Below the pieces are notes generated by a model, which saw only the letters and a list, made by a program, of their open reading frames with translations, did no database searches and was not told where the DNA came from. A stretch of 64,000 nucleotides of DNA, taken from NCBI RefSeq assembly GCF_000423465.1, contig NZ_AUIA01000018.1, positions 50,504 through 114,503 of the forward strand. The letters run 5' to 3'. The position numbers and the translations under genes are program-made. Within the stretch, counting starts at the first letter, position 1, and the number at the start of each line of letters is the position of its first letter. This document shows, piece after piece, positions 1 to 64,000 of the stretch. Source of the stretch: Propionicicella superfundia DSM 22317. Its GTDB lineage: Bacteria > Actinomycetota > Actinomycetes > Propionibacteriales > Propionibacteriaceae.

Positions 1-374
1 ATCGGGGGCCGCACCGCACGAGCACCGGGCGACAGCACGAGGGCGTCGTACGCGAGCTCGGACTCCTGGCCGGTGGCGAGATCGCGCACCGCGACGACCC
101 GCCGGGCGACGTCGATCGCCGTGGCCTCGTGGTGGATCCGCACATCGAGGCGGAACCGGTCGAAGAGGGACTCGGGCGTCTGCAGGAGCAGCGCGGAACG
201 CTCCTCGATGACACCCCCCACGTAGTAGGGCAGGCCGCAGTTCGCGAAGGAGACGTTGCCGCTGCGTTCGAGCACGGTGATCGTGGCGTCTTCGAGCAGC
301 CTGCGCAGGCGGGTGGCGGCGGACATGCCGCCGGCGACGCCGCCGATGATGACAATGGACTTCGGGTTGTTCAC
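1..374 (-). CDS. FAD-dependent CoA-disulfide reductase-like oxidoreductase (N-terminal part)
   Basis: Only the first ~124 codons lie in the window; the gene runs off the left edge. The GTG start at 374 gives a protein opening with an FAD-binding Rossmann motif (GGVAGGMSAA, residues 11-20) and then the motif SFANCGLPYYVGG, whose Cys46 matches the single redox cysteine of coenzyme A disulfide reductases and related NADH/persulfide oxidoreductases. By family knowledge these enzymes reduce CoA-disulfide or CoA-persulfide, and many carry a C-terminal rhodanese domain, which cannot be checked here. The gene is divergent from a CsoR-family regulator and its start lies 11 bp from that regulator's likely operator, which favours a role in persulfide handling. 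Leader space is very short, so the mRNA may be leaderless. Confidence 0.85.
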   Translation of the reverse strand, partial: MNNPKSIVIIGGVAGGMSAATRLRRLLEDATITVLERSGNVSFANCGLPYYVGGVIEERSALLLQTPESLFDRFRLDVRIHHEATAIDVARRVVAVRDLATGQESELAYDALVLSPGARAVRPP

Positions 375-384
375 GCTTGAAGCC

Positions 385-402
385 TATACCCCAGGGGGTA
401 TA
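385..402. promoter_or_regulatory. CsoR/CstR-type operator in divergent promoter
   Basis: A perfect inverted repeat, TATACCCC-AG-GGGGTATA, sits between the divergent oxidoreductase and the small-protein/CsoR operon. The AT-flanked run of four to five C and G residues is the hallmark operator of the CsoR family. TATATG (399-404) can act as a -10 box for the rightward operon, and the mirrored TATA lies close to the leftward start. One bound tetramer could therefore repress both directions. Promoter assignments are by eye. Confidence 0.8.
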
Positions 403-445
403 TGGTTCCACCCGTAGGGAACCCGACCAAGGAGATCATCAGAAC

Positions 446-604
446 ATGTGTTACCCGGTGGCGTGCAAGGTGTGCGGCAAGACGACCTGGGCCGGCTGCG
501 GCCAGCACATCGACTCGGTGCGGAAGCAGGTTCCCGCCGGCCAGTGGTGCGGCGGACACGAGTCGCAGGCGAGCAGCTTCTTCTCGAAGCTCATCGGCCG
601 ATGA
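446..604 (+). CDS. Small Cys-rich putative zinc-binding protein
   Basis: This 52-residue protein starts at ATG 446, placed by an AAGGAG ribosome site at 430-435. It has five cysteines (Cys2, Cys7, Cys10, Cys18, Cys35) and a nearby histidine (His20). The CKVC pair followed by CGQH is arranged like a small zinc ribbon or metal/thiol site. Its stop overlaps the ATG of the CsoR-family gene (ATGA), so the two are translationally coupled. I recognise no named family. Similar short Cys-rich proteins next to CsoR genes are familiar in actinobacteria, but a function is not established from the sequence. A metal/persulfide buffer or a regulator partner are possibilities only. Confidence 0.75.
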   Translation: MCYPVACKVCGKTTWAGCGQHIDSVRKQVPAGQWCGGHESQASSFFSKLIGR

Positions 605-867
605 CCCGGCTCCCGGCGGACGAGATGGCGTCGGTCATCCTGCGCCTCAAGCGTGCACAGGGCCAGCTCGGCGGCGTGATCGCCATGATCGAGGAAGGCC
701 GCGAATGCCGTGACATCGTGACGCAGGTCGCAGCGGTCTCCAAGGCTCTCGACCGCGCCGGCTTCGCGATCATCGCGTCCGGCCTGCGGCAGTGCTTCAC
801 CCCCGAGGGCGAGCTGGACGAGGTCGACGTCAACGAGATGGAGAAGCTGTTCCTGTCCCTGGCCTGA
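601..867 (+). CDS. CsoR-family transcriptional repressor, CstR-like (persulfide-type)
   Basis: An 88-residue all-helical CsoR/RcnR-family protein. Numbered from ATG 601, it keeps Cys36 (in GRECRD) and Cys65 (in LRQC). The position that is His61 in copper-sensing CsoR is glycine here (SGLRQC). The family's Cu(I) site needs Cys-His-Cys. The Cys-x-Cys form without the histidine is typical of CstR, which senses persulfides by forming an inter-cysteine sulfur bridge. The start overlaps the stop of the upstream small gene. The perfect operator 200 bp upstream and the divergent CoA-disulfide-reductase-like gene fit a persulfide-responsive autoregulated circuit. Sensor type is inferred from two residues and context. 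Confidence 0.9.
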   Translation: MTRLPADEMASVILRLKRAQGQLGGVIAMIEEGRECRDIVTQVAAVSKALDRAGFAIIASGLRQCFTPEGELDEVDVNEMEKLFLSLA

Positions 868-877
868 GACCTGGACG

Positions 878-2089
878 CTAGGAGCGCAGCGACTCCACCA
901 CCTCGGCGAGCTGGACCATGGCCCATTCCAGCTCCCCCTCGGTGATCACCAGCGGCGGCGCGATACGGATGGTCTGAACGTGCGTGTCCTTCACGAGCAG
1001 CCCCCGCTCGAGCAGCCGCTCGCTCACCTCCCGGCCGGTCCCGGCCGCCGGATCGATGTCGACGCCCGCCCAGAGGCCGGCGGTTCGCACCTCGGTGACG
1101 CCGTGGCCCACCAGCGGCTCCAGCGCGGCCCTCAACTGCGCCCCGCGTTCCACGGCCCGCTGCTGCATCTCCCCGGTGTGCAGCAGCGCGATCACGGCGG
1201 ACCCGACGGCGCTCGCCAGCGGATTGCCGCCGAACGTCGAGCCGTGCTGCCCCGGCTGTATCAGTCCGAGGACGTCCCGGGTGCCGACGACGGCGGACAC
1301 GGGCACGATCCCGCCGCCGAGCGCCTTCCCGAGCAGGACGAGGTCGGGCTCGACCCCCACCTGGTCGCAGTACAGCGTCGTGCCCGTGCGGGCCATGCCG
1401 GTCTGGATCTCGTCCACGATCATGAGGACGTTGCGCTCGCGCGTCAGCCGCCGCACCTCCGCCAGGAACCCCTCGGGCGGGAGGATGACGCCGGCCTCAC
1501 CCTGGATGGGCTCCAGGAGGACGGCGACCGTGTTGGGGGTGATCGCCGCACGCAACGCGTCGACGTCGCCGAACGGGACGGACGTGAGCCCCGGGGTGTA
1601 GGGCCCGAAGTCGGCCCGGGCGCTGTCGTCGTTGCTGAGCGAGATGATCGTCGTCGTCCGCCCGTGGAAGTTGTCCTGCATCCCCACGATCTCGGCCGCG
1701 TCCGGGGCGACGCCCTTGACCTGGTACCCCCACTTGCGCGCGAGCTTGATGGCGGTCTCGACGGCCTCGGCGCCGGTGTTCATCGGCAGCATCATGTCCA
1801 TGCCGAGGAGTTCGCACAGGTCCTGGGCGAACGGGCCGAACGCGGACGCATAGAACGCTCGCGACGTCAGGCACACCTTGTGGAGCTGCGCGACGGCCGC
1901 CTCGACGAGGACGGGATGGTTGTGACCGAAGTTCATCGCCGAATAGGCCGACAGGAAGTCCATGTAGCGGCGTCCGTCGACGTCGGTCATCCACACGCCC
2001 TGGGCCGACTCGATGACGACCGGCAGCGGATGGTAGTTGTGAGCGGCGAAAGTCTCGATCTGGTCGATCACCGTGTGCGAACGTGCCAC
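878..2089 (-). CDS. rocD: Ornithine--oxo-acid aminotransferase
   Basis: A 403-residue class-III PLP aminotransferase. It shows the NTGAEA phosphate-binding loop (residues 104-109), the aspartate of VDEIQTGMARTG (Asp226) that contacts the PLP nitrogen, and LLGKALGGG with the Schiff-base Lys255. The N-terminal NYHPLPVVI and the YSAMNFGHNHP segment are characteristic of ornithine delta-aminotransferase, which converts ornithine and 2-oxoglutarate to glutamate semialdehyde and glutamate. The GTG start at 2089 has a GAGGAC ribosome site; no upstream ATG fits better. It lies downstream of the sugar ABC/kinase genes on the same strand after a 109-bp gap, so co-transcription is possible but not shown. 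Confidence 0.92.
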   Translation of the reverse strand: MARSHTVIDQIETFAAHNYHPLPVVIESAQGVWMTDVDGRRYMDFLSAYSAMNFGHNHPVLVEAAVAQLHKVCLTSRAFYASAFGPFAQDLCELLGMDMMLPMNTGAEAVETAIKLARKWGYQVKGVAPDAAEIVGMQDNFHGRTTTIISLSNDDSARADFGPYTPGLTSVPFGDVDALRAAITPNTVAVLLEPIQGEAGVILPPEGFLAEVRRLTRERNVLMIVDEIQTGMARTGTTLYCDQVGVEPDLVLLGKALGGGIVPVSAVVGTRDVLGLIQPGQHGSTFGGNPLASAVGSAVIALLHTGEMQQRAVERGAQLRAALEPLVGHGVTEVRTAGLWAGVDIDPAAGTGREVSERLLERGLLVKDTHVQTIRIAPPLVITEGELEWAMVQLAEVVESLRS

Positions 2090-2198
2090 CTGTCCGTCCT
2101 CGCTCCCTCGGGCGGCGCCCTCGCCGCGCGCAGTCGGCTCCCACCCTAGTGGCGCTCGCCCACGGTCCGTTCGCGATTCCGGCGCCCCGGCACCGGCG

Positions 2199-3116
2199 CT
2201 ACACGGCGGCGACGGCCACGCTGGACGAGAGCGGGCTGTCCGCGGGCAGCGACGCCAGCGCCTCCGCCCCCACGAGCCCGTCTCCGGCCGCCTCGAACGG
2301 CTCGAACCGCGGCCACTCGCGGCGGAGCCCGGCGATACAGGATTCGCGCACGTGCCGGCTGCGGAACACACCGCCGACGAGGCAGACGACGGGACGCGGC
2401 GACGCGGCCTCGCCGATCCGGGACACGGCGGTCCGCGCCGACAACGCGAGCTCCTCCCCCGCTCGCCGGCAGATGGCCGCGGCCACCTCGTCGGTCTCCG
2501 CCAGACAGGCGATGCCCTTCGCGAACGAGGCGACGAGCCGCACATGACCCGGGTTTCCCTGCAGTTCGATGTACGCCTGGGACAGATCGGGCCAGCGCTC
2601 CGTCGCCAGTTCGGTGATCGCCGTGGCGGGGCCGCGCCCGTCGTAGGCGCGCATGACGGCCTCCAGCCCGGATCGCCCGATCCAGAACCCGCTGCCGACG
2701 TCGCCCATGAGGTTGCCCCAGCCGTCCACGCGCGCGACCGAGTCCGCGCCGACCCCGAACGTCACCACGCCTGTGCCGGACGCCACCACGACGCCCCGGC
2801 GGAAGCCGACGGCACCGAGGAAGGACGTCACGGAGTCGTGGGCGAGGATCACCCGCCCGACGCCTCTCGCCCTGCACAGCTCCAGCAGGATGCGCGGATC
2901 GCCCTCCGCCCTCGTCAGACCCGTGGTGCCGACCGCCACGGTCCAGTCCGACGGGCCCGGAGCGGGGATCACCGCGGAGACCACCTCCGCCAACTGCGGC
3001 ATGATCTCGGTGTTGGTGCGCAGACCGGGGAAGGACAGCCGCCGGCCCGCATGCGAGACCTTCACGGCCGTCTGCCCTCCGTCGATCGCAAGGAAGCGGT
3101 CGTCTGCCGTACTCAT
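2199..3116 (-). CDS. BadF/BadG-type ATPase, N-acetylglucosamine kinase-like sugar kinase
   Basis: A 305-residue ASKHA-fold protein of the BadF/BadG/BcrA family. The N-terminal phosphate-1 loop LAIDGGQTAVK and the central GTGVVTFG (phosphate-2-like) and WGNLMGDVGSGFWIG segments match the branch that includes eukaryotic N-acetylglucosamine kinase. The probable reaction is ATP-dependent phosphorylation of a sugar or amino sugar. It lies directly downstream of the periplasmic-binding-protein gene of the sugar ABC transporter, separated by a strong hairpin. It is therefore likely the kinase for the imported substrate, expressed at lower level than the binding protein. The substrate cannot be read from the sequence. 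Confidence 0.8.
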   Translation of the reverse strand: MSTADDRFLAIDGGQTAVKVSHAGRRLSFPGLRTNTEIMPQLAEVVSAVIPAPGPSDWTVAVGTTGLTRAEGDPRILLELCRARGVGRVILAHDSVTSFLGAVGFRRGVVVASGTGVVTFGVGADSVARVDGWGNLMGDVGSGFWIGRSGLEAVMRAYDGRGPATAITELATERWPDLSQAYIELQGNPGHVRLVASFAKGIACLAETDEVAAAICRRAGEELALSARTAVSRIGEAASPRPVVCLVGGVFRSRHVRESCIAGLRREWPRFEPFEAAGDGLVGAEALASLPADSPLSSSVAVAAV

Positions 3117-3145
3117 GGACGGGGCGCCCTTTCCGCAGGATGAAC

Positions 3146-3176
3146 GGTGGGTGTGCCGCGCTGCGGCACACCCACC
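3146..3176 (-). terminator. Strong stem-loop between binding-protein and kinase genes
   Basis: A perfect 14-bp inverted repeat (GGTGGGTGTGCCGC / GCGGCACACCCACC) with a 3-nt loop lies just after the binding-protein stop and before the kinase start. No clear T-run follows. It may be a partial terminator or a 3' stabiliser that keeps binding-protein mRNA in excess over kinase mRNA. Confidence 0.75.
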
Positions 3177-3188
3177 GGGATTCGTGGA

Positions 3189-4286
3189 TCAGCCCTTGGT
3201 GAGCGGGCCGAGGGTCTTGTCGTCCTTGTACACCTCGGCGGCGTTCTCCTTGGTCACGATAACCGGGTCCAGCAGGTACGCCGGGACGATCTTGACGCCG
3301 TTGTCATAGGACTTGGTGTCGTTGACCGGGACCTCTTCGCCCTTCTGCAGGGCATTGACCATGGTGATGGTCTGGGCCACGAGCTTGTTGGTGTCCTTGA
3401 AGATGGTCGAGTACTGCTCGCCCGCCATGATGGACTTCACGGACTCCACCTCGGAGTCCTGGCCGGTCACGACCGGGATCTCCTTGCCGGCGGCCTTCAC
3501 CGACGTCATCGCCGCGCGAGCGAGCGTGTCGTTCGGGGAGAGGATGCCGTCGAGCTCGGCACTGCTGTAGTAGCCCGACAGCACGGTGTCCATGCGCTTC
3601 TGCGCGTTCTCGGCCTTCCAGCCCTGGGTGGAGACCTGCGAGAAGGTCGTCTGTCCCGACAGGACCTTGAGGGTGCCGTCGTCGATCTTCGGCTGGAGCA
3701 CGCTCATGGCGCCGTTGAAGAACACCTGGCTGTTGGCATCGTCGGGCGAGCCCGCGATGAGTTCGATGTTCCACGGGCTGGAGCCCTTGCGCGCCTTCAG
3801 GCCGTCGAGCAGCGCCTGGCCCTGCAACTGACCGACCTTGTAGTTGTCGAAGGCGACGTAGTAGTCGACGTCATTGGTGTTGAGCAGCAGCCGGTCGTAG
3901 GCGATGACCGTGGCGCCCGAGTCCTTGGCCGCCTTGAGCTGCGTGTTGAGCTGAGAGCCGTCGATGGCTCCGACGACGATGACCTTGGCACCCTTGGTGA
4001 CCATCGCATCGATCTGGTTCTGCTGCTCCGAGACGCCGCCGTTGGCGAACTGGACGTCGGCCTGGTAGCCCGCAGCCTTCAGCCCGTCGTTGAACAGCCC
4101 TTCGGCGAGCACCCAGTTCTCCGACGTCTTCTGCGGCAGCGCGACACCGATCAAGGAGCCGGCCGCGAAGCCTCCGGAGCCACCGGTCGACCCGCTGGTC
4201 GACTCGGTCCGGCCGCTGCCACAGCCGGCCAGGGCCAACGTCGCGGCAGCAGCAAGGGCTACCGCGCCCTTCGTGAACTTCCTCAT
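3189..4286 (-). CDS. Sugar ABC transporter substrate-binding lipoprotein
   Basis: A 365-residue precursor. ATG 4286 is chosen for its AGGAAGG ribosome site and because it opens a classic lipoprotein signal: MRKF, a hydrophobic alanine-rich stretch and the lipobox LALAGC, followed by a Gly/Ser linker. The mature part is a type-I periplasmic-binding fold of the XylF/ChvE (multiple-sugar) group, with motifs such as LIGVALPQKTSENW near the N-terminus and GQDSEVESVKSI in the C-terminal lobe. It binds a monosaccharide outside the membrane and delivers it to the permease encoded upstream. It is the last transporter gene of the ATPase-permease-binding-protein operon. Confidence 0.93.
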   Translation of the reverse strand: MRKFTKGAVALAAAATLALAGCGSGRTESTSGSTGGSGGFAAGSLIGVALPQKTSENWVLAEGLFNDGLKAAGYQADVQFANGGVSEQQNQIDAMVTKGAKVIVVGAIDGSQLNTQLKAAKDSGATVIAYDRLLLNTNDVDYYVAFDNYKVGQLQGQALLDGLKARKGSSPWNIELIAGSPDDANSQVFFNGAMSVLQPKIDDGTLKVLSGQTTFSQVSTQGWKAENAQKRMDTVLSGYYSSAELDGILSPNDTLARAAMTSVKAAGKEIPVVTGQDSEVESVKSIMAGEQYSTIFKDTNKLVAQTITMVNALQKGEEVPVNDTKSYDNGVKIVPAYLLDPVIVTKENAAEVYKDDKTLGPLTKG

Positions 4287-4370
4287 TCCGAACCTTCCTG
4301 ATTGGAGCAATCGGCCGAGCCGGCTGGCTGCGGCCACGGGTGCGGTTCCACTGCGAACCGGGACGGACGT

Positions 4371-5651
4371 TCAGACCTTCTGTGTGACGTCCTCGACGGG
4401 GGGTGTCTCTTCCGTGGGCTCGGCGATGTCCGAGACCATCTGCTGCGCGGCCCTCCGCCGCAGCAGGAGACCGGTGATGGAGGGGCGGCCCTGCTGTTTG
4501 TTCCACACGTCGACCGCCACGGCGAGCAGCAGCACCAGGCCCTTGATCATCTGCTTCCAGTCCGCCCCGGCGCCCATGAGATCGAGCCCGTTGTTGAGGA
4601 CGGCCATGACCAGACCACCGACCATGGAGCCGACGACCGTGCCGACGCCGCCCGAGACGGCCGCGCCGCCGATGAACACGGCCGCGATGGCGTCGAGCTC
4701 CCAGCCGACGCCGTCGAACGGACCGGAGGCGGTCGACCGGGCGACGAACATCATGCCGGCGAGTGCGGCCAGGGTCGACATGTTGACCATGACGAGGAAG
4801 TAGACGGTCTTGCTGTTCACGCCGGACAGCTCGGCGGCGTGCCGGTTGCCGCCCACGGCGTAGATGTGGCGGCCGATCGGGGTCTTCTGCGAGAAGAAGC
4901 TGTACAGGAACACGAGCGCGACGAGGATGAGCCCCGAGATGGGGAAGGACGTGCCGGGCCGCCCGGACGCGTACATGATCGTCACGAAGACGATGACCAG
5001 AGACAGCAGGACGATGCGCGTGATCGTCGCCCACATCGGCGGCACCTCTGCACCGACCCGGACGAGCTTGGCCCGGCCGCGGATCTGGAAGACCGCGAGG
5101 GCCACGACGGCGAGGACGCCGACGAGCAGCGTGGAGTTGTTCATGCCGGTGTCCGGGCCCCATTCCGGCAGGTAGCCGGCGCCGATGACCTGGAACGCCT
5201 CGGGCACCGGCACGGTGTTCGACTTGCCGACGAACTGGTTGGCGCCGCGGAAGAACAGGTAGCCGGCGAGTGTGACGATGAAGCCCGGGATGCCGACGTA
5301 GGCCATCCAGAAGCCCTGCCAGGCGCCGATGACCGCCCCGAGCACGATTCCGAGCAGGATGCCCGCCCACCACGGAACTCCCCAGTCACGCATGGCGATC
5401 GCCACCACGATGCCGACGAACGCCGCGACCGAGCCGACCGACAGGTCGATGTGGCCGGCGATGATCACCAGCACCATGCCGATGGCCAGCACCAGGATGT
5501 ACGAGTTCCCGTTGAGCAGGTTCATCAGGTTCGTCGGCGTCCACACGCGCCCGCGCGTCAGGATCTGGAAGAGACCGACCATCACGACGAGAGTGATCAG
5601 CATGCCGAACTGGCGGAGGTTGCCCCCGAACAGTTTCTTGAGGTGCTCCAT
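4371..5651 (-). CDS. Sugar ABC transporter permease (XylH/GguB/MmsB type)
   Basis: A 426-residue polytopic permease of the BPD_transp_2 family. It has about ten hydrophobic segments, the conserved GHIDLSVGSVAAFVG motif near residue 66, the GNRHAAELSGV cytoplasmic loop and a GAAVSGGVGTVVGS region near the C-terminus. Length and motifs fit the xylose/multiple-sugar permeases that pair with one fused two-domain ATPase. It lies 24 bp downstream of that ATPase gene and 84 bp upstream of the lipoprotein gene, so all three are probably one operon. The last ~25 residues are a charged tail (PTEETPPVED) without known function. Confidence 0.93.
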   Translation of the reverse strand: MEHLKKLFGGNLRQFGMLITLVVMVGLFQILTRGRVWTPTNLMNLLNGNSYILVLAIGMVLVIIAGHIDLSVGSVAAFVGIVVAIAMRDWGVPWWAGILLGIVLGAVIGAWQGFWMAYVGIPGFIVTLAGYLFFRGANQFVGKSNTVPVPEAFQVIGAGYLPEWGPDTGMNNSTLLVGVLAVVALAVFQIRGRAKLVRVGAEVPPMWATITRIVLLSLVIVFVTIMYASGRPGTSFPISGLILVALVFLYSFFSQKTPIGRHIYAVGGNRHAAELSGVNSKTVYFLVMVNMSTLAALAGMMFVARSTASGPFDGVGWELDAIAAVFIGGAAVSGGVGTVVGSMVGGLVMAVLNNGLDLMGAGADWKQMIKGLVLLLAVAVDVWNKQQGRPSITGLLLRRRAAQQMVSDIAEPTEETPPVEDVTQKV

Positions 5652-5675
5652 CGATGTGTTCCTTCTGGGTGGCGC

Positions 5676-7229
<1,554 letters not shown>

Positions 7230-7283
7230 TGCCGCTGCCTCCTCGCACACGACTGGGCGATACTGCGCTGTCACCGCTCTCGG

Positions 7284-7312
7284 AGCGTAGGCAGGCCGGT
7301 TCTTGATGTCAA
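7284..7312 (-). promoter_or_regulatory. Promoter of the sugar ABC operon
   Basis: Read on the minus strand: -35 TTGACA (7312-7307), a 17-bp spacer and -10 TACGCT (7289-7284). This is a near-consensus vegetative promoter pointing to the ATPase gene. The -35 box is embedded in GATGTCAACGATGTC, a short tandem repeat. ACGATGTC recurs at 7423-7430 in the regulator's own promoter, so it may be part of a shared binding site. Confidence 0.7.
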
Positions 7313-7364
7313 CGATGTCTGCATGCCCATCGGCGCACACCGCCATCAGATATAGGGTGTTGAC

Positions 7365-7379
7365 AAGGCATTTTGCCTT
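7365..7379. promoter_or_regulatory. Palindrome, candidate LacI-family operator
   Basis: AAGGCA-TTT-TGCCTT is a perfect 6-3-6 inverted repeat between the divergent sugar-transporter operon and the LacI-family gene. It directly abuts a TTGACA hexamer (7360-7365) that could serve a rightward promoter with TG-TAACGAT at 7381-7389. The size is right for a LacI/GalR dimer, but it lacks the usual central CG, so the regulator that binds it is uncertain. Confidence 0.5.
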
Positions 7380-7415
7380 CTGTAACGATTTGGACACGGC
7401 TACCCGCGACAGGGC

Positions 7416-7446
7416 TTGTCCTACGATGTCATCCGACGCCTATACT
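7416..7446 (+). promoter_or_regulatory. Promoter of the LacI-family gene, probably leaderless
   Basis: TTGTCC (7416-7421), a 19-bp spacer and TATACT (7441-7446) precede the GTG start at 7455 by only 8 nt. Transcription would begin at or next to the start codon. The absence of a ribosome site before 7455 agrees with a leaderless message. Confidence 0.55.
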
Positions 7447-7454
7447 GTTGAGTC

Positions 7455-8480
7455 GTGAGTTCGGGACAACACGCCCCCATCGTTCACGCGAGGCCGACGC
7501 TGGCCGATGTCGCGCGACTGTCCGGAGTGAGCCCGAAGACGGTCTCCCGTGTCTACGCCCACCCCGACGCCGTCTCGCCGGACACCCGCGAGAAAGTCCT
7601 GGCCGCCGCCGACCGGCTCCACTTCCGCCCCAACGTCCTGGCGAGCAGCCTCCGCCGCGACGGTCTCATGCGGACCGTCGGCTTCGTCACCGCCGAGCTC
7701 ACGAACCAGTTCTACGTCCAGGTCGCGACCGGTATCGAGCGGGAGATGTCCGCCCACGACCTCACCATGGTGGTGGCCACGAGCGACGATCCCGAGGGGG
7801 AGAGGCGCGTCATCGACGCACTCGTGTCCCAGCGCGTCCGCAGCATCCTGTTCGTCCCGGTCGGCGCCGACCACTCCTTCCTCGAGGGCGAGCGACGGCT
7901 CGGCCTGTCGATCGTGGCCCTCGACCGACCGGCCCGCAACCTCGTGGCGGACTCGGTCGTGCTCGACAACCGCCGCGGCGGGTACCTGGCGACACGCTCG
8001 CTCGTCGAGCACGGGCACCGGCGCATCGGGTACGTCTGCAATCCGCTCGGGGTGTACACCCAGGACGAGCGGCTCGCCGGCTACGACGACGCTCTCGGCG
8101 AGGTGGGGCTGCCCACCGGCCGCACCTACCTCCGCGGGTCCGACGACGTGTCGGTGCCCATCGAACGCCTCATCGAGGACCTGCTCGACCTGCCGGACCC
8201 GCCGACCGCGATCGTCTGCGGGAACAACCGCGCGACCACCGCCGCCGTCCGCGTCCTGCGGCGGCGCCGCGCCGACGTGGCGCTCGTCGGCTACGACGAC
8301 CTGGATCTGGCGGACATGTTCGGCATCTCGGTGATCCGGCACGATCCGGTCGAGCTCGGCCGGATCGCCGCACGGCGGGCCCTGCACCGCCTCGACGACC
8401 CCACCGGAGCGACGGAGATGATCGTGGTCCCCGTCGAGTACGTCGCCCGTGGCTCCGGCGAACGTCCCCCCGTCGGCTAG
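7455..8480 (+). CDS. LacI-family transcriptional regulator
   Basis: A 341-residue regulator. A LacI helix-turn-helix occupies residues ~15-34 (TLADVARLSGVSPKTVSRVY), followed by a hinge region (NVLASSLRR) and a periplasmic-binding-like effector domain with GFVTAELTNQFY and the RIGYV and VGYDD motifs. It is divergent from the sugar ABC operon, which it very probably represses in the absence of the transported sugar or its phosphate. Two candidate sites lie in the 225-bp gap between the genes. The GTG start is supported by a TATACT box 8 nt upstream (leaderless) rather than by a ribosome site. Confidence 0.92.
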   Translation: MSSGQHAPIVHARPTLADVARLSGVSPKTVSRVYAHPDAVSPDTREKVLAAADRLHFRPNVLASSLRRDGLMRTVGFVTAELTNQFYVQVATGIEREMSAHDLTMVVATSDDPEGERRVIDALVSQRVRSILFVPVGADHSFLEGERRLGLSIVALDRPARNLVADSVVLDNRRGGYLATRSLVEHGHRRIGYVCNPLGVYTQDERLAGYDDALGEVGLPTGRTYLRGSDDVSVPIERLIEDLLDLPDPPTAIVCGNNRATTAAVRVLRRRRADVALVGYDDLDLADMFGISVIRHDPVELGRIAARRALHRLDDPTGATEMIVVPVEYVARGSGERPPVG

Positions 8481-8530
8481 GAGCGCTCGCGAGGTTCGGG
8501 TCTGACGGTGGCCGGCCGCCGCGCCCGGCA

Positions 8531-8548
8531 GAGCGCCAACCGGCGCTC
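8531..8548. terminator. Bidirectional hairpin between convergent genes
   Basis: GAGCGCC-AACC-GGCGCTC forms a perfect 7-bp stem with a 4-nt loop in the 82-bp gap between the LacI-family gene and the exporter permease gene, which converge here. No T-run is present, as is common in GC-rich genomes. Confidence 0.5.
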
Positions 8549-8562
8549 GCCGCGGGCCCGGA

Positions 8563-9786
8563 TCAGGCCATGCCCAGCGCCTTGCGGACGTCCAGTCTGG
8601 CGTTGTACGAGATCGATCCCGTGCGGAACAACCGGACGCCGACCGCCAGCAGCGCGGCCGCGAACACGAACAGCTCCACCAGCACGATCAGCGCCTCCCA
8701 CCAGTCCAGCGCCCCGGCCGCGTTGCGGAGCATGGCGGTGACCGGCGCGGTCAGGGGGAAGTAGGTGAAGATCTGCGCGACGGTCCCTCGCGGCTCGGCG
8801 ATCAGCATCGCGACGGCGTAGAACGGCAGGAACAGCGACACGATCACGACCGCGAACGCGCTGCCGGCCTCCTTCGCGCTCGGCATCACCGAGCCGATCG
8901 CGACCAGCAGCCCGGTGAACATCAGGAACCCGGTGCCGAACAACAGCCCGCCCACGACCATCCGGCCGGGATCGATCACCAGCGCGCTGAGGTCGACATC
9001 GGGCAGGTCCACCAGTCCCGGCATGACAGCGAGGGCGACGATCACCGGCAGCGAGAACACGAGTCCCTGGATGATCCCCACGATCACGAGGGCGACCACC
9101 TTGCCGACGATGAGGGATGTCGGCCGGATGGTCGTCAGGATCATCTCGGTGACGCGGTTCTCCTTCTCCTCCAGCGTCACGTTCAGCATCTGGTTCCCGA
9201 GCATCATGATCGACAGGTAGAACAGCACCAGGAAGACCATCGGGGCGAGAAACGACAAGATCCCCCCTGTCGGCACCCCGTCCCTGTAGGTGCTGGCCTG
9301 GACGTCGACACCGGCGGCGGCCAGGGTCGCCAACTCCGGGTCACCGATCCGTTGAGCCACACTCGCCTTGATCAACGCCTGCGCGACCGAGGCGTACTTG
9401 CCGCTGTCGAACAAGCCCGCGTCCTGGCCGTACACCCGGGTCGCCTGCGTCGCCGGCTCGGCGGGAAAGGCGAAGTACGCGGTGGACGTCCCGGCCCGGA
9501 CGTCGGCCAGCGCGGCCTCGCCGTCGGTCACCTCGCGCCCGCCCATCGCCGCCGCGAGGTGCGGATCGACGATCCCCGACGCGTCGGTGTAGGTGAAGTC
9601 GAAGCGCTGCTCGGACTGCGCGGTGGCCGCCGACTCCGTCGACGAACTGCTGAAGTACACCAGGCCGAACACCGCACCGAACAGCAGCGGCACGGCCAGC
9701 GACAGCGCCCAGAACGTCGGCTTGCGCAAGGTCCGGGTCACCTCGAACCGGATGACCCTGCCGACGTTGTGCACCGAGAGATTCAT
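8563..9786 (-). CDS. ABC-2 type exporter permease (NatB-like)
   Basis: A 407-residue membrane protein starting at ATG 9786. One N-terminal helix (residues ~22-40) is followed by a ~140-residue extracytoplasmic domain and then a C-terminal block of five or six helices containing LEEKENRVTEMILTTI, a conserved loop of NatB/YhaP-type ABC-2 permeases. The architecture matches sodium- or drug-extruding ABC exporters. Its gene follows the ATPase gene with a 1-bp gap (ATPase stop at 9788), so the two surely work together. The substrate is unknown. The preceding LacI-family gene is convergent and unrelated. Confidence 0.88.
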   Translation of the reverse strand: MNLSVHNVGRVIRFEVTRTLRKPTFWALSLAVPLLFGAVFGLVYFSSSSTESAATAQSEQRFDFTYTDASGIVDPHLAAAMGGREVTDGEAALADVRAGTSTAYFAFPAEPATQATRVYGQDAGLFDSGKYASVAQALIKASVAQRIGDPELATLAAAGVDVQASTYRDGVPTGGILSFLAPMVFLVLFYLSIMMLGNQMLNVTLEEKENRVTEMILTTIRPTSLIVGKVVALVIVGIIQGLVFSLPVIVALAVMPGLVDLPDVDLSALVIDPGRMVVGGLLFGTGFLMFTGLLVAIGSVMPSAKEAGSAFAVVIVSLFLPFYAVAMLIAEPRGTVAQIFTYFPLTAPVTAMLRNAAGALDWWEALIVLVELFVFAAALLAVGVRLFRTGSISYNARLDVRKALGMA

Positions 9787-9787
9787 G

Positions 9788-10699
9788 TCAGTCCTCCGCT
9801 CGCTCCCCGTAGACCTGCAGGAAGATCTGCTCCAGGCTCGCCCGGGACGTCTCGAACCGACGGATCTCGACCCCGGCGTCCAGCAGTTCGCGCAGGATGC
9901 CTGTGGCCGGAGCACCGTCCGGAAGCGGGATCTCGGCGTAGTTCTGCTCCCGGACCGTGGGACGCACCGTCGGCGAGTCCGGCAGCCGCCCGGTGAACTC
10001 GATCCGCAGCGTCCGCCCACCGTACTGGTCCTGGACCTGGGGCACCGTGCCGTAGGCCTCGGCCACACCGTCCTTGAGGAGGAGAACCCGGTCGCACAGC
10101 CGCTCGACCTCCTCCATCTGGTGGGTGATCATCACGATCGTCGCGCCACGCTGCCGGTGCTCCTCGACGATGGACATCAGCAGCCGCCGGTTGACCGGGT
10201 CGAACCCCTTCGTCGGCTCGTCGAGGATGAGCAGCGCGGGGTCGTTCATGATGGTCACGCCGAGCTGGACCTTCTGCTGCTCCCCGCCCGACAGCTTGTC
10301 GAGCCGCGTGCGCTCCTTCCCGGCGAGCCCGACCTTCTCCAGATACCCGCGCGACCACCCCTCCGCCACCGCCGCCGGCATCCCCTTGAGCTGGCCGAAA
10401 TAGGTCATGACAGGCAGCACGGGCTCCTTGCGGTACAGCCCGCGCTCCTCCGGCAGGTACCCGATCCGGGCACCCATGCTCGGATCGAACCGCGTCCCCT
10501 CGATGAGGGCCTCGCCACGAGCCGTGGGGTAGATGCCGAGCAGAGCGCGCAGCGTCGTCGTCTTCCCGGAGCCGTTGGAGCCGAGCAGACCGAAGGTCTC
10601 CCCGCGGTACACCTCGAAGGAGAGACCCTTCAGCACGTGCTGCTCGCCGAAGCTCATGTGCAGGTCCCGGACCGAGATGACCGCGTTCGGCTCTGTCAT
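9788..10699 (-). CDS. ABC exporter ATPase (NatA-like)
   Basis: A 303-residue ATP-binding protein with Walker A GSNGSGKTT, Q-loop YLPEERGLY, signature LSGGEQQKVQLG and Walker B LLILDEPTKGFDP. A ~60-residue C-terminal extension is typical of DrrA/NatA-type exporters (DUF4162-like). The YLPEERGLY form of the Q-loop is characteristic of the NatA/YhaQ group. ATG 10699 has no strong ribosome site; TAGGTT lies about 10 nt upstream, so a leaderless transcript is possible. It is divergent from the thiamine salvage operon and not obviously connected with it. Confidence 0.9.
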   Translation of the reverse strand: MTEPNAVISVRDLHMSFGEQHVLKGLSFEVYRGETFGLLGSNGSGKTTTLRALLGIYPTARGEALIEGTRFDPSMGARIGYLPEERGLYRKEPVLPVMTYFGQLKGMPAAVAEGWSRGYLEKVGLAGKERTRLDKLSGGEQQKVQLGVTIMNDPALLILDEPTKGFDPVNRRLLMSIVEEHRQRGATIVMITHQMEEVERLCDRVLLLKDGVAEAYGTVPQVQDQYGGRTLRIEFTGRLPDSPTVRPTVREQNYAEIPLPDGAPATGILRELLDAGVEIRRFETSRASLEQIFLQVYGERAED

Positions 10700-10761
10700 G
10701 TCCGCCAACCTAGCCAACGTTCGCACCCCGACGGGCACACTCCGGGAGTAGAATCGCGGCA

Positions 10762-10838
10762 ACGACGCGGGGTGCCCCGGCGACATGGGGCTGAGAACAC
10801 ACCCGTCGAACCTGATCTAGATCGTGCTAGCGAAGGGA
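10762..10838 (+). promoter_or_regulatory. TPP riboswitch (THI element)
   Basis: The leader holds the thiamine pyrophosphate aptamer in consensus order: GCGGGGTGCCC, then GGGGCTGAGA, then ACCCGTCGAACCTGATC and finally GCTAGCGAAGGGA. A -10-like TAGAAT (10749-10754) lies just before it. The terminal GAAGGGA is also the ribosome site for thiM (ATG 10846), so ligand binding most likely blocks translation initiation rather than causing termination. I see no intrinsic terminator between aptamer and gene. Confidence 0.95.
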
Positions 10839-10845
10839 CGTCGAC

Positions 10846-11655
10846 ATGACGACCACCACATCACTGTCATCCGCTGCGCTCGCGGCCGCCCTCGCCGATT
10901 TCCGGTCGGCCCAGCCGCTCGTCGCCTGCATCACGAACATCGTCGTCGCCCAATGGACGGCCAACGTCCTCCTCGCGTCCGGCGCCGCACCCGCGATGGT
11001 CGACAACCCGCGGGAGTCCGGCGACTTCGCGAAGGTGGCGAGCGGCATCCTGGTCAATCTCGGCACGCCGTATCTCGAACCCGTCGAGGCGATGCGCGTG
11101 GCCGTGTCCGCCGCGGCCGAGGCAGACACGCCCTGGGTCCTCGACCCGGTCGCCGCCGGCGGCCTGGCGTGGCGGACCGGGGTGGCGCGCGAGCTGCTGG
11201 GCCTCGCGAACCCCGCGATCCTGCGCGGGAACGCCTCCGAGATCGCGGGCCTGGCGGGCGGCGCGGGCGGACGGGGGGTCGACAGCTCCGAGTCGTCCGC
11301 GTCCGTCGTGGACATCGCCCGCGACCTCGCCAGAGCCCATCGCACCGTCGTCGCCGTGTCGGGCGACGTCGACCAGCTCACCGACGGCGACCGGCTCGTC
11401 CGGATCCACAACGGGCACCCGGTCATGACGCGGGTCACCGGCGTCGGATGCTCCCTCGGCGCCCTCATGGCGGGGTTCGCGGCCGTGACCGACGACCGGC
11501 TGCTGGCGGCCGCGACCGCCACGGCTCTGCTCACCGTCGCCGCCGAGCGCGCCGTGCGCGTCGCGCCCCGGCCCGGGTCGTTCGCCGTCGCGCTGCTCGA
11601 CGAACTGGACGCCGTCACACCCGCCGACATCGAGGCAGGAGCGCGGCTGTCGTGA
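10846..11655 (+). CDS. thiM: Hydroxyethylthiazole kinase
   Basis: A 269-residue ribokinase-like-fold enzyme that phosphorylates 4-methyl-5-(2-hydroxyethyl)thiazole for thiamine salvage. Diagnostic segments are LVACITNIVV near the N-terminus, the PWVLDPVAAGG and LRGNASEIAGLAG loops, and TGVGCSLGA with the conserved cysteine of the anion hole. First gene of a four-gene operon under the TPP riboswitch. Its stop overlaps the thiE start by four bases (GTGA). It contains a small insertion (RGVDSSESSAS) after the GNASE loop, which falls in a variable region. Confidence 0.95.
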   Translation: MTTTTSLSSAALAAALADFRSAQPLVACITNIVVAQWTANVLLASGAAPAMVDNPRESGDFAKVASGILVNLGTPYLEPVEAMRVAVSAAAEADTPWVLDPVAAGGLAWRTGVARELLGLANPAILRGNASEIAGLAGGAGGRGVDSSESSASVVDIARDLARAHRTVVAVSGDVDQLTDGDRLVRIHNGHPVMTRVTGVGCSLGALMAGFAAVTDDRLLAAATATALLTVAAERAVRVAPRPGSFAVALLDELDAVTPADIEAGARLS

Positions 11656-12284
11656 CCCTCGACCTCTCCGTCTATCTCATCACCGACACCGGCCTGTGCG
11701 GCGGGTACGGCGTGGCCCGCACCGTCCGCGACGCCATCGGCGCCGGGGCCACGTTCGTCCAGGTCCGTGATCCCCACGCCACCGACGACGAATTCCTCGC
11801 CCTCGCCGTCCAGGTCGTCGCCGCCGCCCGCGGGACCGGGGTGCCGGTCGTCCTCAACGACCGCGTCCACCTCGTCGCCGCGGCGGGCGCCGACGGCGCT
11901 CACGTCGGGCAGGGAGACATGCCGATCGCACAGGCCCGGGAGCTGCTCGGTCCCGACGCGATCCTCGGCCTCTCGGCGTCCGAGCCGGCCGAGTTCGCCG
12001 CGGCCCGCGCCACGGGCGCCCGACTGGACTACGTCGGCATCGGGCCGGTGTTCGACCAGTCGACCAAACCCGACGCGGGAGCCGCCCTCGGGCTCGCCGG
12101 CTTGGCGGAGCGGGTGGCCGCCTGCCCGTGGCCGGCCGTCGCGATCGGCGGCATCGGACCCTCCAACATCGCCGCCGTTCGGGACACCGGCGTCGCCGGG
12201 GCATCCGTGGTGAGCGCGATCTGCGGGCAGCCCGACCCGGCGGCCGCGACCGCCTCGCTCGTGCGTGAATGGAGTCGTCGATGA
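11652..12284 (+). CDS. thiE: Thiamine phosphate synthase
   Basis: A 210-residue TIM-barrel enzyme that joins hydroxymethylpyrimidine diphosphate and thiazole phosphate to make thiamine phosphate. Motifs present are VLNDRVHLVAAAGADGAHVG, the YVGIGPVF.STKPDA loop that binds pyrophosphate, and AIGGI near the C-terminus. The substrate-binding strand reads FVQVRDPHA instead of the commoner VQLREK, a modest variation. The GTG start at 11652 overlaps the thiM stop, and its own stop overlaps the thiD ATG, so the whole operon is translationally coupled. Confidence 0.94.
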   Translation: MTLDLSVYLITDTGLCGGYGVARTVRDAIGAGATFVQVRDPHATDDEFLALAVQVVAAARGTGVPVVLNDRVHLVAAAGADGAHVGQGDMPIAQARELLGPDAILGLSASEPAEFAAARATGARLDYVGIGPVFDQSTKPDAGAALGLAGLAERVAACPWPAVAIGGIGPSNIAAVRDTGVAGASVVSAICGQPDPAAATASLVREWSRR

Positions 12285-13075
12285 CCATCACCGCCTTGTC
12301 GATCGCCGGCAGCGACCCGTCGGGGGGCGCCGGCATCCAGGCCGACCTGAAGACGTTCTCGGCCCTCGGCGCCTACGGCATGACCGTGATCACGGCCCTC
12401 ACCGCGCAGAGCACCCAGGGCGTCACCGGCGTCCACGTCGTCCCGACCGACTTCGTGAAGCTGCAACTCGACACCGTCCTGGCGGACATCGCACCGACCG
12501 CCGTGAAAATCGGGATGCTCGCCACGACCGACCTGGCCGACCTCGTCGGGCAGTACCTGCCCGGGTTCGCGATCAGCGTCCTCGACCCCGTCATGGTCGC
12601 CACCAGCGGGGACCGGCTCCTGTCGCGCGACGCCGAGGACGCCGTCCGCCGGCTCATCCCCCTGGCGAGCCTCATCACCCCGAACATCTCCGAGGCGGCC
12701 GTCCTGCTGGACACCGCCCCGGCGACGACGACGGCCGGACTCGAGGCCCAGGCCCGGGCCCTGCTCGACCTCGGGGCCCAGCGGGTCCTGCTGAAGGGCG
12801 GGCACCTCGACGACGCCGCGACCGACGTCTACACCGAGCCCGGACGCACCGTCCGACTCACCGCGCGCCGCGTCGCCACGACGAACACGCACGGCACCGG
12901 CTGCACCCTGTCGTCGGCGATCGCGGCGCTCCGCCCGGTCAGCGCCGACTGGGTCGACGCCGTCGCCGCCGCCAAGGAGTACCTGACCGGGGCGATCGCC
13001 GCGGCCGACGGTCTGCGGATCGGGAGCGGCAACGGCCCGGTGCACCACTTCTTCGACATCTGGGAGCGCGCATGA
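12281..13075 (+). CDS. thiD: Hydroxymethylpyrimidine (phosphate) kinase
   Basis: A 264-residue ribokinase-family enzyme that phosphorylates HMP and HMP-phosphate. It shows SIAGSDPSGGAGIQADLKTF at the N-terminus, the KIGMLAT and DPVMVATSGDRL segments, and the catalytic/anion-hole motif NTHGTGCTLSSAIA. ATG 12281, overlapping the thiE stop (ATGA), is preferred over an in-frame ATG 12 bp upstream because it gives the usual start at the first beta-strand. The stop overlaps the tenA ATG. Confidence 0.94.
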   Translation: MTITALSIAGSDPSGGAGIQADLKTFSALGAYGMTVITALTAQSTQGVTGVHVVPTDFVKLQLDTVLADIAPTAVKIGMLATTDLADLVGQYLPGFAISVLDPVMVATSGDRLLSRDAEDAVRRLIPLASLITPNISEAAVLLDTAPATTTAGLEAQARALLDLGAQRVLLKGGHLDDAATDVYTEPGRTVRLTARRVATTNTHGTGCTLSSAIAALRPVSADWVDAVAAAKEYLTGAIAAADGLRIGSGNGPVHHFFDIWERA

Positions 13076-13719
13076 GGTTCACCGACCGCCTGTGGGAGGC
13101 CATCGTCCCGATCCGGGCCGCGATCGGCGAACACCCGTTCCTGCAGACACTCGGGGACGGGACCCTCGACCGCGACCTGTTCGTGGGATACCTCACGCAG
13201 GACGCCCTCTACCTCGGCCAGTACGGACGCGTGCTCGCGGGTCTCGCCACGATGGCGACCGACCCCGCCGACCTCGTCTTCTGGGCGACCGGCGCCCGGG
13301 AGTCCATCGAGGTCGAGCGGCAACTCCACGCCAGCCACGTCGCGGACCCCGACGCGGCCACGATGTCGCCGACCTCCCGCGCCTACACGTCCTACCTGCT
13401 CTCGCTCCTCGCGGGTGGGAACTACGCCGAGGCCGCGACCGGCGTCCTGCCGTGCTACTGGGTGTACCAGGACGTCGGGAACGAACTGCTGGAGCGCGCC
13501 GGGCGGCTGGACGACCACCCGTTCGCCGACTGGATCGGGCTGTACTCCGATCCGGCCTTCGCCGGTCAGGTCGAGCAGGCCCGCCGCATCGTGGACCGGC
13601 TCGGCGATGCCGCCGACGAGACCACCGCGGCGCGCATGACGACCGCGTTCGTCACGGCGTCGCGGTACGAGTGGATGTTCTGGGACGCGGCCTGGCGCCG
13701 GGAGCCGTGGCCCGTCTGA
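13072..13719 (+). CDS. tenA: Aminopyrimidine aminohydrolase / thiaminase II
   Basis: A 215-residue all-helical TenA protein. Cys128 in LPCYWVY is the active-site cysteine of the TenA_C class, and the C-terminal SRYEWMFWD supplies the conserved glutamate. TenA converts aminomethylpyrimidine, a thiamine degradation product, to HMP for rescue by ThiD. Its position as last gene of the riboswitch operon with thiM, thiE and thiD makes this a pure salvage unit. No thiC or thiG is present in the window. Confidence 0.94.
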   Translation: MRFTDRLWEAIVPIRAAIGEHPFLQTLGDGTLDRDLFVGYLTQDALYLGQYGRVLAGLATMATDPADLVFWATGARESIEVERQLHASHVADPDAATMSPTSRAYTSYLLSLLAGGNYAEAATGVLPCYWVYQDVGNELLERAGRLDDHPFADWIGLYSDPAFAGQVEQARRIVDRLGDAADETTAARMTTAFVTASRYEWMFWDAAWRREPWPV

Positions 13720-13726
13720 GGACCTG

Positions 13727-14059
13727 TCAGGGCTCGGGCGTCGCGCGCCGGTCGTGGGCGCCACGGGTGCGGTCGACGGCGACGAGCGGCGCGTACGCCG
13801 GATGCCGGTCGATCCACGCGGCCACGAACGGGCACAACGGGTCGACACGGAGCCCGAGGGCCGCGATGTCGTCGAGTGCATGGTGGACGAGGGCACTCCC
13901 GACGCCGTGACCCTCGTAGCGTCGTTCGACGAGGGTGTGGGGCAGTTGGATCACGTCGCCGTCGAGCCGGCGATACTCCGCATAGCCCGCGACCTCGTCG
14001 CCGAGCAGCGCCTCGTAGCGCGATCGTTCGGTGTTCTTCCGGATGATGACGTCCGTCAT
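13727..14059 (-). CDS. Small GNAT-family N-acetyltransferase (YidJ-like)
   Basis: A 110-residue protein with a compact GNAT core: VAGYAEYRR, the VERRYEGHGVGSALV acetyl-CoA-binding segment (R/Q-x-x-G-x-G/A signature) and CPFVAAWIDRHPAYAPLV. The last motif is characteristic of the short bacterial subfamily with the human GNAT-like 'GTLCP..N' arrangement. The substrate is unknown. It is convergent with tenA (7-bp gap) and divergent from the glutamate importer; the link with either is not evident. Confidence 0.85.
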   Translation of the reverse strand: MTDVIIRKNTERSRYEALLGDEVAGYAEYRRLDGDVIQLPHTLVERRYEGHGVGSALVHHALDDIAALGLRVDPLCPFVAAWIDRHPAYAPLVAVDRTRGAHDRRATPEP

Positions 14060-14215
14060 GTCGAGACCCTATCCGAAGGGCCCTGGTGAGGCACGGAATC
14101 CCTGTGGGCACGGCGGTGCAGGGCGCGCGGAAGGTCACCGTACCTTTATCGAATCGGAATGGAATCGGAACACGACCAACTTGACCAGCACTTCGGCGGA
14201 ATGTTTGGGTGAGCC

Positions 14216-14956
14216 ATGGCTAGCCCGTTGGTCCAACTCAGCAAGGTGAACAAACACTTCGGGGATCTGCATGTCCTGCAGGACATAGATCTCGAAGTGA
14301 ACAAGGGTGAGGTCGTCATCCTCATCGGCCCGTCCGGGTCGGGGAAGTCCACCCTGTGCCGCACGATCAACAGGCTTGAGACGTTCGAGTCCGGGTCCAT
14401 CCTCATCGACGGCGTCCCACTGCCCGAGGAGGGACGCGCGCTCGCACAGTTGCGTGCCGATGTCGGGATGGTGTTCCAGTCGTTCAACCTGTTCGCACAC
14501 AAGACGATCCTGGAGAACGTCACGCTCGGCCCCATGAAGGTGCGCAAGCTCGCCAGAGCGGACGCCGAGAAGGAGGCGATGCAGCTCCTGGAACGGGTCG
14601 GCGTCGCGCACCAGGCGAAGAAGGTCCCGGCACAGTTGTCGGGCGGCCAGCAGCAGCGGGTCGCCATCGCGCGATCGCTCGCGATGCACCCGAAGGTGAT
14701 GCTCTTCGACGAGCCCACGTCGGCCCTCGATCCTGAGATGATCAACGAGGTCCTCGACGTCATGGTCGAGCTGGCGGCCTCGGGGATGACGATGATCGTC
14801 GTCACGCACGAGATGGGGTTCGCCCGGAAGGCGGCCGACCGGGTCGTCTTCATGGACGCCGGTCAGATCGTCGAGACGGCCGTCCCCAATGAGTTCTTCG
14901 CCAATCCGAAGACGGATCGTGCCAAGGACTTCCTCAGCAAGATCCTGACCCACTGA
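14216..14956 (+). CDS. gluA: Glutamate ABC transporter ATPase
   Basis: A 246-residue polar-amino-acid ATPase with Walker [10 protein letters not shown] (residues 38-46), [11 protein letters not shown]-loop, signature [15 protein letters not shown] and Walker [16 protein letters not shown]. The ATPase / binding protein / permease / permease order is exactly that of the corynebacterial gluABCD glutamate uptake operon. The ATG lies 70 bp after a GGAATCGGAA direct repeat whose meaning is unclear. It acts on the inner face of the membrane with GluC and GluD. Confidence 0.92.
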
Positions 14957-14982
14957 TCCGCCGCAACCAAGGAGGAATGGAA

Positions 14983-15813
14983 GTGTCTGCAAAGAAACTG
15001 GCGATGGGGGCCCTCGCGGGGGTTCTCATGCTGTCCCTGGCCGCGTGCGGCTCGGGCACGACCGGGTCCACATCCGGATCCGGCGACACAATCAAGATCG
15101 GCATCAAGTTCGACCAGCCGGGTCTCGGCCTGAAGCAGGGCGACACGTACACGGGCATGGACGTCGACGTCGCGAAGTACGTGGCGGACAAGCTGGGCTA
15201 TTCCGAGTCGCAGATCGAGTGGACGCAAGCGCCGAGCGGGCAGCGGGAGTCGCTGATCGAGAACGGTCAGGTGACCTACATCGTCGGCACGTACTCGATC
15301 ACCGACAAGCGCAAGGAGAAGGTGTCCTTCGCCGGTCCGTACTTCATCGCCGGCCAGGATCTGCTGGTCCGGGCCGATGACACGTCGATCACGGGTGTGG
15401 ACGCGCTGAGCGGCAAGAAGCTGTGTTCGGTGACCGGGTCGACGTCCGCGCAGAACGTCAAGGACAAGGTGCCCGACGTCAACCTGCAGGAGTTCGGCAC
15501 GTACTCGGAGTGTGTGGCCGCTCTCGCCGCGGGCAGCATCGACGCGCTGACCACCGACGACACGATCCTCGCCGGCTACGCCGCGCAGGAACAGTACAAG
15601 GGCAAGCTGAAGGTCGTCGGCAACACGTTCTCGACCGAGAACTACGGCATCGGCCTGAAGAAGGGCGACACCGAGCTGTGCACCAAGATCACCACCGCGA
15701 TCACGGAGATGATCTCGGACGGCTCCTGGCAGACGTTCGTCACCAACAACCTCGGCCCGGCCGGCTTCACCCCCGGCGCCGGCAACCCGCCCACCCCGGC
15801 GGCCTGCTCGTAG
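14983..15813 (+). CDS. gluB: Glutamate-binding lipoprotein
   Basis: A 276-residue precursor of the SBP_bac_3 family. The GTG at 14983 is chosen because AAGGAGG lies 7 nt upstream; an in-frame ATG at 14977 would be only 1 nt from that site. The signal peptide ends in the lipobox LSLAAC (Cys22) followed by a Gly/Ser/Thr linker. Typical motifs are GMDVDVAKYVADKLG, the ISxxPERxxxVxFSxPY-like stretch SITDKRKEKVSFAGPYF, and VTGSTSAQNVKD. It captures glutamate or a similar acidic amino acid outside the cell. Confidence 0.92.
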   Translation: MSAKKLAMGALAGVLMLSLAACGSGTTGSTSGSGDTIKIGIKFDQPGLGLKQGDTYTGMDVDVAKYVADKLGYSESQIEWTQAPSGQRESLIENGQVTYIVGTYSITDKRKEKVSFAGPYFIAGQDLLVRADDTSITGVDALSGKKLCSVTGSTSAQNVKDKVPDVNLQEFGTYSECVAALAAGSIDALTTDDTILAGYAAQEQYKGKLKVVGNTFSTENYGIGLKKGDTELCTKITTAITEMISDGSWQTFVTNNLGPAGFTPGAGNPPTPAACS

Positions 15814-15819
15814 CCCTGT

Positions 15820-15856
15820 GGTGCCGCCCGGCGAACGACCCTCGCCGGGCGGCACC
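15820..15856 (+). terminator. Stem-loop between gluB and gluC
   Basis: A perfect 15-bp inverted repeat (GGTGCCGCCCGGCGA / TCGCCGGGCGGCACC) with a 7-nt loop begins 7 bp after the gluB stop. It probably stabilises gluB mRNA or lowers read-through to the permeases, giving excess binding protein. Confidence 0.75.
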
Positions 15857-15899
15857 CTCGCGAGTCAGGGTCGAACGAGTCGAGAAGTAAGGAGGCACA

Positions 15900-16562
15900 G
15901 TGGGTGAGATCCTCGCCAACTACGACTTCGTCGGAGCATTCTGGCTGACCATTCAGCTCTCGGTCCTCGGGACGATCGGTTCGCTGCTGCTGGGCACGAT
16001 CGTCGCCGTCCTCCGGGTCGCCCCCGTGCCGGTGCTGCGGGCGATGGGCACGGGCTACGTGAACACGATCCGCAACACGCCGCTGACATTGCTGATGGTG
16101 TTCTCCATCCTCGGCCTCACCTACATCCTCGGCCTCCAGATCTCCGACAACGCGAAGACGAACGCGTTCTGGTGGGCCGTCATCATGCTCAGCCTGTACC
16201 ACGCGACGTACGTCTGCGAGGCGCTGCGCAGCGGGGTCAACACCATCCCGCCGGGGCAGGCCGAGGCGGCGCGTTCCATCGGTCTCACCTTCGGCCAGTC
16301 GCTACGCGAGGTGCTCCTGCCACAGGCGTTCCGCGGGTCCATCGCGCCGCTGGGCTCGGCCATCATCGCCCTCATCAAGAACAGCACGGTCGCCGCGATG
16401 ATCGGCGTGACCGAGGCCGCCGGCCTGATGTCGGAGGTCGTCGAGAACGAGACCGGCACGCTGGGCGTCTTCTTCATCTTCGCGGTCGGGTTCCTCATCA
16501 TGACCTTCCCGCTGGGCGTGGCCGTCACCTGGATGTCCGAGAGACTGGCGGTGAAGCGATGA
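15900..16562 (+). CDS. gluC: Glutamate ABC transporter permease
   Basis: A 220-residue HisM-type permease with about five helices. The EAA loop reads EAARSIGLTFGQSLREVLLPQAF (key residues E-A-A then G), the docking site for the ATPase. The GTG start at 15900 has TAAGGAGG just upstream. Its stop overlaps the gluD start (ATGA). Together with GluD it forms the translocation channel. Confidence 0.92.
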   Translation: MGEILANYDFVGAFWLTIQLSVLGTIGSLLLGTIVAVLRVAPVPVLRAMGTGYVNTIRNTPLTLLMVFSILGLTYILGLQISDNAKTNAFWWAVIMLSLYHATYVCEALRSGVNTIPPGQAEAARSIGLTFGQSLREVLLPQAFRGSIAPLGSAIIALIKNSTVAAMIGVTEAAGLMSEVVENETGTLGVFFIFAVGFLIMTFPLGVAVTWMSERLAVKR

Positions 16563-17476
16563 GCGCCCCCGCCCTGTTCGACGCGCCGGGTCCGAAGACC
16601 CGGGCGCTGTACAACGTCTTCACGGTCGTCGCCCTCGCCGTCGTCGCCGTCATCGGCTACGTCGTCATCACCAAGATGGGTGAGAAGGGCCAACTGGCGC
16701 CGTACATGTGGGAGCCGTTCCTCACGCCCGTGGCCTGGGTGGAGTATCTGATCCCCGGCCTGCTCGGCACGCTGCGGGCCGCCGCGACGGCCATCGTCCT
16801 GGCACTGGTCTTCGGGCTGCTGTTCGGCATGGGCCGGCTCTCCCGGTCGCCGTTCATCCGCATCCCCTGCGGCCTCGTGGTGGAGTTCTTCCGGGCCGTC
16901 CCGGTCCTCATCATGGTGATCTTCGCGTTCGGCGTGTACTCGGGGCTGCAGCTGTTCGGCAGCGCGCTCAACCCCTTCATCGCGGTCGTCACCGCTCTCA
17001 CGCTGTACAACGGATCGCTGATCGCCGAACTCGTCCGCTCGGGCGTGAACGCACTCCCCAAGGGTCAGAGCGAGGCGGGTCTGTCGATCGGTCTCACGCG
17101 TGGCCAGACGCTGCGTCAGATCCAGCTCCCACAGGCGCTGACGGCGATGCTCCCGGCCCTCATCGGGCAGACGGTCGTCATCCTCAAGGACTCCGCGCTG
17201 GGGTATTCGATCACCTACCTGGACCTGCTCAACTGGTCGAAGACCCTCGGCAGTGCGTACGGGAACACGATCCCCGCCTACATCGTCGCGGCCGGGCTGT
17301 TCATCACGCTGAACTACCTGCTCACCCGGCTGGCATCGCTCGTGGAGCACCGCCTCCGCAGTCGTGGGCGCACGGCCGGCGCGGTCACCCAGGCGATCCC
17401 CGCCGCCCCGCTCGGTCCGCCCGAGGGCGAGGAGATCCTCCATCCGCACGGCCACCAGGAGGAGCCTCCGCGCTGA
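16559..17476 (+). CDS. gluD: Glutamate ABC transporter permease
   Basis: A 305-residue second permease, longer than GluC because of an N-terminal helix region (residues ~20-45) and a 45-residue polar C-terminal tail rich in Arg, Pro and Glu. The HisM-type core includes VVEFFRAVPVLIM and the ATPase-docking loop EAGLSIGLTRGQTLRQIQLPQAL. ATG 16559 overlaps the gluC stop. Last gene of the operon. Confidence 0.92.
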   Translation: MSAPALFDAPGPKTRALYNVFTVVALAVVAVIGYVVITKMGEKGQLAPYMWEPFLTPVAWVEYLIPGLLGTLRAAATAIVLALVFGLLFGMGRLSRSPFIRIPCGLVVEFFRAVPVLIMVIFAFGVYSGLQLFGSALNPFIAVVTALTLYNGSLIAELVRSGVNALPKGQSEAGLSIGLTRGQTLRQIQLPQALTAMLPALIGQTVVILKDSALGYSITYLDLLNWSKTLGSAYGNTIPAYIVAAGLFITLNYLLTRLASLVEHRLRSRGRTAGAVTQAIPAAPLGPPEGEEILHPHGHQEEPPR

Positions 17477-17545
17477 GCGCCGCCGTCCTGGGCACGTCGC
17501 TACCGGTGGGGCGTCGATGCTCCCGCGTCGCTACGCTCCGGCCGG

Positions 17546-17571
17546 GAAGCTACCGGGCGACGGGTAGCTTC
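17546..17571 (-). terminator. Hairpin at the end of the hen1-pnkp operon
   Basis: GAAGCTACC-N8-GGTAGCTTC gives a perfect 9-bp stem. It overlaps the last codons and stop of the small ORF that follows pnkp on the minus strand, and can also act for gluD on the plus strand. Confidence 0.5.
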
Positions 17572-17678
17572 GCGGCCTTGGCGTAGCGGCGCGGCCGAAG
17601 GGTAGCCACGTCGAGCGGCTCCCCGTGCACCACGACGTCCGGGCGCACCATGCCGCCGCACGCCGGGCAGCGCCTCAC
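17550..17678 (-). CDS. Possible 42-residue zinc-ribbon-like protein coupled to pnkp
   Basis: A GTG codon at 17678 overlaps the pnkp stop (GTGA), the same coupling used between hen1 and pnkp, and opens a 42-codon frame with GC-rich third positions. The peptide begins RRCPACGGMVRPDVVVHGE and ends with a basic tail (RPRRYAKAAKLPVAR). The CPxCGG..RPDVV..GE pattern resembles half of a zinc ribbon and also the zinc loop of sirtuins, so a degraded fragment is the main alternative. No clear ribosome site is visible, but coupling may not need one. Function unknown. Confidence 0.4.
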   Translation of the reverse strand: MRRCPACGGMVRPDVVVHGEPLDVATLRPRRYAKAAKLPVAR

Positions 17679-20179
17679 AGGCGGGGATCGACCGGCTCGG
17701 ACTCCAGTGCCAGCACCGCGAAGACGGCCTCGTGCACGCGCCACAGCGGCTCGCCGCGAACGAGCCGGTCCAGCGACTCGCGTCCGAGGGCGTGCTCCCG
17801 GATCGCCAGGGACGCCTTGTGCCGCAGGCTCCGCGACCGCAGCCGCGCGAGGTTCCCGGGGCGGGCGTACTCGGGGCCGTAGATGATCCGCAGGTACTCC
17901 GGGCCACGGACCTTCACCCCGGGCTGGACGTCGCGGGCCCACCTCCGCTCGCCATCGGCGTCCGGCAGCGGCTTGACGATCATCCCCTCACCCCCGTCGG
18001 CGGTGAGGCCCTCCCACCAGGCGGTGGCCGCGTCCCGGTCGGCCTGCTCGGCGAGATCGACCACCCGGCGCCGCGTGGCACGGAAGAGCCCGGGGTCGGC
18101 GGCGACGAGACGGTCCGACAGGTCCAGGTGCCACCGATGATCGACGTCGACGAAGGTGCGGCCCTCGGCGGCGAGCACCTGGAAGACGGCGAGCTGGACA
18201 CCGTCCAGCCCCTCGGTCGGCCACACATACCGGCGCCACGCCGCCGCATACGCGCGGGCGTCGGCGAGCCGGGCCTGCGTCCAGTCGGCGGTCTCGGTCA
18301 CGTCGAGGCCGCGGGCGCGAGCGCTCTCGACGGCCGCCACGGCGGACGGCAGCGCCAGCTCGGCCGCCGCCCCGACCGGTGCGTACTGCTCCCGCAGCAA
18401 CCCCATCGACTTCGCCGACCACGGCAGGAGCTCGGCGTCCAGGAGCAGCCACTCGCTGCCGAGCTCGCCGAACAGCCCCGCGGTCGTCGCGGCCGCGCGC
18501 ACCCGTCCGAGCAGCGTCTCGGTGAGATCGCCCGGGAAGAACGTGCGGCCCGTCCGCGTGTACACCGCGCCGCCGTCGGGCCGCAGGTACACGACCGCGC
18601 GGGACCCCATGTGCTTCTCCTCGCACACCACGTTGCCGACGCTCCACGCCGCGTACTGGGCGAAGGCCTCCTCCGGGTGCTCCAGGTATCCCTCGCGCTG
18701 GGACGTCGCCACCGGGCACATCGTCGCCGGCAGGTACGGCACGAGCCGCGGGTGGAGAGCGAACCTGCTCATCACCTCGAAGGCTCCGGCGGCGTTCTCG
18801 GCCGTCACGGTGACCCGGCCGCCGGCGGTCTCGACGGCCCGCCGCCCGAGGACGTCGTCCAGCCGCAGCTCGTCGCGCGGCCGCTCGGCCGGCCGGGCGC
18901 CGCCGAGCGGCTTCACCGGCTCGCAGTGGACCGCCCGCGCGGGAACCTGGACGGTCTCGCGCTCGGGGTAGCGCAGCGCCGACAGCATTCCGCCGAACAC
19001 GCAGCCGGTGTCGAGGCAGATCGTGTTGTTGACCCACTCCAGGTCGGTCGTCGGCGTGTGCCCGTAGGCGACGAGCGCCCGGCCGCGGTACTCCTCGGCC
19101 CACGGGTATCGCACGGGCAGGCCGAACTCGTCGGTCTCGCCGTCGGTGTCCCCGTAGAGCGCGAACGACCGCACCCGGCCCGACGCGCGCCCGTGGTAGG
19201 CCTCCTTCAGTCCCGCATGGGCGACGACGAGATTCCCGTCGTCGAGCACGAGGTGCGAGACGAGGTCGTAGCACCAGTCGCGCACGGCGCGGCGGAACTC
19301 GGGCGGCTCGGCGTCGAGCTCGGCGAGGGTCTGGGCGAGTCCGTGGGACACGTTCACGTTCCGCCCGTCGAGGGCGCGGACGAGCTTCGCCTCGTGGTTG
19401 CCGGGCACGGCGAGGGCGTGCCCGGCGGCCGTCATGCCCATGACGAGCCGCAGGACGCCGGCCACCGCGGGTCCGCGGTCGACGAGGTCGCCGAGGAAGA
19501 CGGCGGTGCGCCCCTCCGCGTGAGCGGCGTCGACGGGCCGGCCGCGGTCGTCCCGGCTCACGGCGTACCCCAGCGTGGCGAGCAGGTCGAGCAGTTCGTC
19601 CAGGCAGCCGTGGACGTCCCCGACGATGTCGAAAGGTCCGTGCAGGCTCCGGCGATCGTTGAGGAGAGGGTCGCGGACGATCGTGGCCTCGTCGATCTCG
19701 GCGGGGCCCTTCAGCACATGGACCGCCCGGAACCCCTCCTTCGCACCTCCGCGCAGAGACCTGCGCAACTGGGCATGCTGCCGCCGCACGGGCCCCTCGC
19801 CGAAGGCCCGGTCGGGACGTGCCCGGTTGCGTTCTATGGCCAGGTTCACATCGACGTCCAGCACGAGGGCGACCGGGAGGACGTCGTGGTCGCGGGCCAG
19901 CGCCACGAGCGCCGCGCGGGACTCTGCGCTCACGTTGGTCGCGTCCACGACCGTCAACAGGCCCCGGTCGAGTCTCTTGCCCACGATGTAGTGCAGGACG
20001 TCGAACGCGTCGCCGGATGCGGCCTGGTCGTTCTCGTCGCCGCTCACCAGGCCGCGGCAGAAGTCCGAGCCGATCACCTCGAACGGGGCGAATGCCCGGG
20101 CGCCGAAGGTGGACTTCCCCGAGCCCGACACCCCGACCAGGGCGACGAGGCTGAGCGCGGGCACGTGCAGTTCTCTCAT
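17675..20179 (-). CDS. pnkp: Polynucleotide kinase-phosphatase-ligase (bacterial Pnkp)
   Basis: An 834-residue three-domain RNA-repair enzyme. The N-terminal kinase has P-loop GVSGSGKST (16-24). The central metallophosphoesterase has DIVGDVHG (184-191), GDLVDRG (230-236) and GNHE (260-263). The C-terminal nucleotidyltransferase has EEKHMGSR with the AMP-accepting Lys522, plus GGEGMIVKP and RGPEYLRIIYG. By family knowledge Pnkp heals 5'-OH and 2',3'-cyclic phosphate ends of cleaved RNA and seals them with Hen1. Length (834) is close to the Clostridium enzyme. ATG 20179 overlaps the hen1 stop (ATGA). Confidence 0.95.
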   Translation of the reverse strand: MRELHVPALSLVALVGVSGSGKSTFGARAFAPFEVIGSDFCRGLVSGDENDQAASGDAFDVLHYIVGKRLDRGLLTVVDATNVSAESRAALVALARDHDVLPVALVLDVDVNLAIERNRARPDRAFGEGPVRRQHAQLRRSLRGGAKEGFRAVHVLKGPAEIDEATIVRDPLLNDRRSLHGPFDIVGDVHGCLDELLDLLATLGYAVSRDDRGRPVDAAHAEGRTAVFLGDLVDRGPAVAGVLRLVMGMTAAGHALAVPGNHEAKLVRALDGRNVNVSHGLAQTLAELDAEPPEFRRAVRDWCYDLVSHLVLDDGNLVVAHAGLKEAYHGRASGRVRSFALYGDTDGETDEFGLPVRYPWAEEYRGRALVAYGHTPTTDLEWVNNTICLDTGCVFGGMLSALRYPERETVQVPARAVHCEPVKPLGGARPAERPRDELRLDDVLGRRAVETAGGRVTVTAENAAGAFEVMSRFALHPRLVPYLPATMCPVATSQREGYLEHPEEAFAQYAAWSVGNVVCEEKHMGSRAVVYLRPDGGAVYTRTGRTFFPGDLTETLLGRVRAAATTAGLFGELGSEWLLLDAELLPWSAKSMGLLREQYAPVGAAAELALPSAVAAVESARARGLDVTETADWTQARLADARAYAAAWRRYVWPTEGLDGVQLAVFQVLAAEGRTFVDVDHRWHLDLSDRLVAADPGLFRATRRRVVDLAEQADRDAATAWWEGLTADGGEGMIVKPLPDADGERRWARDVQPGVKVRGPEYLRIIYGPEYARPGNLARLRSRSLRHKASLAIREHALGRESLDRLVRGEPLWRVHEAVFAVLALESEPVDPRL

Positions 20180-21693
20180 GCGGCCCTCCTGCCGAACACG
20201 GCGAGCTGGGTGGGTGCGCCGCGGTCGGGATCGACGTCGCCGACGCCGCGGAGCTCGACGTCGTACCCGTGGACGTCCGCGACGGCGGCGGCCCACGCGG
20301 CGAACTCGGCGCGCGTCCACTCGAAGCGGTGGTCGGCGTGACGCAGGCGCCCCTCGGGCAGTCCGTAGACCGCGTTGTACTCGACGTTCGGCGTCGTGAC
20401 GACGACGTGGCTGGGCCGCGCGGCGCCGAACACGTTGGCGGCGACCGATTCCAGCCGGTCGGGCGGGATGTGCTCGATCACCTCCACCAGGAGGATCGCG
20501 TCGTAGCCGGCGAGCCCGTCGTCGCGGTAGGTCGCCGAGGACTGCCGCAGCGTCAGCCGCGCCCGCTGCCGGTCCGACAGTCGGTGCAGGCGCAACCGCC
20601 GCTCGGCGGTCGCGAGGGCGCGCGGCGAGACGTCCACCCCGAGGATCTCGGTGAAGTGGGGGTCGGCGATCAGCCGCCGCAGATAGTGGCCCTCGCCGCA
20701 GCCCAGATCGACGACTCGCCGGGCGTCGACCTCGTGCAGGGTGTTGAGGACGGCCTCGGCACGTCGAGCCGCCAGGGGCGGGCGGCCCGCGACGTCCGCG
20801 GAGCCTGTCTCCGGCATCGACGGCACCGCCGGCGCGACCTCGCCCGCCGCGACGGTCTCGCCGGCCGGGCCTGTCTCGTCGGCCGGTTCGGGCAGCGCCC
20901 CGTCGCCGGTGTCCGCCGCTGCGCCCGCGGTGTCGGGCACCGCACCGTCGAGCGCGTCGAGCCTGGCCGTCGCGTCGGCGACGAACTCGCGCCTGAACGC
21001 GAGGTAGCGGCGGGGGATGAGATCCCTGGCGGGGGGGGCGGGCAGCCACGCCTCGGCCCGCCGCAGCAGTTTCTCCACCTCGTCGGAACCGACCCAGTAG
21101 TGCTTTGCGTTGTCCAGGACCGGCAGCAGAACGTAGACGTGGCTCAGCGCGTCCGCGAGTCGCTGCTCACCGGACAGGGTGAGGTCGACGTAGGGGGCGT
21201 CGCCCCAGTCGAGGCCGGGGGCGAGCGGAACGCTGCGCGCGTCCACGGTCCAGCCGAGCGGCTCGAACAATGCGCGTACCTGTGCGTCGGCGGACGCGTC
21301 GCGGTGCGTCCGCACGGGTACGCACGGGATCCGCACGGTCAGCGGGAGCGCGCGGTCGGCCAGGCCGGGCCGAGCCGGGCATTCGCCGTTGAGCGCGCTT
21401 CGGAACACGCGTCCGAGTGCGACCGACACGAGCGACGACGCCGCGTACGGCCGGTCGTTCACGTACTGGTCGAGCAGGCCCGACTCGCTCCGGAAGCGCT
21501 TGCCGCGGACGAGGGCGATCGGGTCGATGTCCAGCAGCAGCGCACACGTGCTCTCACCGGGCTCGTCCACCGGGTACAGCACCGTGGCCCGCCCGGCGGC
21601 GAGGTCGAACGTCTGCACGCGACCGGGATGCTTGTGCAGCAGGAAGCCGAGGTCGGGTGCGTGGGGACCGGTCAGAGTCACGGACAGGAACAT
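20176..21693 (-). CDS. hen1: 3'-terminal RNA ribose 2'-O-methyltransferase Hen1
   Basis: A 505-residue protein. The N-terminal ~240 residues are the bacterial-specific domain that activates Pnkp ligase. A ~55-residue Ala/Pro/Glu/Gly-rich linker follows (about 250-303), then a SAM methyltransferase with VVDLGCGEGHYLRRL (motif I). The manganese ligands appear as E404, E407 and H408 in VEVIEHI, with a further histidine in RHADHRFEW (H452/H455). It methylates the 2'-OH at the break so that the repaired RNA resists the same nuclease. First gene of the hen1-pnkp operon. ATG 21693 is the first methionine of the conserved domain. Confidence 0.94.
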   Translation of the reverse strand: MFLSVTLTGPHAPDLGFLLHKHPGRVQTFDLAAGRATVLYPVDEPGESTCALLLDIDPIALVRGKRFRSESGLLDQYVNDRPYAASSLVSVALGRVFRSALNGECPARPGLADRALPLTVRIPCVPVRTHRDASADAQVRALFEPLGWTVDARSVPLAPGLDWGDAPYVDLTLSGEQRLADALSHVYVLLPVLDNAKHYWVGSDEVEKLLRRAEAWLPAPPARDLIPRRYLAFRREFVADATARLDALDGAVPDTAGAAADTGDGALPEPADETGPAGETVAAGEVAPAVPSMPETGSADVAGRPPLAARRAEAVLNTLHEVDARRVVDLGCGEGHYLRRLIADPHFTEILGVDVSPRALATAERRLRLHRLSDRQRARLTLRQSSATYRDDGLAGYDAILLVEVIEHIPPDRLESVAANVFGAARPSHVVVTTPNVEYNAVYGLPEGRLRHADHRFEWTRAEFAAWAAAVADVHGYDVELRGVGDVDPDRGAPTQLAVFGRRAA

Positions 21694-21847
21694 CTCGCCA
21701 TTGTGTCGGACTCCCGGTACCCGGGGCATCCGACTTTCGGGCTCATCGCAGCCGGCCCGCCGTGCGGCCACGCCGTCCCCACCGGGCGGAACTCCCGGGC
21801 CGGACACGCGCGCATGCACCCAGCCCGTCCGGTTGCGGGGTTCACCG

Positions 21848-22006
21848 CCAGGTTGCGAGGCATACCGCCCCGGTGGACGCAGCCCTCGAACCGTGACCAC
21901 CACCTTGCGAGGCATACGGCGCCGGATCCGGGCCGGATAACCCGTGCAACGTGGCGGTCACCCCGCAACGGCCGGATGACCCGGCCTCCTATGCCTCGCA
22001 ACCTGG
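21848..22006. repeat. Nested palindromic intergenic repeat, copy 1
   Basis: The 159-bp element is bounded by a perfect 17-bp inverted repeat, CCAGGTTGCGAGGCATA (21848-21864) and its complement (21990-22006). An inner pair (TGACCACCACCTTGC 21894-21908 / GCAACGTGGCGGTCA 21946-21960) surrounds a central GCCGGATCCGGGC hairpin. A second copy with the same design is at 40539-40710. It fills most of the 383-bp gene-free stretch 21694-22076; I see nothing else convincing there. Confidence 0.85.
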
Positions 22007-22076
22007 CTCACTCGGCGTCCTGGCGCTCGGACCACGGCTCACCGCACTCAACAGGACTGCGTCGAGATCCTCGCAG

Positions 22077-22454
22077 TCAGGCCAGCAGCGACCCCGCCCA
22101 GAGACCGGCGAACGCGGCCGCGGCGGCGCCGCCGGCCGTCACGACGGCGTACAGGACGGCGCGGTCGGGACTCCCGGAGAGCCCGAGGCGCATGGCCTCG
22201 ACGGCCGCCGTGCTGAACGTCGTGTAGCCGCCGCAGAAGCCCGTCCCGAGCACGAGGCGGAGCTCCGCGGGAAGGCCCGGCGCGGCATGGGTGGCCCAGC
22301 CGGTGAGGATGCCCAGCAGCAGTGCGCCGCTGACGTTGACGACGATCGTCCCGATCGGCAGCCGTAACCGGTTGTGCCGTGCGACGAAGGCATCGACGAG
22401 AAAGCGGGAGATCGCTCCGAGACCGCCGGCGAGACCCAGCAGGAACAGACTCAT
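22077..22454 (-). CDS. crcB: Fluoride exporter CrcB (Fluc), second subunit
   Basis: A 125-residue four-helix membrane protein with RFLVDAFVAR in helix 1, TIVVNVSGALLLG in helix 2 and GFCGGYTTFSTAAVE, the Fluc signature. Fluc channels are dual-topology dimers that expel fluoride. Actinobacteria often encode two different paired subunits, as here. The ATG at 22454 overlaps the stop of the first crcB gene. Last gene of the operon. Confidence 0.92.
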   Translation of the reverse strand: MSLFLLGLAGGLGAISRFLVDAFVARHNRLRLPIGTIVVNVSGALLLGILTGWATHAAPGLPAELRLVLGTGFCGGYTTFSTAAVEAMRLGLSGSPDRAVLYAVVTAGGAAAAAFAGLWAGSLLA

Positions 22455-22891
22455 GCGACCGCCTTCCCGGCCAGGGGCACGAGCCGGCGGGCGGCCAGGT
22501 ACCCGAGGACGGCGGCGAGCGGGCCGCCGACCACGCTGGCGACCAGGTAGCAGACCCCGACGAGCGGGGCGACGGCCAGCGCTTGCACGGTCTCGACGGC
22601 GAACGTGCTGTACGTGGTGTACCCGCCGATGAGACCGGTCCCCACGGTCAGCCGGATCAGGCGGCGCCGGCCGCTGTCGGGCCCGCGCCGTCCCAGCGCC
22701 TCCAGCAGGAACGACAGGACGACCGCTCCGGTGAGGTTGATGACGAACGTCGTCCACGGGAAGTCCCCCGGCGACACCGGCCACAGCCGGGACAGCTCGG
22801 CCCGCGTCACGGTGCCGAGGGCGCCGCCGAGGCCGATGCCGAGCAACGGGAGCAGGTCGCGGTGAGGGGGTCTGAGGCGGGAGCGGCTCAC
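22451..22891 (-). CDS. crcB: Fluoride exporter CrcB (Fluc), first subunit
   Basis: A 146-residue homologue with TVTRAELSRLW, FVINLTGAVVLSFL and the signature GLIGGYTTYSTFAVE. It is slightly longer than its partner at the N-terminus. The GTG at 22891 overlaps the stop of the stress-protein gene (GTGA), matching the coupling used elsewhere in the window; another GTG at 22897 is an alternative. The two subunits probably form a heterodimeric channel. Confidence 0.92.
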   Translation of the reverse strand: MSRSRLRPPHRDLLPLLGIGLGGALGTVTRAELSRLWPVSPGDFPWTTFVINLTGAVVLSFLLEALGRRGPDSGRRRLIRLTVGTGLIGGYTTYSTFAVETVQALAVAPLVGVCYLVASVVGGPLAAVLGYLAARRLVPLAGKAVA

Positions 22892-23427
22892 TCCCACGGT
22901 GCCCTCCCTCGCCAGTCGACGACCTGGAGCGGAACCACGAGGACGGGGCGGTGCTGCCGGTGCGACAACTGCATCTGCAGCGAGCCGTTGAGGAAGTCCG
23001 ACACCCGGTGGGCCCGGCCGACCCGCGTCCCGACGACGATCGCGGCGGCGTCCACGGCCCGCGCGAGATGGGTGAGGGAGCGGTCGACGCGTCCGGCGAG
23101 ATAGCGGAAGTGCCACTCGGCCGGCTGCCCGGCGAGGGCGTCTCCGAGCTGCACGACGAGCGTCTCCTTCGTCGTCGTCCACGTGTCGTCGGCCGCGTCG
23201 GGGTTGATGGGCAGGTGCCGGACCGTCCCGTCGGGGTACTCGTCCTCGGTGTAGCGGGACGCGTCCACGTAGGCGAAGTACAGCGCACCGCCGGTCGCCG
23301 CGACCAGGGACGCGGCGGTCAGGGCGACGAGCGACGGCTGACCGGGTGTCACGGCGACGACGAGGGGACGCCCGGCGAACGGGGTCAGTCGCGAGGGATC
23401 CGGCTGCGGCGGTATTCGATCCACCAT
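22888..23427 (-). CDS. Universal-stress-protein-like protein
   Basis: A 179-residue single UspA-like domain: PLVVAVTPGQPSLVALTAAS at the first strand, and near the C-terminus IVVGTRVGRAHRVSDFLNGS followed by RPVLVVPL, which resembles the nucleotide-binding G-x-G-x9-GS pattern. ATG 23427 has GAGGA at a suitable distance. First gene of an operon with two crcB genes, an arrangement that suggests a role in fluoride stress. The biochemical role is unknown. Confidence 0.82.
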   Translation of the reverse strand: MVDRIPPQPDPSRLTPFAGRPLVVAVTPGQPSLVALTAASLVAATGGALYFAYVDASRYTEDEYPDGTVRHLPINPDAADDTWTTTKETLVVQLGDALAGQPAEWHFRYLAGRVDRSLTHLARAVDAAAIVVGTRVGRAHRVSDFLNGSLQMQLSHRQHRPVLVVPLQVVDWRGRAPWE

Positions 23428-23475
23428 GGTTGTCCTCACTGGCTCACGGGCGCAGGGGCGCCCCTCTCGCGGAAC

Positions 23476-23539
23476 GGTAGGCAACCATCAGCACGGGGGC
23501 GGTTCGGGCCGCGAGGCGACCCCGGTGGGATCCATCACC
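23476..23539 (-). promoter_or_regulatory. Candidate fluoride (crcB-motif) riboswitch
   Basis: The leader of the stress-protein/crcB/crcB operon, read on the minus strand, has GGTGATGGATCCCACC (23539-23524) and, 31 nt later, GCTGATGGTTGCCTACC (23492-23476). These match the two conserved blocks of the fluoride riboswitch (GG.GAUGG..CC and GCUGAUG...CCUAC). A CGGGG/CCCCG pairing may form the middle stem, with an unusually large loop. The expected pseudoknot between the first loop and the last block is imperfect. A self-complementary AGGGGCGCCCCT before the start codon may be the expression platform. Confidence 0.55.
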
Positions 23540-23589
23540 ACGGGCAATGGTAGGGCGACGACCGTGCGGTGCCCGCCGGCGTCCGTCCC

Positions 23590-24078
23590 TCAGCCGCGAG
23601 GGTCGTCCGAGAGAAGCTCGGAGACCTTCACGCCGAGTTCCTCCGCGTCGGGGATGTCGTGCAGGACGACCGGTGCCTCCGCCGACGTGGTGAAGACCAG
23701 CGTCCCGCAGCCGAAGACGCGATCGGACAGCGACTTCTCGTACGACACGTTGCTGATGCTGCGCAACGGCAGATCGTGACCGGTCCTCGTCAGGATCCCG
23801 CGGCGGGTGATGAGGCGGTGGTTGGTGATCGTGTACGTCGTCGTCAGCCAGCGCAGCAGCGGCAACAGGAACAGCGGGAACACGGCGACCAGGACCGCGG
23901 CGACGATCACGATCAGCGACCACGGCTGCCAGGTGGCCGGCATGACGACGAGCGCGACGACGGCGAGGACGACGACGACGATCGCCAGCGCAGTGGGAAG
24001 GATGAGCACCTTGGGATGCGTCCGGAGGTGAGCGACCTCGCGCTCCCCCTGACCGAGCTGGTTCTCTGGCAGGCCCAT
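23590..24078 (-). CDS. PH-domain membrane protein (YdbS/bPH2-like)
   Basis: A 162-residue protein. Two hydrophobic helices (about residues 27-47 and 53-76) are followed by a small bacterial PH domain with TTYTITNHRLITRRGILTR, the hallmark of the bPH2/DUF304 family, and SISNVSYEKSLSDRVFGCGT. The family is membrane-anchored and of uncertain function. The start at 24078 gives a short acidic N-terminus. It stands alone, divergent from the acyltransferase gene. Confidence 0.85.
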   Translation of the reverse strand: MGLPENQLGQGEREVAHLRTHPKVLILPTALAIVVVVLAVVALVVMPATWQPWSLIVIVAAVLVAVFPLFLLPLLRWLTTTYTITNHRLITRRGILTRTGHDLPLRSISNVSYEKSLSDRVFGCGTLVFTTSAEAPVVLHDIPDAEELGVKVSELLSDDPRG

Positions 24079-24140
24079 GGGTACATGGTTCCACAGGCGG
24101 CACTCACAGCAATACCTGAGGAGAGACTTAGGATTTCTCA

Positions 24141-25295
24141 GTGGTTTGTGCTGGAATGGAGGCGATGTCCGTTGCTCAGCCAGGTCCCCCCGTGGCCGTC
24201 AGCGTTTCCCACCCGCGCCTGGACTCGCTCACAGGCCTGCGGTGGGTTGCCGCCCTCGTCGTCTTCGCCTTCCATCTGCGCAATATCGGCCAGATCGGCG
24301 GTATCGCGCAGAAGGTGCTCAACCATGCCTTCGGAGCCGGGGCCACCGGCGTGTCCCTGTTCTTCATCCTCTCCGGCTTCGTTCTCACCTGGAGCCATCG
24401 TCCGGGGACGACCGTGGCCCGCTTCTGGCGCAAGCGCCTCGCCCGGATCTACCCGCTGCACGTCGTCGGCGTGGCGCTCGCCCTGGTGCTCGGCTTCACC
24501 CTCATCCCCCGCATCGCCCCCACCGACCCGATCCCGGTGATCGCCAACCTCCTCCTCGTGAGCGCCTGGAACCCCGAGTGGTTGCAGGTCGGCAACCCCG
24601 TGAGCTGGACGCTGGTGTGCGAGGCCTTCTTCTATCTCGCGTTCCCCTTCCTCATCGCGGTCGTCGCGCGGCTGCGATCCGCCGCGGTCGCCGTCCTGGC
24701 CCTCGCCTCCACGGCCGCCACCATCGCGATCCCGCTGTTCACCGACCAGCTCCCTGCGATCGTCGCCGCGCACAGCTCGCCGCTGGGACGGCTGCCGGAG
24801 TTCCTCCTCGGCATCTGCCTGGCGCACCTGATGCGCACCGGTGCCTGGCGCGGCCCGAGCCTCACCCTCGGCGTCTTCACGGCGCTCGCCGGCTACGCAT
24901 GGGCCAACGACGACCTGACATCCCCGTTGAGCTACTCGGCGTACACCGTCGTCGGGTTCGCGCTGCTCACCGCCGCCCTGGCGCGTGCGGACATCGCCGG
25001 GCACGGCGGCCTGCTCGCCACGCGTCCCCTGGTGACCCTCGGCGCGGTGTCGTACGCGTTCTACCTGTTCCACCTGCTGATCCTGGAAGCCTGGGTCTCG
25101 CTGTGGAACGCCGTCGGCATCACCCACAGTTGGAGCACGTCCGCGCTCGTCGCCACGACGGCGTTCCTGATCGCGCTGGGCGTGTCGTGGCTGGCCCACC
25201 GCTACATCGAGCAGCCCGGCGTCAGGCTGCTGAACCCGCGGCGTCCGGCGCCGATGCCTGTGCGGGAACGGGAGCTGGCCCACACGCCGGCCTGA
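24141..25295 (+). CDS. Acyltransferase family 3 membrane protein
   Basis: An approximately 380-residue integral membrane O-acyltransferase (OafA/NolL type) with about ten helices. Conserved parts are LDSLTGLRWVAALVVFAFHL near the N-terminus with the catalytic-type histidine, FFILSGFVLTW, FWRKRLARIYPLHV and SWTLVCEAFFYL. It should transfer acetyl or another acyl group to a cell-surface glycan. The start is uncertain: GTG 24141, ATG 24156 and ATG 24165 are all in frame and none has a well-spaced ribosome site. The promoter area holds CCTGAG and TTTCTCAG motifs also found near 25.9 kb. Confidence 0.88.
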   Translation: MVCAGMEAMSVAQPGPPVAVSVSHPRLDSLTGLRWVAALVVFAFHLRNIGQIGGIAQKVLNHAFGAGATGVSLFFILSGFVLTWSHRPGTTVARFWRKRLARIYPLHVVGVALALVLGFTLIPRIAPTDPIPVIANLLLVSAWNPEWLQVGNPVSWTLVCEAFFYLAFPFLIAVVARLRSAAVAVLALASTAATIAIPLFTDQLPAIVAAHSSPLGRLPEFLLGICLAHLMRTGAWRGPSLTLGVFTALAGYAWANDDLTSPLSYSAYTVVGFALLTAALARADIAGHGGLLATRPLVTLGAVSYAFYLFHLLILEAWVSLWNAVGITHSWSTSALVATTAFLIALGVSWLAHRYIEQPGVRLLNPRRPAPMPVRERELAHTPA

Positions 25296-25421
25296 GCGCG
25301 GCGACCGGGGACGAGGGCGACGCCACCGTGGCCGTGATGGGTCCCGCACTGGCGTTCTGCTCGACCCGTCGGCCGAGTTCGCTCGGGCGTACGCAGCGCC
25401 TTCGACGTCGCGGCGAACAGC

Positions 25422-25823
25422 TCAGCGGTGCCCCGGGTCATCGCAGAGGAGCGGTGGCCCGGTCGGCGCTCGTCCCGCCGGGGCCTGATCGGCGCTCTGG
25501 TTGGGGTCGACGGCGTCCGCGACGCGCGCGGGGATCAGGGAGCGTGCTGCGTCGCGAGACGCCGTCGAGATCGGGGGGACCGGCGAGGAGGCGCCGGCCA
25601 GGGTCGTGGCGCGGGCCGACGGGCCCGGCACCGGGGGCGAGTCACCGGAGAGCGGGACGGCCACGCCGCCGTTCCCGCCCCCGGGGCCGGGGAACAGCAG
25701 ACCGGTCCCGCCGACGGCTCCGACGCCGACGGCGGCCGGCAGACCGCGCCGACGCACGGGAGTGGCCGGAATCGCCCGGCGCCCGGAGGCTGGGCCTTCC
25801 CCGGTGCTGCTCGCGTCCGTCAC
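25422..25823 (-). CDS. Hypothetical protein with one membrane-like segment
   Basis: A frame of 133 codons with very GC-rich third positions, the best evidence that it is coding. After a short polar N-terminus with basic VRRRG comes a Gly-rich hydrophobic stretch (LPAAVGVGAVGGTGLLF), then a Pro/Ala/Ser/Gly-rich tail, as in small secreted or surface proteins. GTG 25823 is chosen for AGGGGG 4 nt upstream; a start at 25889 is also possible. No family recognised. Convergent with the acyltransferase gene. Confidence 0.5.
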   Translation of the reverse strand: MTDASSTGEGPASGRRAIPATPVRRRGLPAAVGVGAVGGTGLLFPGPGGGNGGVAVPLSGDSPPVPGPSARATTLAGASSPVPPISTASRDAARSLIPARVADAVDPNQSADQAPAGRAPTGPPLLCDDPGHR

Positions 25824-25901
25824 GTCGCCCCCTGTGTGCTGGACGCCGGCCCGCGCCGGTGTCCTCCGTTCGATGGACACGCTATCCACGGACAGGGTCA
25901 G

Positions 25902-25918
25902 CCTGAGACGTTCTCAGG
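25902..25918. promoter_or_regulatory. Palindrome CCTGAGA-CGT-TCTCAGG
   Basis: A perfect 7-3-7 inverted repeat in the 182-bp gap before the hypothetical gene. Single half-sites recur nearby: TTTCTCAG at 25922-25929, CCTGAGA at 25992-25998, and CCTGAG / TTTCTCAG at 24115-24120 / 24134-24141 upstream of the acyltransferase gene. It looks like a regulator-binding site, but the protein is unknown. Confidence 0.4.
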
Positions 25919-26005
25919 AAATTTCTCAGCAATTTTTCGAGGCGGATCTTCCCATCAGGATTGGCTCTTCTCGCTCCGAGCCGTGCAGTAACCTGAGAAA
26001 CCCCT

Positions 26006-27601
26006 TCACCGACCGTAGATGTCGCGACGCCGGTAGCCGACCGCTCCGAGGACGAGCAGGACGGCCCCCGCGGCCAGAGTGACCGAGAACGCACCCCAGG
26101 TCATCTCGTCGGCCGGCAGGTGAGGCAGGTGCCCCCACGGCTGGAGCTTCAACAGCCAGTCGGGGACGTCGAACAGGGGCAGCAGCCAGGACACCACGAT
26201 CGTCCACCCCACGACCGCCCACGAGAGACCGAACCAGCGGGGCAGCCACCCGATGAGGAACATCGCGAGGCCGAGGACGAGGACGACGCCCGGCAGCAGG
26301 GCACAGGCCGCCTGCGTGTACGTCCCGATCAGGTCGGGCGACCCGTCGTGCTGCGCCTGCGCGATCGGCAGCAGCGCTCCCGTCGCCACGAGCAGACCCG
26401 CCGGGAGCAGAACGGCGGGGACCAACGTGCTCAGCGCATAGGCCCAGCGCGAGGTCGCCGTCGCCAGCATCACCTCGGCCCTCCCCGCGGTCTCCTCCTG
26501 CCGCAGCCTTCCCAGCACGAGCACGCCGCTGAGGGTGACCACCGTCGCCATGATGGAGAGCATGGCCGCGAAGAAGGCCGCCTGCAGGGCGCCCGCCCCT
26601 CCGCCGAGCCGTCGCAGCATCTCCGCCAGCGCGTCCTGCCCTTCGAGCAGCGAGCCCATCGACAGGGACAGGGAGCCCATCGACAGCGCGGAGACCACGA
26701 TGGCGATGGTCCAGCCGACGATGCCGCCGCGCTGCAGCCGCCATGACAGGCCGCGGGCGTCTCGCAGGTACGGCGCCGCGTCGGCCGCGCCCAGGGATGG
26801 CTGCCGCAGCCCGGCGCCGTGGTCGCGCAGGGCCTCGAGGCGGAACGCGAGGGCCGACAGCACGATCGTCACCGCCGCCGGAAGGGCCAGCACCCACCAG
26901 CGCTCGCCCGCGTAGGGACGCGCCAGCGCGGCCCAGTCCAGGGGCATCGCCCAGGTCCAGGCGTCCGGCTCGGTGCGCGACCCGTCGACGAGTGCACGCG
27001 CGAGGTACAGCCCGCCGAGGAGCACCCCGACACTCCACGCCCTCGCCGTCCGAGAACTCTCGAACACCTGGGCGACGACCGCCGCCACGGCCGCGAACAT
27101 CGCACCGGTGAGGCCGATCCCGAGACCGGACGCCCACCCGCCGGCGACTCCGGCGAGGGCCGCCATGGACGCGCCGATGACCGCCCCGCAGAAAAGGGAG
27201 GCCGCAACGGCGAGCGCCAGGCCCGCGGCGAGCGGGACGGCGCGGGACACCGCCCCGGACCGGATCAGTTCGACCCGCCCGTTCTCCTCCTCGTCACGCG
27301 TGGCCCGGATCACGCCGAGAGCCGCCATCATCGCCGCGCCGGCCGCCGTGAACGTGCCGACCCGCCAGAACGTGAAGCCCCCGGCGGTCGTCAGGTCGAT
27401 CGCCGGACCGAGGATGGCGCGCATCGTGGGGTTGGCGGCGAGCTGAGCGAGCATGACGGCGCCGCTCGGCCCGTCGGGGACGAGGTCGTGGTACTTGGTC
27501 ACGGTGGCCGGCAGCAGCATGGCCAGCCCGGCGATCCAGCACAGGTAGAAGACGAGATTCCGCCGGAGCGCCAGCCGCAGCGCGGTGCCGAACCCGGTCA
27601 C
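26006..27601 (-). CDS. ABC exporter permease (polyketide-antibiotic exporter type)
   Basis: A 531-residue permease with about twelve hydrophobic segments in two similar halves. It opens with FGTALRLALRRNLVFYLCWI and carries ATRDEEENGRVELIRSGAVSR and RQEETAGRAEVMLATATSRW, the paired E-E/R loops seen in COG3559-type putative exporters of polyketide antibiotics. GTG 27601 overlaps the stop of the ATPase gene (GTGA). Probably exports a hydrophobic drug or lipid together with the upstream ATPase. Confidence 0.88.
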   Translation of the reverse strand: MTGFGTALRLALRRNLVFYLCWIAGLAMLLPATVTKYHDLVPDGPSGAVMLAQLAANPTMRAILGPAIDLTTAGGFTFWRVGTFTAAGAAMMAALGVIRATRDEEENGRVELIRSGAVSRAVPLAAGLALAVAASLFCGAVIGASMAALAGVAGGWASGLGIGLTGAMFAAVAAVVAQVFESSRTARAWSVGVLLGGLYLARALVDGSRTEPDAWTWAMPLDWAALARPYAGERWWVLALPAAVTIVLSALAFRLEALRDHGAGLRQPSLGAADAAPYLRDARGLSWRLQRGGIVGWTIAIVVSALSMGSLSLSMGSLLEGQDALAEMLRRLGGGAGALQAAFFAAMLSIMATVVTLSGVLVLGRLRQEETAGRAEVMLATATSRWAYALSTLVPAVLLPAGLLVATGALLPIAQAQHDGSPDLIGTYTQAACALLPGVVLVLGLAMFLIGWLPRWFGLSWAVVGWTIVVSWLLPLFDVPDWLLKLQPWGHLPHLPADEMTWGAFSVTLAAGAVLLVLGAVGYRRRDIYGR

Positions 27602-28488
27602 GCCGAGGCCCTCTCGGCGTACTGCGCCAGGAACAGCTCCTCGAGGCTGGGCGGGGTCGCGGTCACACCGCGCGCTCCCGCCCGCGCCAGGGCCGCCAGC
27701 ACCGCCGGCATCGCCTCGTCGGCGACGTGCCAGGTCGTCCGCCCGTCGCTCCTCGTGCGTTCCGACACCCCCGGCAGCCCCGACACCACGGACGGGTCGG
27801 CCAGCTCGGCGACGACGACGGTCCGGTGCAGGTGGCGGAGTTCGTCGAGCGTCCCCGTCTGCACGATCCGGCCGCTCTTGATGATGCTGACGACGTCGCA
27901 CAGCGCCTCGACCTCGGACAGGATGTGACTGGACAGCAGCACCGTGCACCCCGCGTCCCGTTCGGTGCGGATGTAGTCGGTGAAGGTGCGCTCCATGAGC
28001 GGATCCAGGCCGGACGTCGGCTCGTCGAGCAGCAGCAGCTCGACATCGGATGCGAGGGCGGCGATGAGCGCGACCTTCTGCCGGTTTCCCTTCGAGTACG
28101 TCCTCCCCTTCTTCCGCGGATCGAGGTCGAAGCGCGCGATCAGGTCGTCGCGTCTGCGCTTGTCGAGCCCGCCCCTGGCCCGGCCGATGATGTCGATGGC
28201 CTCGCCGCCGGTGAGGTTCGGCCAGAGGTTCACGTCCCCGGGGACGTAGGCGAGCCGGCGGTGGAGTGCCGCGGCGTCGCGCCACGGATCCCCGCCGAGG
28301 AGGACCGCCGTGCCGGAGTCGGCGCGCAGCAGCCCCAGCAGCACCCGGATCGTGGTCGACTTGCCCGCGCCGTTGGGCCCGAGGAAGCCGTGGACCTGTC
28401 CCGTCCGGACCTGCATGGTGAGGTCGTCCAGGGCGACGGTCGCGCCGAACCTCTTCGTGAGGCCGGCGATGTCGATGGCAGAGGTCAT
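27598..28488 (-). CDS. ABC exporter ATPase
   Basis: A 296-residue DrrA-like ATPase: Walker A GPNGAGKST, YVPGDVNLWPNLTGGEA Q-loop region, signature YSKGNRQKVALI (S-K-G-N instead of LSGGQ, as in this exporter branch) and Walker B LLLLDEPTSGLDP. Its ATG shares one base with the TetR stop (TGATG), so regulator, ATPase and permease form one coupled operon. Confidence 0.9.
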   Translation of the reverse strand: MTSAIDIAGLTKRFGATVALDDLTMQVRTGQVHGFLGPNGAGKSTTIRVLLGLLRADSGTAVLLGGDPWRDAAALHRRLAYVPGDVNLWPNLTGGEAIDIIGRARGGLDKRRRDDLIARFDLDPRKKGRTYSKGNRQKVALIAALASDVELLLLDEPTSGLDPLMERTFTDYIRTERDAGCTVLLSSHILSEVEALCDVVSIIKSGRIVQTGTLDELRHLHRTVVVAELADPSVVSGLPGVSERTRSDGRTTWHVADEAMPAVLAALARAGARGVTATPPSLEELFLAQYAERASA

Positions 28489-29159
28489 CAGGACTCCTTG
28501 TCCGTGACGAGGTGGGTCTGGTCGTCGCTGCCGGGAGGGGTCATCGCGTTCATGGCGTCCAGCCAGCGCGCGTCGGCCAGCAGCGGGTGGGTGAAGATCT
28601 CGATCGTCGCGCGGGCGTAGCGCGGGTAGGTGTCCGGCGCGAGGACGTCGTCGCCGCCGCCGAAGAGGCGGGCGACGTGCTCGCCGAGCAGACCGGCACC
28701 GGCGCCGAGGGCGACGAGGACGACGGCGATGGAGTAGTCGTCGTCGTAGCGGCGCAGCGTGCCGGCCTCGGCGCCGTCGCGCAGCATGTCGACGGTCGTG
28801 TCGACCATGCCGTCGAAGACGTGCTGCGCGACCCGCCCGCCGTGCCGCAGGCACATCGCGATGTAGTCGTGGAGCGGGCCCAGCTCCGGCCGCTCGGTGA
28901 GGTAGCTCCGCATGTCCGGCAGCGGTCCGGAGCCCATCACGAGGTCCTTCTCCTCGCCGATGCGCTGCATGACCCAGTCGTCGCACGCCCGGCGCAGCCC
29001 GTCCTTCGACCCGAAGTGGTACGAGACGAGGCCGACCGGCACGTCGGCCTCGGCGGCGATCCGGCGCAGCGTGACCCGCTCCCAGCCCGTCCGAGACACG
29101 AGGGCGACCGCAGCGTCGCGAATGCGCGCGGCCGTCGTCAGATCATCGGTTGAACTCAT
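28488..29159 (-). CDS. TetR-family repressor of the exporter operon
   Basis: A 223-residue regulator with the TetR helix-turn-helix in WERVTLRRIAAEADVPVGLVSYHFGSKDGL (key motif YHFGSKDGL) and a mostly helical ligand domain containing a TetR_C-type C-terminus. ATG 29159 is preferred; an in-frame TTG lies 6 bp upstream. No ribosome site is evident. The start codon lies inside an operator built of four TTGAAC/GTTCAA half-sites, which implies tight autorepression of the TetR-ATPase-permease operon. A drug or metabolite pumped by the exporter is the probable inducer. Confidence 0.88.
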   Translation of the reverse strand: MSSTDDLTTAARIRDAAVALVSRTGWERVTLRRIAAEADVPVGLVSYHFGSKDGLRRACDDWVMQRIGEEKDLVMGSGPLPDMRSYLTERPELGPLHDYIAMCLRHGGRVAQHVFDGMVDTTVDMLRDGAEAGTLRRYDDDYSIAVVLVALGAGAGLLGEHVARLFGGGDDVLAPDTYPRYARATIEIFTHPLLADARWLDAMNAMTPPGSDDQTHLVTDKES

Positions 29160-29185
29160 GTTCAATATCTTGAACCTGCGTTCAA
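29150..29185. promoter_or_regulatory. TetR operator array (four half-sites at 10-bp spacing)
   Basis: On the plus strand TTGAAC, GTTCAA, TTGAAC and GTTCAA start at 29150, 29160, 29170 and 29180, each separated by 4 bp. Every neighbouring pair is a perfect palindrome, and the 10-bp period puts all sites on one face of the helix. The TetR ATG (29159-29157) is inside the array. Two dimers could bind side by side, as in QacR-type cooperative repression. Confidence 0.85.
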
Positions 29186-29261
29186 CTCAGGTCAAGCCGT
29201 TCGCCACACGCTGCGTGGTCCGCTCACGGCTGCGGTCGTCGAGGCCGCTGGCTACGGATCA

Positions 29262-29336
29262 GCCGTCGTGCAGATGGCCATCGAGTCGATCCGGGATCTC
29301 GGCCGGCGCGGCGTCCGGCTGCGCAGCCTGACCGAG
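29262..29336 (+). pseudogene. Possible relic of a serine recombinase (resolvase)
   Basis: One frame in this otherwise gene-free 190-bp stretch reads VVQMAIESIRDLGRRGVRL then RSLTE. This resembles the catalytic-domain segment of small serine resolvases (L..TV.DL.ARGVGFRSLTE). No start and no further resolvase sequence are present, so it would be a fragment only. The match is by memory and short. Confidence 0.3.
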
Positions 29337-29346
29337 TACCATGGGC

Positions 29347-29363
29347 GTGTACATGTCTTACAC
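29347..29363. promoter_or_regulatory. Inverted repeat before the toxin-antitoxin genes
   Basis: GTGTA-CATGTCT-TACAC lies 15 bp before the antitoxin start and next to its AGGAGG site. Ribbon-helix-helix antitoxins usually bind such short repeats to autoregulate their operon. Confidence 0.4.
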
Positions 29364-29377
29364 CCGGAGGAGGTGTC

Positions 29378-29653
29378 GTGACCGTCACGATCCGACTGAC
29401 CAAAGAGGAAGAGGCGCGGCTTGATGGGTTGGCCCGGCGTACCGGTCGGACCAAGTCCTTCTACGTGCGAGCGGCGATCCGCGAGTACCTGCAAGACCTC
29501 GAGGACGCCTACGCCGCCGACGAGGCGCTCCGCGAGCTGACGGCCGCCGGCGGCCGCGGTGCTCCGCTGGCAGACCTCGAAGCGCAGTTGGGGATCACCG
29601 GCGGCGACGTGACTCGCGCGACCGCCGAACTGCGCGCTGCCGGCGACCTGTGA
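29378..29653 (+). CDS. Ribbon-helix-helix antitoxin (RelB/CopG-like)
   Basis: A 91-residue protein. The N-terminal ribbon-helix-helix (TVTIRLTKEEEARLDGLARR, then TKSFYVRAAIREYLQDLED) binds DNA as a dimer; the acidic C-terminal half should wrap the toxin. The GTG start has AGGAGG four bases away. Its stop overlaps the toxin start (GTGA), the usual layout of a type II toxin-antitoxin pair. Confidence 0.85.
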   Translation: MTVTIRLTKEEEARLDGLARRTGRTKSFYVRAAIREYLQDLEDAYAADEALRELTAAGGRGAPLADLEAQLGITGGDVTRATAELRAAGDL

Positions 29654-29919
29654 ACCCGCCGAACTGGACGGTCGAGACGACGTCCACGTTCGACCGCGCC
29701 CTCCGCCGCCTCGACCGACCCGTGCAGGCCCGCATCATCGCCTACCTTCACGCCGTCGCCGAACTATCAGACCCTCGACGTCGAGGACGTGCGCTGACAG
29801 CCACCCACGCAGGAACGTGGCGATACCGCGTCGGCGACCACCGGATCATCGTGCAGATCGTCGATGAACGGCTGACGATCCTTGCCCTCACAACCGGTCA
29901 CCGATCTGCCATCTACTGA
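29650..29919 (+). CDS. RelE/ParE-superfamily toxin
   Basis: An 89-residue toxin of the RelE fold: WTVETTSTFDRALRRLDRPVQARI in the helical hairpin, then GRALTATHAGTWRYRVGDHRIIVQIVDERLTILAL with the conserved arginines of the WRYRVGDYRI motif. RelE members cut mRNA on the ribosome and ParE members poison gyrase; the sequence fits the RelE mRNA-interferase side better because of the R-R core. Translated in coupling with the antitoxin. Confidence 0.85.
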   Translation: MNPPNWTVETTSTFDRALRRLDRPVQARIIAYLHAVAELSDPRRRGRALTATHAGTWRYRVGDHRIIVQIVDERLTILALTTGHRSAIY

Positions 29920-30093
29920 GAAGACCCGCCTGGCTCATGACCGTCAGGGGGTCTGCCGATCATGGCGACGAACGCGCTGCCGCCCAGCAGGAAGACGATC
30001 GCGGCCACGAAAGGGTCGGCGGCAGCACGCCTCATGGTGCGTCGCCTCGACCGCATCGCAGGCAGCGAGACGATGGCGATCCAGACCAACGAG

Positions 30094-31812
30094 TCAGCGG
30101 GGCGCCGGCTCCGCGAGCACGCGGGCCAGTTCGGCCCGCCGCTCGGCCTGCTCGGCCGGATCGGGCACGGGCAAGGACGCGAGCAGCCGCTTCGTGTACG
30201 GATCCTGCGGGCTGCCGAGGATCTCCGAACCGATGCCCTGCTCGACCAGCTCACCGCGATACAGCACCCCGATCCGCTGCGCCAGCATGTCGACGACGGC
30301 CAGGTCGTGGCTGATGAACAGGCAGGCGAACCCGAACTCGGCCTGCAACTGCGTGAAGAGCTCCAGCACCGTCGCCTGCACGCTCACGTCGAGCGCCGAG
30401 GTCGGCTCGTCGGCGATCAGCAGGTCGGGACCGAGCACGAGGGACCGCGCCAGCGACACCCGTTGCCGCTGCCCCCCGGACAGCTCGTGCGGGAAACGTC
30501 CCGCATACGCCGCCGGCAGCTCCACGGCCTCCAGCATGCGGCGGACCGCCGCACCCCGGTCGGGCGCCGACATCGTCGGCCGGTGGATCGCCAGCGGTTC
30601 GCCGATCGCGTCCTCGATCGTCAACTGGGGATTGAAGGAGGTCGCCGGATCCTGGAAGACGAACCCGATCCGGCTCCGCAGCGGCCGGAAGTCCCGCTCC
30701 CGGGTACCGCGCATCTCGTGCCCGAACACCTTCAGCGACCCGCCGCTGACCGGTTCGAGCCCCGCGATGGCGCGACCGATGGTCGTCTTGCCGGAGCCCG
30801 ACTCCCCGACCAGCCCGTACACCTCGCCGGGCGCGATCCGGAAGTCGACGCCGCGCACGGCCCGGAACGGAAGCACACCGAGCCGCCCCGGGTACTCGAT
30901 GACAAGGCCGGACGCCTCCACAACGGGTTCGGCCGCGGCGAACGCCGCCCGGCTCTGGTCTGTGACGCCCGCCGAGGCCGACGCCCGCCCGATGCGCGGG
31001 ACGGCGTCCAGCAGTTGCCGCGTGTACGCCTCCTGCGGGTGCGAGAAGAGGTCGGCCACCCAGTTGCGCTCGATGATCTGCCCTCTGTACATCACGGCGA
31101 CCGAGTCCGCCAGGTCGGCGACGACGCCCATGTTGTGGGTGATGAGGATGATCGACGTGCCGTACGCGTCGCGCACGTCCCGCAGCAGTTGCAGGATCTC
31201 GGCCTGCACCGTGACGTCCAGGGCGGTGGTGGGCTCGTCGGCGACGATCAGCCGCGCGCCCATCTCCAGCGCCATCGCGATCATGATGCGCTGCTTCTGG
31301 CCGCCCGAGAACTGGTGCGGATACTGGGTGATGCGTCGCTCCGCGTCGGGAATGCCGACCTTCGCCAACGCGGCGACCGCGCGCTGCTTGATCTGCCTGC
31401 GGGTCACCTTCGGGTCGTGGGCGCGCAGTCCCTCGCCGAACTGCCACCAGATGGGGAAGACGGGGTTCAGCGCCGAGGACGGCTCCTGGAAGATCATCGA
31501 CACGTCCTGGCCGCGCACCTCGCGCAATTGCGCGCCGCTCAGCCCGACGACGTTCCGGTCGCCGATCCAGATCGCACCCGTCGTCGCGGCGGTCTCGGGC
31601 AGCAGCCCGAGGACGGACCGGCCGGTGACGGTCTTGCCCGACCCGGACTCCCCGACCAGGGCGAGGATCTCGCCGGGAGCCACCCCCAGGCTGACGCCCT
31701 TCACGGCGTGGACGTCCGCGACGTCGGTGACGAACGTCACCGCCAACTCCTCGATCCGCAGCCGGTCGGGCTCGCCCGAGGTCGCGAACGCCGGCAACGT
31801 GGACTCGCTCAT
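30094..31812 (-). CDS. Dipeptide/oligopeptide ABC transporter, fused DppD-DppF ATPase
   Basis: A 572-residue fusion of the two ATPases normally encoded separately. Each half has a full set: first GESGSGKT, FSGGQKQRIMIA and LIVADEPTTALDV; second GESGSGKT, LSGGQRQRVSLARSL and [13 protein letters not shown]. Typical oligopeptide C-terminal motifs (YTRQLLDAVPRI and YTKRLLASLPVP) follow each half. ATG 31812 overlaps the permease stop. Last gene of the transporter operon. Similar fusions are common in actinobacteria. Confidence 0.92.
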   Translation of the reverse strand: MSESTLPAFATSGEPDRLRIEELAVTFVTDVADVHAVKGVSLGVAPGEILALVGESGSGKTVTGRSVLGLLPETAATTGAIWIGDRNVVGLSGAQLREVRGQDVSMIFQEPSSALNPVFPIWWQFGEGLRAHDPKVTRRQIKQRAVAALAKVGIPDAERRITQYPHQFSGGQKQRIMIAMALEMGARLIVADEPTTALDVTVQAEILQLLRDVRDAYGTSIILITHNMGVVADLADSVAVMYRGQIIERNWVADLFSHPQEAYTRQLLDAVPRIGRASASAGVTDQSRAAFAAAEPVVEASGLVIEYPGRLGVLPFRAVRGVDFRIAPGEVYGLVGESGSGKTTIGRAIAGLEPVSGGSLKVFGHEMRGTRERDFRPLRSRIGFVFQDPATSFNPQLTIEDAIGEPLAIHRPTMSAPDRGAAVRRMLEAVELPAAYAGRFPHELSGGQRQRVSLARSLVLGPDLLIADEPTSALDVSVQATVLELFTQLQAEFGFACLFISHDLAVVDMLAQRIGVLYRGELVEQGIGSEILGSPQDPYTKRLLASLPVPDPAEQAERRAELARVLAEPAPR

Positions 31813-32813
31813 CGGGTTCCCCCTTCGACGGCCAGGCCGGGTTCGTCGGCGGTTCCGCCTTCCGCGGCCGCCGCGGCGGCCGCCTTGCGCACCTTGCGCC
31901 GGGTCCGCAGCCGCGGGTCGTTGAGATCGTTCATGGACTCGCCCATGAGCGTCATCCCGAGCACGGACAACACGATGGCGACGCCGGGGAACACCGAGGT
32001 CCACCAGATGCCGCTCGTCACGTCCGCGACCGACCGGTTGAGGTCGTATCCCCATTCGGCCGCGGCCGTCGGCTCGATCCCGAAACCGACGAAGCCCAGA
32101 CCGGCCAGCGTGAGGATCGCCTCCGACGCGTTGAGAGTGAGGATCAGCGGCAGGGTGCGTGTCGCGTTGCGCAGGATATGGGTGAACATGATCCGCCGGT
32201 GCGGTGCGCCCATCACCTTGGCGGCCTCGACGAACGGCTCGGCCTTGAGGCGGACGGCCTCGGCCCGGATCACCCGGAAGTACTGCGGCACGAAGACCAC
32301 GGTGATCGACAGCGCCGCCGACAGGATGCCGCCCCACATGCTCGACCGGCCCCCGGAGATGACGATGGACATCACGATCGCGAGCAGCAGCGACGGGAAC
32401 GCGTAGATCGCGTCGGCGAACATGACCAGGACACGGTCGAGCCAGCCGCCCACGTACCCCGAGATGAGGCCGAGCAGGACGCCGATGACGATGGAGGCCA
32501 GAACCGCCGCCACGATGACGCCCAGCGCGGTCCGGGTGCCCCAGATCGTCCGGCTGAGGACGTCGAAGCCGCTGACCGTCGTCCCCCACAGGTGGGCCGA
32601 CGACGGAGGCTGCTGCGTCCCGAAGTCGCCGTCGGGGCCGCTGGTCTGCGCCCACGAGTAGGGGGCGATCACGGGGGCCAGAGCGGCGGTGAGGACGAGC
32701 AGGGCGGTGAGGGTCACACCGACGATGAGCATGCCGCGCTGCAGCCCGCGGCTGCGGCGAAGGTCGCTGACGACGGGGAGGGCGGCCCACCAGGGGGTTC
32801 GGGTCTCGGACAT
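31809..32813 (-). CDS. Dipeptide ABC transporter permease (DppC-like)
   Basis: A 334-residue permease with six helices. It has an N-terminal cytoplasmic leader, a long periplasmic loop with SSAHLWGTTVSGFDVLSR (the G-T-D-x-x-G-R-D equivalent), and the ATPase-docking segment FVEAAKVMGAPHRRIMFTHILRN. The C-terminal tail is rich in Arg, Lys and Ala. The gap to the upstream dppB-like gene is 13 bp. Confidence 0.92.
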   Translation of the reverse strand: MSETRTPWWAALPVVSDLRRSRGLQRGMLIVGVTLTALLVLTAALAPVIAPYSWAQTSGPDGDFGTQQPPSSAHLWGTTVSGFDVLSRTIWGTRTALGVIVAAVLASIVIGVLLGLISGYVGGWLDRVLVMFADAIYAFPSLLLAIVMSIVISGGRSSMWGGILSAALSITVVFVPQYFRVIRAEAVRLKAEPFVEAAKVMGAPHRRIMFTHILRNATRTLPLILTLNASEAILTLAGLGFVGFGIEPTAAAEWGYDLNRSVADVTSGIWWTSVFPGVAIVLSVLGMTLMGESMNDLNDPRLRTRRKVRKAAAAAAAEGGTADEPGLAVEGGTR

Positions 32814-32826
32814 CTGGACAGCCCCC

Positions 32827-33960
32827 TCAGTACCGGATCCGCGGGTCGATGAGAGCGGCGATGACGTCGACCACGAAGTTCGTCAGCGCGACGATCACGG
32901 CCATCATCATCACGATCCCCTGGACCGCCACGTAGTCGCGGGACGACATGTACTGGGTGAGGATGAACCCCAGTCCCTTCCACTCGAACGTCGTCTCGGT
33001 GAGCACCGCGCCGCCGAGGCTCATCGCGATCTGCATGCCCATCACGGTGATGACGGGGATCAGCGCGGGCCGCAGTCCGTGGCGGTTCACCAGACGCGTC
33101 TCGCGGACGCCGCGCGACCGCGCCGCGTCCACGTACGGCTGTTCGAGGGTGCCGATGAGATTGGTGCGGACGAGCCGCAGGAACACGCCGCCGGTCAGCA
33201 GGCCCAGGGCCACCGCGGGAAGGACGGCGTGCGAGGCGACGTCGGCCAGGAGCGCCGGATCACCGAGCCGCAGGGCATCCAGCCAGTAGAACGGGGACGG
33301 GTTGGCCACGTTCTGCAACTCGACCTCGCCGCCGGTCGAGACGCGGCCGTTGACCGGCAGCCAACCGAGGTTCACCGAGAAGACCAGCTTCAGCAGCAGG
33401 CCGATGAAGAACACCGGCGTGGCGTACCCGAGGATCGCGAAGACCCGCAGCACCGCGTCCGGCCAGCGGTCGCGAAGGCGGGCGGCGAGCATCCCGAGCG
33501 GGACGCCGATGAGGAGCGCCACGATGAGGGAGTTGAGGACGAGTTCGGCCGTCGCCGAGCCGTACGTCATGAGGATGTCGGTGACGGGACGATTGTCGGT
33601 GTACGTCGTGCCGAAGTCGCCGCGCAGGATGCCGCCCAGATACTCGACGTACTGGACCAGCAGCGGCCGATCGTACCCGGCCGCGTGGACCCGTTCGGCG
33701 AGCTGATCGGGCGGGAGGCGGCCGCCCAGTGCCGCGGTGATCGGGTCACCCGTCAGGCGCATGAGGAAGAACACCACCGTCATCAGGATGAAGACGGTGG
33801 GGAAGATCAGCAGGAAGCGGACGAAGATGTACCGGCCGAGGCCGCCCGACTTCCGGCCCGAGCCGGTCGCGGTGGCGTCCACCTGCGCGGTCGCCGCGCC
33901 GAGCGGGAGCTCGATGTCGCTCAGCGACTCGCTGCGACGCTCTTCGGTCGGTGTGCCCAT
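32827..33960 (-). CDS. Dipeptide ABC transporter permease (DppB-like)
   Basis: A 377-residue permease. A ~40-residue polar N-terminal extension precedes the first helix (YIFVRFLLIFPTVFILMTVVFF). Family motifs include RPLLVQYVEYLGGILRGDFGTTY, and the docking loop YVDAARSRGVRETRLVNRHGLRPALIP. The extension is longer than in enterobacterial DppB (~340 residues). Separated from the binding-protein gene by a strong hairpin. Confidence 0.92.
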   Translation of the reverse strand: MGTPTEERRSESLSDIELPLGAATAQVDATATGSGRKSGGLGRYIFVRFLLIFPTVFILMTVVFFLMRLTGDPITAALGGRLPPDQLAERVHAAGYDRPLLVQYVEYLGGILRGDFGTTYTDNRPVTDILMTYGSATAELVLNSLIVALLIGVPLGMLAARLRDRWPDAVLRVFAILGYATPVFFIGLLLKLVFSVNLGWLPVNGRVSTGGEVELQNVANPSPFYWLDALRLGDPALLADVASHAVLPAVALGLLTGGVFLRLVRTNLIGTLEQPYVDAARSRGVRETRLVNRHGLRPALIPVITVMGMQIAMSLGGAVLTETTFEWKGLGFILTQYMSSRDYVAVQGIVMMMAVIVALTNFVVDVIAALIDPRIRY

Positions 33961-33977
33961 GGACGTCCTTCCTGAGG

Positions 33978-34011
33978 GGCTGCCGGGCCCCGCGAACGGG
34001 GCCCGGCAGCC
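33978..34011 (-). terminator. Stem-loop between dppA- and dppB-like genes
   Basis: GGCTGCCGGGCCCCG-CGAA-CGGGGCCCGGCAGCC is a perfect 15-bp stem with a four-base loop, 8 bp after the binding-protein stop. No T-run follows. It most likely raises binding-protein expression relative to the downstream permeases. Confidence 0.75.
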
Positions 34012-34018
34012 GTGTGCA

Positions 34019-35644
34019 TCACTTGCTCAGCGGAGCAAGGCGGAACTTGAACGAGGCGTCCAGGGTCACGCCCTGCACCGACGTGCCCGAGATGGCGAAC
34101 TGCTTGCCCTGCAGCAGCGGCAGCGTGGAGATGTCCTTGGAGACGAGATCCTGGATCTCCAGGATCGCCTTCTCCCGCTCGGCGGTGTCGGTGATCGAGA
34201 CCTGCTTGGCGATCAGGCTCTGCACGGTCGCGTTGTCGTAGTGGTTGTTGAGGAAGTTGTCCTTGACGAAGAACGGCGACAGGTAGTTCTCCGGATCGGA
34301 GTAGTCGGGGAACCAGCCGAGCTGGTACACCGGGTAGACGTCGTTCGTGCGGTCCTTGGAGTACTGCACCCACTCGGTCGACTGCAGATTGACCTTGAAC
34401 AGGCCACCGTTCTCGAGCTGGGTCTTGATGAGCGCGTACTCGTCGCCCGAGCTCGGACCGTAGTGGTCCGGGTTGTACTGCAGGTTGATCGTCACCGGCG
34501 TCGCCACCCCGGCATCGGACAGGGCCTTCTTCGCCTTGTCGAGGTCCGGCTTGCCGTTGCCGTCGCCGTAGAGGGTCTTGAACTGCTCGCCGGCGCCCTT
34601 GAGGCCGCTCGGCACATACCCGTACAGCGGGGTGTAGGTGTCCTTGTACACGTTCGTCGCGATCGCGGACCGGTCGACGAGGTCGGCCATCGCCTGCCGC
34701 ACGGCCTGCGCCTTCGCCGTGCTGGCGTCGGACGTCGTGGCCCCGAACGGCATCGTGTTGAAGTTGAACACGATGTAGCGGATCTCACCACCGGGCCCCT
34801 CGTGGACCGCCACCTTGTCGTTGCTGCGCAGCGATGCGATGTCGGTGGCCGACAGGCTGCGGTAGGCGACGTCGATGTTTCCCTGCTCGAGGTCGAGCTT
34901 CATGTTGCTCGCGTCGGCGTAGTACTTCGTGTTCACCGTCGAGTTCGCGGCGTTGCCCAGGGAGCCCTGGTAGCCGTCCCATGCCTTGAACGAGATGAGC
35001 TGGTTCAGGCTGTACGAGCTGATGTCGTACTGGCCGCTGAACGGGTGTCCCTCGACGATGTCGGCGTCGGCCAGCACCTTGTCGGCCGGGAAGACCTCTT
35101 CGTCGACGATCGGCCCTGCCGGGCTGGCGAGAATCTGCGGGAAGATCTGGTCGTTGGCCTGCTTCAGGGTGAAGACGACGGTCGTGGCGTCGGTCGCCTC
35201 GGTCTTCACGAGATTGCCGAGCAGGGAAGCCGGGCCGTTCGGGTCGTTGATCTTGACCATGCGGTCGAAGGTGAACTTGACGTCGGAGCTGGTGAGGTCG
35301 TGGCCGTTCACGAACTTGAGCCCCGGCTTCAGCTTCACGGTGTAGGTGGTCGGCGTGGTGTACGACGCCGATTCGGCGAGGTCGGGCTGCGGGGTGACAT
35401 CGGTGGCACCGGGGGCAGTGTTCATGAGGAACCCGTAGATCTGGTTCATCACGAAGAAGGACCCGTTGTCGTAGCTGCCGGCGGGATCGAGCGAGGTCAC
35501 CTTGTCGGTGGTGCCGGTCGTGATCGCCCCCGACGAGGTCGTTCCGGAACCGTTGTCCTTGGTCTGGGCACATCCTGCGGCGCCCAACGCCAAGGCGGCC
35601 GACGCGGCGATGACCGCGAGCGCTCGGCGATGGCTGTAGAACAT
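34019..35644 (-). CDS. Dipeptide/oligopeptide-binding lipoprotein (DppA-like)
   Basis: A 541-residue SBP_bac_5 protein. ATG 35644 follows an AGGAA ribosome site and opens a lipoprotein signal ending in GAAGC (Cys25). Characteristic segments are SLDPAGSYDNGSFFVMNQIY, then DLAESASYTTPTTYTVKLKPGLKFVNGHDLTSSDVKFTFDRM (domain I signature around GH.LTSSDVKFTF) and SYDNGSFFV. It captures peptides or related solutes. First gene of the operon; its 5' region holds the palindrome at 35825-35840. Confidence 0.92.
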   Translation of the reverse strand: MFYSHRRALAVIAASAALALGAAGCAQTKDNGSGTTSSGAITTGTTDKVTSLDPAGSYDNGSFFVMNQIYGFLMNTAPGATDVTPQPDLAESASYTTPTTYTVKLKPGLKFVNGHDLTSSDVKFTFDRMVKINDPNGPASLLGNLVKTEATDATTVVFTLKQANDQIFPQILASPAGPIVDEEVFPADKVLADADIVEGHPFSGQYDISSYSLNQLISFKAWDGYQGSLGNAANSTVNTKYYADASNMKLDLEQGNIDVAYRSLSATDIASLRSNDKVAVHEGPGGEIRYIVFNFNTMPFGATTSDASTAKAQAVRQAMADLVDRSAIATNVYKDTYTPLYGYVPSGLKGAGEQFKTLYGDGNGKPDLDKAKKALSDAGVATPVTINLQYNPDHYGPSSGDEYALIKTQLENGGLFKVNLQSTEWVQYSKDRTNDVYPVYQLGWFPDYSDPENYLSPFFVKDNFLNNHYDNATVQSLIAKQVSITDTAEREKAILEIQDLVSKDISTLPLLQGKQFAISGTSVQGVTLDASFKFRLAPLSK

Positions 35645-35824
35645 AGTCGTTCCTGTTCTCGATATGGAAGCGCCGGCTTCCGCGGATAGAGGCCGGCGTG
35701 GCTCGGGGCGGATCACTCAGAAGCCACCTCGCCCCTTCACTGTGGGGCATCATTGTCCGTGTTCCTCACCCGGGACAAGAGGTCTCACCAAATGACCCGC
35801 GATGAGGGCTTTTCTGCGCGGGGC

Positions 35825-35840
35825 ATCACGAAATCGTGAT
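35825..35840. promoter_or_regulatory. Palindrome ATCACGA-AA-TCGTGAT
   Basis: Perfect 7-bp arms with a 2-bp spacer, 180 bp upstream of the peptide-binding-protein gene, in the 423-bp gene-free stretch 35645-36067. It has the look of a regulator site. A weak TTGTCC hexamer lies downstream on the minus strand, but I cannot name a convincing -10 box. Confidence 0.4.
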
Positions 35841-35971
35841 CTTCGCGGGGCACGGGGAGCAGGGCCGGGCCGGTCCACGACCGACCCGTCGAACACCTCG
35901 TCATCCGGCCGTTGCCCGGAGAACGGCGCCCCCTGGCGAGTCACACGAACTCATCGCCGACCGGATGTGAC

Positions 35972-36023
35972 CCCTGGACGGGATAGCTTCCCTTACCACG
36001 GAGTATTCAACGCCCGTCCAGGG
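35972..36023 (+). promoter_or_regulatory. Long-range stem-loop before a lipoprotein gene
   Basis: CCCTGGACGGG (35972-35982) and its exact complement CCCGTCCAGGG (36013-36023) can pair around a 30-nt loop containing the TATTCA that might be a -10 box. It ends 44 bp before the lipoprotein ATG. It may be a leader structure, an operator or a terminator; the sequence does not decide. Confidence 0.4.
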
Positions 36024-36067
36024 CTTTCGGCTCCGTACTCTCGCCATTCCCGAAGGAGCGACACCCC

Positions 36068-36592
36068 ATGAACAGCACCCACCTTGCGCGGCCGACCGAT
36101 GAGTGGAAGACCTGGGGTCGGATGGTGTTCCCCCGCCCCGCCCTCGTCGCGGTCCTCGGCGCGATCGCGATGATCGCCGGCGGTTGCACGGCCACCCAAC
36201 CGTCCGCCTTCCCATCGGAGACGCCCTCGTCGCCGGCCGTCGCGAGTCCGTCCCCGAGCCCGTCGATCACGCCGGTCGTCCACGTCACGCCGTCTGACGG
36301 CGACACGCTGCTCGGTTCGCTCGACGACCAGGACAGTTCGGCGACGGTCGGATCGTTCCGGGTCACCGGGGAGCGCATCCTCGTCTACCTGACGTGTCAG
36401 GGGCGCGGGATCATCACGGTTCAGTTGGAACAAGTCGGGGGCTTCAACGGGGACTTCACCAAGGATTGCCGAGAGGCAGATCCGACCCTTTCAGTTGACT
36501 CCCAGGTCGACCGGCACGCCGTCGTGGACGTCGCGGTCGTGTCGGCTCCCGGCCAGCGCTGGGCGGTCTCGGTCGTGGACCCCGGGAACTGA
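36068..36592 (+). CDS. Hypothetical lipoprotein
   Basis: A 174-residue protein with an unusually long N-region, a hydrophobic helix (PALVAVLGAIAMIAGGC, lipobox Cys40) and a Ser/Pro/Thr linker (SETPSSPAVASPSPSPS). The ~105-residue extracellular domain is beta-rich by eye, with two cysteines (YLTCQG and TKDCRE) that could form a disulfide. A GAAGGAG ribosome site supports ATG 36068. No known family recognised. Followed by a terminator hairpin, so it is probably monocistronic. Confidence 0.75.
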   Translation: MNSTHLARPTDEWKTWGRMVFPRPALVAVLGAIAMIAGGCTATQPSAFPSETPSSPAVASPSPSPSITPVVHVTPSDGDTLLGSLDDQDSSATVGSFRVTGERILVYLTCQGRGIITVQLEQVGGFNGDFTKDCREADPTLSVDSQVDRHAVVDVAVVSAPGQRWAVSVVDPGN

Positions 36593-36606
36593 CGGCCCTT
36601 CGTCCT

Positions 36607-36645
36607 TCCGGTGGGTCGGGCACCATCGATGTCCGACCCACCGGA
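36607..36645. terminator. Hairpin terminator after the lipoprotein gene
   Basis: TCCGGTGGGTCGG / CCGACCCACCGGA, a perfect 13-bp stem with a 13-nt loop, begins 14 bp after the lipoprotein stop. It sits before the hydrolase operon and probably isolates the two transcripts. Confidence 0.7.
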
Positions 36646-36843
36646 GGAGACCCCGAGCACCCTGGTGCGGGAAGACGACGTCGTCGCCCACACCACGGGC
36701 CCGCTGCCCAAAGGCCTCCTTTTCCGGGCCGGGTACCATGTCGGGACCGCAACGACACCGGGAGAACGCATGCGGCAGACGGGATCCGAGGGCGCACGAG
36801 TCCGGAACGAGAACACGGCGACGCCGCGCGAAGGACGCCGCGC

Positions 36844-37722
36844 ATGAAGCGGCGGGGACTGGTGACGGCCGCCGTGGGCGTCGTCGCCCTGGCCGCGGTG
36901 GCGACCGGACTTGTGGGCGTGGCCGTCCTTCTCGGCAGCGGCGGGCGAACCGTCGAGATCCCGTCCGACGAGTCGCCGCCGGCGACACCCGGCGCCGACA
37001 CGCAGGCGGCGTTCGCGCAGACCCGGGTCTTCTTCGGCCACCAGTCCGTGGGCGCCGACATCATCGGCGGCCTGTCCGCCGTGTACACGGGCACGTCGAC
37101 CTCGCCCGACCTCGTCGAGAGCCGCACGGCGCAGCCCGGGACGGGTGGAGTGTTCCAGCACGCCGCGGTCGGCGCCAACGGCGATCCGTCGGGCAAGATC
37201 ACCGACTTCGCCGCACTGTTGAACGGCGGCATCGGCGACGACGTCGACGTCGCGCTGATGAAGCTGTGCTACATCGACTTCACGTCGTCCACCGATCCGC
37301 GGGCGCTGTTCGAGGAGTACGCGACGACCATGGACGCCCTCGAACGGGCATACCCCGACGTCACATTCCTGTACACGACCGCCCCTTTGACGGTCGACCC
37401 GGGCTGGGCCCAGAAAGCGACGTCGACGTTCAAGGTGTGGCTCGGCAGGACGACGTCCAACACGCCCGAGAATCTCGTGCGCGGCCAGTACAACGACCTG
37501 ATCCGCGAAAGGTACGGCTCCACCGGGCGGCTGTACGACATCGCGGCCCTCGAATCGCGGCTCGACGACGGCTACCACGCGGGCAAGGAGTACGAGGGCG
37601 CCACCTACATGGTGATGAACCCCGACCTCGCCTCCGACGGCGCACATCTCAACGAGCGTGGGGCACGACTGCTCGCCGAAGGGCTCGTGCGACTCGTCGC
37701 GGCGCTCCCTCGCGACACCTGA
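36844..37722 (+). CDS. Membrane-anchored SGNH/GDSL-like hydrolase
   Basis: A 292-residue protein with an N-terminal signal anchor (residues ~8-32) and an extracytoplasmic domain. The block VFFGHQSVGADII supplies a candidate nucleophile serine, and DGAHLNERGARLLAE near the C-terminus gives the D-x-x-H pair of SGNH hydrolases. The FGHQSVG variant is seen in a poorly studied SGNH branch. A GAAGGA ribosome site stands 7 nt before the ATG. It could edit or add acyl groups on a surface glycan, given the SAT-like and ligase genes that follow. Substrate unknown. Confidence 0.75.
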   Translation: MKRRGLVTAAVGVVALAAVATGLVGVAVLLGSGGRTVEIPSDESPPATPGADTQAAFAQTRVFFGHQSVGADIIGGLSAVYTGTSTSPDLVESRTAQPGTGGVFQHAAVGANGDPSGKITDFAALLNGGIGDDVDVALMKLCYIDFTSSTDPRALFEEYATTMDALERAYPDVTFLYTTAPLTVDPGWAQKATSTFKVWLGRTTSNTPENLVRGQYNDLIRERYGSTGRLYDIAALESRLDDGYHAGKEYEGATYMVMNPDLASDGAHLNERGARLLAEGLVRLVAALPRDT

Positions 37723-37927
37723 GTCGCCCGTCCTCGACGGCGCCGGGAAGCCTGCCGTCAGGTCCGCGCCCGTCGACGAGGGCGCCCTCACGACGTCCCC
37801 GCGAGCGACACACGACCGCAGAGACCCGGTGCGATCCGCGGATCGATCCTCGCTGTCCTATCCTCACCTGGCAGACGAACCGCAGCGCACGACGGACAAT
37901 GGTCTGACGCGCAGAGGAGGTTGGATC

Positions 37928-38527
37928 ATGGAGCAGGACATCGTCGTCAGTCCCCCGTCGGCGTGGGACGCGAGGACGCTACGCGGTCTCCTCGACATCT
38001 GCGGCGAGGATCGCGCGGTCAACGGCCGCAGCCCGTTCCACCCCGCGTCGCAGGCCCTCATCGTCCACCGGCTCGGTGAATGGCTCGCACATCCGGGGCG
38101 CAATCGGCTCGTGGCCCGTGTGGGCGGCTTCGTGCAGCACGCAGCCGCCGCGTACGTCCGCAACTACATCGGCTACGAGATCTCACCGGGGGCGAAGATC
38201 GGCCGCAGGGTCCACTTCGCGCACCAGCACGGCATCGTCATCGCGCCCGAGACGGAGATCGGCGACGACGCCCTCATCCTCCACGAGGTGACCGTCGGGC
38301 TGCGCATGGACGCGCAGGGCGGGACGCCCGAGGCCGGCGCCCGCATCGGTGCCCGCGTCCGCATCGGCACCGGTGCCCGGATCCTCGGAGCGGTACGGAT
38401 CGGGGACGGCGCCAACATCGGCCCCAACGCCGTCGTCATGACGGACGTCCCCGAGAACGCCAGTGTGATCGCGGCTCCCAGCCGCGTGCTGCGGCTGCGC
38501 TCGGCGGACGACCGGGACGCGTCGTGA
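37928..38527 (+). CDS. Serine-O-acetyltransferase-like hexapeptide protein
   Basis: A 199-residue protein. A short helical N-terminus is followed by a left-handed beta-helix: YEISPGAKIGRRVHFAHQHG, VIAPETEIGDDALILHEVTVG and IGDGANIGPNAVVMTDVP. The layout resembles CysE/SAT, with a histidine in the HQHGIVI position that corresponds to the catalytic HGTGVVIG of SAT. It would acetylate a hydroxyl of serine or of a sugar. AGAGGAGG precedes ATG 37928. Its stop overlaps the start of the AMP-ligase gene (GTGA), tying it to that enzyme rather than to cysteine synthesis. Confidence 0.82.
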   Translation: MEQDIVVSPPSAWDARTLRGLLDICGEDRAVNGRSPFHPASQALIVHRLGEWLAHPGRNRLVARVGGFVQHAAAAYVRNYIGYEISPGAKIGRRVHFAHQHGIVIAPETEIGDDALILHEVTVGLRMDAQGGTPEAGARIGARVRIGTGARILGAVRIGDGANIGPNAVVMTDVPENASVIAAPSRVLRLRSADDRDAS

Positions 38528-39900
38528 CCCTCGCGGGACTGATCGGCGGCGACGAGCGCGCCGCGACACCCGCCGTGATCGACCCTGTCGGTGCCGTCTC
38601 CCGCGCGGACCTGTTCGCGCGGGCGACCGCGCTCGCGGCCGGGATCTCGGCGGCGGTCCCCGGCACCGCGCGGATCGGTGTCCGCACCAGCACCGACGCG
38701 CAGGGGGTCGTGGATGTCCTCGCCGCCCTGCTGTCCGGCCGCCCGGCCGCGATGCTCCCCGCCGACGCGAGCCCCGAGCAGCAGGCCGCGGCATCGGGCT
38801 GCGCGGCCCTGCTGCACGACGGCCTGATCACGCCCGTATCCGGCGTCGATCCGTCGCCGCGCCTCGACACCGGTTTCGGCATCCCTGCCGGAGGGTCACG
38901 CGAGGCGGTCGTCCTGTTCACGTCCGGGACCACCCACCTGCCGCGCGGCGTCCGCCTGACCGAGGCCGGTATCGTCGCGAACCTGACGGCGATGCTGCGC
39001 CTCGCCGTCCGCTGGGGACCGTCGGACAGGGTGGGCCAGATCCTCACCCTCTCCCATTCGTTCGGACTGTCGATGGCGCTGCTGGCGCTGGCGACCCGGA
39101 CACCGCTCGTCATGCTGCCCGACGGGCCCCCGTCGCGCCGGCTGGCGGCCGGGCTCACCGACGGCGAGGTGACCGTGTTCGCCTGCGTCCCGTACTACCT
39201 GCGGCTGATGGCCACGCGCGGGATCGAACTCGGCGGCGACGTCGCACCACGGCTCGCCCACCTCTACCTCGCCGGCGGCGGCATCGGCGACGACGACCTG
39301 GCGGCGGTCGTCCCCCGCTTCCGGGGCGAGACCTACCTCATGTACGGCTTCACCGAGGCGACCGCCCGCGTCGCGGTGCGTCGCGGGAGCGACGGCGCGC
39401 CGCCGGACTCGGTCGGCCTGCCGCTGCCCGGCACACACGTCCGCATCGTCGACGAGACGGGCGCGCCGGTCCCGGCGGGCACGACCGGCCGCATCCAGGT
39501 GTACTCGCCGAGCCTCATGATCGGCTATCTGGGCTCCGATCCGAGACCGCCCGGCGAGCCGGTGACCACGACCGACCTCGGGCACCTGGACGAGGCCGGA
39601 AACCTGTTCGTCACCGGCCGGGAGGCCGAGATGCTGAACTTCCGCGGCAACCGCGTCTCGGTGGTGGCGGTCGAGGCCGTCGTCAACCTCATTCCCGGGG
39701 TCCGCGAATCACTCCTGCACCCGGACGGACCCGGCGAGGACGCGCAGGGAGAACTGCTCGTCGTCGCCGCGGACGATGCCGACCAGCGGGCGATCCGGCG
39801 CCAGGTGTTGTCGGCCGTGACGCCGAAGGGACTCGTCCGGCAGGTGACGTTCGTCGCCGACCTGCCGCGCACGCGCTCGGGCAAGGCGTTGCGGCGCTGA
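38524..39900 (+). CDS. AMP-forming acyl/aminoacyl ligase (adenylation enzyme)
   Basis: A 458-residue ANL-superfamily adenylating enzyme, shorter than most. The P-loop reads TSGTTHLPRGV (133-143), replacing the usual G-x-PKG with H-L-P-R-G. Other landmarks are YGFTEATARVA (A5), TTDLGHLDEAGNLFVTGR (A7-A8) and the C-terminal catalytic Lys454 in RSGKALRR. It should activate a carboxylate as an adenylate and load it on a thiol, plausibly the carrier protein encoded at 43.7-43.9 kb. GTG 38524 overlaps the SAT-like stop. Confidence 0.85.
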   Translation: MTLAGLIGGDERAATPAVIDPVGAVSRADLFARATALAAGISAAVPGTARIGVRTSTDAQGVVDVLAALLSGRPAAMLPADASPEQQAAASGCAALLHDGLITPVSGVDPSPRLDTGFGIPAGGSREAVVLFTSGTTHLPRGVRLTEAGIVANLTAMLRLAVRWGPSDRVGQILTLSHSFGLSMALLALATRTPLVMLPDGPPSRRLAAGLTDGEVTVFACVPYYLRLMATRGIELGGDVAPRLAHLYLAGGGIGDDDLAAVVPRFRGETYLMYGFTEATARVAVRRGSDGAPPDSVGLPLPGTHVRIVDETGAPVPAGTTGRIQVYSPSLMIGYLGSDPRPPGEPVTTTDLGHLDEAGNLFVTGREAEMLNFRGNRVSVVAVEAVVNLIPGVRESLLHPDGPGEDAQGELLVVAADDADQRAIRRQVLSAVTPKGLVRQVTFVADLPRTRSGKALRR

Positions 39901-39942
39901 GCCTCACCGGCCCCGTCCGGTCGGTCCGGTCCCTTGCGGTCC

Positions 39943-39994
39943 GGTCCTGTGGTCTGGTCCTGTGGTCTGGTCCTGTGGTCTGGTCCTGTGGTCT
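39943..39994. repeat. 13-bp tandem repeat, four exact copies
   Basis: GGTCCTGTGGTCT is repeated four times head to tail, followed by a partial GGTCT. It starts 42 bp after the AMP-ligase stop, at the left end of an 886-bp gene-free stretch (39901-40786) that also holds the features listed next. Confidence 0.9.
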
Positions 39995-40005
39995 GGTCTG
40001 ATTCG

Positions 40006-40440
40006 GTTCTGTGGTTCGGGGGATGGTGCCGTGCGCAACCACCCGCCTCGCAAGCTCGGCGGGGGCCAGTCCCATCCGCGCTCACGGCACCATCCCCCCA
40101 ACCACAGAACCACCCGCCCAGCCCGACGGGAACCAGCCCCAACCACGCCCACGGCACCATCCCCCCAACCACAGAACCACCCGCCCAGCCCGACGGGAAC
40201 CAGCCCCAACGCACTGCGATCTGCGCCTTCGGAACCCCGTCCGAAGCCAGCCTCCTGATCAGCGCCCAGTCCTCCAAAGTGATCACTCTCCAATCGTTGA
40301 GTGTTCACTTTTCGAGCGCCGCTATCGATCAGTTCTCAAGCGCCGTCGACACCCCCGCCCAGCCCGACAGGAACCAGCCCCAACCACGCTCACGGCACCA
40401 TCCCCCGAACCACAGAACCACACGCCCAGCCCGGCGGAGT
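40006..40440. repeat. 67-bp repeat family with one inverted copy
   Basis: A unit containing CACGGCACCATCCCCC then AACCACAGAACCAC begins at 40083, 40150 (period exactly 67 bp) and 40391. The same core occurs inverted at ~40006-40033. Partial units (CGCCCAGCCCGACAGGAACC) flank the third copy. The insertion-sequence remnant at 40210-40351 splits the array. The units are too similar and lack spacers, so this is not CRISPR. Confidence 0.85.
40210..40351 (-). mobile_element. istA: IS21-family left end with 5' stub of istA
   Basis: Read on the minus strand from 40351 the sequence starts TGTCGACGGCGCTTGAGAAC, an IS21-like tip. The subterminal repeats GGCGCTTGAGAACTG and GGCGCTCGAAAAGTG follow, then GTG 40286 opening ITLEDWALIRRLASDGVPK and AQIAV. 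This matches the N-terminus of IS21 IstA transposases. Homology stops after about 26 codons, exactly where the 67-bp repeat resumes. The rest of the element is gone. Confidence 0.65.
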
Positions 40441-40538
40441 CAGCGAACCCCGCCCACCCACGCCCCGACCGTTCCCGAACCAGAGAAGCACCCCCGACAG
40501 CCCGCCGTGTGACCAGTTCACCGCCGAGGGCGCGCCGC

Positions 40539-40710
40539 TGACTGCCAGGTTGCGAGGCATATCAGCGCTGGCGTCGTGACCAGGAAGAGGTGACCGCCAC
40601 CTTGCGTGGCATACGACCCCCGGATCCGGGGGCGATAACCCGTGCAACGTGGCGGTCAGCCCGAGCCGACCCGCCAGCCCGGTCCCGTATGCCTCACAAC
40701 CTGGCAGTCA
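40539..40710. repeat. Nested palindromic intergenic repeat, copy 2
   Basis: The 172-bp element is bounded by a 23-bp inverted repeat with one mismatch (TGACTGCCAGGTTGCGAGGC... at 40539-40561 and its complement at 40688-40710). An inner pair (40591-40605 / 40644-40658) encloses CCCCCGGATCCGGGGG (40617-40632). It shares order and most of its sequence, including 25 identical bases before the inner right arm, with copy 1 at 21848-22006. It is longer and better preserved at its tips. Confidence 0.85.
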
Positions 40711-40786
40711 GCCCCACGCGGGCCGCGGGGCGGACGATCGCGAACCCGGCGCGGCCCGAACCGCCCCCGGCCACGGCCGGGGACGA

Positions 40787-41752
40787 TCAGATCGTCGTCC
40801 GCAGGTACTCCGCGTACGCGGCGCGACGCGCATACAGACCGAAGAACTTCTCCACGTCGCCGGCGGCGAGCCCGAGGCGCTGCGCGACCCGGGCCGGGTC
40901 GTCCCCCTCGTGCCAGGCCAGCCACAGCGCATCGCCCATCTCGACGGACGTCCCGTAGAAGTACTCCTCCTGGCTCTGCGGAGCGCTGAACGTGTCGGTC
41001 GTGGGCGGCCGGCTGCGGATCTCCTCGGGGACGCCGAGAAACTCCGCGAGGTCGTACACCTGGGTCTTGAGCAGTGGTCGCAACGGGAACGCCTCGCCGC
41101 ACCCGTCGCCGAACTTCACGAAGAACCCCTGGTCGATCTCGAGCCTGTTCGACGTGCCCACGACGATGAGGTTCTCCTCGTCGGCGATGCGGTACGTCAT
41201 CAGGGTCCGCACCCGCTGCTTCTGGTTGGTGGCGGCCATGATGGTGAGGAAATCGCGTCCGCCCAGCCGGTGGCGCCGCGCCTGCCCGTCGCGCACCGCG
41301 TTGAGGGCGAACGTCTGCAGCCGATCCCCGTCGCCGGTGGCCGGCTGGAACTCGACCGAGAACGTGTCCCCCGCGTCGGGGTCGAACCCGGGCTCGAGAC
41401 GCCGCACGACCGCCAGCCGGTCGTCGTAGCAGCCCAGCGCGTCGAGGACGGGTGTGATGTCGGTCTCGCGGCAGCGGACCCCGACGCTGTCGGCGGCGAG
41501 CCGCGCCAGCCCGGCCGTCTCGGCAGAGCTCTCCTTGTCGGGCAGGGTCACGCCCTGAACGCGCCCAGCGCCCAGAGCCCGCACGGCGAGGGCGACGCAG
41601 ACCGACGAGTCGATCCCGCCGCTGAGGGCGACGATCGCTCCGGTGCGGCGGAACCGCCGCACCGTGTCCCGGATGTCGGCGGCGAGCGCATCGGCCACGG
41701 CCTCGACGTCGTCGAGATGGACCGAACGGCCCGCGCTCTCACGGTCACTCAT
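40787..41752 (-). CDS. NAD-synthetase-like ATP-pyrophosphatase, cluster-associated
   Basis: A 321-residue NadE-family protein without a glutaminase domain. It has PP-loop LSGGIDSSV (43-51), NQKQRVRTLMTYRIAD, VVGTSNRLEIDQGFFVKFGDG and PLLKTQVYDLAEFLGVPEEI. The C-terminal PTTDTFSAPQSQEEYFYG is a variant I associate with NadE paralogues in surface-polysaccharide loci, not with housekeeping enzymes. It would adenylate a carboxylate and amidate it with ammonia. It lies 20 bp downstream of the AsnB-like amidotransferase, which could provide the ammonia or act on the same intermediate. It may simply be NadE; context argues otherwise. Confidence 0.82.
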   Translation of the reverse strand: MSDRESAGRSVHLDDVEAVADALAADIRDTVRRFRRTGAIVALSGGIDSSVCVALAVRALGAGRVQGVTLPDKESSAETAGLARLAADSVGVRCRETDITPVLDALGCYDDRLAVVRRLEPGFDPDAGDTFSVEFQPATGDGDRLQTFALNAVRDGQARRHRLGGRDFLTIMAATNQKQRVRTLMTYRIADEENLIVVGTSNRLEIDQGFFVKFGDGCGEAFPLRPLLKTQVYDLAEFLGVPEEIRSRPPTTDTFSAPQSQEEYFYGTSVEMGDALWLAWHEGDDPARVAQRLGLAAGDVEKFFGLYARRAAYAEYLRTTI

Positions 41753-41772
41753 GGGTACTCCCTATCCTTCGG

Positions 41773-43683
41773 CTACGCCACGCCGTACGTATCGGCGAGT
41801 ATCTCGACGCTGACGATCCACAGCAGGGCGAGGTCGTCGTGGAAGCTCGTCCGCCCCTGCCGCAGCTTGTTCACGAGCCACGCCACCCGCTTCGGGTCGA
41901 ACACCCCGTGCTCGCGCAGCGCGGCAGGCGCGAGGACGGCGTCGATCAGCTCCGCGCCCGGCACGGACCGGAACACGTCCCCCTCCGGAGCTGTGTACGG
42001 CTGCTTGACCCTGTCCCGGATCGCGGCCGGGACGTCATCGCCCACAGCACGCTTGAGCACCGCCTTCTCCTGCAGCCCCGCCAGCTTCGACTCCAGCGGA
42101 AGGGTGAGGGCGAAATCGACGACATCCTCGTCGAGGAACGGGTAACGGGCCTCGATGCTGTGCGCCATGTAGGGACGATCGCACTGGCTCGCGAGCAGGG
42201 ACGAGGCCAGGAAGTAGGTCACCTCGAGGTACTGGGCCTGCTCGACGGCCGACCAGCCGAGGTACGCCGCGGGAAGGCCGTCGCGCACTCGGGCGAGCAC
42301 CGTGTCGACCGTGAGCCCGGCCCTGTGCTCCGCGGCCAGGTACTGCGTGATCCGGAACGACGAGCTCCACCGGTTGAGGTGGGAGAACAGCGGGTCGTCG
42401 CGGCGATCGATGCCCTGCTCGTAGAACGCCCGCTCCACAGCCCGGCCGAGGTGGGACTGTTGCGCGAGGACATCGGTCAGCGCGGCGGGCAGCGTGTCGG
42501 AATCCGGGTCGCGGCTCCAGGCGTCCCGGATGGCCGCGATCTTGAAGAGGTCGTAGCCGCAGAACAGTTCGTCGGCCCCCTCGCCGCTGAGCACGGCGCG
42601 CGTGCCGTGAGCCTCGATGGTCGCGGCAAGCGCGATGGACGACGCGGAGGCGGTCCGCGTGAGCGGCTGCTCGGCATGCTGGACGGCCTCGACGAGAGTC
42701 GCGGCGACACTGCGGTCGCCGCACAGGATCGCCATGTGGTCCGTGTCGAACTCGGTGGCGGCGAGCGCCTGGAACGGCTCCTCGTCGAGCGCCGCCTGTG
42801 CGAACTGGATGGAGTAGCTCGTGATGCGCCCGGTGGGATGAGCCCCGCGGAGCAGGGCCAGGACCGCGCTCGAGTCGAGACCGCCGGACAGCAGCACCGC
42901 CGGATCGCCGTAGACCGGCACCCGCCGCTCCACCGCGCGCCCCAGCAGGTCACGGAGCCGAGCGGCCTGATCGGCGAAGGGAGCCGGGTCGCGCTCGGCC
43001 GCATAGCGGAACTGCCAGTAGGACGTTCGCTCCACCCCGGCGGCGCCGATCCTGACGTAGCCTCCGGGGCGCACGGTCTCGACACCCGCGTACACGGACC
43101 GGCCCGGGTGGGTACCCCAGAGGACGCCCACGTCGATGACGTCGGACAGGCTCAGCCTGGGATGCAGTCCCATGGCACGCAGGGACTTCACCTCGGAGGC
43201 GAAGGCCACGCCTCCGCCGGCCGTATGCGTCCAGTGCAGCGGCACGATCCCGAAGCGGTCCCGGGCCAGGAGCAACTCGGACGTCACGTCGTCCCACAGC
43301 GCGAAGGCGAACTGCCCCTTCAGCCGGGACAGCGCCGCGACGCCCCAGTGGATGAGCGCGTGCAGCAGCACCTCGGTGTCGCCGTCGGTGGCGAAGCGGC
43401 GTCCCTCGCGTTCGAGCTCGGTCCGCAATTCGCGGAAGTTGTAGATCTCGCCGTTGAAGGCCAGCAGGTGCCGGCCGGCGGCGTCGCGCATGGGCTGCGC
43501 CGAGGTGGGTCTGTCCACCATCGCGAGCCGTGCCGTCCCGAAGGTCGCCGAGCCCACCCGGTCACAGCGAGAGTCGTCGGGCCCGCGGTGCTGCACGGCA
43601 TCCAGGCCGGCGAGCACCGCGGCCTCGGAAGGCCGGGCCGGGCCGACGCCTCTGTCGCCCACCAGGCCGACGATGCCGCACAT
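41773..43683 (-). CDS. Asparagine-synthase-like glutamine amidotransferase
   Basis: A 636-residue two-domain enzyme. Cys2 (MCGIVG) is the class-II glutaminase nucleophile, with NGEIYNF and the D-x-x-TEVLL glutamine site. The synthase domain has PP-loop LLSGGLDSSAVLALL and SGEGADELFCGYD. It activates a carboxylate with ATP and transfers ammonia to give an amide. Paralogues in exopolysaccharide clusters (annotated amidotransferase 1 near exosortases) look similar. It starts 4 bp after the carrier-protein stop, so its substrate may be carrier-bound. ATG 43683 is fixed by the catalytic cysteine. Confidence 0.9.
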   Translation of the reverse strand: MCGIVGLVGDRGVGPARPSEAAVLAGLDAVQHRGPDDSRCDRVGSATFGTARLAMVDRPTSAQPMRDAAGRHLLAFNGEIYNFRELRTELEREGRRFATDGDTEVLLHALIHWGVAALSRLKGQFAFALWDDVTSELLLARDRFGIVPLHWTHTAGGGVAFASEVKSLRAMGLHPRLSLSDVIDVGVLWGTHPGRSVYAGVETVRPGGYVRIGAAGVERTSYWQFRYAAERDPAPFADQAARLRDLLGRAVERRVPVYGDPAVLLSGGLDSSAVLALLRGAHPTGRITSYSIQFAQAALDEEPFQALAATEFDTDHMAILCGDRSVAATLVEAVQHAEQPLTRTASASSIALAATIEAHGTRAVLSGEGADELFCGYDLFKIAAIRDAWSRDPDSDTLPAALTDVLAQQSHLGRAVERAFYEQGIDRRDDPLFSHLNRWSSSFRITQYLAAEHRAGLTVDTVLARVRDGLPAAYLGWSAVEQAQYLEVTYFLASSLLASQCDRPYMAHSIEARYPFLDEDVVDFALTLPLESKLAGLQEKAVLKRAVGDDVPAAIRDRVKQPYTAPEGDVFRSVPGAELIDAVLAPAALREHGVFDPKRVAWLVNKLRQGRTSFHDDLALLWIVSVEILADTYGVA

Positions 43684-43687
43684 GACG

Positions 43688-43942
43688 CTACGGACGGTTC
43701 GCCACGATGAATGCGACCACGCTGTCGACGCTCGCGAATGTGGACCGGACCTCTTCGGACGGCTCCAGCGGCCGGTCGATCTCCTCTTCGATGAAGACGG
43801 CGACCTCGGCAATGCCGAGCGAATCGAGGATCTCGTCGACCAGGGGCGCGTCATCGGCCAGCTCGTCCTCGTCCAACGGAACCAGGCGTTCGAGAATCAG
43901 GTCTCGCAGACGCCGCGTCACATCAGTAGCAGCATCAGTCAT
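43688..43942 (-). CDS. Acyl/peptidyl carrier protein
   Basis: An 84-residue four-helix carrier protein. Ser41 in EILDSLGIAEVAVFIEEE is the phosphopantetheine site (DSLG motif). Strongly acidic, as usual. First gene of the carrier / amidotransferase / NadE-like operon. No fatty-acid synthase genes are nearby, so it is probably dedicated to this locus and loaded by the AMP-forming ligase at 38.5-39.9 kb, although that gene lies in a separate, convergent operon. Confidence 0.9.
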   Translation of the reverse strand: MTDAATDVTRRLRDLILERLVPLDEDELADDAPLVDEILDSLGIAEVAVFIEEEIDRPLEPSEEVRSTFASVDSVVAFIVANRP

Positions 43943-44027
43943 TCAGGTCGCACCCCCGCGTTCGTTACGCCGAACACTACCGTCCCGGCCGGGTCAGCAC
44001 ACCAAGGGATACAGCGCCCCCGCAAGC

Positions 44028-44053
44028 CCGGCCGGACATTTCGATCCGGCCGG
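44028..44053. promoter_or_regulatory. Palindrome in the divergent carrier-protein / BY-kinase promoter
   Basis: CCGGCCGGA-N8-TCCGGCCGG, perfect 9-bp arms, lies in the 239-bp gap between two divergent polysaccharide operons. A -10-like TACAAT (44103-44108) points toward the kinase gene; no good -35 box is seen. The palindrome could be a shared operator or a structured leader. Confidence 0.45.
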
Positions 44054-44181
44054 CACAAACACATTTCGTATCTTCGCGACAGGGCCGCGGCTACGGCACA
44101 CGTACAATGGCCAATGCTCCATCCGGTCGCACGACAACTCCCCATCGTTGCGGCAAATCCCGCGGGACAGGATTCAGACCC

Positions 44182-45924
44182 ATGACCTTCCGGCACGTGC
44201 TCGCCATCGTGTGGCAACGACGCGTCCTCGCCCTCGCGACAGCACTGCTGGTGTTCCTCGCCGCGCTGCTGTACTCGCGACTCGCGCCCGTCACCTACGC
44301 GGCGACGGCGCAGCTCCGCTACAGCCCCGCGGCGACGTCGACCCTGGCCGGGAGCACCGGCTACGGATCCATCGCCCTGGACGTCGACCCCGACTACGTC
44401 ACCGGGCCCGAGATCGCCGAAGCGGCCGCGAAATCGCTCACCGGCGACAGTGCCGCCGCCGTCCAGGCGTCCATCACGACCGAACTCGTCGAAGGCGTCC
44501 GCTCCAGCAAGCTGAACGTGACCGCCACCGGCACGACGGCCGAGCAGGCGAAGGACCGGGCGAACGCCGTGGCGAAGGCCTACACCGACCACCTGGCCGC
44601 CCAGGTGACCGCCGGGGAGGAGAGCCTCCGCACGCAACTGACGACGCAGCAGAAGGCGCAGACGGACGCACTCAGCGCCCTGAACAAGAACGCCGACGAC
44701 CGGCTCGCGCAGCAGCGCTTCAACGACGCCAGTGCGCAGATCACCCAGTTGCAGACGCAGATCACCTCCATCGAGAGCGCCGGCGCGCCGGCGAGCATCC
44801 TGCAACAGGCCACGAACGGCACCGCACAGGGCGTGTCCCTGCTCACGCTCCTGCTGGTCGGGCTGGTGAGCGGTGTCATCGCCGGTGCCGGCATCGCGCT
44901 CATCCGCGAGCAGTTCGACGACCGGCTGCGCACGATCGACGACGTCAACGAGGCCATCGGCGGGCCCATCATCGCCGACATCGCCAAGGTCTCGCGCCAG
45001 GAGCTCGCGGTGCATCCGCTGCCCGCGGCCTCGCGCGTCCCGACGCCGTTCAACGAGAGCGTCCGGACGCTTCGCACCTCGCTGCAGGTCGTCTTCCCGC
45101 AGCGGCACGCGCTCTTCGCTTTGACGAGTTCCGAGCCGGGCGAGGGCAAGACCTTCCTCAGCGCCAACCTGGCCGTCTCGTTCGCCCACGCCGGCCGCAG
45201 CGTGATCCTCGTCGAGGCCGACCTGCGTCGCCCGCGGGTCGGCACGTACTTCAACCTCCCCGACGCCGCACCCGGGTTCGCCGATGCGCTGGAGCTCGAT
45301 CGCGACGGGGCGGCCATCGCCCGGACCCTCGTCGGCACCGGGTTCCCCAACCTGCGCATCCTGCCCGCGGGCAGCAGCAGGCAGGAGCCCGCCGACCTCC
45401 TCGCGGGCGATTCTCTCGGCACGGTGCTCGGCCGGTTGCGCGACATGGCCGACATCGTCATCCTCGACACGCCTCCAGGGCTGGCGCTCGCCGACGCCGC
45501 CATCGTCGGCGGCGAGACCGACGGGGTCATCGTCGTGGCGTCCCTGGGCCGCACGACCGGGACGGCCCTCAAGGGAACGCTTCAGACACTGCGAGCGAAC
45601 CGTGCCGAGGTGATCGGGGTCGTCGCCAACAAGTCCCGCCGGGCGAACGTGAAGAGCTACGGGGGGTACTACACGGAGGATCCGACGGCACCGGCGGGCG
45701 GCTCCGGGTCGGCCGCCGAGACCCCGCTGCCCGTGCCCGGGTCCCCCGCGTCCGCCGACCCCCTCGATGGTGAGGCGGGCGACGGCGCCCGCGTCGCTCC
45801 CGCTGCCGGGGAGCCGCTGGACGGGCACCCGGCCGACGGCGCGCCCACGCGCGACGCGCAGCCGGAGGGGCAGGCGCTCGACACGCCCCCCGCCCGGCCG
45901 TTCACCTCACGCCGGCACCACTGA
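44182..45924 (+). CDS. Wzz-type chain-length regulator fused to BY-kinase
   Basis: A 580-residue protein. Helices at ~14-34 and ~216-240 flank an extracytoplasmic coiled domain (Wzz). The cytoplasmic tyrosine-kinase part has Walker A EPGEGKT (318-324), Walker A' VILVEADLRRPR (341-352) and Walker B VILDTPPG. SYGGYYTED near residue 515 offers the tyrosine cluster for autophosphorylation. The last ~75 residues are a Pro/Ala/Gly/Asp-rich tail. It should control polysaccharide export and chain length together with the phosphatase at 49.1 kb. Its 3' end overlaps the convergent glycosyltransferase gene by 23 bp. Confidence 0.92.
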   Translation: MTFRHVLAIVWQRRVLALATALLVFLAALLYSRLAPVTYAATAQLRYSPAATSTLAGSTGYGSIALDVDPDYVTGPEIAEAAAKSLTGDSAAAVQASITTELVEGVRSSKLNVTATGTTAEQAKDRANAVAKAYTDHLAAQVTAGEESLRTQLTTQQKAQTDALSALNKNADDRLAQQRFNDASAQITQLQTQITSIESAGAPASILQQATNGTAQGVSLLTLLLVGLVSGVIAGAGIALIREQFDDRLRTIDDVNEAIGGPIIADIAKVSRQELAVHPLPAASRVPTPFNESVRTLRTSLQVVFPQRHALFALTSSEPGEGKTFLSANLAVSFAHAGRSVILVEADLRRPRVGTYFNLPDAAPGFADALELDRDGAAIARTLVGTGFPNLRILPAGSSRQEPADLLAGDSLGTVLGRLRDMADIVILDTPPGLALADAAIVGGETDGVIVVASLGRTTGTALKGTLQTLRANRAEVIGVVANKSRRANVKSYGGYYTEDPTAPAGGSGSAAETPLPVPGSPASADPLDGEAGDGARVAPAAGEPLDGHPADGAPTRDAQPEGQALDTPPARPFTSRRHH

Positions 45925-47038
45925 CGCCCGCCCGGCGCAGCACGTCGTCCATCGCCGCGACCCGGACGCTCCAGTCCTGGGCGTCGAACGGACCGACCTG
46001 TCCGGGAGGCGAGGCGATGAGGTCCGCGATCGCGCCGGGCAGGGTCTCGCGCGGCGCCACGGCCACCCCGGCGACGCCGTCCAGCTCGCGAAATCCCGCA
46101 ACGGGGGTGGACGCGATCGGCCTGCCGATGGCCTGATACTCGTAGAGCTTGATCGGATCGAGGCTCTCGGTGAAGTCGTTCACCACGTGCGGCACGACGA
46201 GCACGTCCGCATGCTGCAGATAGCCGGGGATCGCCGTGTGCGGCCTCGGCCCGAGCAGGACGACCCCCGCGGTTTCCCGGAGGCGCCTCGTGTGGGCGGT
46301 CGACAGCGCGTCGGGCCCGACGAACACGAGCGTCCCGCCGAGGCTCGCCAGACGCGTCCCGATGGCGACGCCGAGGTCGACGTCGAGCCGGTCCTCGTGC
46401 AGCGTGCCGACGTACAACGCCGTCGGCGCCGCCGGCAGGTCGTCGGGCCGCGGCTGCGGCCGCCGGTACCAGGCGACGTCCACCCCGTTCTGGATCAGCT
46501 CCACCGGCCGGATGGGCGACTTCGTCGCCAGCAGCCCCGTCGAGCACACGACGACGACGGTGCACTCCCGCATCAACCGGCCCTCGTTGGCCACGATCCG
46601 GTCGTGTTCGCGCGGCGACCGGTCCGCCTCCACCCAGTCGTCGGTGATGTCGTAGATCGCCGGCCACCCCGTGCCCGCGAGATGCGCCCAGTTCGGGTCG
46701 TTCACCCACAGCACGGGCCGCTCCATCCGGAGCCGGCGCGCCGCCCGCCGGACGCTCGCCGCCAGCATCCTGTCGGCGAGGGGACCGGCCACGCGGGGCA
46801 GCAGCTTCGTGGGCTGCAGCGCGTACAGCCGTCCGTCGTACCCGTCGAGACGACGCAACCCTCGTCCGAGGCGCGGCCGCACCCTGCGCCTCGCGGCGTG
46901 GAGCGGATCGGCGGGCGGCTCGACGAGGAGGACGCGCAGGTCGGGATCGCCGCGCAGCAGTCCGTCGAGGAGGTACTGGTTGCGCCGCCACACGTCGTCC
47001 CAGGACTCCAGCGAGCAGACGATGAGGTCACGGCTCAT
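45902..47038 (-). CDS. Glycosyltransferase, GT4-like
   Basis: A 378-residue GT-B glycosyltransferase. The N-terminal half has VCSLESWDDVWRRNQYLLDGLL; the C-terminal half has ALYVGTLHEDRLDVDL, VVLLGPRPHTAIPGYLQHADVLVVPHV and the E-x7-E-like ESLDPIKLYEYQAIGRPI. It resembles the group-1 family in teichuronic/EPS clusters. Sugar and acceptor unknown. ATG 47038 overlaps the stop of the preceding fused glycosyltransferase, so the two are made together. Confidence 0.85.
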   Translation of the reverse strand: MSRDLIVCSLESWDDVWRRNQYLLDGLLRGDPDLRVLLVEPPADPLHAARRRVRPRLGRGLRRLDGYDGRLYALQPTKLLPRVAGPLADRMLAASVRRAARRLRMERPVLWVNDPNWAHLAGTGWPAIYDITDDWVEADRSPREHDRIVANEGRLMRECTVVVVCSTGLLATKSPIRPVELIQNGVDVAWYRRPQPRPDDLPAAPTALYVGTLHEDRLDVDLGVAIGTRLASLGGTLVFVGPDALSTAHTRRLRETAGVVLLGPRPHTAIPGYLQHADVLVVPHVVNDFTESLDPIKLYEYQAIGRPIASTPVAGFRELDGVAGVAVAPRETLPGAIADLIASPPGQVGPFDAQDWSVRVAAMDDVLRRAGVSGAGVR

Positions 47039-49038
47039 CGCGCAGGGCCTGTCGCCGCCCGTCCTCGCCCGGCGCGGGGCGCGGTGAGGTAGAAGCGCAG
47101 CCTCCACCGCGCGTCGTCGCGCGCCTCGCCCGATGCCAGGACGCTGCGGACGGCCGCCCCCGCGACCGTCGCCGCACGGTAGACGATCTCCCCTGCGGCG
47201 CCGAAATGCTTGTGGATGTAGGCGAGCTGGGACGTATGGAACAGTCGCGAGCGAACCTGCGAGTCGGAACTCGTGCCCGCACCGACGTGCGTGCCGACGA
47301 CGGCCGGCACGTAGCCCGTGCGCCAGCCGCGCGCCACGGCCCGCCGTTGCCAGTCCGTCTCCTCGGCGTACAGGAAGAACCGCTCGTCGAACCCGCCGAC
47401 GTCCCGCAGGGCGTCGCCCTTCAGCAACAGGATCGACCCGATCACGAAGCCGTGACGGCGATCGAGCCGTCCCAGTCCCAGCGCCACGAGCCAGGCCCCC
47501 AGCGGACTGGGGAAGGGCCATACGACCCGGTCGGGGGTGCCCGAATCCGGTGCGGTCTGCCGCGGGGCGACGCAGGCGAGGCGCGAGTCGGCGTGCAGTT
47601 CGCGCTCCAGGGCGCCGACGGCGTCGGCGGCGATGGTCGCGTCGGGGTTCAGCAGCAGGACGTCGGCCGCGCCGCGACCGCGCTCGGCCAGCGAGCGGAG
47701 GGCGATGTTGACCGCCGCCGCGAACCCCAGGTTCGCGCCGGGATCGACGTAGTGGGCGCCGAACTCCTCCGCAAGGGCGCAGGTGTCCGGATCGGACGAG
47801 TTGTCCACGATCGTGATCGGGAAGCCGGCGAGCGGGGCGAGGGCGGCGCGCAACGGATCGGGCGACCCGTACGCGACGACGACCACCTCGGGGTCGGGCA
47901 GGTCACCCTGCGGGGGCTCCTCCGCGGCGAGGACCTCGTCGTAGAAGGCACGGTGCCGCTCCCCGATCGCCGCCCAACTGTACTGCCGGCAGTGCTCCAG
48001 CCCGGCCGCCCGCAACGCGGCCCACCGCGCCGGATCGGCGACCTCCGTGAGCGCCCGGCCGATGGCGTCCGGATCGCCGGGCGGGACGAGGATCCCGGCG
48101 TCGCCCACCACCTCGGGCAGGGCACCGCTCGCGCTGGAGATCACCGGCACCCCGGAGGCCATCGCCTCGACGACGACACGGCCGAACTGCTCCAGCCATC
48201 CCTTCGTCGGCAGCGACGGGACGACCAGAACGTCCAACTCCCGGTAGAAGGCGGGCAATTGCGCGCCAAGATGACCACGGAAGTCCACCCGCCCCGCGAT
48301 GCCCAGCTCATCGGCCAGGGCGGTCAGGGCGTCCCGCTCGGGACCGTCGCCGGCGACCTCCAGGGTGCAGTCGGGAGTGCGGGCGATCGCGCGCAGCAGG
48401 ACGTCCACACCCTTGTACGTCTCGAGCCTGCCCGCGTACCCCACCTTCAGCGGCGTGCGCGGAGCGTCGTGGGCACCCGGGGTGAAGACGTCCAGGTCGG
48501 TCCCCAGCCCGATCAGCTTCGGCTGCGCCCGCAGCCCCTTGTCCTGCAGGATCCGGCCGGCCTCGACGTTGCACACGTAGGCGTTCGCGGCCCGGCGCAG
48601 CGCCCACCGCTCGGTCCAGCGGATCGGGATCGGATACCGCTTGGGGATGTTCTGCGCCGCGTACATCACGACCGGAGCCGTCACGCCCCGCAGCCGCATC
48701 AGCGCGAGGACCTCGGCCGTCTGCGTGGCACACGGCTCCTCGTGCAGGTCGATGAGATCCCAGTGCTCCCCGAGCAGCCGCCACAGCGGCCGCGGGTCGA
48801 ACAGGAAGCCGTTGGGATGCGTGCCGAGCGTGCCGACCCCCACGACGAAGTCGTCGTCGCCCGGGTCGAGGTCGATGTCGGCTCCGCCCTCGTTCCACCT
48901 CGTCGCCGACACCATCGTCAGGTCGACCCCGCGCCGCACCAGTTCCCGCTCGCGCTCGCGCCAGGCGCTCACCACGCCGTGGTGCGCGGCCCGCAGCACC
49001 CGCAGCGGCCGTCCGGCTCCCGCAGCCACCTCGTCCAC
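47035..49038 (-). CDS. Bifunctional glycosyltransferase, GT4 plus GT2 fusion
   Basis: A 667-residue protein with two glycosyltransferases. Residues ~1-375 are GT-B (GT4): VGYAGRLETYKGVDVLLRAI, VEVAGDGPER-like LEVAGDGPERDAL and FGRVVVEAMASGVPVI. Residues ~380-620 are GT-A (GT2, rhamnosyltransferase-like): EVVVVAYGSPDPLR, VDNSSDPDT, ANLGFAAAVNIAL, LLLNPDATI and DERFFLYAEETDWQRRA. It could add two successive sugars to the growing lipid-linked repeat unit. GTG start at 49038. Confidence 0.88.
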   Translation of the reverse strand: MDEVAAGAGRPLRVLRAAHHGVVSAWRERERELVRRGVDLTMVSATRWNEGGADIDLDPGDDDFVVGVGTLGTHPNGFLFDPRPLWRLLGEHWDLIDLHEEPCATQTAEVLALMRLRGVTAPVVMYAAQNIPKRYPIPIRWTERWALRRAANAYVCNVEAGRILQDKGLRAQPKLIGLGTDLDVFTPGAHDAPRTPLKVGYAGRLETYKGVDVLLRAIARTPDCTLEVAGDGPERDALTALADELGIAGRVDFRGHLGAQLPAFYRELDVLVVPSLPTKGWLEQFGRVVVEAMASGVPVISSASGALPEVVGDAGILVPPGDPDAIGRALTEVADPARWAALRAAGLEHCRQYSWAAIGERHRAFYDEVLAAEEPPQGDLPDPEVVVVAYGSPDPLRAALAPLAGFPITIVDNSSDPDTCALAEEFGAHYVDPGANLGFAAAVNIALRSLAERGRGAADVLLLNPDATIAADAVGALERELHADSRLACVAPRQTAPDSGTPDRVVWPFPSPLGAWLVALGLGRLDRRHGFVIGSILLLKGDALRDVGGFDERFFLYAEETDWQRRAVARGWRTGYVPAVVGTHVGAGTSSDSQVRSRLFHTSQLAYIHKHFGAAGEIVYRAATVAGAAVRSVLASGEARDDARWRLRFYLTAPRAGRGRAATGPAR

Positions 49039-49119
49039 CTGCCGCCCCCCTCAGCTTCGGTCTGCGGCAAGACTATGCTGGCCAGACTGAAGATGGCATC
49101 CGGACGGAGGGGTCGAATC

Positions 49120-49779
49120 ATGACTCACGGGCCGACGTCCACGCTCGCCGCGCAGGGTGAGGCGCTGCCCGTCGCCCGGAATCGGCTGCCGTCGCTCATG
49201 TTCGTCTGCACGGCCAACAGATGCCGATCACCCCTCGCGGAGGCCCTGGCCCGCCGCATGCTGGCCAGGCACGGCCGAGCCGCGGGCGTGTCGTCCTCGG
49301 GCCTGCTCCAGGACGGGATGCCGACACCCGACACGGGCGTCGCGGTCGCCGCCGAATACGGACTGGACCTCACCGGTCATCGCAGCCGGCGCTTCCGGGA
49401 GTCGCTGCTCCCGCCCGACGCACTGATCCTGACCATGACGCGCGCGCAGGCGCGCGAGATCGTGGCGGCCTGGCCCGGCTTGTGGCCGCGGGTGTTCACC
49501 CTGAAGGGCTTCACCGAACTGGCGAGTGACGCCTCCGCCCCGCGACGCGCGGATTTCCTCGACTGGATCGACGCCGTGGGCTCGGGGCGGCAGCGGTCGT
49601 CGCTGCTCGGCAACGGCACCCCCGACGAGGTCCGCGACCCGATGGGCCGGCCGGCCACCGTCTGGCGCGAGGTGATCGAGGACCTGGGCCGTGAGCTCGA
49701 CGCGCTCCTCGCCCTCGCCTCGCCCCTGCTGCCCGCCGCACCCGTCGACGACGGGACCGGACCCGGGGCGCCCGGATGA
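49120..49779 (+). CDS. Low-molecular-weight protein-tyrosine phosphatase (Wzb-like)
   Basis: A 219-residue phosphatase, longer than the usual ~150. The P-loop C-x5-R-S is CTANRCRSP (Cys30-Arg36), and the general-acid loop reads VRDPMGRP. A 20-residue leader and an insertion (FLDWIDAVGSGRQRSSLLGNG) explain the size. It should dephosphorylate the BY-kinase of this locus to allow polymer export. GGAGGGG supports ATG 49120. The stop overlaps the polymerase ATG (ATGA). Confidence 0.88.
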   Translation: MTHGPTSTLAAQGEALPVARNRLPSLMFVCTANRCRSPLAEALARRMLARHGRAAGVSSSGLLQDGMPTPDTGVAVAAEYGLDLTGHRSRRFRESLLPPDALILTMTRAQAREIVAAWPGLWPRVFTLKGFTELASDASAPRRADFLDWIDAVGSGRQRSSLLGNGTPDEVRDPMGRPATVWREVIEDLGRELDALLALASPLLPAAPVDDGTGPGAPG

Positions 49780-51131
49780 CCCGCCTGCGTCCCGTCGCGG
49801 TGCGGAGCCGGTGGCGGACGGGCCGGCTTCGGCTCGGCGACATCGCCGCCGTCGCGATGGCCGTGGGCCTGCTGCTGCTGGTGGCCGCCGGCCTCGGGTT
49901 CGCGACCGCCGAGTTCGGGGAACTGGCCATCGTCGCCGCCATCGGCATCCTCGCCGTCGGCCTCGCATCCACCGACATCGCCCTCCTGCCGGTCCTGGCG
50001 TTCCCGGCGATCCTGCTCCCGATGCGTGCCGGGCCGCTCAGCGTGACCGACCTCGTCCTGATCGCCGCGACGCTCCCCGCGTTCCTTCTGTACCGGCGCG
50101 ACGAGGCCAAGCCGCTCCAGCCCCTTCTGTGGCTCGGCATCGCCTACCAGGCGATGCTCGTCCCGACGCTCCTGCTGAACCCGTATCTGTCGAACCTCGT
50201 CGAATGGGGTCACGAGCTGTTCATGGTGATCGGCTCGCTTCTCGTCGGCTGGGTCGTCGGCCGGCGCGGGTATGCCGGCGCCGCGCTCAAGCTCTACGTG
50301 GGGGCCTGCTCGCTCATCGGCATCGCCGCCTTCGTCGTCGGCGCCCTGATGCTCGTCCGGGAGGGATCCTTCGGGCCGGTCTACCTGTGGATCTTCCACA
50401 AGAACTTCACCGGCGACACGCTGGCCTTCGCGTTCCTCATCGCGTTCCTCCGCCCGGACTGGCTCGGCTGGAGCAAGCGCTTCGCCTACATCTCCCTCGT
50501 CGCCTGCGGCCTCGGCATCGCGGCGTCGGGCGCGCGCCAGGCCATGGTGTCCGTCGCCGTGACGGTCGTCCTGATGGCGCTGCGGGGCAAGGAAGGCGGG
50601 GGCGGCCGGGGGCGGATCCTGCTGCTCGCGCTCATCCCCGGCATGTGGTTCGTGCTGAACTCGCTGTCGGACCAGCTCGAGGCCTACGCCGAGGGAGACC
50701 GCTTCAACTCGGCCGCGCAGCGCCTCGAATGGTTCGGCCAGTCGCTCGACATCTGGGCCGAATCACCGGTGTTCGGCGTGGGGCTGCGCTGGTGGTACAC
50801 CGACCGGTTCTCCGGCGCGGGATTCCAGCCCCCCAACGCGATCTTCGAGATGCTGTCGTCGGCCGGTGTCGTCGGGACGATCGGCTTCCTCGTCCTCATG
50901 GGCGGCGGGCTCTGGTTCCTGCTCACGATCGACCCGCGCTACGGGAACCTCGCGGCGGCCATGCTGCTGGCGCGCTTCGTCCAGGGCCAGTTGGATCTGT
51001 ACTGGCTGGCCGGGCTCTCCTCCCTGCCGTGGATGATGGCCGGGCTGGTCATCGGAGTGCAGGCACTGCACCGGCACGGCCCGGCGTCCGCGCGGTCGTC
51101 ACCGGTGGGACAAGCACTTTCACCTCCCTGA
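49776..51131 (+). CDS. O-antigen ligase/polymerase-like membrane protein (Wzy family)
   Basis: A 451-residue protein with about twelve hydrophobic segments and one large loop. That loop contains the RLEWFGQSLDIWAESPVFGVGLRWW region, which corresponds to the R...W..a......GvG.g...........H/N..l pattern of the O-antigen ligase family. It would polymerise the repeat unit or transfer the polymer. Coupled to the phosphatase gene. Followed by a 156-bp gap with a -10-like TACTAT at 51230-51235 before the sugar-nucleotide genes. Confidence 0.85.
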   Translation: MTRLRPVAVRSRWRTGRLRLGDIAAVAMAVGLLLLVAAGLGFATAEFGELAIVAAIGILAVGLASTDIALLPVLAFPAILLPMRAGPLSVTDLVLIAATLPAFLLYRRDEAKPLQPLLWLGIAYQAMLVPTLLLNPYLSNLVEWGHELFMVIGSLLVGWVVGRRGYAGAALKLYVGACSLIGIAAFVVGALMLVREGSFGPVYLWIFHKNFTGDTLAFAFLIAFLRPDWLGWSKRFAYISLVACGLGIAASGARQAMVSVAVTVVLMALRGKEGGGGRGRILLLALIPGMWFVLNSLSDQLEAYAEGDRFNSAAQRLEWFGQSLDIWAESPVFGVGLRWWYTDRFSGAGFQPPNAIFEMLSSAGVVGTIGFLVLMGGGLWFLLTIDPRYGNLAAAMLLARFVQGQLDLYWLAGLSSLPWMMAGLVIGVQALHRHGPASARSSPVGQALSPP

Positions 51132-51287
51132 CGGGCACTCGCCCACCGCACCTCCGTCCGGTCCGGCCCGACGCCGGCGTCGGCAGATCTTTCGGTCCGG
51201 ACACCTCGCCGGGCGGCTCGATCCGGGTTTACTATCGCCGCGTCGCGTCACTCGGCGCGGCGTCGACGGTCGGCCCAAGGGGGGACG

Positions 51288-52298
51288 GTGCCGGAAACGC
51301 GAGTCGCACTCATCACAGGCATCACGGGGCAGGACGGCGGGCACCTGGCCGGCCTTCTGCACGGCAAGGGGTACGAGGTCGTGGGGCTCATCCGCGGCCA
51401 GAACAACCCGCGGCGGCCCGCCCTGCTCGAGGCGCATCCCTTCGTCCGCCTCGTCGAGGGCGACGTGACCGACCCGGTGTCGCTGGCCCGGGTCGTCGAC
51501 CACGCCGACCCGACCGAGATCTACCACATGGCTGCGCTGAGCCACGTGGGCTACTCGTTCGCGAACCCCACGCTGACCATGTCCGTCACCGGGCAGGGGA
51601 CGCTCAACGTGCTGGAGGCCGTGCGCCTCACCGGCCGCACCGACAAGACCCGCATCTACCAGGCGTCCAGTTCGGAGATGTTCGGCGGCCTCGACTACAA
51701 CCGGCCGGGCCTCGGCTACGACGAGGACTCCCGCTTCCACCCCCGCAGCCCGTACGGCGTCGCGAAGCTGTACGCGCACTGGATCGCCCGGAACTACCGG
51801 GAGAGCTACGGGATGTTCGTCTCCTGCGGGATCGCGTTCAACCACGAGGGCGAGAACCGCGGGGAGGAGTTCGTCACGCGCAAGATCTCGAAGGCGGTGG
51901 CGCGCATCCACCTCGGCCTGCAGGACAGGGTGCGGCTCGGGGCGCTGTGGCCGAAGCGTGACTGGGGATACGCCGGCGACTACGTCGAAGGCATGTGGCG
52001 GATGCTCCAGCACTCCGAACCCGGCGACTTCGTGCTCGCCTCCGGCGTCACCCATTCCATCGAGGACTTCCTCACCGCCGCGTTCGCCCGGATCGGCGTC
52101 GAGGACTGGCGCCCGTACGTCGAGCACGACGAGGCGCTGCTGCGGCCCGCCGAGGTGGACATCCTGCTCGGCAACCCCGCGAAGGCCCACAGCGTGCTCG
52201 GATGGGAGCGACGCGTCGACTTCGAGGGACTGGTGGACCTCATGGTCGCCGCCGACCTCGACCGCGAGCGCAGGGCGCACCCCGAGGCGGCCCGGTGA
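51288..52298 (+). CDS. gmd: GDP-mannose 4,6-dehydratase
   Basis: A 336-residue short-chain-dehydrogenase-fold enzyme. It has NAD(P)-binding GITGQDGGHLAGLL, YHMAALSHVGYSF, the catalytic YQASSSEMFG and Y-x3-K in SPYGVAKLYAHW, and NHEGENRGEEFVTRKI, which binds GDP-mannose. It makes GDP-4-keto-6-deoxymannose, the precursor of rhamnose, fucose and related deoxysugars. GTG 51288 follows AAGGGGG. Its stop overlaps the reductase start. Confidence 0.92.
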   Translation: MPETRVALITGITGQDGGHLAGLLHGKGYEVVGLIRGQNNPRRPALLEAHPFVRLVEGDVTDPVSLARVVDHADPTEIYHMAALSHVGYSFANPTLTMSVTGQGTLNVLEAVRLTGRTDKTRIYQASSSEMFGGLDYNRPGLGYDEDSRFHPRSPYGVAKLYAHWIARNYRESYGMFVSCGIAFNHEGENRGEEFVTRKISKAVARIHLGLQDRVRLGALWPKRDWGYAGDYVEGMWRMLQHSEPGDFVLASGVTHSIEDFLTAAFARIGVEDWRPYVEHDEALLRPAEVDILLGNPAKAHSVLGWERRVDFEGLVDLMVAADLDRERRAHPEAAR

Positions 52299-53218
52299 CG
52301 CGACCGGGCGGCGGCACCGTCACGGTGACGGGTGCGAGCGGGTTCGTCGGCGCACATGTCGTGGAGCTGCTGCACGAGCGCGGGCTCGAGGTCGTCGGCG
52401 TCGTCGACCAGGACGATCCCGCCGGCGAAGCCGACGACCTGGTGATCGCCGACCTCGCGGCGGGTTTCCCGGCCGAGGCCCTGAGCGACGTCGTCATCCA
52501 CCTCGCGGGCCTGACCGCCGTCGGCCCGTCCTTCGCGGAGCCCCAGCGCTACCTGGAGTCCAACAGCGCCATGGTCACCCACCTGTGCGAGACCGTCCTG
52601 TCCTCCGGTCGGCCGGTCCGCACGCTCGTCGCGGGCAGTGCGGCGGTGTACGGGGGTGCGTCCGGCGACACGCCGCTCGACGAGTCGGCCCCGCTGCGGC
52701 CCGCCTCGCCGTACGCCGTGAGCAAGGTGCTCGTCGAGTACCAGGTCGGCTACTACCGCACCCGCGGCCTGGACGCCGTCGTGATGAGGCCCTTCGGCAG
52801 CCTCGGCCCCGGGCAGGGCACGGGATTCCTCGTCCCCGACCTCACCGCCAAGGTGCAGGCGCTGGCGCCCGGGGAGCCGCTGCCCACCGGCCCGCTGGAC
52901 ATGGAGCGCGACTACACCGACGTGCGGGACGTCGCGCGGGCCTATGTGGAGGTCGCGCTCGCCGAGCGTCCGGCCCACGACGTGTACAACGTGGCCTCGG
53001 GGCGGGCCGTCGCGGTCCACGACATCCTGGCCCTCGTCTGCGCGTCGCTGGGACGTCCCGTGCCCGCCCTCGCCATCGACCCCGCCCGCGCGCGGGCAGC
53101 AGATCCCAGCCGCGTCGTCGGGGACGCGTCCCGGCTGCGGCGCGAGTTCGGCTGGACACCCCGGATCCCGCTCGCGACCTCGATCACGGACTATCACGAA
53201 GGCTTGGAGCAGGCATGA
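52295..53218 (+). CDS. GDP-6-deoxy-4-keto-mannose reductase-like NAD-dependent epimerase
   Basis: A 307-residue extended SDR: TGASGFVGAHVVELL near the N-terminus, VAGSAAVYGG and the catalytic SPYAVSKVLVEY, then a C-terminal substrate domain with RDYTDVRDVARAYV. Pairing with gmd (GTGA overlap) suggests an RMD-type enzyme giving GDP-rhamnose or a related sugar; a fucose synthase or C4-epimerase is possible. The next gene starts inside its stop. Confidence 0.85.
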   Translation: MTRPGGGTVTVTGASGFVGAHVVELLHERGLEVVGVVDQDDPAGEADDLVIADLAAGFPAEALSDVVIHLAGLTAVGPSFAEPQRYLESNSAMVTHLCETVLSSGRPVRTLVAGSAAVYGGASGDTPLDESAPLRPASPYAVSKVLVEYQVGYYRTRGLDAVVMRPFGSLGPGQGTGFLVPDLTAKVQALAPGEPLPTGPLDMERDYTDVRDVARAYVEVALAERPAHDVYNVASGRAVAVHDILALVCASLGRPVPALAIDPARARAADPSRVVGDASRLRREFGWTPRIPLATSITDYHEGLEQA

Positions 53219-54312
53219 CCGGTGTCATCGTCCACGAGTGGATCGAGCCGCTCGGAGGGGCGGAAAGGGTCGCCGACCGGATCTCGGGCCTCTATCCCGA
53301 CGCCCCCATCGTCACGCTGTGGAACGACGCGCCGGAGCGCTTCGCCGCGGGGCGCGTGGCCGAGAGCTGGCTGGCGCGCACGCCGCTGCGACACCACAAG
53401 GCGCTCGCCCTGCCGCTCATGCCCGCGACGTGGCGGCATCTCGGCCGCAGCGACGCGTCGTGGGTTCTCGCCTTCTCGCACCTGTTCAGCCACCATGTGC
53501 GGTTCTCGGGCCCGGCGCGCGGCGCGCGCAAGCTCGTGTACTGCTACACGCCGGCCCGGTACATCTGGAATCCGGAGTCGGACGTCCGCGGCCAGGGCGT
53601 CGCGCAACGCATCGCGTCGCCCGGGCTGCGCGTCCTCGACAGGGCGCGTGCGCAGGAGGCCGACTCGATCGCGGTCGTGAGCCACTTCGTCCGCGAGCGT
53701 GTCGAGCGGTACTGGCACCGCGACGCCGTCGTCATCAATCCGCCGGTCGCCGTGGCGTCCTTCGCCCGGCACGGCGGGCTCACCGCGGCCGAGGAGGACG
53801 TCCTGGCAGCGCTCCCGGACACGTTCCTGCTGGGCGCGTCCCGATTCGTCGCGTACAAGCGGCTGGATCTCGTCATCGCGGCGGGCCGGGCCGCGGACGT
53901 CCCGGTCGTGCTGGCCGGCGACGGTCCCGAGCGCGCCCACCTGGAGGAGCTGGCGGCCGGGCATCCGGGGCTGGTCCACTTCGTGCCGCGCCCGTCCGAC
54001 GCCCTGCTGCGGGCCTTGTACCAGGCGTGCCTGGCGTACGTGTTCCCGCCCGTCGAGGACTTCGGGATCATGCCGTTGGAGGCGATGGCGGCGGGGGCGC
54101 CGGTCATCGCCCGGCGACAGGGAGGCGCGGCCGAGACCGTCCTCGACAAAGTGACGGGCGCCCTCGTGGACGACTTCTCCGGAGCCGAGGTGCGGGAGGC
54201 GCTGGAGCGTGCGGGGACCGCGGCGCCCGCCGCGCTGGCGGCCCGTGCGGCGGAGTTCGACGAGACCGTGTTCGACGCGCGGATCCGGGCCTGGCTGGGC
54301 CCTGACGCCTGA
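53215..54312 (+). CDS. Glycosyltransferase, GT4 (mannosyl/deoxysugar-transferase-like)
   Basis: A 365-residue GT-B enzyme. VHEWIEPLGGAERVADRI opens the acceptor domain, and YCYTPARYIWNPESD is typical of the WbaZ/WbdA-like group. The donor domain has GASRFVAYKRLDLVIAAG and the E-x7-E motif EDFGIMPLEAMAAGAPVI. It very probably transfers the GDP-sugar made by the two preceding genes, with which it is coupled (ATGA). Confidence 0.88.
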   Translation: MTGVIVHEWIEPLGGAERVADRISGLYPDAPIVTLWNDAPERFAAGRVAESWLARTPLRHHKALALPLMPATWRHLGRSDASWVLAFSHLFSHHVRFSGPARGARKLVYCYTPARYIWNPESDVRGQGVAQRIASPGLRVLDRARAQEADSIAVVSHFVRERVERYWHRDAVVINPPVAVASFARHGGLTAAEEDVLAALPDTFLLGASRFVAYKRLDLVIAAGRAADVPVVLAGDGPERAHLEELAAGHPGLVHFVPRPSDALLRALYQACLAYVFPPVEDFGIMPLEAMAAGAPVIARRQGGAAETVLDKVTGALVDDFSGAEVREALERAGTAAPAALAARAAEFDETVFDARIRAWLGPDA

Positions 54313-54406
54313 ACGACCGACAGCCGCGCTGTTGCCCGACCGTGGCGGGGTGCGGTTCGATGAAGATGTCCGGCGGGAGGGCCGCCGATGTCTGGGGGGG
54401 ACACAC

Positions 54407-55564
54407 ATGGGGATCGAACACGGGCCTGCGCCCATCGCGACGTGGCGTGACCGGTGGAGCGGACAACCGGGCGGCGTCGTCGTCCTCGATCTGGGCGAAC
54501 AGCCGCCGTCGGATCTGTTCCCGTTGCCCTCCGACCCGTTGCCGGACCCGGCGTATCCGACCCGGATGGTCATGAGCTCCGTGAGCGGGCTGCTGCAACT
54601 GGAGGACGATCCGACGACGCCGGAGGAGCCGATCGGGGTCGAGCCCGCGGCTCTCGTCCGGCAGGCCGAGCTGTGCGTGGACGATGCCGAGGCGGCCGGG
54701 TTCGTGATCCCGGGCACGCGCGTCCTGGAGTACCCGAGTCCGCATGGCGGCTCGTGGGCCCGGCAGTTGGCCCGCCGCGACATGGTCGAGGTCGCCGCGG
54801 GCGAGGCCGAGCTCCTGGTCGACGTGCACGGCATGATGCACGACGCGGACCAGCATGCGGGGTTCACCGAGCGGCTGAGCCACATGGGGCCTGACAGCGT
54901 CCTGCTGATGATGATCCACAACGTGACGTCGATCGTCCGCAACGGCATGTGGAACGCCTTGAAGAACGGGCATTTCGCGTACTATTCGGCGCCGTCGCTG
55001 GTGCGTATGGCCCGCGAGATCGGCCTCGTGGGCGTGGGGGCGTGGGAGTACGCGCTCTACGGCAACGGGACCACGATGCTGGCGTTCGCGCGGGCCGGCA
55101 GCCGCTGGGGCGGCGAGGCGGCATCGGTGACCGACCTGGTCGCGAAGGAGACCGCCGAGGGCGTCACCGACCCGCAGTGGGTCGCGTCCCTGGGCCGGTC
55201 GCTGGAGACGTCGGTGGCCGCGATCCGCGCGTACCTGGCGAACACCCGGGCCGCGGGCCTGAAGGTCGGCGGGTACGGTGCCGCGTCGCGCACGTCGGCG
55301 CTGCTGTGCTCGGCCGAGGTCACGACGGACGACGTCACGGTGATCGCCGATGCGGCCCCGGGCAAGCACGGCCGGACGATGCCGCGCAACCGCATCCCCA
55401 TCGTCTCGCCGGCCGACCTCGTCGCCTCCCGGCCCGACCGGGTGCTGCTGTTCGTCCCCGATCTGTTGCCCGAGGTGCGTGCGGCGTACCCCGAGATCGA
55501 GGCCGGCGGCGGGAGGTGGGTCGTCATGGACCCGACTCCCCGCGAGGTCCCGCCCGCGAGCTGA
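54407..55564 (+). CDS. Sugar C-methyltransferase homologue, degenerate
   Basis: A 385-residue member of the three-domain sugar C-methyltransferase family. The C-terminal domain is well kept (GGYGAASRTSALL, VIADAAPGKHGRTMP and IPIVSPADLV). The N-terminal zinc domain has lost its CxxC cysteines, SAM motif I reads VLEYPSPHGGSW instead of the Gly-rich form, and the catalytic Y-H-E-H is LKNGHFAYYS. ATG 54407 has a GGGGGG site. It may be inactive as a methyltransferase or do different chemistry on a 4-keto sugar. Confidence 0.8.
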   Translation: MGIEHGPAPIATWRDRWSGQPGGVVVLDLGEQPPSDLFPLPSDPLPDPAYPTRMVMSSVSGLLQLEDDPTTPEEPIGVEPAALVRQAELCVDDAEAAGFVIPGTRVLEYPSPHGGSWARQLARRDMVEVAAGEAELLVDVHGMMHDADQHAGFTERLSHMGPDSVLLMMIHNVTSIVRNGMWNALKNGHFAYYSAPSLVRMAREIGLVGVGAWEYALYGNGTTMLAFARAGSRWGGEAASVTDLVAKETAEGVTDPQWVASLGRSLETSVAAIRAYLANTRAAGLKVGGYGAASRTSALLCSAEVTTDDVTVIADAAPGKHGRTMPRNRIPIVSPADLVASRPDRVLLFVPDLLPEVRAAYPEIEAGGGRWVVMDPTPREVPPAS

Positions 55565-55606
55565 TCCGCACGCGCGGCGCCCGCGACCGGTTCGCGGCGG
55601 CGGCCG

Positions 55607-56158
55607 TCAGTCGACGCCGAGGAACTCCTTGTAGGCGGCCCAGGACATCCCGGCACGATCGCGCTCGCTCACGATGGTGATGGGTGCCGGCCAGCGGATC
55701 CCGAGCTCCGGGTCGTCGTAGGCGACGGTGATGTCCTCGTCGGGACCGTAGAAGTCGTCGATCTTGTAGCAGAAGTCCGTGACGGCGGTGAGCGCCTGGT
55801 ACCCGTGGAGGAAGCCGCGGGGGATGAAGACCTGCCGGGCGGTCTGGTCGTCCAGCACGAACGTCCGCACCTCGCCGAACGTGGGCGATCCCACCCGGGT
55901 GTCGACCGTGACGTCCAGCACCGCGCCGTGCGCGCACCGCACGAGCTTGGCTTCGCCCTTGTTGATGCGCCCGTGCATGCCCCGGACGACGCCCTGGTAG
56001 GAGCGCGACTGGTTCTCCTGTTTGAAGCCCGTCGCGTCGATGCCCGCCTGGGCGGCGTAGTCCACGTCGTAGGTGCGGGTGAAGTACCCGCGCTCGTCCC
56101 GGTGCGGCGTGGGCTCGAAGACGACCAGCCCCTCGATGTCCGTCTCGATGATCTTCAT
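55607..56158 (-). CDS. dTDP-4-dehydrorhamnose 3,5-epimerase-like (RmlC family) cupin
   Basis: A 183-residue cupin with DERGYFTRTYD, QENQSRSYQGVVRGMHGR (catalytic His in RGMH), LDVTVDTRVGSPTFG, and FIPRGFLHGYQAL. It isomerises C3 and C5 of a 4-keto-6-deoxysugar nucleotide. No rmlA, rmlB or rmlD is present in the window, so it may act on the GDP-4-keto sugar of gmd or with genes elsewhere. Convergent with the C-methyltransferase homologue. Confidence 0.9.
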   Translation of the reverse strand: MKIIETDIEGLVVFEPTPHRDERGYFTRTYDVDYAAQAGIDATGFKQENQSRSYQGVVRGMHGRINKGEAKLVRCAHGAVLDVTVDTRVGSPTFGEVRTFVLDDQTARQVFIPRGFLHGYQALTAVTDFCYKIDDFYGPDEDITVAYDDPELGIRWPAPITIVSERDRAGMSWAAYKEFLGVD

Positions 56159-56220
56159 GGGCCCACCCTAGTTCTCGTGCACCGGGGCCGTTTCGTGAGT
56201 CCGTCGTCCCGACAGGCCGC

Positions 56221-56280
56221 GCCGAGCGCTCTGAAACCACCGGATTTCGGCGAGTTTCCGGCAGCTTGGGAGCGCTCGGC
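56221..56280 (-). terminator. Structured hairpin downstream of the DUF305 gene
   Basis: GCCGAGCGCTC (56221-56231) and GAGCGCTCGGC (56270-56280) are exact complements, with an inner CCGGA/TCCGG pair. It lies 70 bp past the end of the DUF305 gene on its own strand. A run of GGCGGGA repeats (about 56300-56322) separates the two. Confidence 0.45.
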
Positions 56281-56349
56281 GGGCCCGGTGGTGTCCGAAG
56301 GCGGGAGGCGGGAGGCGGGAGGCGAGGTCAGCACGGCCAGGTGTCGTGC

Positions 56350-56952
56350 CTAGGGACGCAGCCCCTCCAGCAGGGTTGCCATCTCGGCGATCTCGGCGGT
56401 CTGGGCGGTGACGATCGCACGGGCGAGGCGCACGACGTCCTCGTTCTCCCCCGAGGCGATGACGGCCTCCGCCATCGTGATCGCACCCTGGTGATGCGCT
56501 GTCATCAGGTCGAGGAACCGCCGGTCGAAGGCCGTGCCGCTGCGGGAGGAGAGGTCGCTCATCGCCTCGGCCTGGGTCATGCCGTCCATCTCCATGCCGC
56601 CGTGGTCCATGCCGCCGTGGTCGGTGTCGGCGCCGGTCGGCTCGCCCCAGGCCGTCAGCCAGCCGGTCATACGTTCGATCTCCGGTCCCTGAGCGGCCTT
56701 GATGCGCTCGGCCAGCGCCGTGACCTCCGGTGTGGATGCCTTCTCCACGGCCAGGTCGGCCATCTCGATCGCGCCCTCGTGGTGGACGATCATCATCTGG
56801 GTGAACTCGGTGTCGGCCGCGTTGTGGGCCGCCGCGACCGTTGAGGTGGCGGACGCCGGCGGGGTGTCCGCGGTCGGCGCGGCGCAGGCCGTGAGGACGA
56901 GAGCGAGGGCCCCCGCCCCGAGGGTGAGGGCGCGGCGGATCCGTGACGTCAT
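56350..56952 (-). CDS. DUF305 lipoprotein
   Basis: A 200-residue protein starting at ATG 56952 (AGGAG site). Signal peptide with lipobox LVLTAC, then two copies of the DUF305 four-helix ferritin-like motif: MMIVHHEGAIEMADLAVEKA and DLMTAHHQGAITMAEAVIAS, joined by a Met/His/Gly/Asp loop (DHGGMDHGGMEMDGM). The His/Met-rich loop suggests copper or another soft metal. Such proteins often sit in metal-resistance loci. Function unproven. Confidence 0.9.
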   Translation of the reverse strand: MTSRIRRALTLGAGALALVLTACAAPTADTPPASATSTVAAAHNAADTEFTQMMIVHHEGAIEMADLAVEKASTPEVTALAERIKAAQGPEIERMTGWLTAWGEPTGADTDHGGMDHGGMEMDGMTQAEAMSDLSSRSGTAFDRRFLDLMTAHHQGAITMAEAVIASGENEDVVRLARAIVTAQTAEIAEMATLLEGLRP

Positions 56953-57115
56953 GGCACTCCTGTCGATGTCGCCGGCTCCGGTGAACTGCGAGCCGGACCG
57001 CCAGCGTGTCCGGACCGGATCAGGATCCGGCGGGGATTCGGTCAAGACGCGGTCAAGAAACCGCGGCTTCGGATCGGAGGTCCCTTGCGGGCAAGGCGTC
57101 CGCGCGTACGACTGG

Positions 57116-58249
57116 TCACAGCGGGGCGGAGGCGCCGTGAGACGTCGGGAGCGTCAAAGTGAAGGTGGATCCACGGCCCGGCCCGGGGCTGGCGGCCGTC
57201 AGATCGCCGCCGTGAGCCTCGGCGATCGCCCGGGCGATGGTGAGCCCGATGCCGGACCCGGCCGCGTCCCCGGCCCGGGCGGTGTCCCCGCGGTAGAAAC
57301 GCTCGAAGACGTGGGGCACCTGCTCGGCCGCCATGCCCTCGCCGGAGTCCGCGACGGCCACGGTGGCGACCCGGCCCGGCCCGCGATGCCCGGTGACGGT
57401 CACGCGACCGCCCGCCGGGGTATGCCGCAACGCGTTGGCGAGCAGGTTGCCGAGCACCTGCGCGATCCGCTGCGGATCGGCCCACACGTCCACGTCGGGG
57501 ACGTCCTGGGCGAGCCCGACCGACGCGGCGGCGTACCCGGTGCGCACCTGGTCGAGCGCCTCGCTCACGAGACCGGCCAGGGACTGCGCGCTCGGATCCA
57601 GCGCGATGCGGCCCTCCTCGGCGCGGGAGACATCGTCGAGGTCGCGGGCCAGACGGGTCAACCGCTCGGCCTGCCGCTCCAGGACCCGCCGGGTGGAGTC
57701 GTCCCACGGGATCACGCCGTCGGCGAGCCCCTCGAGATGGGCGTCGAGGGTCGCGATCGGGGTGCGTAGCTCGTGCGCCAGGTCGGACAGCAGCCGGCGA
57801 CGCGTGTCCTCCACGCTGCCGAGCCGGCGAGCCATCTCGTTGAACGTGTCGCCGAGCGCGGACAGCTCGGGTCCGGCATCGGTGACGGGCACCTGGGCGG
57901 TGTAGTCGCCGGTGCTGATCCTGCGGGCGGCGGCGGTGAGGGTGTCGAGGGGGCCCCGGATGCGGCGGGTGAGGTACCACGTCACGGCCAGCGCCAGGGC
58001 GAGCGCGACGAGCAGCCCGACGCCGAGCGAGACGGCCCCCGCGCTGGCGAACGCCTCCTCGATGTGGGGGATCGCGGGCGCGTCCGGCGCCTGACCCGAC
58101 TCGACCAGGTGGGCGTGGAACAGGGGCGGGCCGATGATCGCCGCCACCAGTGCCGCGGTCAGCACGCCGGCGACCAGGGCCACCGCCTGCGAGACGAAGA
58201 GCCGCGTCCCCAGCCGCCAGCCCGAGACGGACGTCCGGTCGCCGTTCAT
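57116..58249 (-). CDS. Sensor histidine kinase
   Basis: A 377-residue membrane kinase. Two helices (~17-40 and ~72-92) bracket a short ~30-residue sensor loop; then come a HAMP domain (TRRIRGPLDTL) and HisKA with His159 in LAHELRTPIATL. The ATPase domain has NLLANALRHTPAGG, VADSGEGMA and GSGIGLTIARAIAEAHGG. ATG 58249 overlaps the response-regulator stop. Envelope- or metal-sensing is plausible from the neighbours, but the loop has no obvious metal ligands. Confidence 0.92.
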   Translation of the reverse strand: MNGDRTSVSGWRLGTRLFVSQAVALVAGVLTAALVAAIIGPPLFHAHLVESGQAPDAPAIPHIEEAFASAGAVSLGVGLLVALALALAVTWYLTRRIRGPLDTLTAAARRISTGDYTAQVPVTDAGPELSALGDTFNEMARRLGSVEDTRRRLLSDLAHELRTPIATLDAHLEGLADGVIPWDDSTRRVLERQAERLTRLARDLDDVSRAEEGRIALDPSAQSLAGLVSEALDQVRTGYAAASVGLAQDVPDVDVWADPQRIAQVLGNLLANALRHTPAGGRVTVTGHRGPGRVATVAVADSGEGMAAEQVPHVFERFYRGDTARAGDAAGSGIGLTIARAIAEAHGGDLTAASPGPGRGSTFTLTLPTSHGASAPL

Positions 58250-58959
58250 CCCTTGCCCATCCGGTAGCCGACGCCCCGCACGGTCAGGACGTAGCGCGGA
58301 TCGTTCGGGTCGTCGCCGAGTTTGCGGCGCAGGTTGGCGATGTGGACGTCGACGACGTGGTCGTCGCCGAGCCAGTCCGCGTCCCACACCCGGTCGATGA
58401 TCTGGCGGCGGCTGAGGGCGACCTTCGGAAGGCCCGAGATCACGTCGAGGATGTCGAACTCCGTCCGGGTCAGGTGCACCGGCTCCTGGCCGATCCAGAC
58501 CTCACGACCGGCGGCGTCGATCCGCAGGTCGCCGAACACCCGCGGCGGCTCGATCTCTGTGGCCGCCGCCGCCGCGCGGCGGGGACGCCGCAGGACGGCC
58601 TGGACACGGGCGACGAGTTCTCGGGTGCTGAACGGCTTGGTGATGTAGTCGTCGGCGCCGACGGACAGCCCGATGAGCCTGTCCACCTCGTCGCCGCGGG
58701 CGGTGAGCATCAGCACGTAGCAGTCGGAGAAGGTGCGGACCTGGCGGCAGACCTCGATCCCGTCCAGCCCGGGCAGGCCGAGGTCGAGGACGATCACATC
58801 GGGGTCGAGCGTCCGGGCGCTCGTCACCCCGTCCGGACCGGTGTGCTCCAGTGTCACGTCGTATCCGGCCCGCTCGAGATAGGACGCGACAACGTTCGCG
58901 AGCGCCACCTCGTCCTCGACGAGCAGGATGCGTTCCTTCGTGATGTCGTGGTGCGCCAT
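58246..58959 (-). CDS. OmpR/PhoB-family response regulator
   Basis: A 237-residue regulator. The receiver domain has LLVEDE, phosphoacceptor Asp59 in VIVLDLGLPG and the switch lysine in ITKPF. The winged-helix output domain ends with VVDVHIANLRRKLG and VLTVRGVGYRMG. ATG 58959 is chosen; an upstream ATG at 58986 is an alternative. Operon with the kinase. Probable targets are the DUF305 gene and the divergent redox module. Confidence 0.92.
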   Translation of the reverse strand: MAHHDITKERILLVEDEVALANVVASYLERAGYDVTLEHTGPDGVTSARTLDPDVIVLDLGLPGLDGIEVCRQVRTFSDCYVLMLTARGDEVDRLIGLSVGADDYITKPFSTRELVARVQAVLRRPRRAAAAATEIEPPRVFGDLRIDAAGREVWIGQEPVHLTRTEFDILDVISGLPKVALSRRQIIDRVWDADWLGDDHVVDVHIANLRRKLGDDPNDPRYVLTVRGVGYRMGKG

Positions 58960-59083
58960 GCCCGCCAGTATCGCGCCGAGCCCCATCGGGCCGGTCCCGC
59001 GACCGTGTCCCTCTCGGCGCGTCTTGATCGCTTCTTGACCCGTTCTGAACGGTCACCGGATCGCGCGCGGGCACGCTGGCGAC

Positions 59084-59374
59084 GTGACCGAACCCCGCCG
59101 CGCCGACCGAGCCGTGCCCGCGATAACGCTGATCACCTCACCGGGGTGCCACCTCTGCGATGACGCCCACCGGGTGCTCGCAACGCTCGCCGACGAGCGA
59201 CGGATCGTCCTCGGGACGGTCGATGCCGAGTCGCCGGAGGGAGAGACCGTCGTCGCCGCCCACCGCCCGTCCGTCTTCCCGCTGGTGTTGCTGGACGGGG
59301 CCTACTTCAGCGCCGGACGCCTGCCTCGGCGCAAGCTCGCCGCCGCCCTCGGTCTGGACAGGTCGGTGGCCTGA
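59084..59374 (+). CDS. Glutaredoxin-like thiol protein
   Basis: A 96-residue thioredoxin-fold protein with the redox pair CHLC (Cys22, Cys25) in ITSPGCHLCDDAHRVL and the cis-proline region SVFPLVLLDGAYFSAGRLP, as in glutaredoxin-family DUF836 proteins. Its stop is joined to the ATG of the CcdA-like gene (TGATG). Presumably shuttles electrons in the adjoining thiol-redox pathway. Confidence 0.85.
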   Translation: MTEPRRADRAVPAITLITSPGCHLCDDAHRVLATLADERRIVLGTVDAESPEGETVVAAHRPSVFPLVLLDGAYFSAGRLPRRKLAAALGLDRSVA

Positions 59375-60291
59375 TGGGGGCCGGTCTGCTCTCGGCCGGG
59401 AGCATCCTGGCGGCCTTTCTGGCCGGCGGGGTGGCGCTGTTCGCGCCCTGCTGCATCGTCTTCCTCGCCCCGAGCTACCTCGCTGCCGCGGTGAAGAACC
59501 GGCGGTGGCGGCTGCTTCCGCTCACCTTCGTCTTCACCGCCGGGCTGGGGCTGGTGCTCGTCCCGATCACGCTCGGGGTGAGCCTGCTCGCCGGGGCGAT
59601 CGCCAAGTACCACACCGTCCTGTACTGGGCGGGCGGCCTGTTGATGATCGGCCTGGGAGTCCTGTCCCTCTCGGGACGGATGTGGTCGATGCCGTCGATG
59701 CTGCGCGCCCCCGACACCGGCCGGGCCGACACTGCGACGTTCTTCAGCCTCGGGGTGTTCTCCGGCATCGCGTCCAGTTGCTGCGCGCCGGTGCTGGCGG
59801 GGGTGATGACGCTGTCGGCGATGTCGGGCTCGCCCCTCGGCGGGTTCGCGCTCGGCCTGGCGTACGTCTTCGGGATGGTGCTGCCGCTGTTCGTGATGGC
59901 GCTGCTGTGGGACCGGCTGCCCAAGGGACGCCCCCGGCTCGGCGCCCGGCCCGTCCGGTTCGGCGTGGGTGGTCGCGTCGTCCACACGAACACCGTGAAC
60001 CTCGCCGTCGCGATCGGCTTCGCGATCATGGGCGTCGCCGTCATCTCCCAGGCGAGTTCCACGAACATGACCGGCGGCGACAGCCCGCTGGTGCCTGTCG
60101 GTGAAGGACTCGCCGCCGCGTTCGAGGGCCTGCTGGCGTGGACCGCGCCGGTCCCCGAGCCCGTGGTCGGCCTCGGTCTGCTGGCCCTGGCCACCGTCTT
60201 CGTCGTCGTCAGCCTCCGCGACCGCCGGCGGCCGACCGTCCCGCCTGCGGCCGAGCCCGAGGCCGCGGCTCCTTCCGAGAACTGCCACTGA
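59374..60291 (+). CDS. CcdA/DsbD-like membrane thiol transporter
   Basis: A 305-residue protein with six or seven helices. The two redox sites appear as FAPCCIVFLAP (Cys26-Cys27) and ASSCCAPVLAG, mirroring the paired helix cysteines of CcdA/DsbD but as CC rather than single Cys. A C-terminal extension with His/Cys at the very end (ENCH) is unusual. It passes reducing power from the cytoplasm to the redoxin encoded next. Confidence 0.85.
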   Translation: MGAGLLSAGSILAAFLAGGVALFAPCCIVFLAPSYLAAAVKNRRWRLLPLTFVFTAGLGLVLVPITLGVSLLAGAIAKYHTVLYWAGGLLMIGLGVLSLSGRMWSMPSMLRAPDTGRADTATFFSLGVFSGIASSCCAPVLAGVMTLSAMSGSPLGGFALGLAYVFGMVLPLFVMALLWDRLPKGRPRLGARPVRFGVGGRVVHTNTVNLAVAIGFAIMGVAVISQASSTNMTGGDSPLVPVGEGLAAAFEGLLAWTAPVPEPVVGLGLLALATVFVVVSLRDRRRPTVPPAAEPEAAAPSENCH

Positions 60292-60300
60292 GGATCGCCC

Positions 60301-60918
60301 ATGACCCACAAGACCCGTCCGCCCCACCGGAGCCGCCGTGCGCAGTTCCGCGAGGAACGACGGCAGCATGCCCGGACGAGGCGCCGCCGCCGCCTGCTCG
60401 CCGTCGCCGGAGGGCTGGTCGCCGTTGCGCTCGTCGTCGTCGGGCTGTGGTCGGCCGTCCCCAGCGGCGGCGACACGGCCACCGCGGCGCCCGACTTCAC
60501 GCTGCCCACCACCGAGGGCGGTTCCGTCACGCTCAGCTCGCTGCGCGGGTCCCCGGTCATCCTCTATTTCAACGAGGGCGCCGGTTGCGGCTCGTGCACC
60601 GTCCAGATGGCCGAGATCGAGAAGAACCCCGGCTTCGCCGCCGCCGGCATCACCGTGCTGCCGATCGTGATGAACAGTGCCGAGGAGATCCTGCCCGACC
60701 TGAAGACCTATGGCGTCACGACGCCGTACCTGCTGGACGACGGGACGGTGTCGGCGGCGTACAACGTGCTCGGCAAGGGCATGCACGAGGGTCTTCCCGG
60801 GCACGGCTTCGTCCTCGTCGACGCCGATGGCGTCCAGCGCTGGTACGGAAACTACCCGTCCATGTGGCTCGACCCGGCCGACCTTCTCGCCGAGTCGACC
60901 TCACGGCTGGGATCGTGA
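60301..60918 (+). CDS. Membrane-anchored peroxiredoxin/thioredoxin-like protein
   Basis: A 205-residue protein. A very basic N-terminus (RRRRR) and one helix (~33-52) anchor it. The outer AhpC/TSA-type domain has APDFTLPTTEGGSVTLSSLRG, the active site GAGCGSC, and DDGTVSAAYNVLG. It receives electrons from the CcdA-like protein and may keep exported thiols or metal sites reduced. Nine base pairs after the CcdA-like gene; same operon. Confidence 0.86.
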   Translation: MTHKTRPPHRSRRAQFREERRQHARTRRRRRLLAVAGGLVAVALVVVGLWSAVPSGGDTATAAPDFTLPTTEGGSVTLSSLRGSPVILYFNEGAGCGSCTVQMAEIEKNPGFAAAGITVLPIVMNSAEEILPDLKTYGVTTPYLLDDGTVSAAYNVLGKGMHEGLPGHGFVLVDADGVQRWYGNYPSMWLDPADLLAESTSRLGS

Positions 60919-60951
60919 TCCGCCTGGCGCCCTGACCCATCTGGTTCCCGT

Positions 60952-60973
60952 CAGCGGCTGCGTTCAGCCGTTG
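60952..60973. terminator. Hairpin between convergent redoxin and immunity genes
   Basis: CAGCGGCTG-CGTT-CAGCCGTTG pairs along nine positions with one G-T wobble. It lies between the redoxin gene and the DUF2185 gene, which converge. Confidence 0.55.
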
Positions 60974-61000
60974 ACGAGGCTGGACCGCTCCCAGCGCCGT

Positions 61001-61369
61001 TCAGGCGCGGTGCTGAGGCGGAACGTAGAGGCGTTCGAGCGGGATCTCCTCCCCGGTGGGGGTGTCGACGATACGGATACCGAGCTCGTCACGGACGAGT
61101 TGAAGGTCGGACCCTACCGGCAGATCCCAGATGCCGATGAGCGCAGGCTCGATCGCACAGAGGTCGTTGAAGTCGACGATCCGCCAGTTGGCGGAGTTGT
61201 TGAGGTAGTCGCTGGTGTCGATATGGCTCATGACCTGCCATCCGTTGTCAGCGGGCGCCTTCGACGGGCGCCGCACCATCCACCGCACCTTGCCACGCCC
61301 CTCCAAGACATTGAGCGTGGCCAGACATGCGCCGGCTTTCGGGATGAACTCGATACCCGCGGGGGACAC
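61001..61369 (-). CDS. DUF2185 protein, probable immunity protein (Imm33-like)
   Basis: A 122-residue protein containing DUF2185: WMVRRPSKAPADNGWQVMSH, SDYLNNSANWRIVDFNDLC and IGIWDLPVGSDL. DUF2185 proteins are frequent immunity proteins of polymorphic toxin systems. It lies downstream of the toxin and ankyrin genes on the same strand. The GTG start at 61369 is tentative, with no good ribosome site. It may protect against a different toxin from the one at hand. Confidence 0.78.
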   Translation of the reverse strand: MSPAGIEFIPKAGACLATLNVLEGRGKVRWMVRRPSKAPADNGWQVMSHIDTSDYLNNSANWRIVDFNDLCAIEPALIGIWDLPVGSDLQLVRDELGIRIVDTPTGEEIPLERLYVPPQHRA

Positions 61370-61444
61370 AGCAACTCCGATCTTCTCGCCGTAATGAACC
61401 GCATGCTACCCGTGGCAGGGCTCACTCCCGGGCCGACCCCGTGG

Positions 61445-62017
61445 TCAGTCCCGTGGGTGTGCCGCGTCGTACTCCTGCGCACGCCGGAGCAGATCAGCAC
61501 GCCCCCACGGAAGATTGAAGAGGAAATCCCGCAGCGTCCGGTTGTAGTACCTGTTGACAATCACATCGAAATCAATATCAGGCCGCTCGAACACCACATC
61601 ATAGAACGGAGCCAACTCCTCATCATCCGCGCTGATATCCTCCAACGCCTGGAGCGGAACCCCGGACCGCGCGGACCGCAGATTGATATCCGCCCCCCCA
61701 TCGAGCAACCGCTTCAACAACGGCGCCTCCAACACGAAATCATGCTTCTTACGCCCAGCGAACAAGACATGCAACGCGTTGACATTGTCACTCCTGATCA
61801 CCGCCGACGCATCGGCACCATCATCCAACAACCGGTTGGCGATCCTCACCCGATCAACCATGCCCGAGTTCATCAAAGCCCCATGCAGCGCCGTCGTACC
61901 ACCCGGCTCCCGATACTCGACAGCCAACTTGGCATCGTACTGCTCCATGAACCGCTCAAACGTATCACTCTCGGCGGAATACCAAGGATTCCACGCCATC
62001 ACCATGTCCTGCCTCAC
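61445..62017 (-). CDS. Ankyrin-repeat protein, probable immunity protein
   Basis: A 190-residue protein with two or three ankyrin repeats (GGTTALHGALMNSGM, NRLLDDGADASAVIRSDNVN, ALHVLF, LLKRLLDGGADINLRSA). Start GTG 62017 overlaps the toxin stop (GTGA); ATG 62005 is an alternative. Translational coupling to a nuclease toxin is the classic position of the cognate immunity gene. Codon third positions are less GC-rich than in the neighbours, which hints at horizontal transfer. Confidence 0.82.
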   Translation of the reverse strand: MRQDMVMAWNPWYSAESDTFERFMEQYDAKLAVEYREPGGTTALHGALMNSGMVDRVRIANRLLDDGADASAVIRSDNVNALHVLFAGRKKHDFVLEAPLLKRLLDGGADINLRSARSGVPLQALEDISADDEELAPFYDVVFERPDIDFDVIVNRYYNRTLRDFLFNLPWGRADLLRRAQEYDAAHPRD

Positions 62018-64000
62018 TTCCCGGTCGCTACCTCGTCGTCGTGTGCTTGGTTCCGCCCTGGGTCTTCGACGCGGTAGTTCTTCGGATTGCGATACCTCTC
62101 CAGGAACTGCTCTGTCGAGATGCGTCCAGACAGATAGCGGTCGCGCAGATCGGAGTATTTCGCATTATCGAGATGACCCATGTCCCAGATCCCTTTTCGG
62201 GATTGCCCGGGCTCCCACTCGATGAGACGCCATTTTCCTTTGTCAGGGCCGAGGTCGACCAGGTCTGGGCCGTTGACATTGTCACGGACCCGGACCCACA
62301 TCTGGTTCTCACCAGGGGTATCGAGGCGGAGCTTACCTTTCTTGATATCGGCGATCTGTTCGGCGCGGGACGCCTCCCACACCCCTTCGACCTGCTCGGG
62401 CGCGTAGGCAGGCCGGTAGTTCGCGTACGGCAACAGATCACCATTGGCATCGTACCCGTAGCTGCCGGGCACACCCTTGGCCTCCATGCCGTACTCGCTG
62501 AGGCCGCGGTTCTCCGCGACCCAGGAGTGGTTCGCCTCGTCCCACCGCATGACCCACCCACGGTCGCCGTTGATATTCTCCAGCAGCAACGGCCTGCCGT
62601 TGCGGTGATCGACCGGCTGACCCCACTCATTCTGCGGAGCGTCATCAAGCGCACGCTGGACATCCACCGGTTTGTACCGTGTCGGGGCTTCAACGGCTCG
62701 GACGGTCTCACGCACCGGGGCGGACGGATCATACGAACCTGCGCGCGACGAGGTCGGTGCCGTCCCCCGCGGAGCGGACGGCGATTCGTTCCCACCCTGC
62801 GCCTCGTCCGGGACGCCAGCCCCGTGAGTGCGCGTGTTCGGTTGGTCGAGCCGGATCGCGTCGGACACCGGGGTGTGGGCGGGAAGGGACACGTTCCTGG
62901 TCGCGGTGTCCACCACACCGGGCAGACCATTCGGGCGCGTCACGGGCTTCACCACATCGGCCAACGCCCGCCACCCACTCTTCACCCCACCCGCACCCAG
63001 ATCGACGACACGCACCGCCCCGGCCACAAGATGAGAACCACCCGGCACCACGATCTCCCCCACCCGAACCGCGGTCCTCGCAACGAACCCCCCGATCCGA
63101 GTCCCGGTCACCACACCCTTCGCACTCCCCGCAGCAGCCCCCGCCCCGGGAATGAAGAACGTACCGATATTCGCAACCACCTCGGTCCCGGCAGCGACCC
63201 CGTCCGCCCGCCACTTGTTCCACCCGTCCTGCCCCGCCAGGAACGCCTGATGATCCCACCCGATCAGACTCCCCCACGCCGTCACCGCGACATCCATCCG
63301 GCCAGCGACAAACCCCCCGACAGGACCCTCCGTGTAGGCAAGAGACGACAACAACGGCGACGTGACGATCACCGTGGACAACGCGAAATCACCAACCCCC
63401 AGCCACGACCGGCCGGCAACACCCCAACTCCAGTCGCCACTCTCCGGATCACGGCCGATCAAGGACGCCGCGCCGGTCCAGGTCCCCTCCCAGAAGTTCC
63501 CGAGCCCGTGCCCGACAGACTCCGTGCAATTCCGGCTCTCCTCCACCGGCCGCCCCCACGACGACACATCCGGATTCGCATCCAACGCCGCAGCCGTGAT
63601 CGCCTGCGCAGGGACAGCACACACCGTGGTCAACTCGGCCTGGATCGTGTTCGCACACGTCGCCGCCGCCGTCGACACCGACTCGATGATCCGGTTCAAC
63701 TCGCCCAGCAACGACGCGTTCTTCTCCACCGCCGGTCCATGCTCGTTCCACGGGATCGTGGTGTACGCGTGCGGATCCATACTCGTCCCCGCCAACTGCT
63801 CCTGCCCATGGGCACCCGACTCCCAGTAGCTCGTGAACGTGAAGCTCCCGTACGCCTCAAGATTCGTCACCTGATACCCGGCGAGCGCCTCGGTCCGGAA
63901 CGCGACCGCACGCTCCTCGAACTCGGCAAGAGTCGGCTTGATCCCATCCAACGCGGCCGCATACGTCTCAAGCGCAGCACCCACACGCGTCGTCACCCCG
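62014..64000 (-). CDS. Polymorphic toxin with C-terminal GH-E nuclease domain (5' end outside window)
   Basis: The frame is open to the window edge; a GTG at 63996 exists, but the N-terminal helical region (ALDGIKPTLAEFEERAVAFR) looks like the middle of a WXG/LXG-type export domain, so the true start is probably outside. A central region with hydrophobic, Gly-rich stretches precedes a Pro/Ser/Arg-rich linker. The last ~150 residues carry WDMGHLDNAKYSDLRDRYLS, TEQFLERYRNPKNYRVEDP and RNQAHDDE, the GH-E (HNH/EndoVII-like) nuclease pattern. Probably delivered to competitors by a type VII-like route. Confidence 0.85.
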   Translation of the reverse strand, partial: GVTTRVGAALETYAAALDGIKPTLAEFEERAVAFRTEALAGYQVTNLEAYGSFTFTSYWESGAHGQEQLAGTSMDPHAYTTIPWNEHGPAVEKNASLLGELNRIIESVSTAAATCANTIQAELTTVCAVPAQAITAAALDANPDVSSWGRPVEESRNCTESVGHGLGNFWEGTWTGAASLIGRDPESGDWSWGVAGRSWLGVGDFALSTVIVTSPLLSSLAYTEGPVGGFVAGRMDVAVTAWGSLIGWDHQAFLAGQDGWNKWRADGVAAGTEVVANIGTFFIPGAGAAAGSAKGVVTGTRIGGFVARTAVRVGEIVVPGGSHLVAGAVRVVDLGAGGVKSGWRALADVVKPVTRPNGLPGVVDTATRNVSLPAHTPVSDAIRLDQPNTRTHGAGVPDEAQGGNESPSAPRGTAPTSSRAGSYDPSAPVRETVRAVEAPTRYKPVDVQRALDDAPQNEWGQPVDHRNGRPLLLENINGDRGWVMRWDEANHSWVAENRGLSEYGMEAKGVPGSYGYDANGDLLPYANYRPAYAPEQVEGVWEASRAEQIADIKKGKLRLDTPGENQMWVRVRDNVNGPDLVDLGPDKGKWRLIEWEPGQSRKGIWDMGHLDNAKYSDLRDRYLSGRISTEQFLERYRNPKNYRVEDPGRNQAHDDEVATGK

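What the first reader, a model, noticed from the sequence alone, without database searches (positions are those of the whole stretch)
36844..43942. Carrier-protein, AMP-ligase, AsnB-like and NadE-like gene set: a likely undescribed amide-forming decoration pathway
Two convergent operons bring together an SGNH hydrolase, a SAT-like acetyltransferase and an adenylating ligase with an altered P-loop (THLPRG), facing a carrier protein, a glutamine amidotransferase and a NadE-like amidase/ligase with the TDTFSAPQSQEEYF variant. None belongs to core NAD, Asn or Cys synthesis by context. The simplest model is a small acid loaded on the carrier, amidated in one or two ATP-dependent steps and moved to the adjoining exopolysaccharide. 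I do not know a described product for this set in actinobacteria.
Basis: inference. Interest (0 to 1): 0.72.

Follow-up and report, generated by a model that had tools for sequence, protein, structure and literature searches.

The report
Six-gene acyl-amide cassette beside sugar-coat genes
Six genes that sit together beside sugar-coat genes in this and other actinobacteria are predicted to load a small acid on a carrier protein, turn it into an amide and likely pass it to the sugar coat; the four core genes also lie in a row in root-nodule bacteria, and the product is unknown.

Summary
The six genes are real, at the stated places, in two convergent groups (SGNH > SAT-like > ligase; ACP > AsnB-like > NadE-like). 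They are not housekeeping copies: the genome has other nadE, asnB and cysE genes, and 18 of 18 related cassette genomes tested have another nadE. The set travels together: in 21 actinobacterial loci AsnB is in 21, ACP 20, ligase 19, SGNH 18, SAT-like 16; 15 control regions have none. Gene order is reshuffled and two divergent core types occur. The core AsnB-ACP-ligase-NadE also lies in a row on rhizobial megaplasmids; by inference this includes S. meliloti SMb20650/SMb20651, where the ligase is reported to acylate the ACP (PMC7232532, passages). EPS-type genes lie near 15 of 21 loci (0 of 15 controls), but near none of 3 alphaproteobacterial loci. The 'altered P-loop' is a variable residue, not a hallmark. 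Best model: a carrier-bound acid is amidated with ATP, then moved to the EPS by an acyltransferase and an extracytoplasmic SGNH enzyme. Substrate, order and product are inferred. My searches found no paper describing the set. New variant of a known kind; interest about 0.6.

The parts
36844..37722 (+). SGNH-fold enzyme with an N-terminal hydrophobic helix, predicted extracytoplasmic; GHQS in place of GDS
37928..38527 (+). SAT-like left-handed-beta-helix (hexapeptide) acyltransferase, not a serine acetyltransferase by score and residues
   Evidence: PF00132; TIGR01172 99.7 bits against cut-off 210.65; Asp and RHP motif of the genome's own CysE copies lost
38524..39900 (+). AMP-forming ligase (GTG start), expected to load an acid on the ACP
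   Evidence: PF00501 E 5e-36; 90 listed clusters with E below 1e-80, then a gap to 1e-25; K454 invariant
39901..40786 (.). convergent intergenic gap with repeats
   Evidence: 13-nt tandem array and 67-nt repeats; 29-nt element in 4 copies, no other match in the genome at up to 2 mismatches
40787..41752 (-). NadE-like PP-loop amide synthetase, PRK00876-like subfamily, with an insertion of about 55 residues between 106 and 175
41773..43683 (-). AsnB-like glutamine-dependent amidotransferase, MCGIV start
   Evidence: TIGR01536 397.7 bits over cut-off 267.1; catalytic Cys invariant in 25 cassette AsnB proteins; start read from the sequence
43688..43942 (-). acyl carrier protein with DSL phosphopantetheine serine, 4 nt from AsnB-like
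   Evidence: PF00550 20.1 bits, just under cut-off 20.8; DS motif in the aligned cassette ACPs
44107..45924 (+). context: Wzz/BY-kinase of the adjoining EPS locus, divergent from the ACP
   Evidence: TIGR01007 118.8 bits over cut-off 108.05, PF02706
45902..56158 (.). context: EPS locus with glycosyltransferases, LMW phosphatase, Wzy_C, sugar dehydratases/epimerases, C-methyltransferase, dTDP-sugar 3,5-epimerase

Best explanation
The six genes form a co-inherited cassette that likely builds an amidated acyl group on a small carrier protein and is predicted to attach it to the exopolysaccharide made next door. Step 1 (supported by the reported S. meliloti pair): the AMP-forming ligase adenylates a carboxylic acid and loads it on the ACP. 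Step 2 (inferred): the AsnB-like enzyme, with its own glutaminase, amidates a free carboxylate of the carrier-bound or precursor acid. Step 3 (inferred): the NadE-like PP-loop enzyme, which has no glutaminase of its own, makes a second ATP-dependent amide bond with ammonia or another amine. Step 4 (inferred, actinobacteria only): the hexapeptide acyltransferase moves the acyl group to a sugar in the cytoplasm, and the membrane-anchored SGNH enzyme moves or trims it outside. Which acid is used is unknown.
For: Co-inheritance: AsnB 21, ACP 20, ligase 19, SGNH 18, SAT-like 16 of 21 actinobacterial loci, against 0 of 15 controls; gene order is reshuffled while membership is kept. Core NadE, AsnB, ligase and ACP distances correlate at r 0.89-0.97 over 22-25 loci. 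An asnB-acp-ligase-nadE row lies on proteobacterial plasmids. Paralogy: other nadE, asnB and cysE in this genome, another nadE in 18 of 18 related cassette genomes tested. Ligase-ACP pairing: passages of PMC7232532. EPS-type genes near 15 of 21 loci, 0 of 15 controls. PP-loop, glutaminase Cys and ligase Lys are invariant and the carrier Ser is kept. One PPTase-family (PF01648) gene in the genome.
Against: I found no substrate, product or mutant phenotype. [quoted passage not shown] which acyl group was found on SMb20651 I did not see. EPS-type genes are near none of the 3 alphaproteobacterial loci, and SGNH and SAT-like were not found in the 4 proteobacterial loci. SAT-like is missing from 5 and SGNH from 3 of 21 loci. 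The A-type ligase arginines R227, R232 and R286 are not conserved in B or proteobacterial ligases, so the acid may differ between types. The mirror-tree has no species-tree control, and within type B alone r falls to 0.44-0.87. Two amide-forming enzymes for one product is an assumption.
Confidence: 0.42

Rival explanations
1. The cassette makes a free small molecule (an amidated acyl metabolite, signal or siderophore-like compound) or a modified lipid that is released from the ACP, and its place beside EPS genes is incidental or regulatory.
For: The four-gene core stands without EPS-type hits in the 3 alphaproteobacterial loci scanned; in S. medicae it lies between sugar ABC transporter genes and minCDE. 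SMb20650 is discussed as a fatty acyl ligase. The SGNH enzyme could act as an exported esterase.
Against: 15 of 21 actinobacterial loci are near EPS-type genes against 0 of 15 controls (11 of 17 if the four loci that gave the queries are left out). The Roseateles-named locus has glycosyltransferase and flippase genes nearby, and a gene annotated as lipopolysaccharide biosynthesis lies about 11 kb from the S. medicae core.
Confidence: 0.3
2. The NadE-like and AsnB-like genes do ordinary NAD and Asn synthesis as extra copies, and the gene set is a chance neighbourhood.
For: Fold and PP-loop residues are those of NAD synthetase; AsnB-like is over the TIGR01536 cut-off.
Against: Separate copies exist; the set recurs in 21 loci with shuffled order; the NadE-like forms a subfamily with its own invariant loop residues and insertion.
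Confidence: 0.08
3. A Dlt-like system: the ligase and ACP act as DltA and DltC, and the SGNH enzyme as DltD, passing an acyl group across the membrane through an MBOAT protein.
For: Ligase, carrier and an SGNH-fold enzyme with an N-terminal helix are all present.
Against: No MBOAT (PF03062) match in this genome (assembly 97.97% complete); Dlt has no AsnB or NadE (recalled).
Confidence: 0.07

Closest known systems
S. meliloti pSymB ligase/ACP pair SMb20650/SMb20651 and its gene row
   Same: Same four core genes in a row (asnB, acp, ligase, nadE; L138); ligase reported cotranscribed with the ACP gene and giving acylated ACP in E. coli (passages of PMC7232532).
   Different: SGNH and SAT-like not found in the S. 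medicae counterpart (L118); core proteins about 25-40% identical to the window type; ACP function described as needing further study (passage of PMC5686131). That this row is SMb20650/51 is inferred: it is the only pSymB ACP place I found with a ligase beside it.
XrtA/PEP-CTERM EPS ligase and amidotransferase (TIGR03098, TIGR03108); asparagine synthetase genes in floc EPS clusters
   Same: AMP ligase and AsnB-like enzyme in EPS gene sets; a conserved EPS cluster with two asparagine synthetase genes in Zoogloea and Aquincola is mentioned in a passage of PMC9012009. S. medicae and two B ligases match TIGR03098 best or second best.
   Different: Scores far under the cut-offs (window AsnB 303 of 816.9, window ligase 77.4 of 592.35); no exosortase match in this genome; a NadE-like partner is not part of that set (recalled).
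OxyD-type malonamate formation (passage of PMC6164072) and glutarimide amidotransferases (recalled)
   Same: An amidotransferase of the AsnB kind (kind recalled) gives an amidated starter acid.
   Different: Polyketide pathways; no NadE-like, SAT-like or SGNH partner and no EPS (recalled).
NAD synthetase, PRK00876/NF002048 subfamily
   Same: Same fold and PP-loop; one B and one proteobacterial member tested are over the model's cut-off (497.5 and 531.6 bits).
   Different: In the 19 genomes checked the cassette member is not the only nadE; it sits beside AsnB, ACP and ligase, with an insertion and a changed C-terminal loop.

Membership tests
NAD synthetase (NadE) | PP-loop SGGxDS and NAD synthetase fold | tested here: met
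NAD synthetase (NadE) | NCBIfam NF002048 curated cut-off | tested here: not met
   Window 309.2 against 313; one B and one proteobacterial member above it; it does pass TIGR00552, 119.8 against 63.65
NAD synthetase (NadE) | Housekeeping role (only nadE of the genome) | tested here: not met
   Second nadE at C3:319827 and in 18 of 18 other genomes tested
NAD synthetase (NadE) | Amidates nicotinate adenine dinucleotide | not testable with these tools
   needs enzyme assay
Asparagine synthetase B | Class II glutaminase Cys and synthetase domain over TIGR01536 cut-off | tested here: met
   397.7 against 267.1; Cys invariant in 25
Asparagine synthetase B | Acts on aspartate | not testable with these tools
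   another AsnB is at C3:146348
Serine acetyltransferase (CysE) | TIGR01172 cut-off | tested here: not met
   99.7 against 210.65; two other genes of this genome are over it
Serine acetyltransferase (CysE) | Asp-His and Arg-His-Pro motifs of the active site (roles recalled) | tested here: not met
   His kept; Asp and RHP absent in the 9 cassette proteins aligned (9 of the 16 loci with a SAT-like), by comparison with two CysE copies of this genome
SGNH hydrolase/transferase | SGNH fold | tested here: met
SGNH hydrolase/transferase | Ser, Gly, Asn, Asp-x-x-His residues (block assignment mine) | tested here: met
   S68, G110, N112, D265, H268 invariant in 39; block I reads GHQS, not GDS
Dlt D-alanylation-type system | MBOAT membrane acyltransferase | tested here: not met
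   PF03062 without match in the genome (assembly 97.97% complete)
XrtA/PEP-CTERM EPS system | Exosortase in the genome; TIGR03098/TIGR03108 cut-offs | tested here: not met
   PF09721 without match; scores under cut-off
Acyl carrier protein | Phosphopantetheine serine in a DS motif | tested here: met
   DSL in A, DST in B and proteobacterial ACPs
Acyl carrier protein | PF00550 curated cut-off | tested here: not met
   20.1 against 20.8, just under
Anti-phage defence systems (PADLOC) | Any model match at E 0.001 | tested here: not met
   0 families for all six

The most novel reading that the evidence does not exclude
An undescribed biosynthetic pathway, shared by actinobacteria and rhizobia, in which a NAD-synthetase-like enzyme has been turned into an amide synthetase that works on carrier-protein-bound acids in tandem with an AsnB-like enzyme; two different PP-loop enzymes act on one acyl group, and actinobacteria then use the product to decorate their exopolysaccharide.
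Probability: 0.3. Interest if true: 0.78.

Novelty: new variant of a known kind. Interest (0 to 1): 0.62.

Why it matters
Proteins of this NadE subfamily are named NAD(+) synthase in public genomes, although in the 19 cassette genomes checked they are not the only nadE and sit in a carrier-protein gene set. If the model holds, many of these names are misleading, a new amide-forming step on carrier proteins exists, and two orphan proteins of S. meliloti gain a pathway. The four-gene row in a tractable laboratory strain makes the question directly testable.

Tried and rejected
Dlt-like model: set aside for lack of an MBOAT match. XrtA/PEP-CTERM membership: rejected on cut-offs and no exosortase match. 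Defence system: no PADLOC match. Serine acetyltransferase: rejected on score and residues. Altered P-loop as a hallmark: rejected, the residue varies. A dicarboxylate reading from ligase arginines R227, R232 and R286: kept only as a weak hint, because they are invariant in A type but not in B or proteobacterial ligases.

Searches that gave little: a class-wide ligase search of 394 genomes (query P0187, not the window ligase) found three genomes, all known already. In one search, 229 places encode a relative and the best 80 were kept; 77 of these carry distant ligases only, and none of the 77 has a hit to the other five genes in the flanks held, some of them short. Literature searches for the gene combination gave no description: searches found no paper, 41 and 61 one unrelated paper each (listing only), 84 two papers of which passages were read. 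Searches gave papers on EPS flocs and amidotransferases (listings; passages of PMC9012009, PMC6164072 and PMC13284220 read). Subscription papers are mostly not held, and the 2009 paper on SMb20651 is not held, so I know it only through citing papers.

Limits: the HMMs were trained on hits from the same pool of loci. The 21 loci were chosen for having the ligase or the NadE-like. The 15 controls are one 20-kb stretch each from 15 of 18 related genomes. EPS queries came from four of the loci tested (window, L101, L103, L108). L100 duplicates L013 and was dropped; L122 is a second S. medicae locus and was not counted. In some searches the ACP row of L106 is a wrong fragment; the right domain, with DST, is. 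L105 is cut by its contig end. Cellulomonas and Microbacterium genomes (L014, L015) were not tested for a second nadE. PF00550 missed the pSymB operon's own ACP, so other divergent ACPs there may be missed too.
Full report
What is there. SGNH-like 36844-37722, SAT-like 37928-38527 and the ligase 38524-39900 run on the + strand; ACP 43942-43688, AsnB-like 43683-41773 and NadE-like 41752-40787 run on the - strand. SAT-like and the ligase overlap by 4 nt; ACP and AsnB-like are 4 nt apart; AsnB-like and NadE-like are 20 nt apart. The groups converge on an 886-nt gap with repeats. Profile matches: PF00132, PF00501, PF02540, PF00733 with GATase, and PF00550 just under its cut-off; SGNH has none.

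Not housekeeping. The genome (3.62 Mb, 23 contigs, 97.97% complete) has another NAD_synthase locus at C3:319827 in a 701-aa frame, another AsnB at C3:146348 and two serine acetyltransferases over the cut-off. Each of the 18 related genomes tested also has a further strong NAD_synthase match away from the cassette (18 of 18; the Cellulomonas and Microbacterium genomes were not tested).

The set travels together. In a sample of 293 genomes of the order, the window-type ligase is found in 4 at E 1e-60. The same 4 have NadE-like proteins of 68-100% identity at most about 0.9 kb away. A further 15 genomes have a NadE-like of 42-46% identity. I took stretches of up to 20 kb round these plus three named loci (Micropruina glycogenica, Cellulomonas sp. 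73-92, Microbacterium ihumii). With the Micropruina duplicate dropped and the window added, there are 21 loci. NadE-like and AsnB-like are in 21, ACP in 20, ligase in 19, SGNH in 18, SAT-like in 16, all six in 13. Misses: SGNH in L014, L103, L105; SAT-like in L105, L110, L112, L113, L116; ligase in L105, L114; ACP in L105, whose contig ends there. Fifteen control stretches from related genomes have none of the six. Gene order differs between loci while the members stay. The cassette as a whole is sparse: 4 and 15 of 293 genomes; a class-wide sample of 394 added none.

Two core types. Between-locus distances of NadE-like, AsnB-like, ligase and ACP correlate at r 0.89-0.97 over 22-25 loci (21 actinobacterial and 4 proteobacterial, less misses; 0 of 999 label shuffles as high). 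Within type B alone r is 0.44-0.87. Species relatedness was not corrected for. SGNH does not follow this split (A-A 41%, A-B 38%), so the same accessory enzyme goes with both core types.

Proteobacteria. tblastn of NadE-like against plasmids found 116 records, 76 of them Sinorhizobium. Annotated loci of Nitratireductor, Shinella, Sinorhizobium medicae and one record named Roseateles show one row asnB - acyl carrier protein - adenylate-forming ligase - nadE; a DNA search with it found 97 records, 88 with at least 80% of it. SGNH and SAT-like were not found in the 4 loci scanned (L118-L121). Three have an unnamed 358-370 aa protein upstream; the one tested has no NCBIfam or Pfam match. In S. meliloti 1021 pSymB the row lies at 1450586-1455388. 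PF00550 finds two other carrier-like places on pSymB and misses this one; neither of those two has a ligase near it. So I infer that this row holds SMb20651/SMb20650. [quoted passage not shown] coli led to acylated SMb20651, and that it does not replace FadD. A passage of PMC10315480 lists smb20650 among fatty-acid-activation genes that go down under attack by Myxococcus xanthus. A passage of PMC5686131 says that the function of SMb20651 needs investigation. I did not see which acyl group was found, and a fatty acid is not excluded.

EPS neighbourhood. With ten EPS query proteins, 15 of 21 cassette loci have hits and 0 of 15 controls; without the four loci that gave queries it is 11 of 17. Wzx/Wzy/Wzz-type hits are in 12 of 21 (8 of 17 without those four). 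Of the 4 proteobacterial loci only the one named Roseateles has hits. In the window the cassette abuts Wzz/BY-kinase, glycosyltransferases, Wzy_C, sugar dehydratases, a C-methyltransferase and an epimerase.

How it likely works. The ligase loads an acid on the ACP (supported by the sister pair). AsnB-like amidates with glutamine nitrogen; a precedent for an amidated starter acid is OxyD (passage of PMC6164072; glutarimide pathways recalled). NadE-like makes a further ATP-dependent amide. In actinobacteria SAT-like would transfer the acyl group and the anchored SGNH enzyme would act outside. Everything after loading is inference.

Novelty. The searches I ran in the held library found no paper on the combination. 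EPS clusters with asparagine synthetase genes are known (passage of PMC9012009). The parts are of known kinds; the combination, its spread and the use of a NadE-like protein in a carrier set are new to me. I call it a new variant of a known kind.

Noticed in passing
window 39901-40786: Convergent gap with a 13-nt tandem array and a 29-nt element in 4 copies (3 on +, 1 on -) with no other match in the genome at up to 2 mismatches.
   Followed up: partly
window 44107-56158: EPS locus with a sugar C-methyltransferase (PF08484), two dehydratase/epimerase genes and a dTDP-sugar 3,5-epimerase, suggesting a branched deoxysugar.
   Followed up: partly
window 10758-10855: TPP riboswitch on the + strand.
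   Followed up: no
L104 2227-3885, L106 3767-5245, L107 2270-4081, L109 1998-3812: A second AsnB-like gene, about 30% identical to the window's, within 10 kb of the B-type cassette.
   Followed up: no
L104 5456-7294: PIG-L deacetylase domain (PF02585) beside the B-type cassette; similar ORFs in L107, L108, L109 and L115 by clustering.
   Followed up: no
L119 7095-8171, L120 7032-8144, L121 7054-8163: Unnamed 358-370 aa protein directly upstream of asnB in three proteobacterial rows; no Pfam or NCBIfam match for the one tested, L121.
   Followed up: partly
window 61445-63996: A 660-aa protein that by eye resembles a polymorphic toxin, with a small repeat-like neighbour; not searched.
   Followed up: no
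P0249, P0250, P0252, P0287: SGNH homologues with an extra DUF4082 (PF13313) domain.
   Followed up: no
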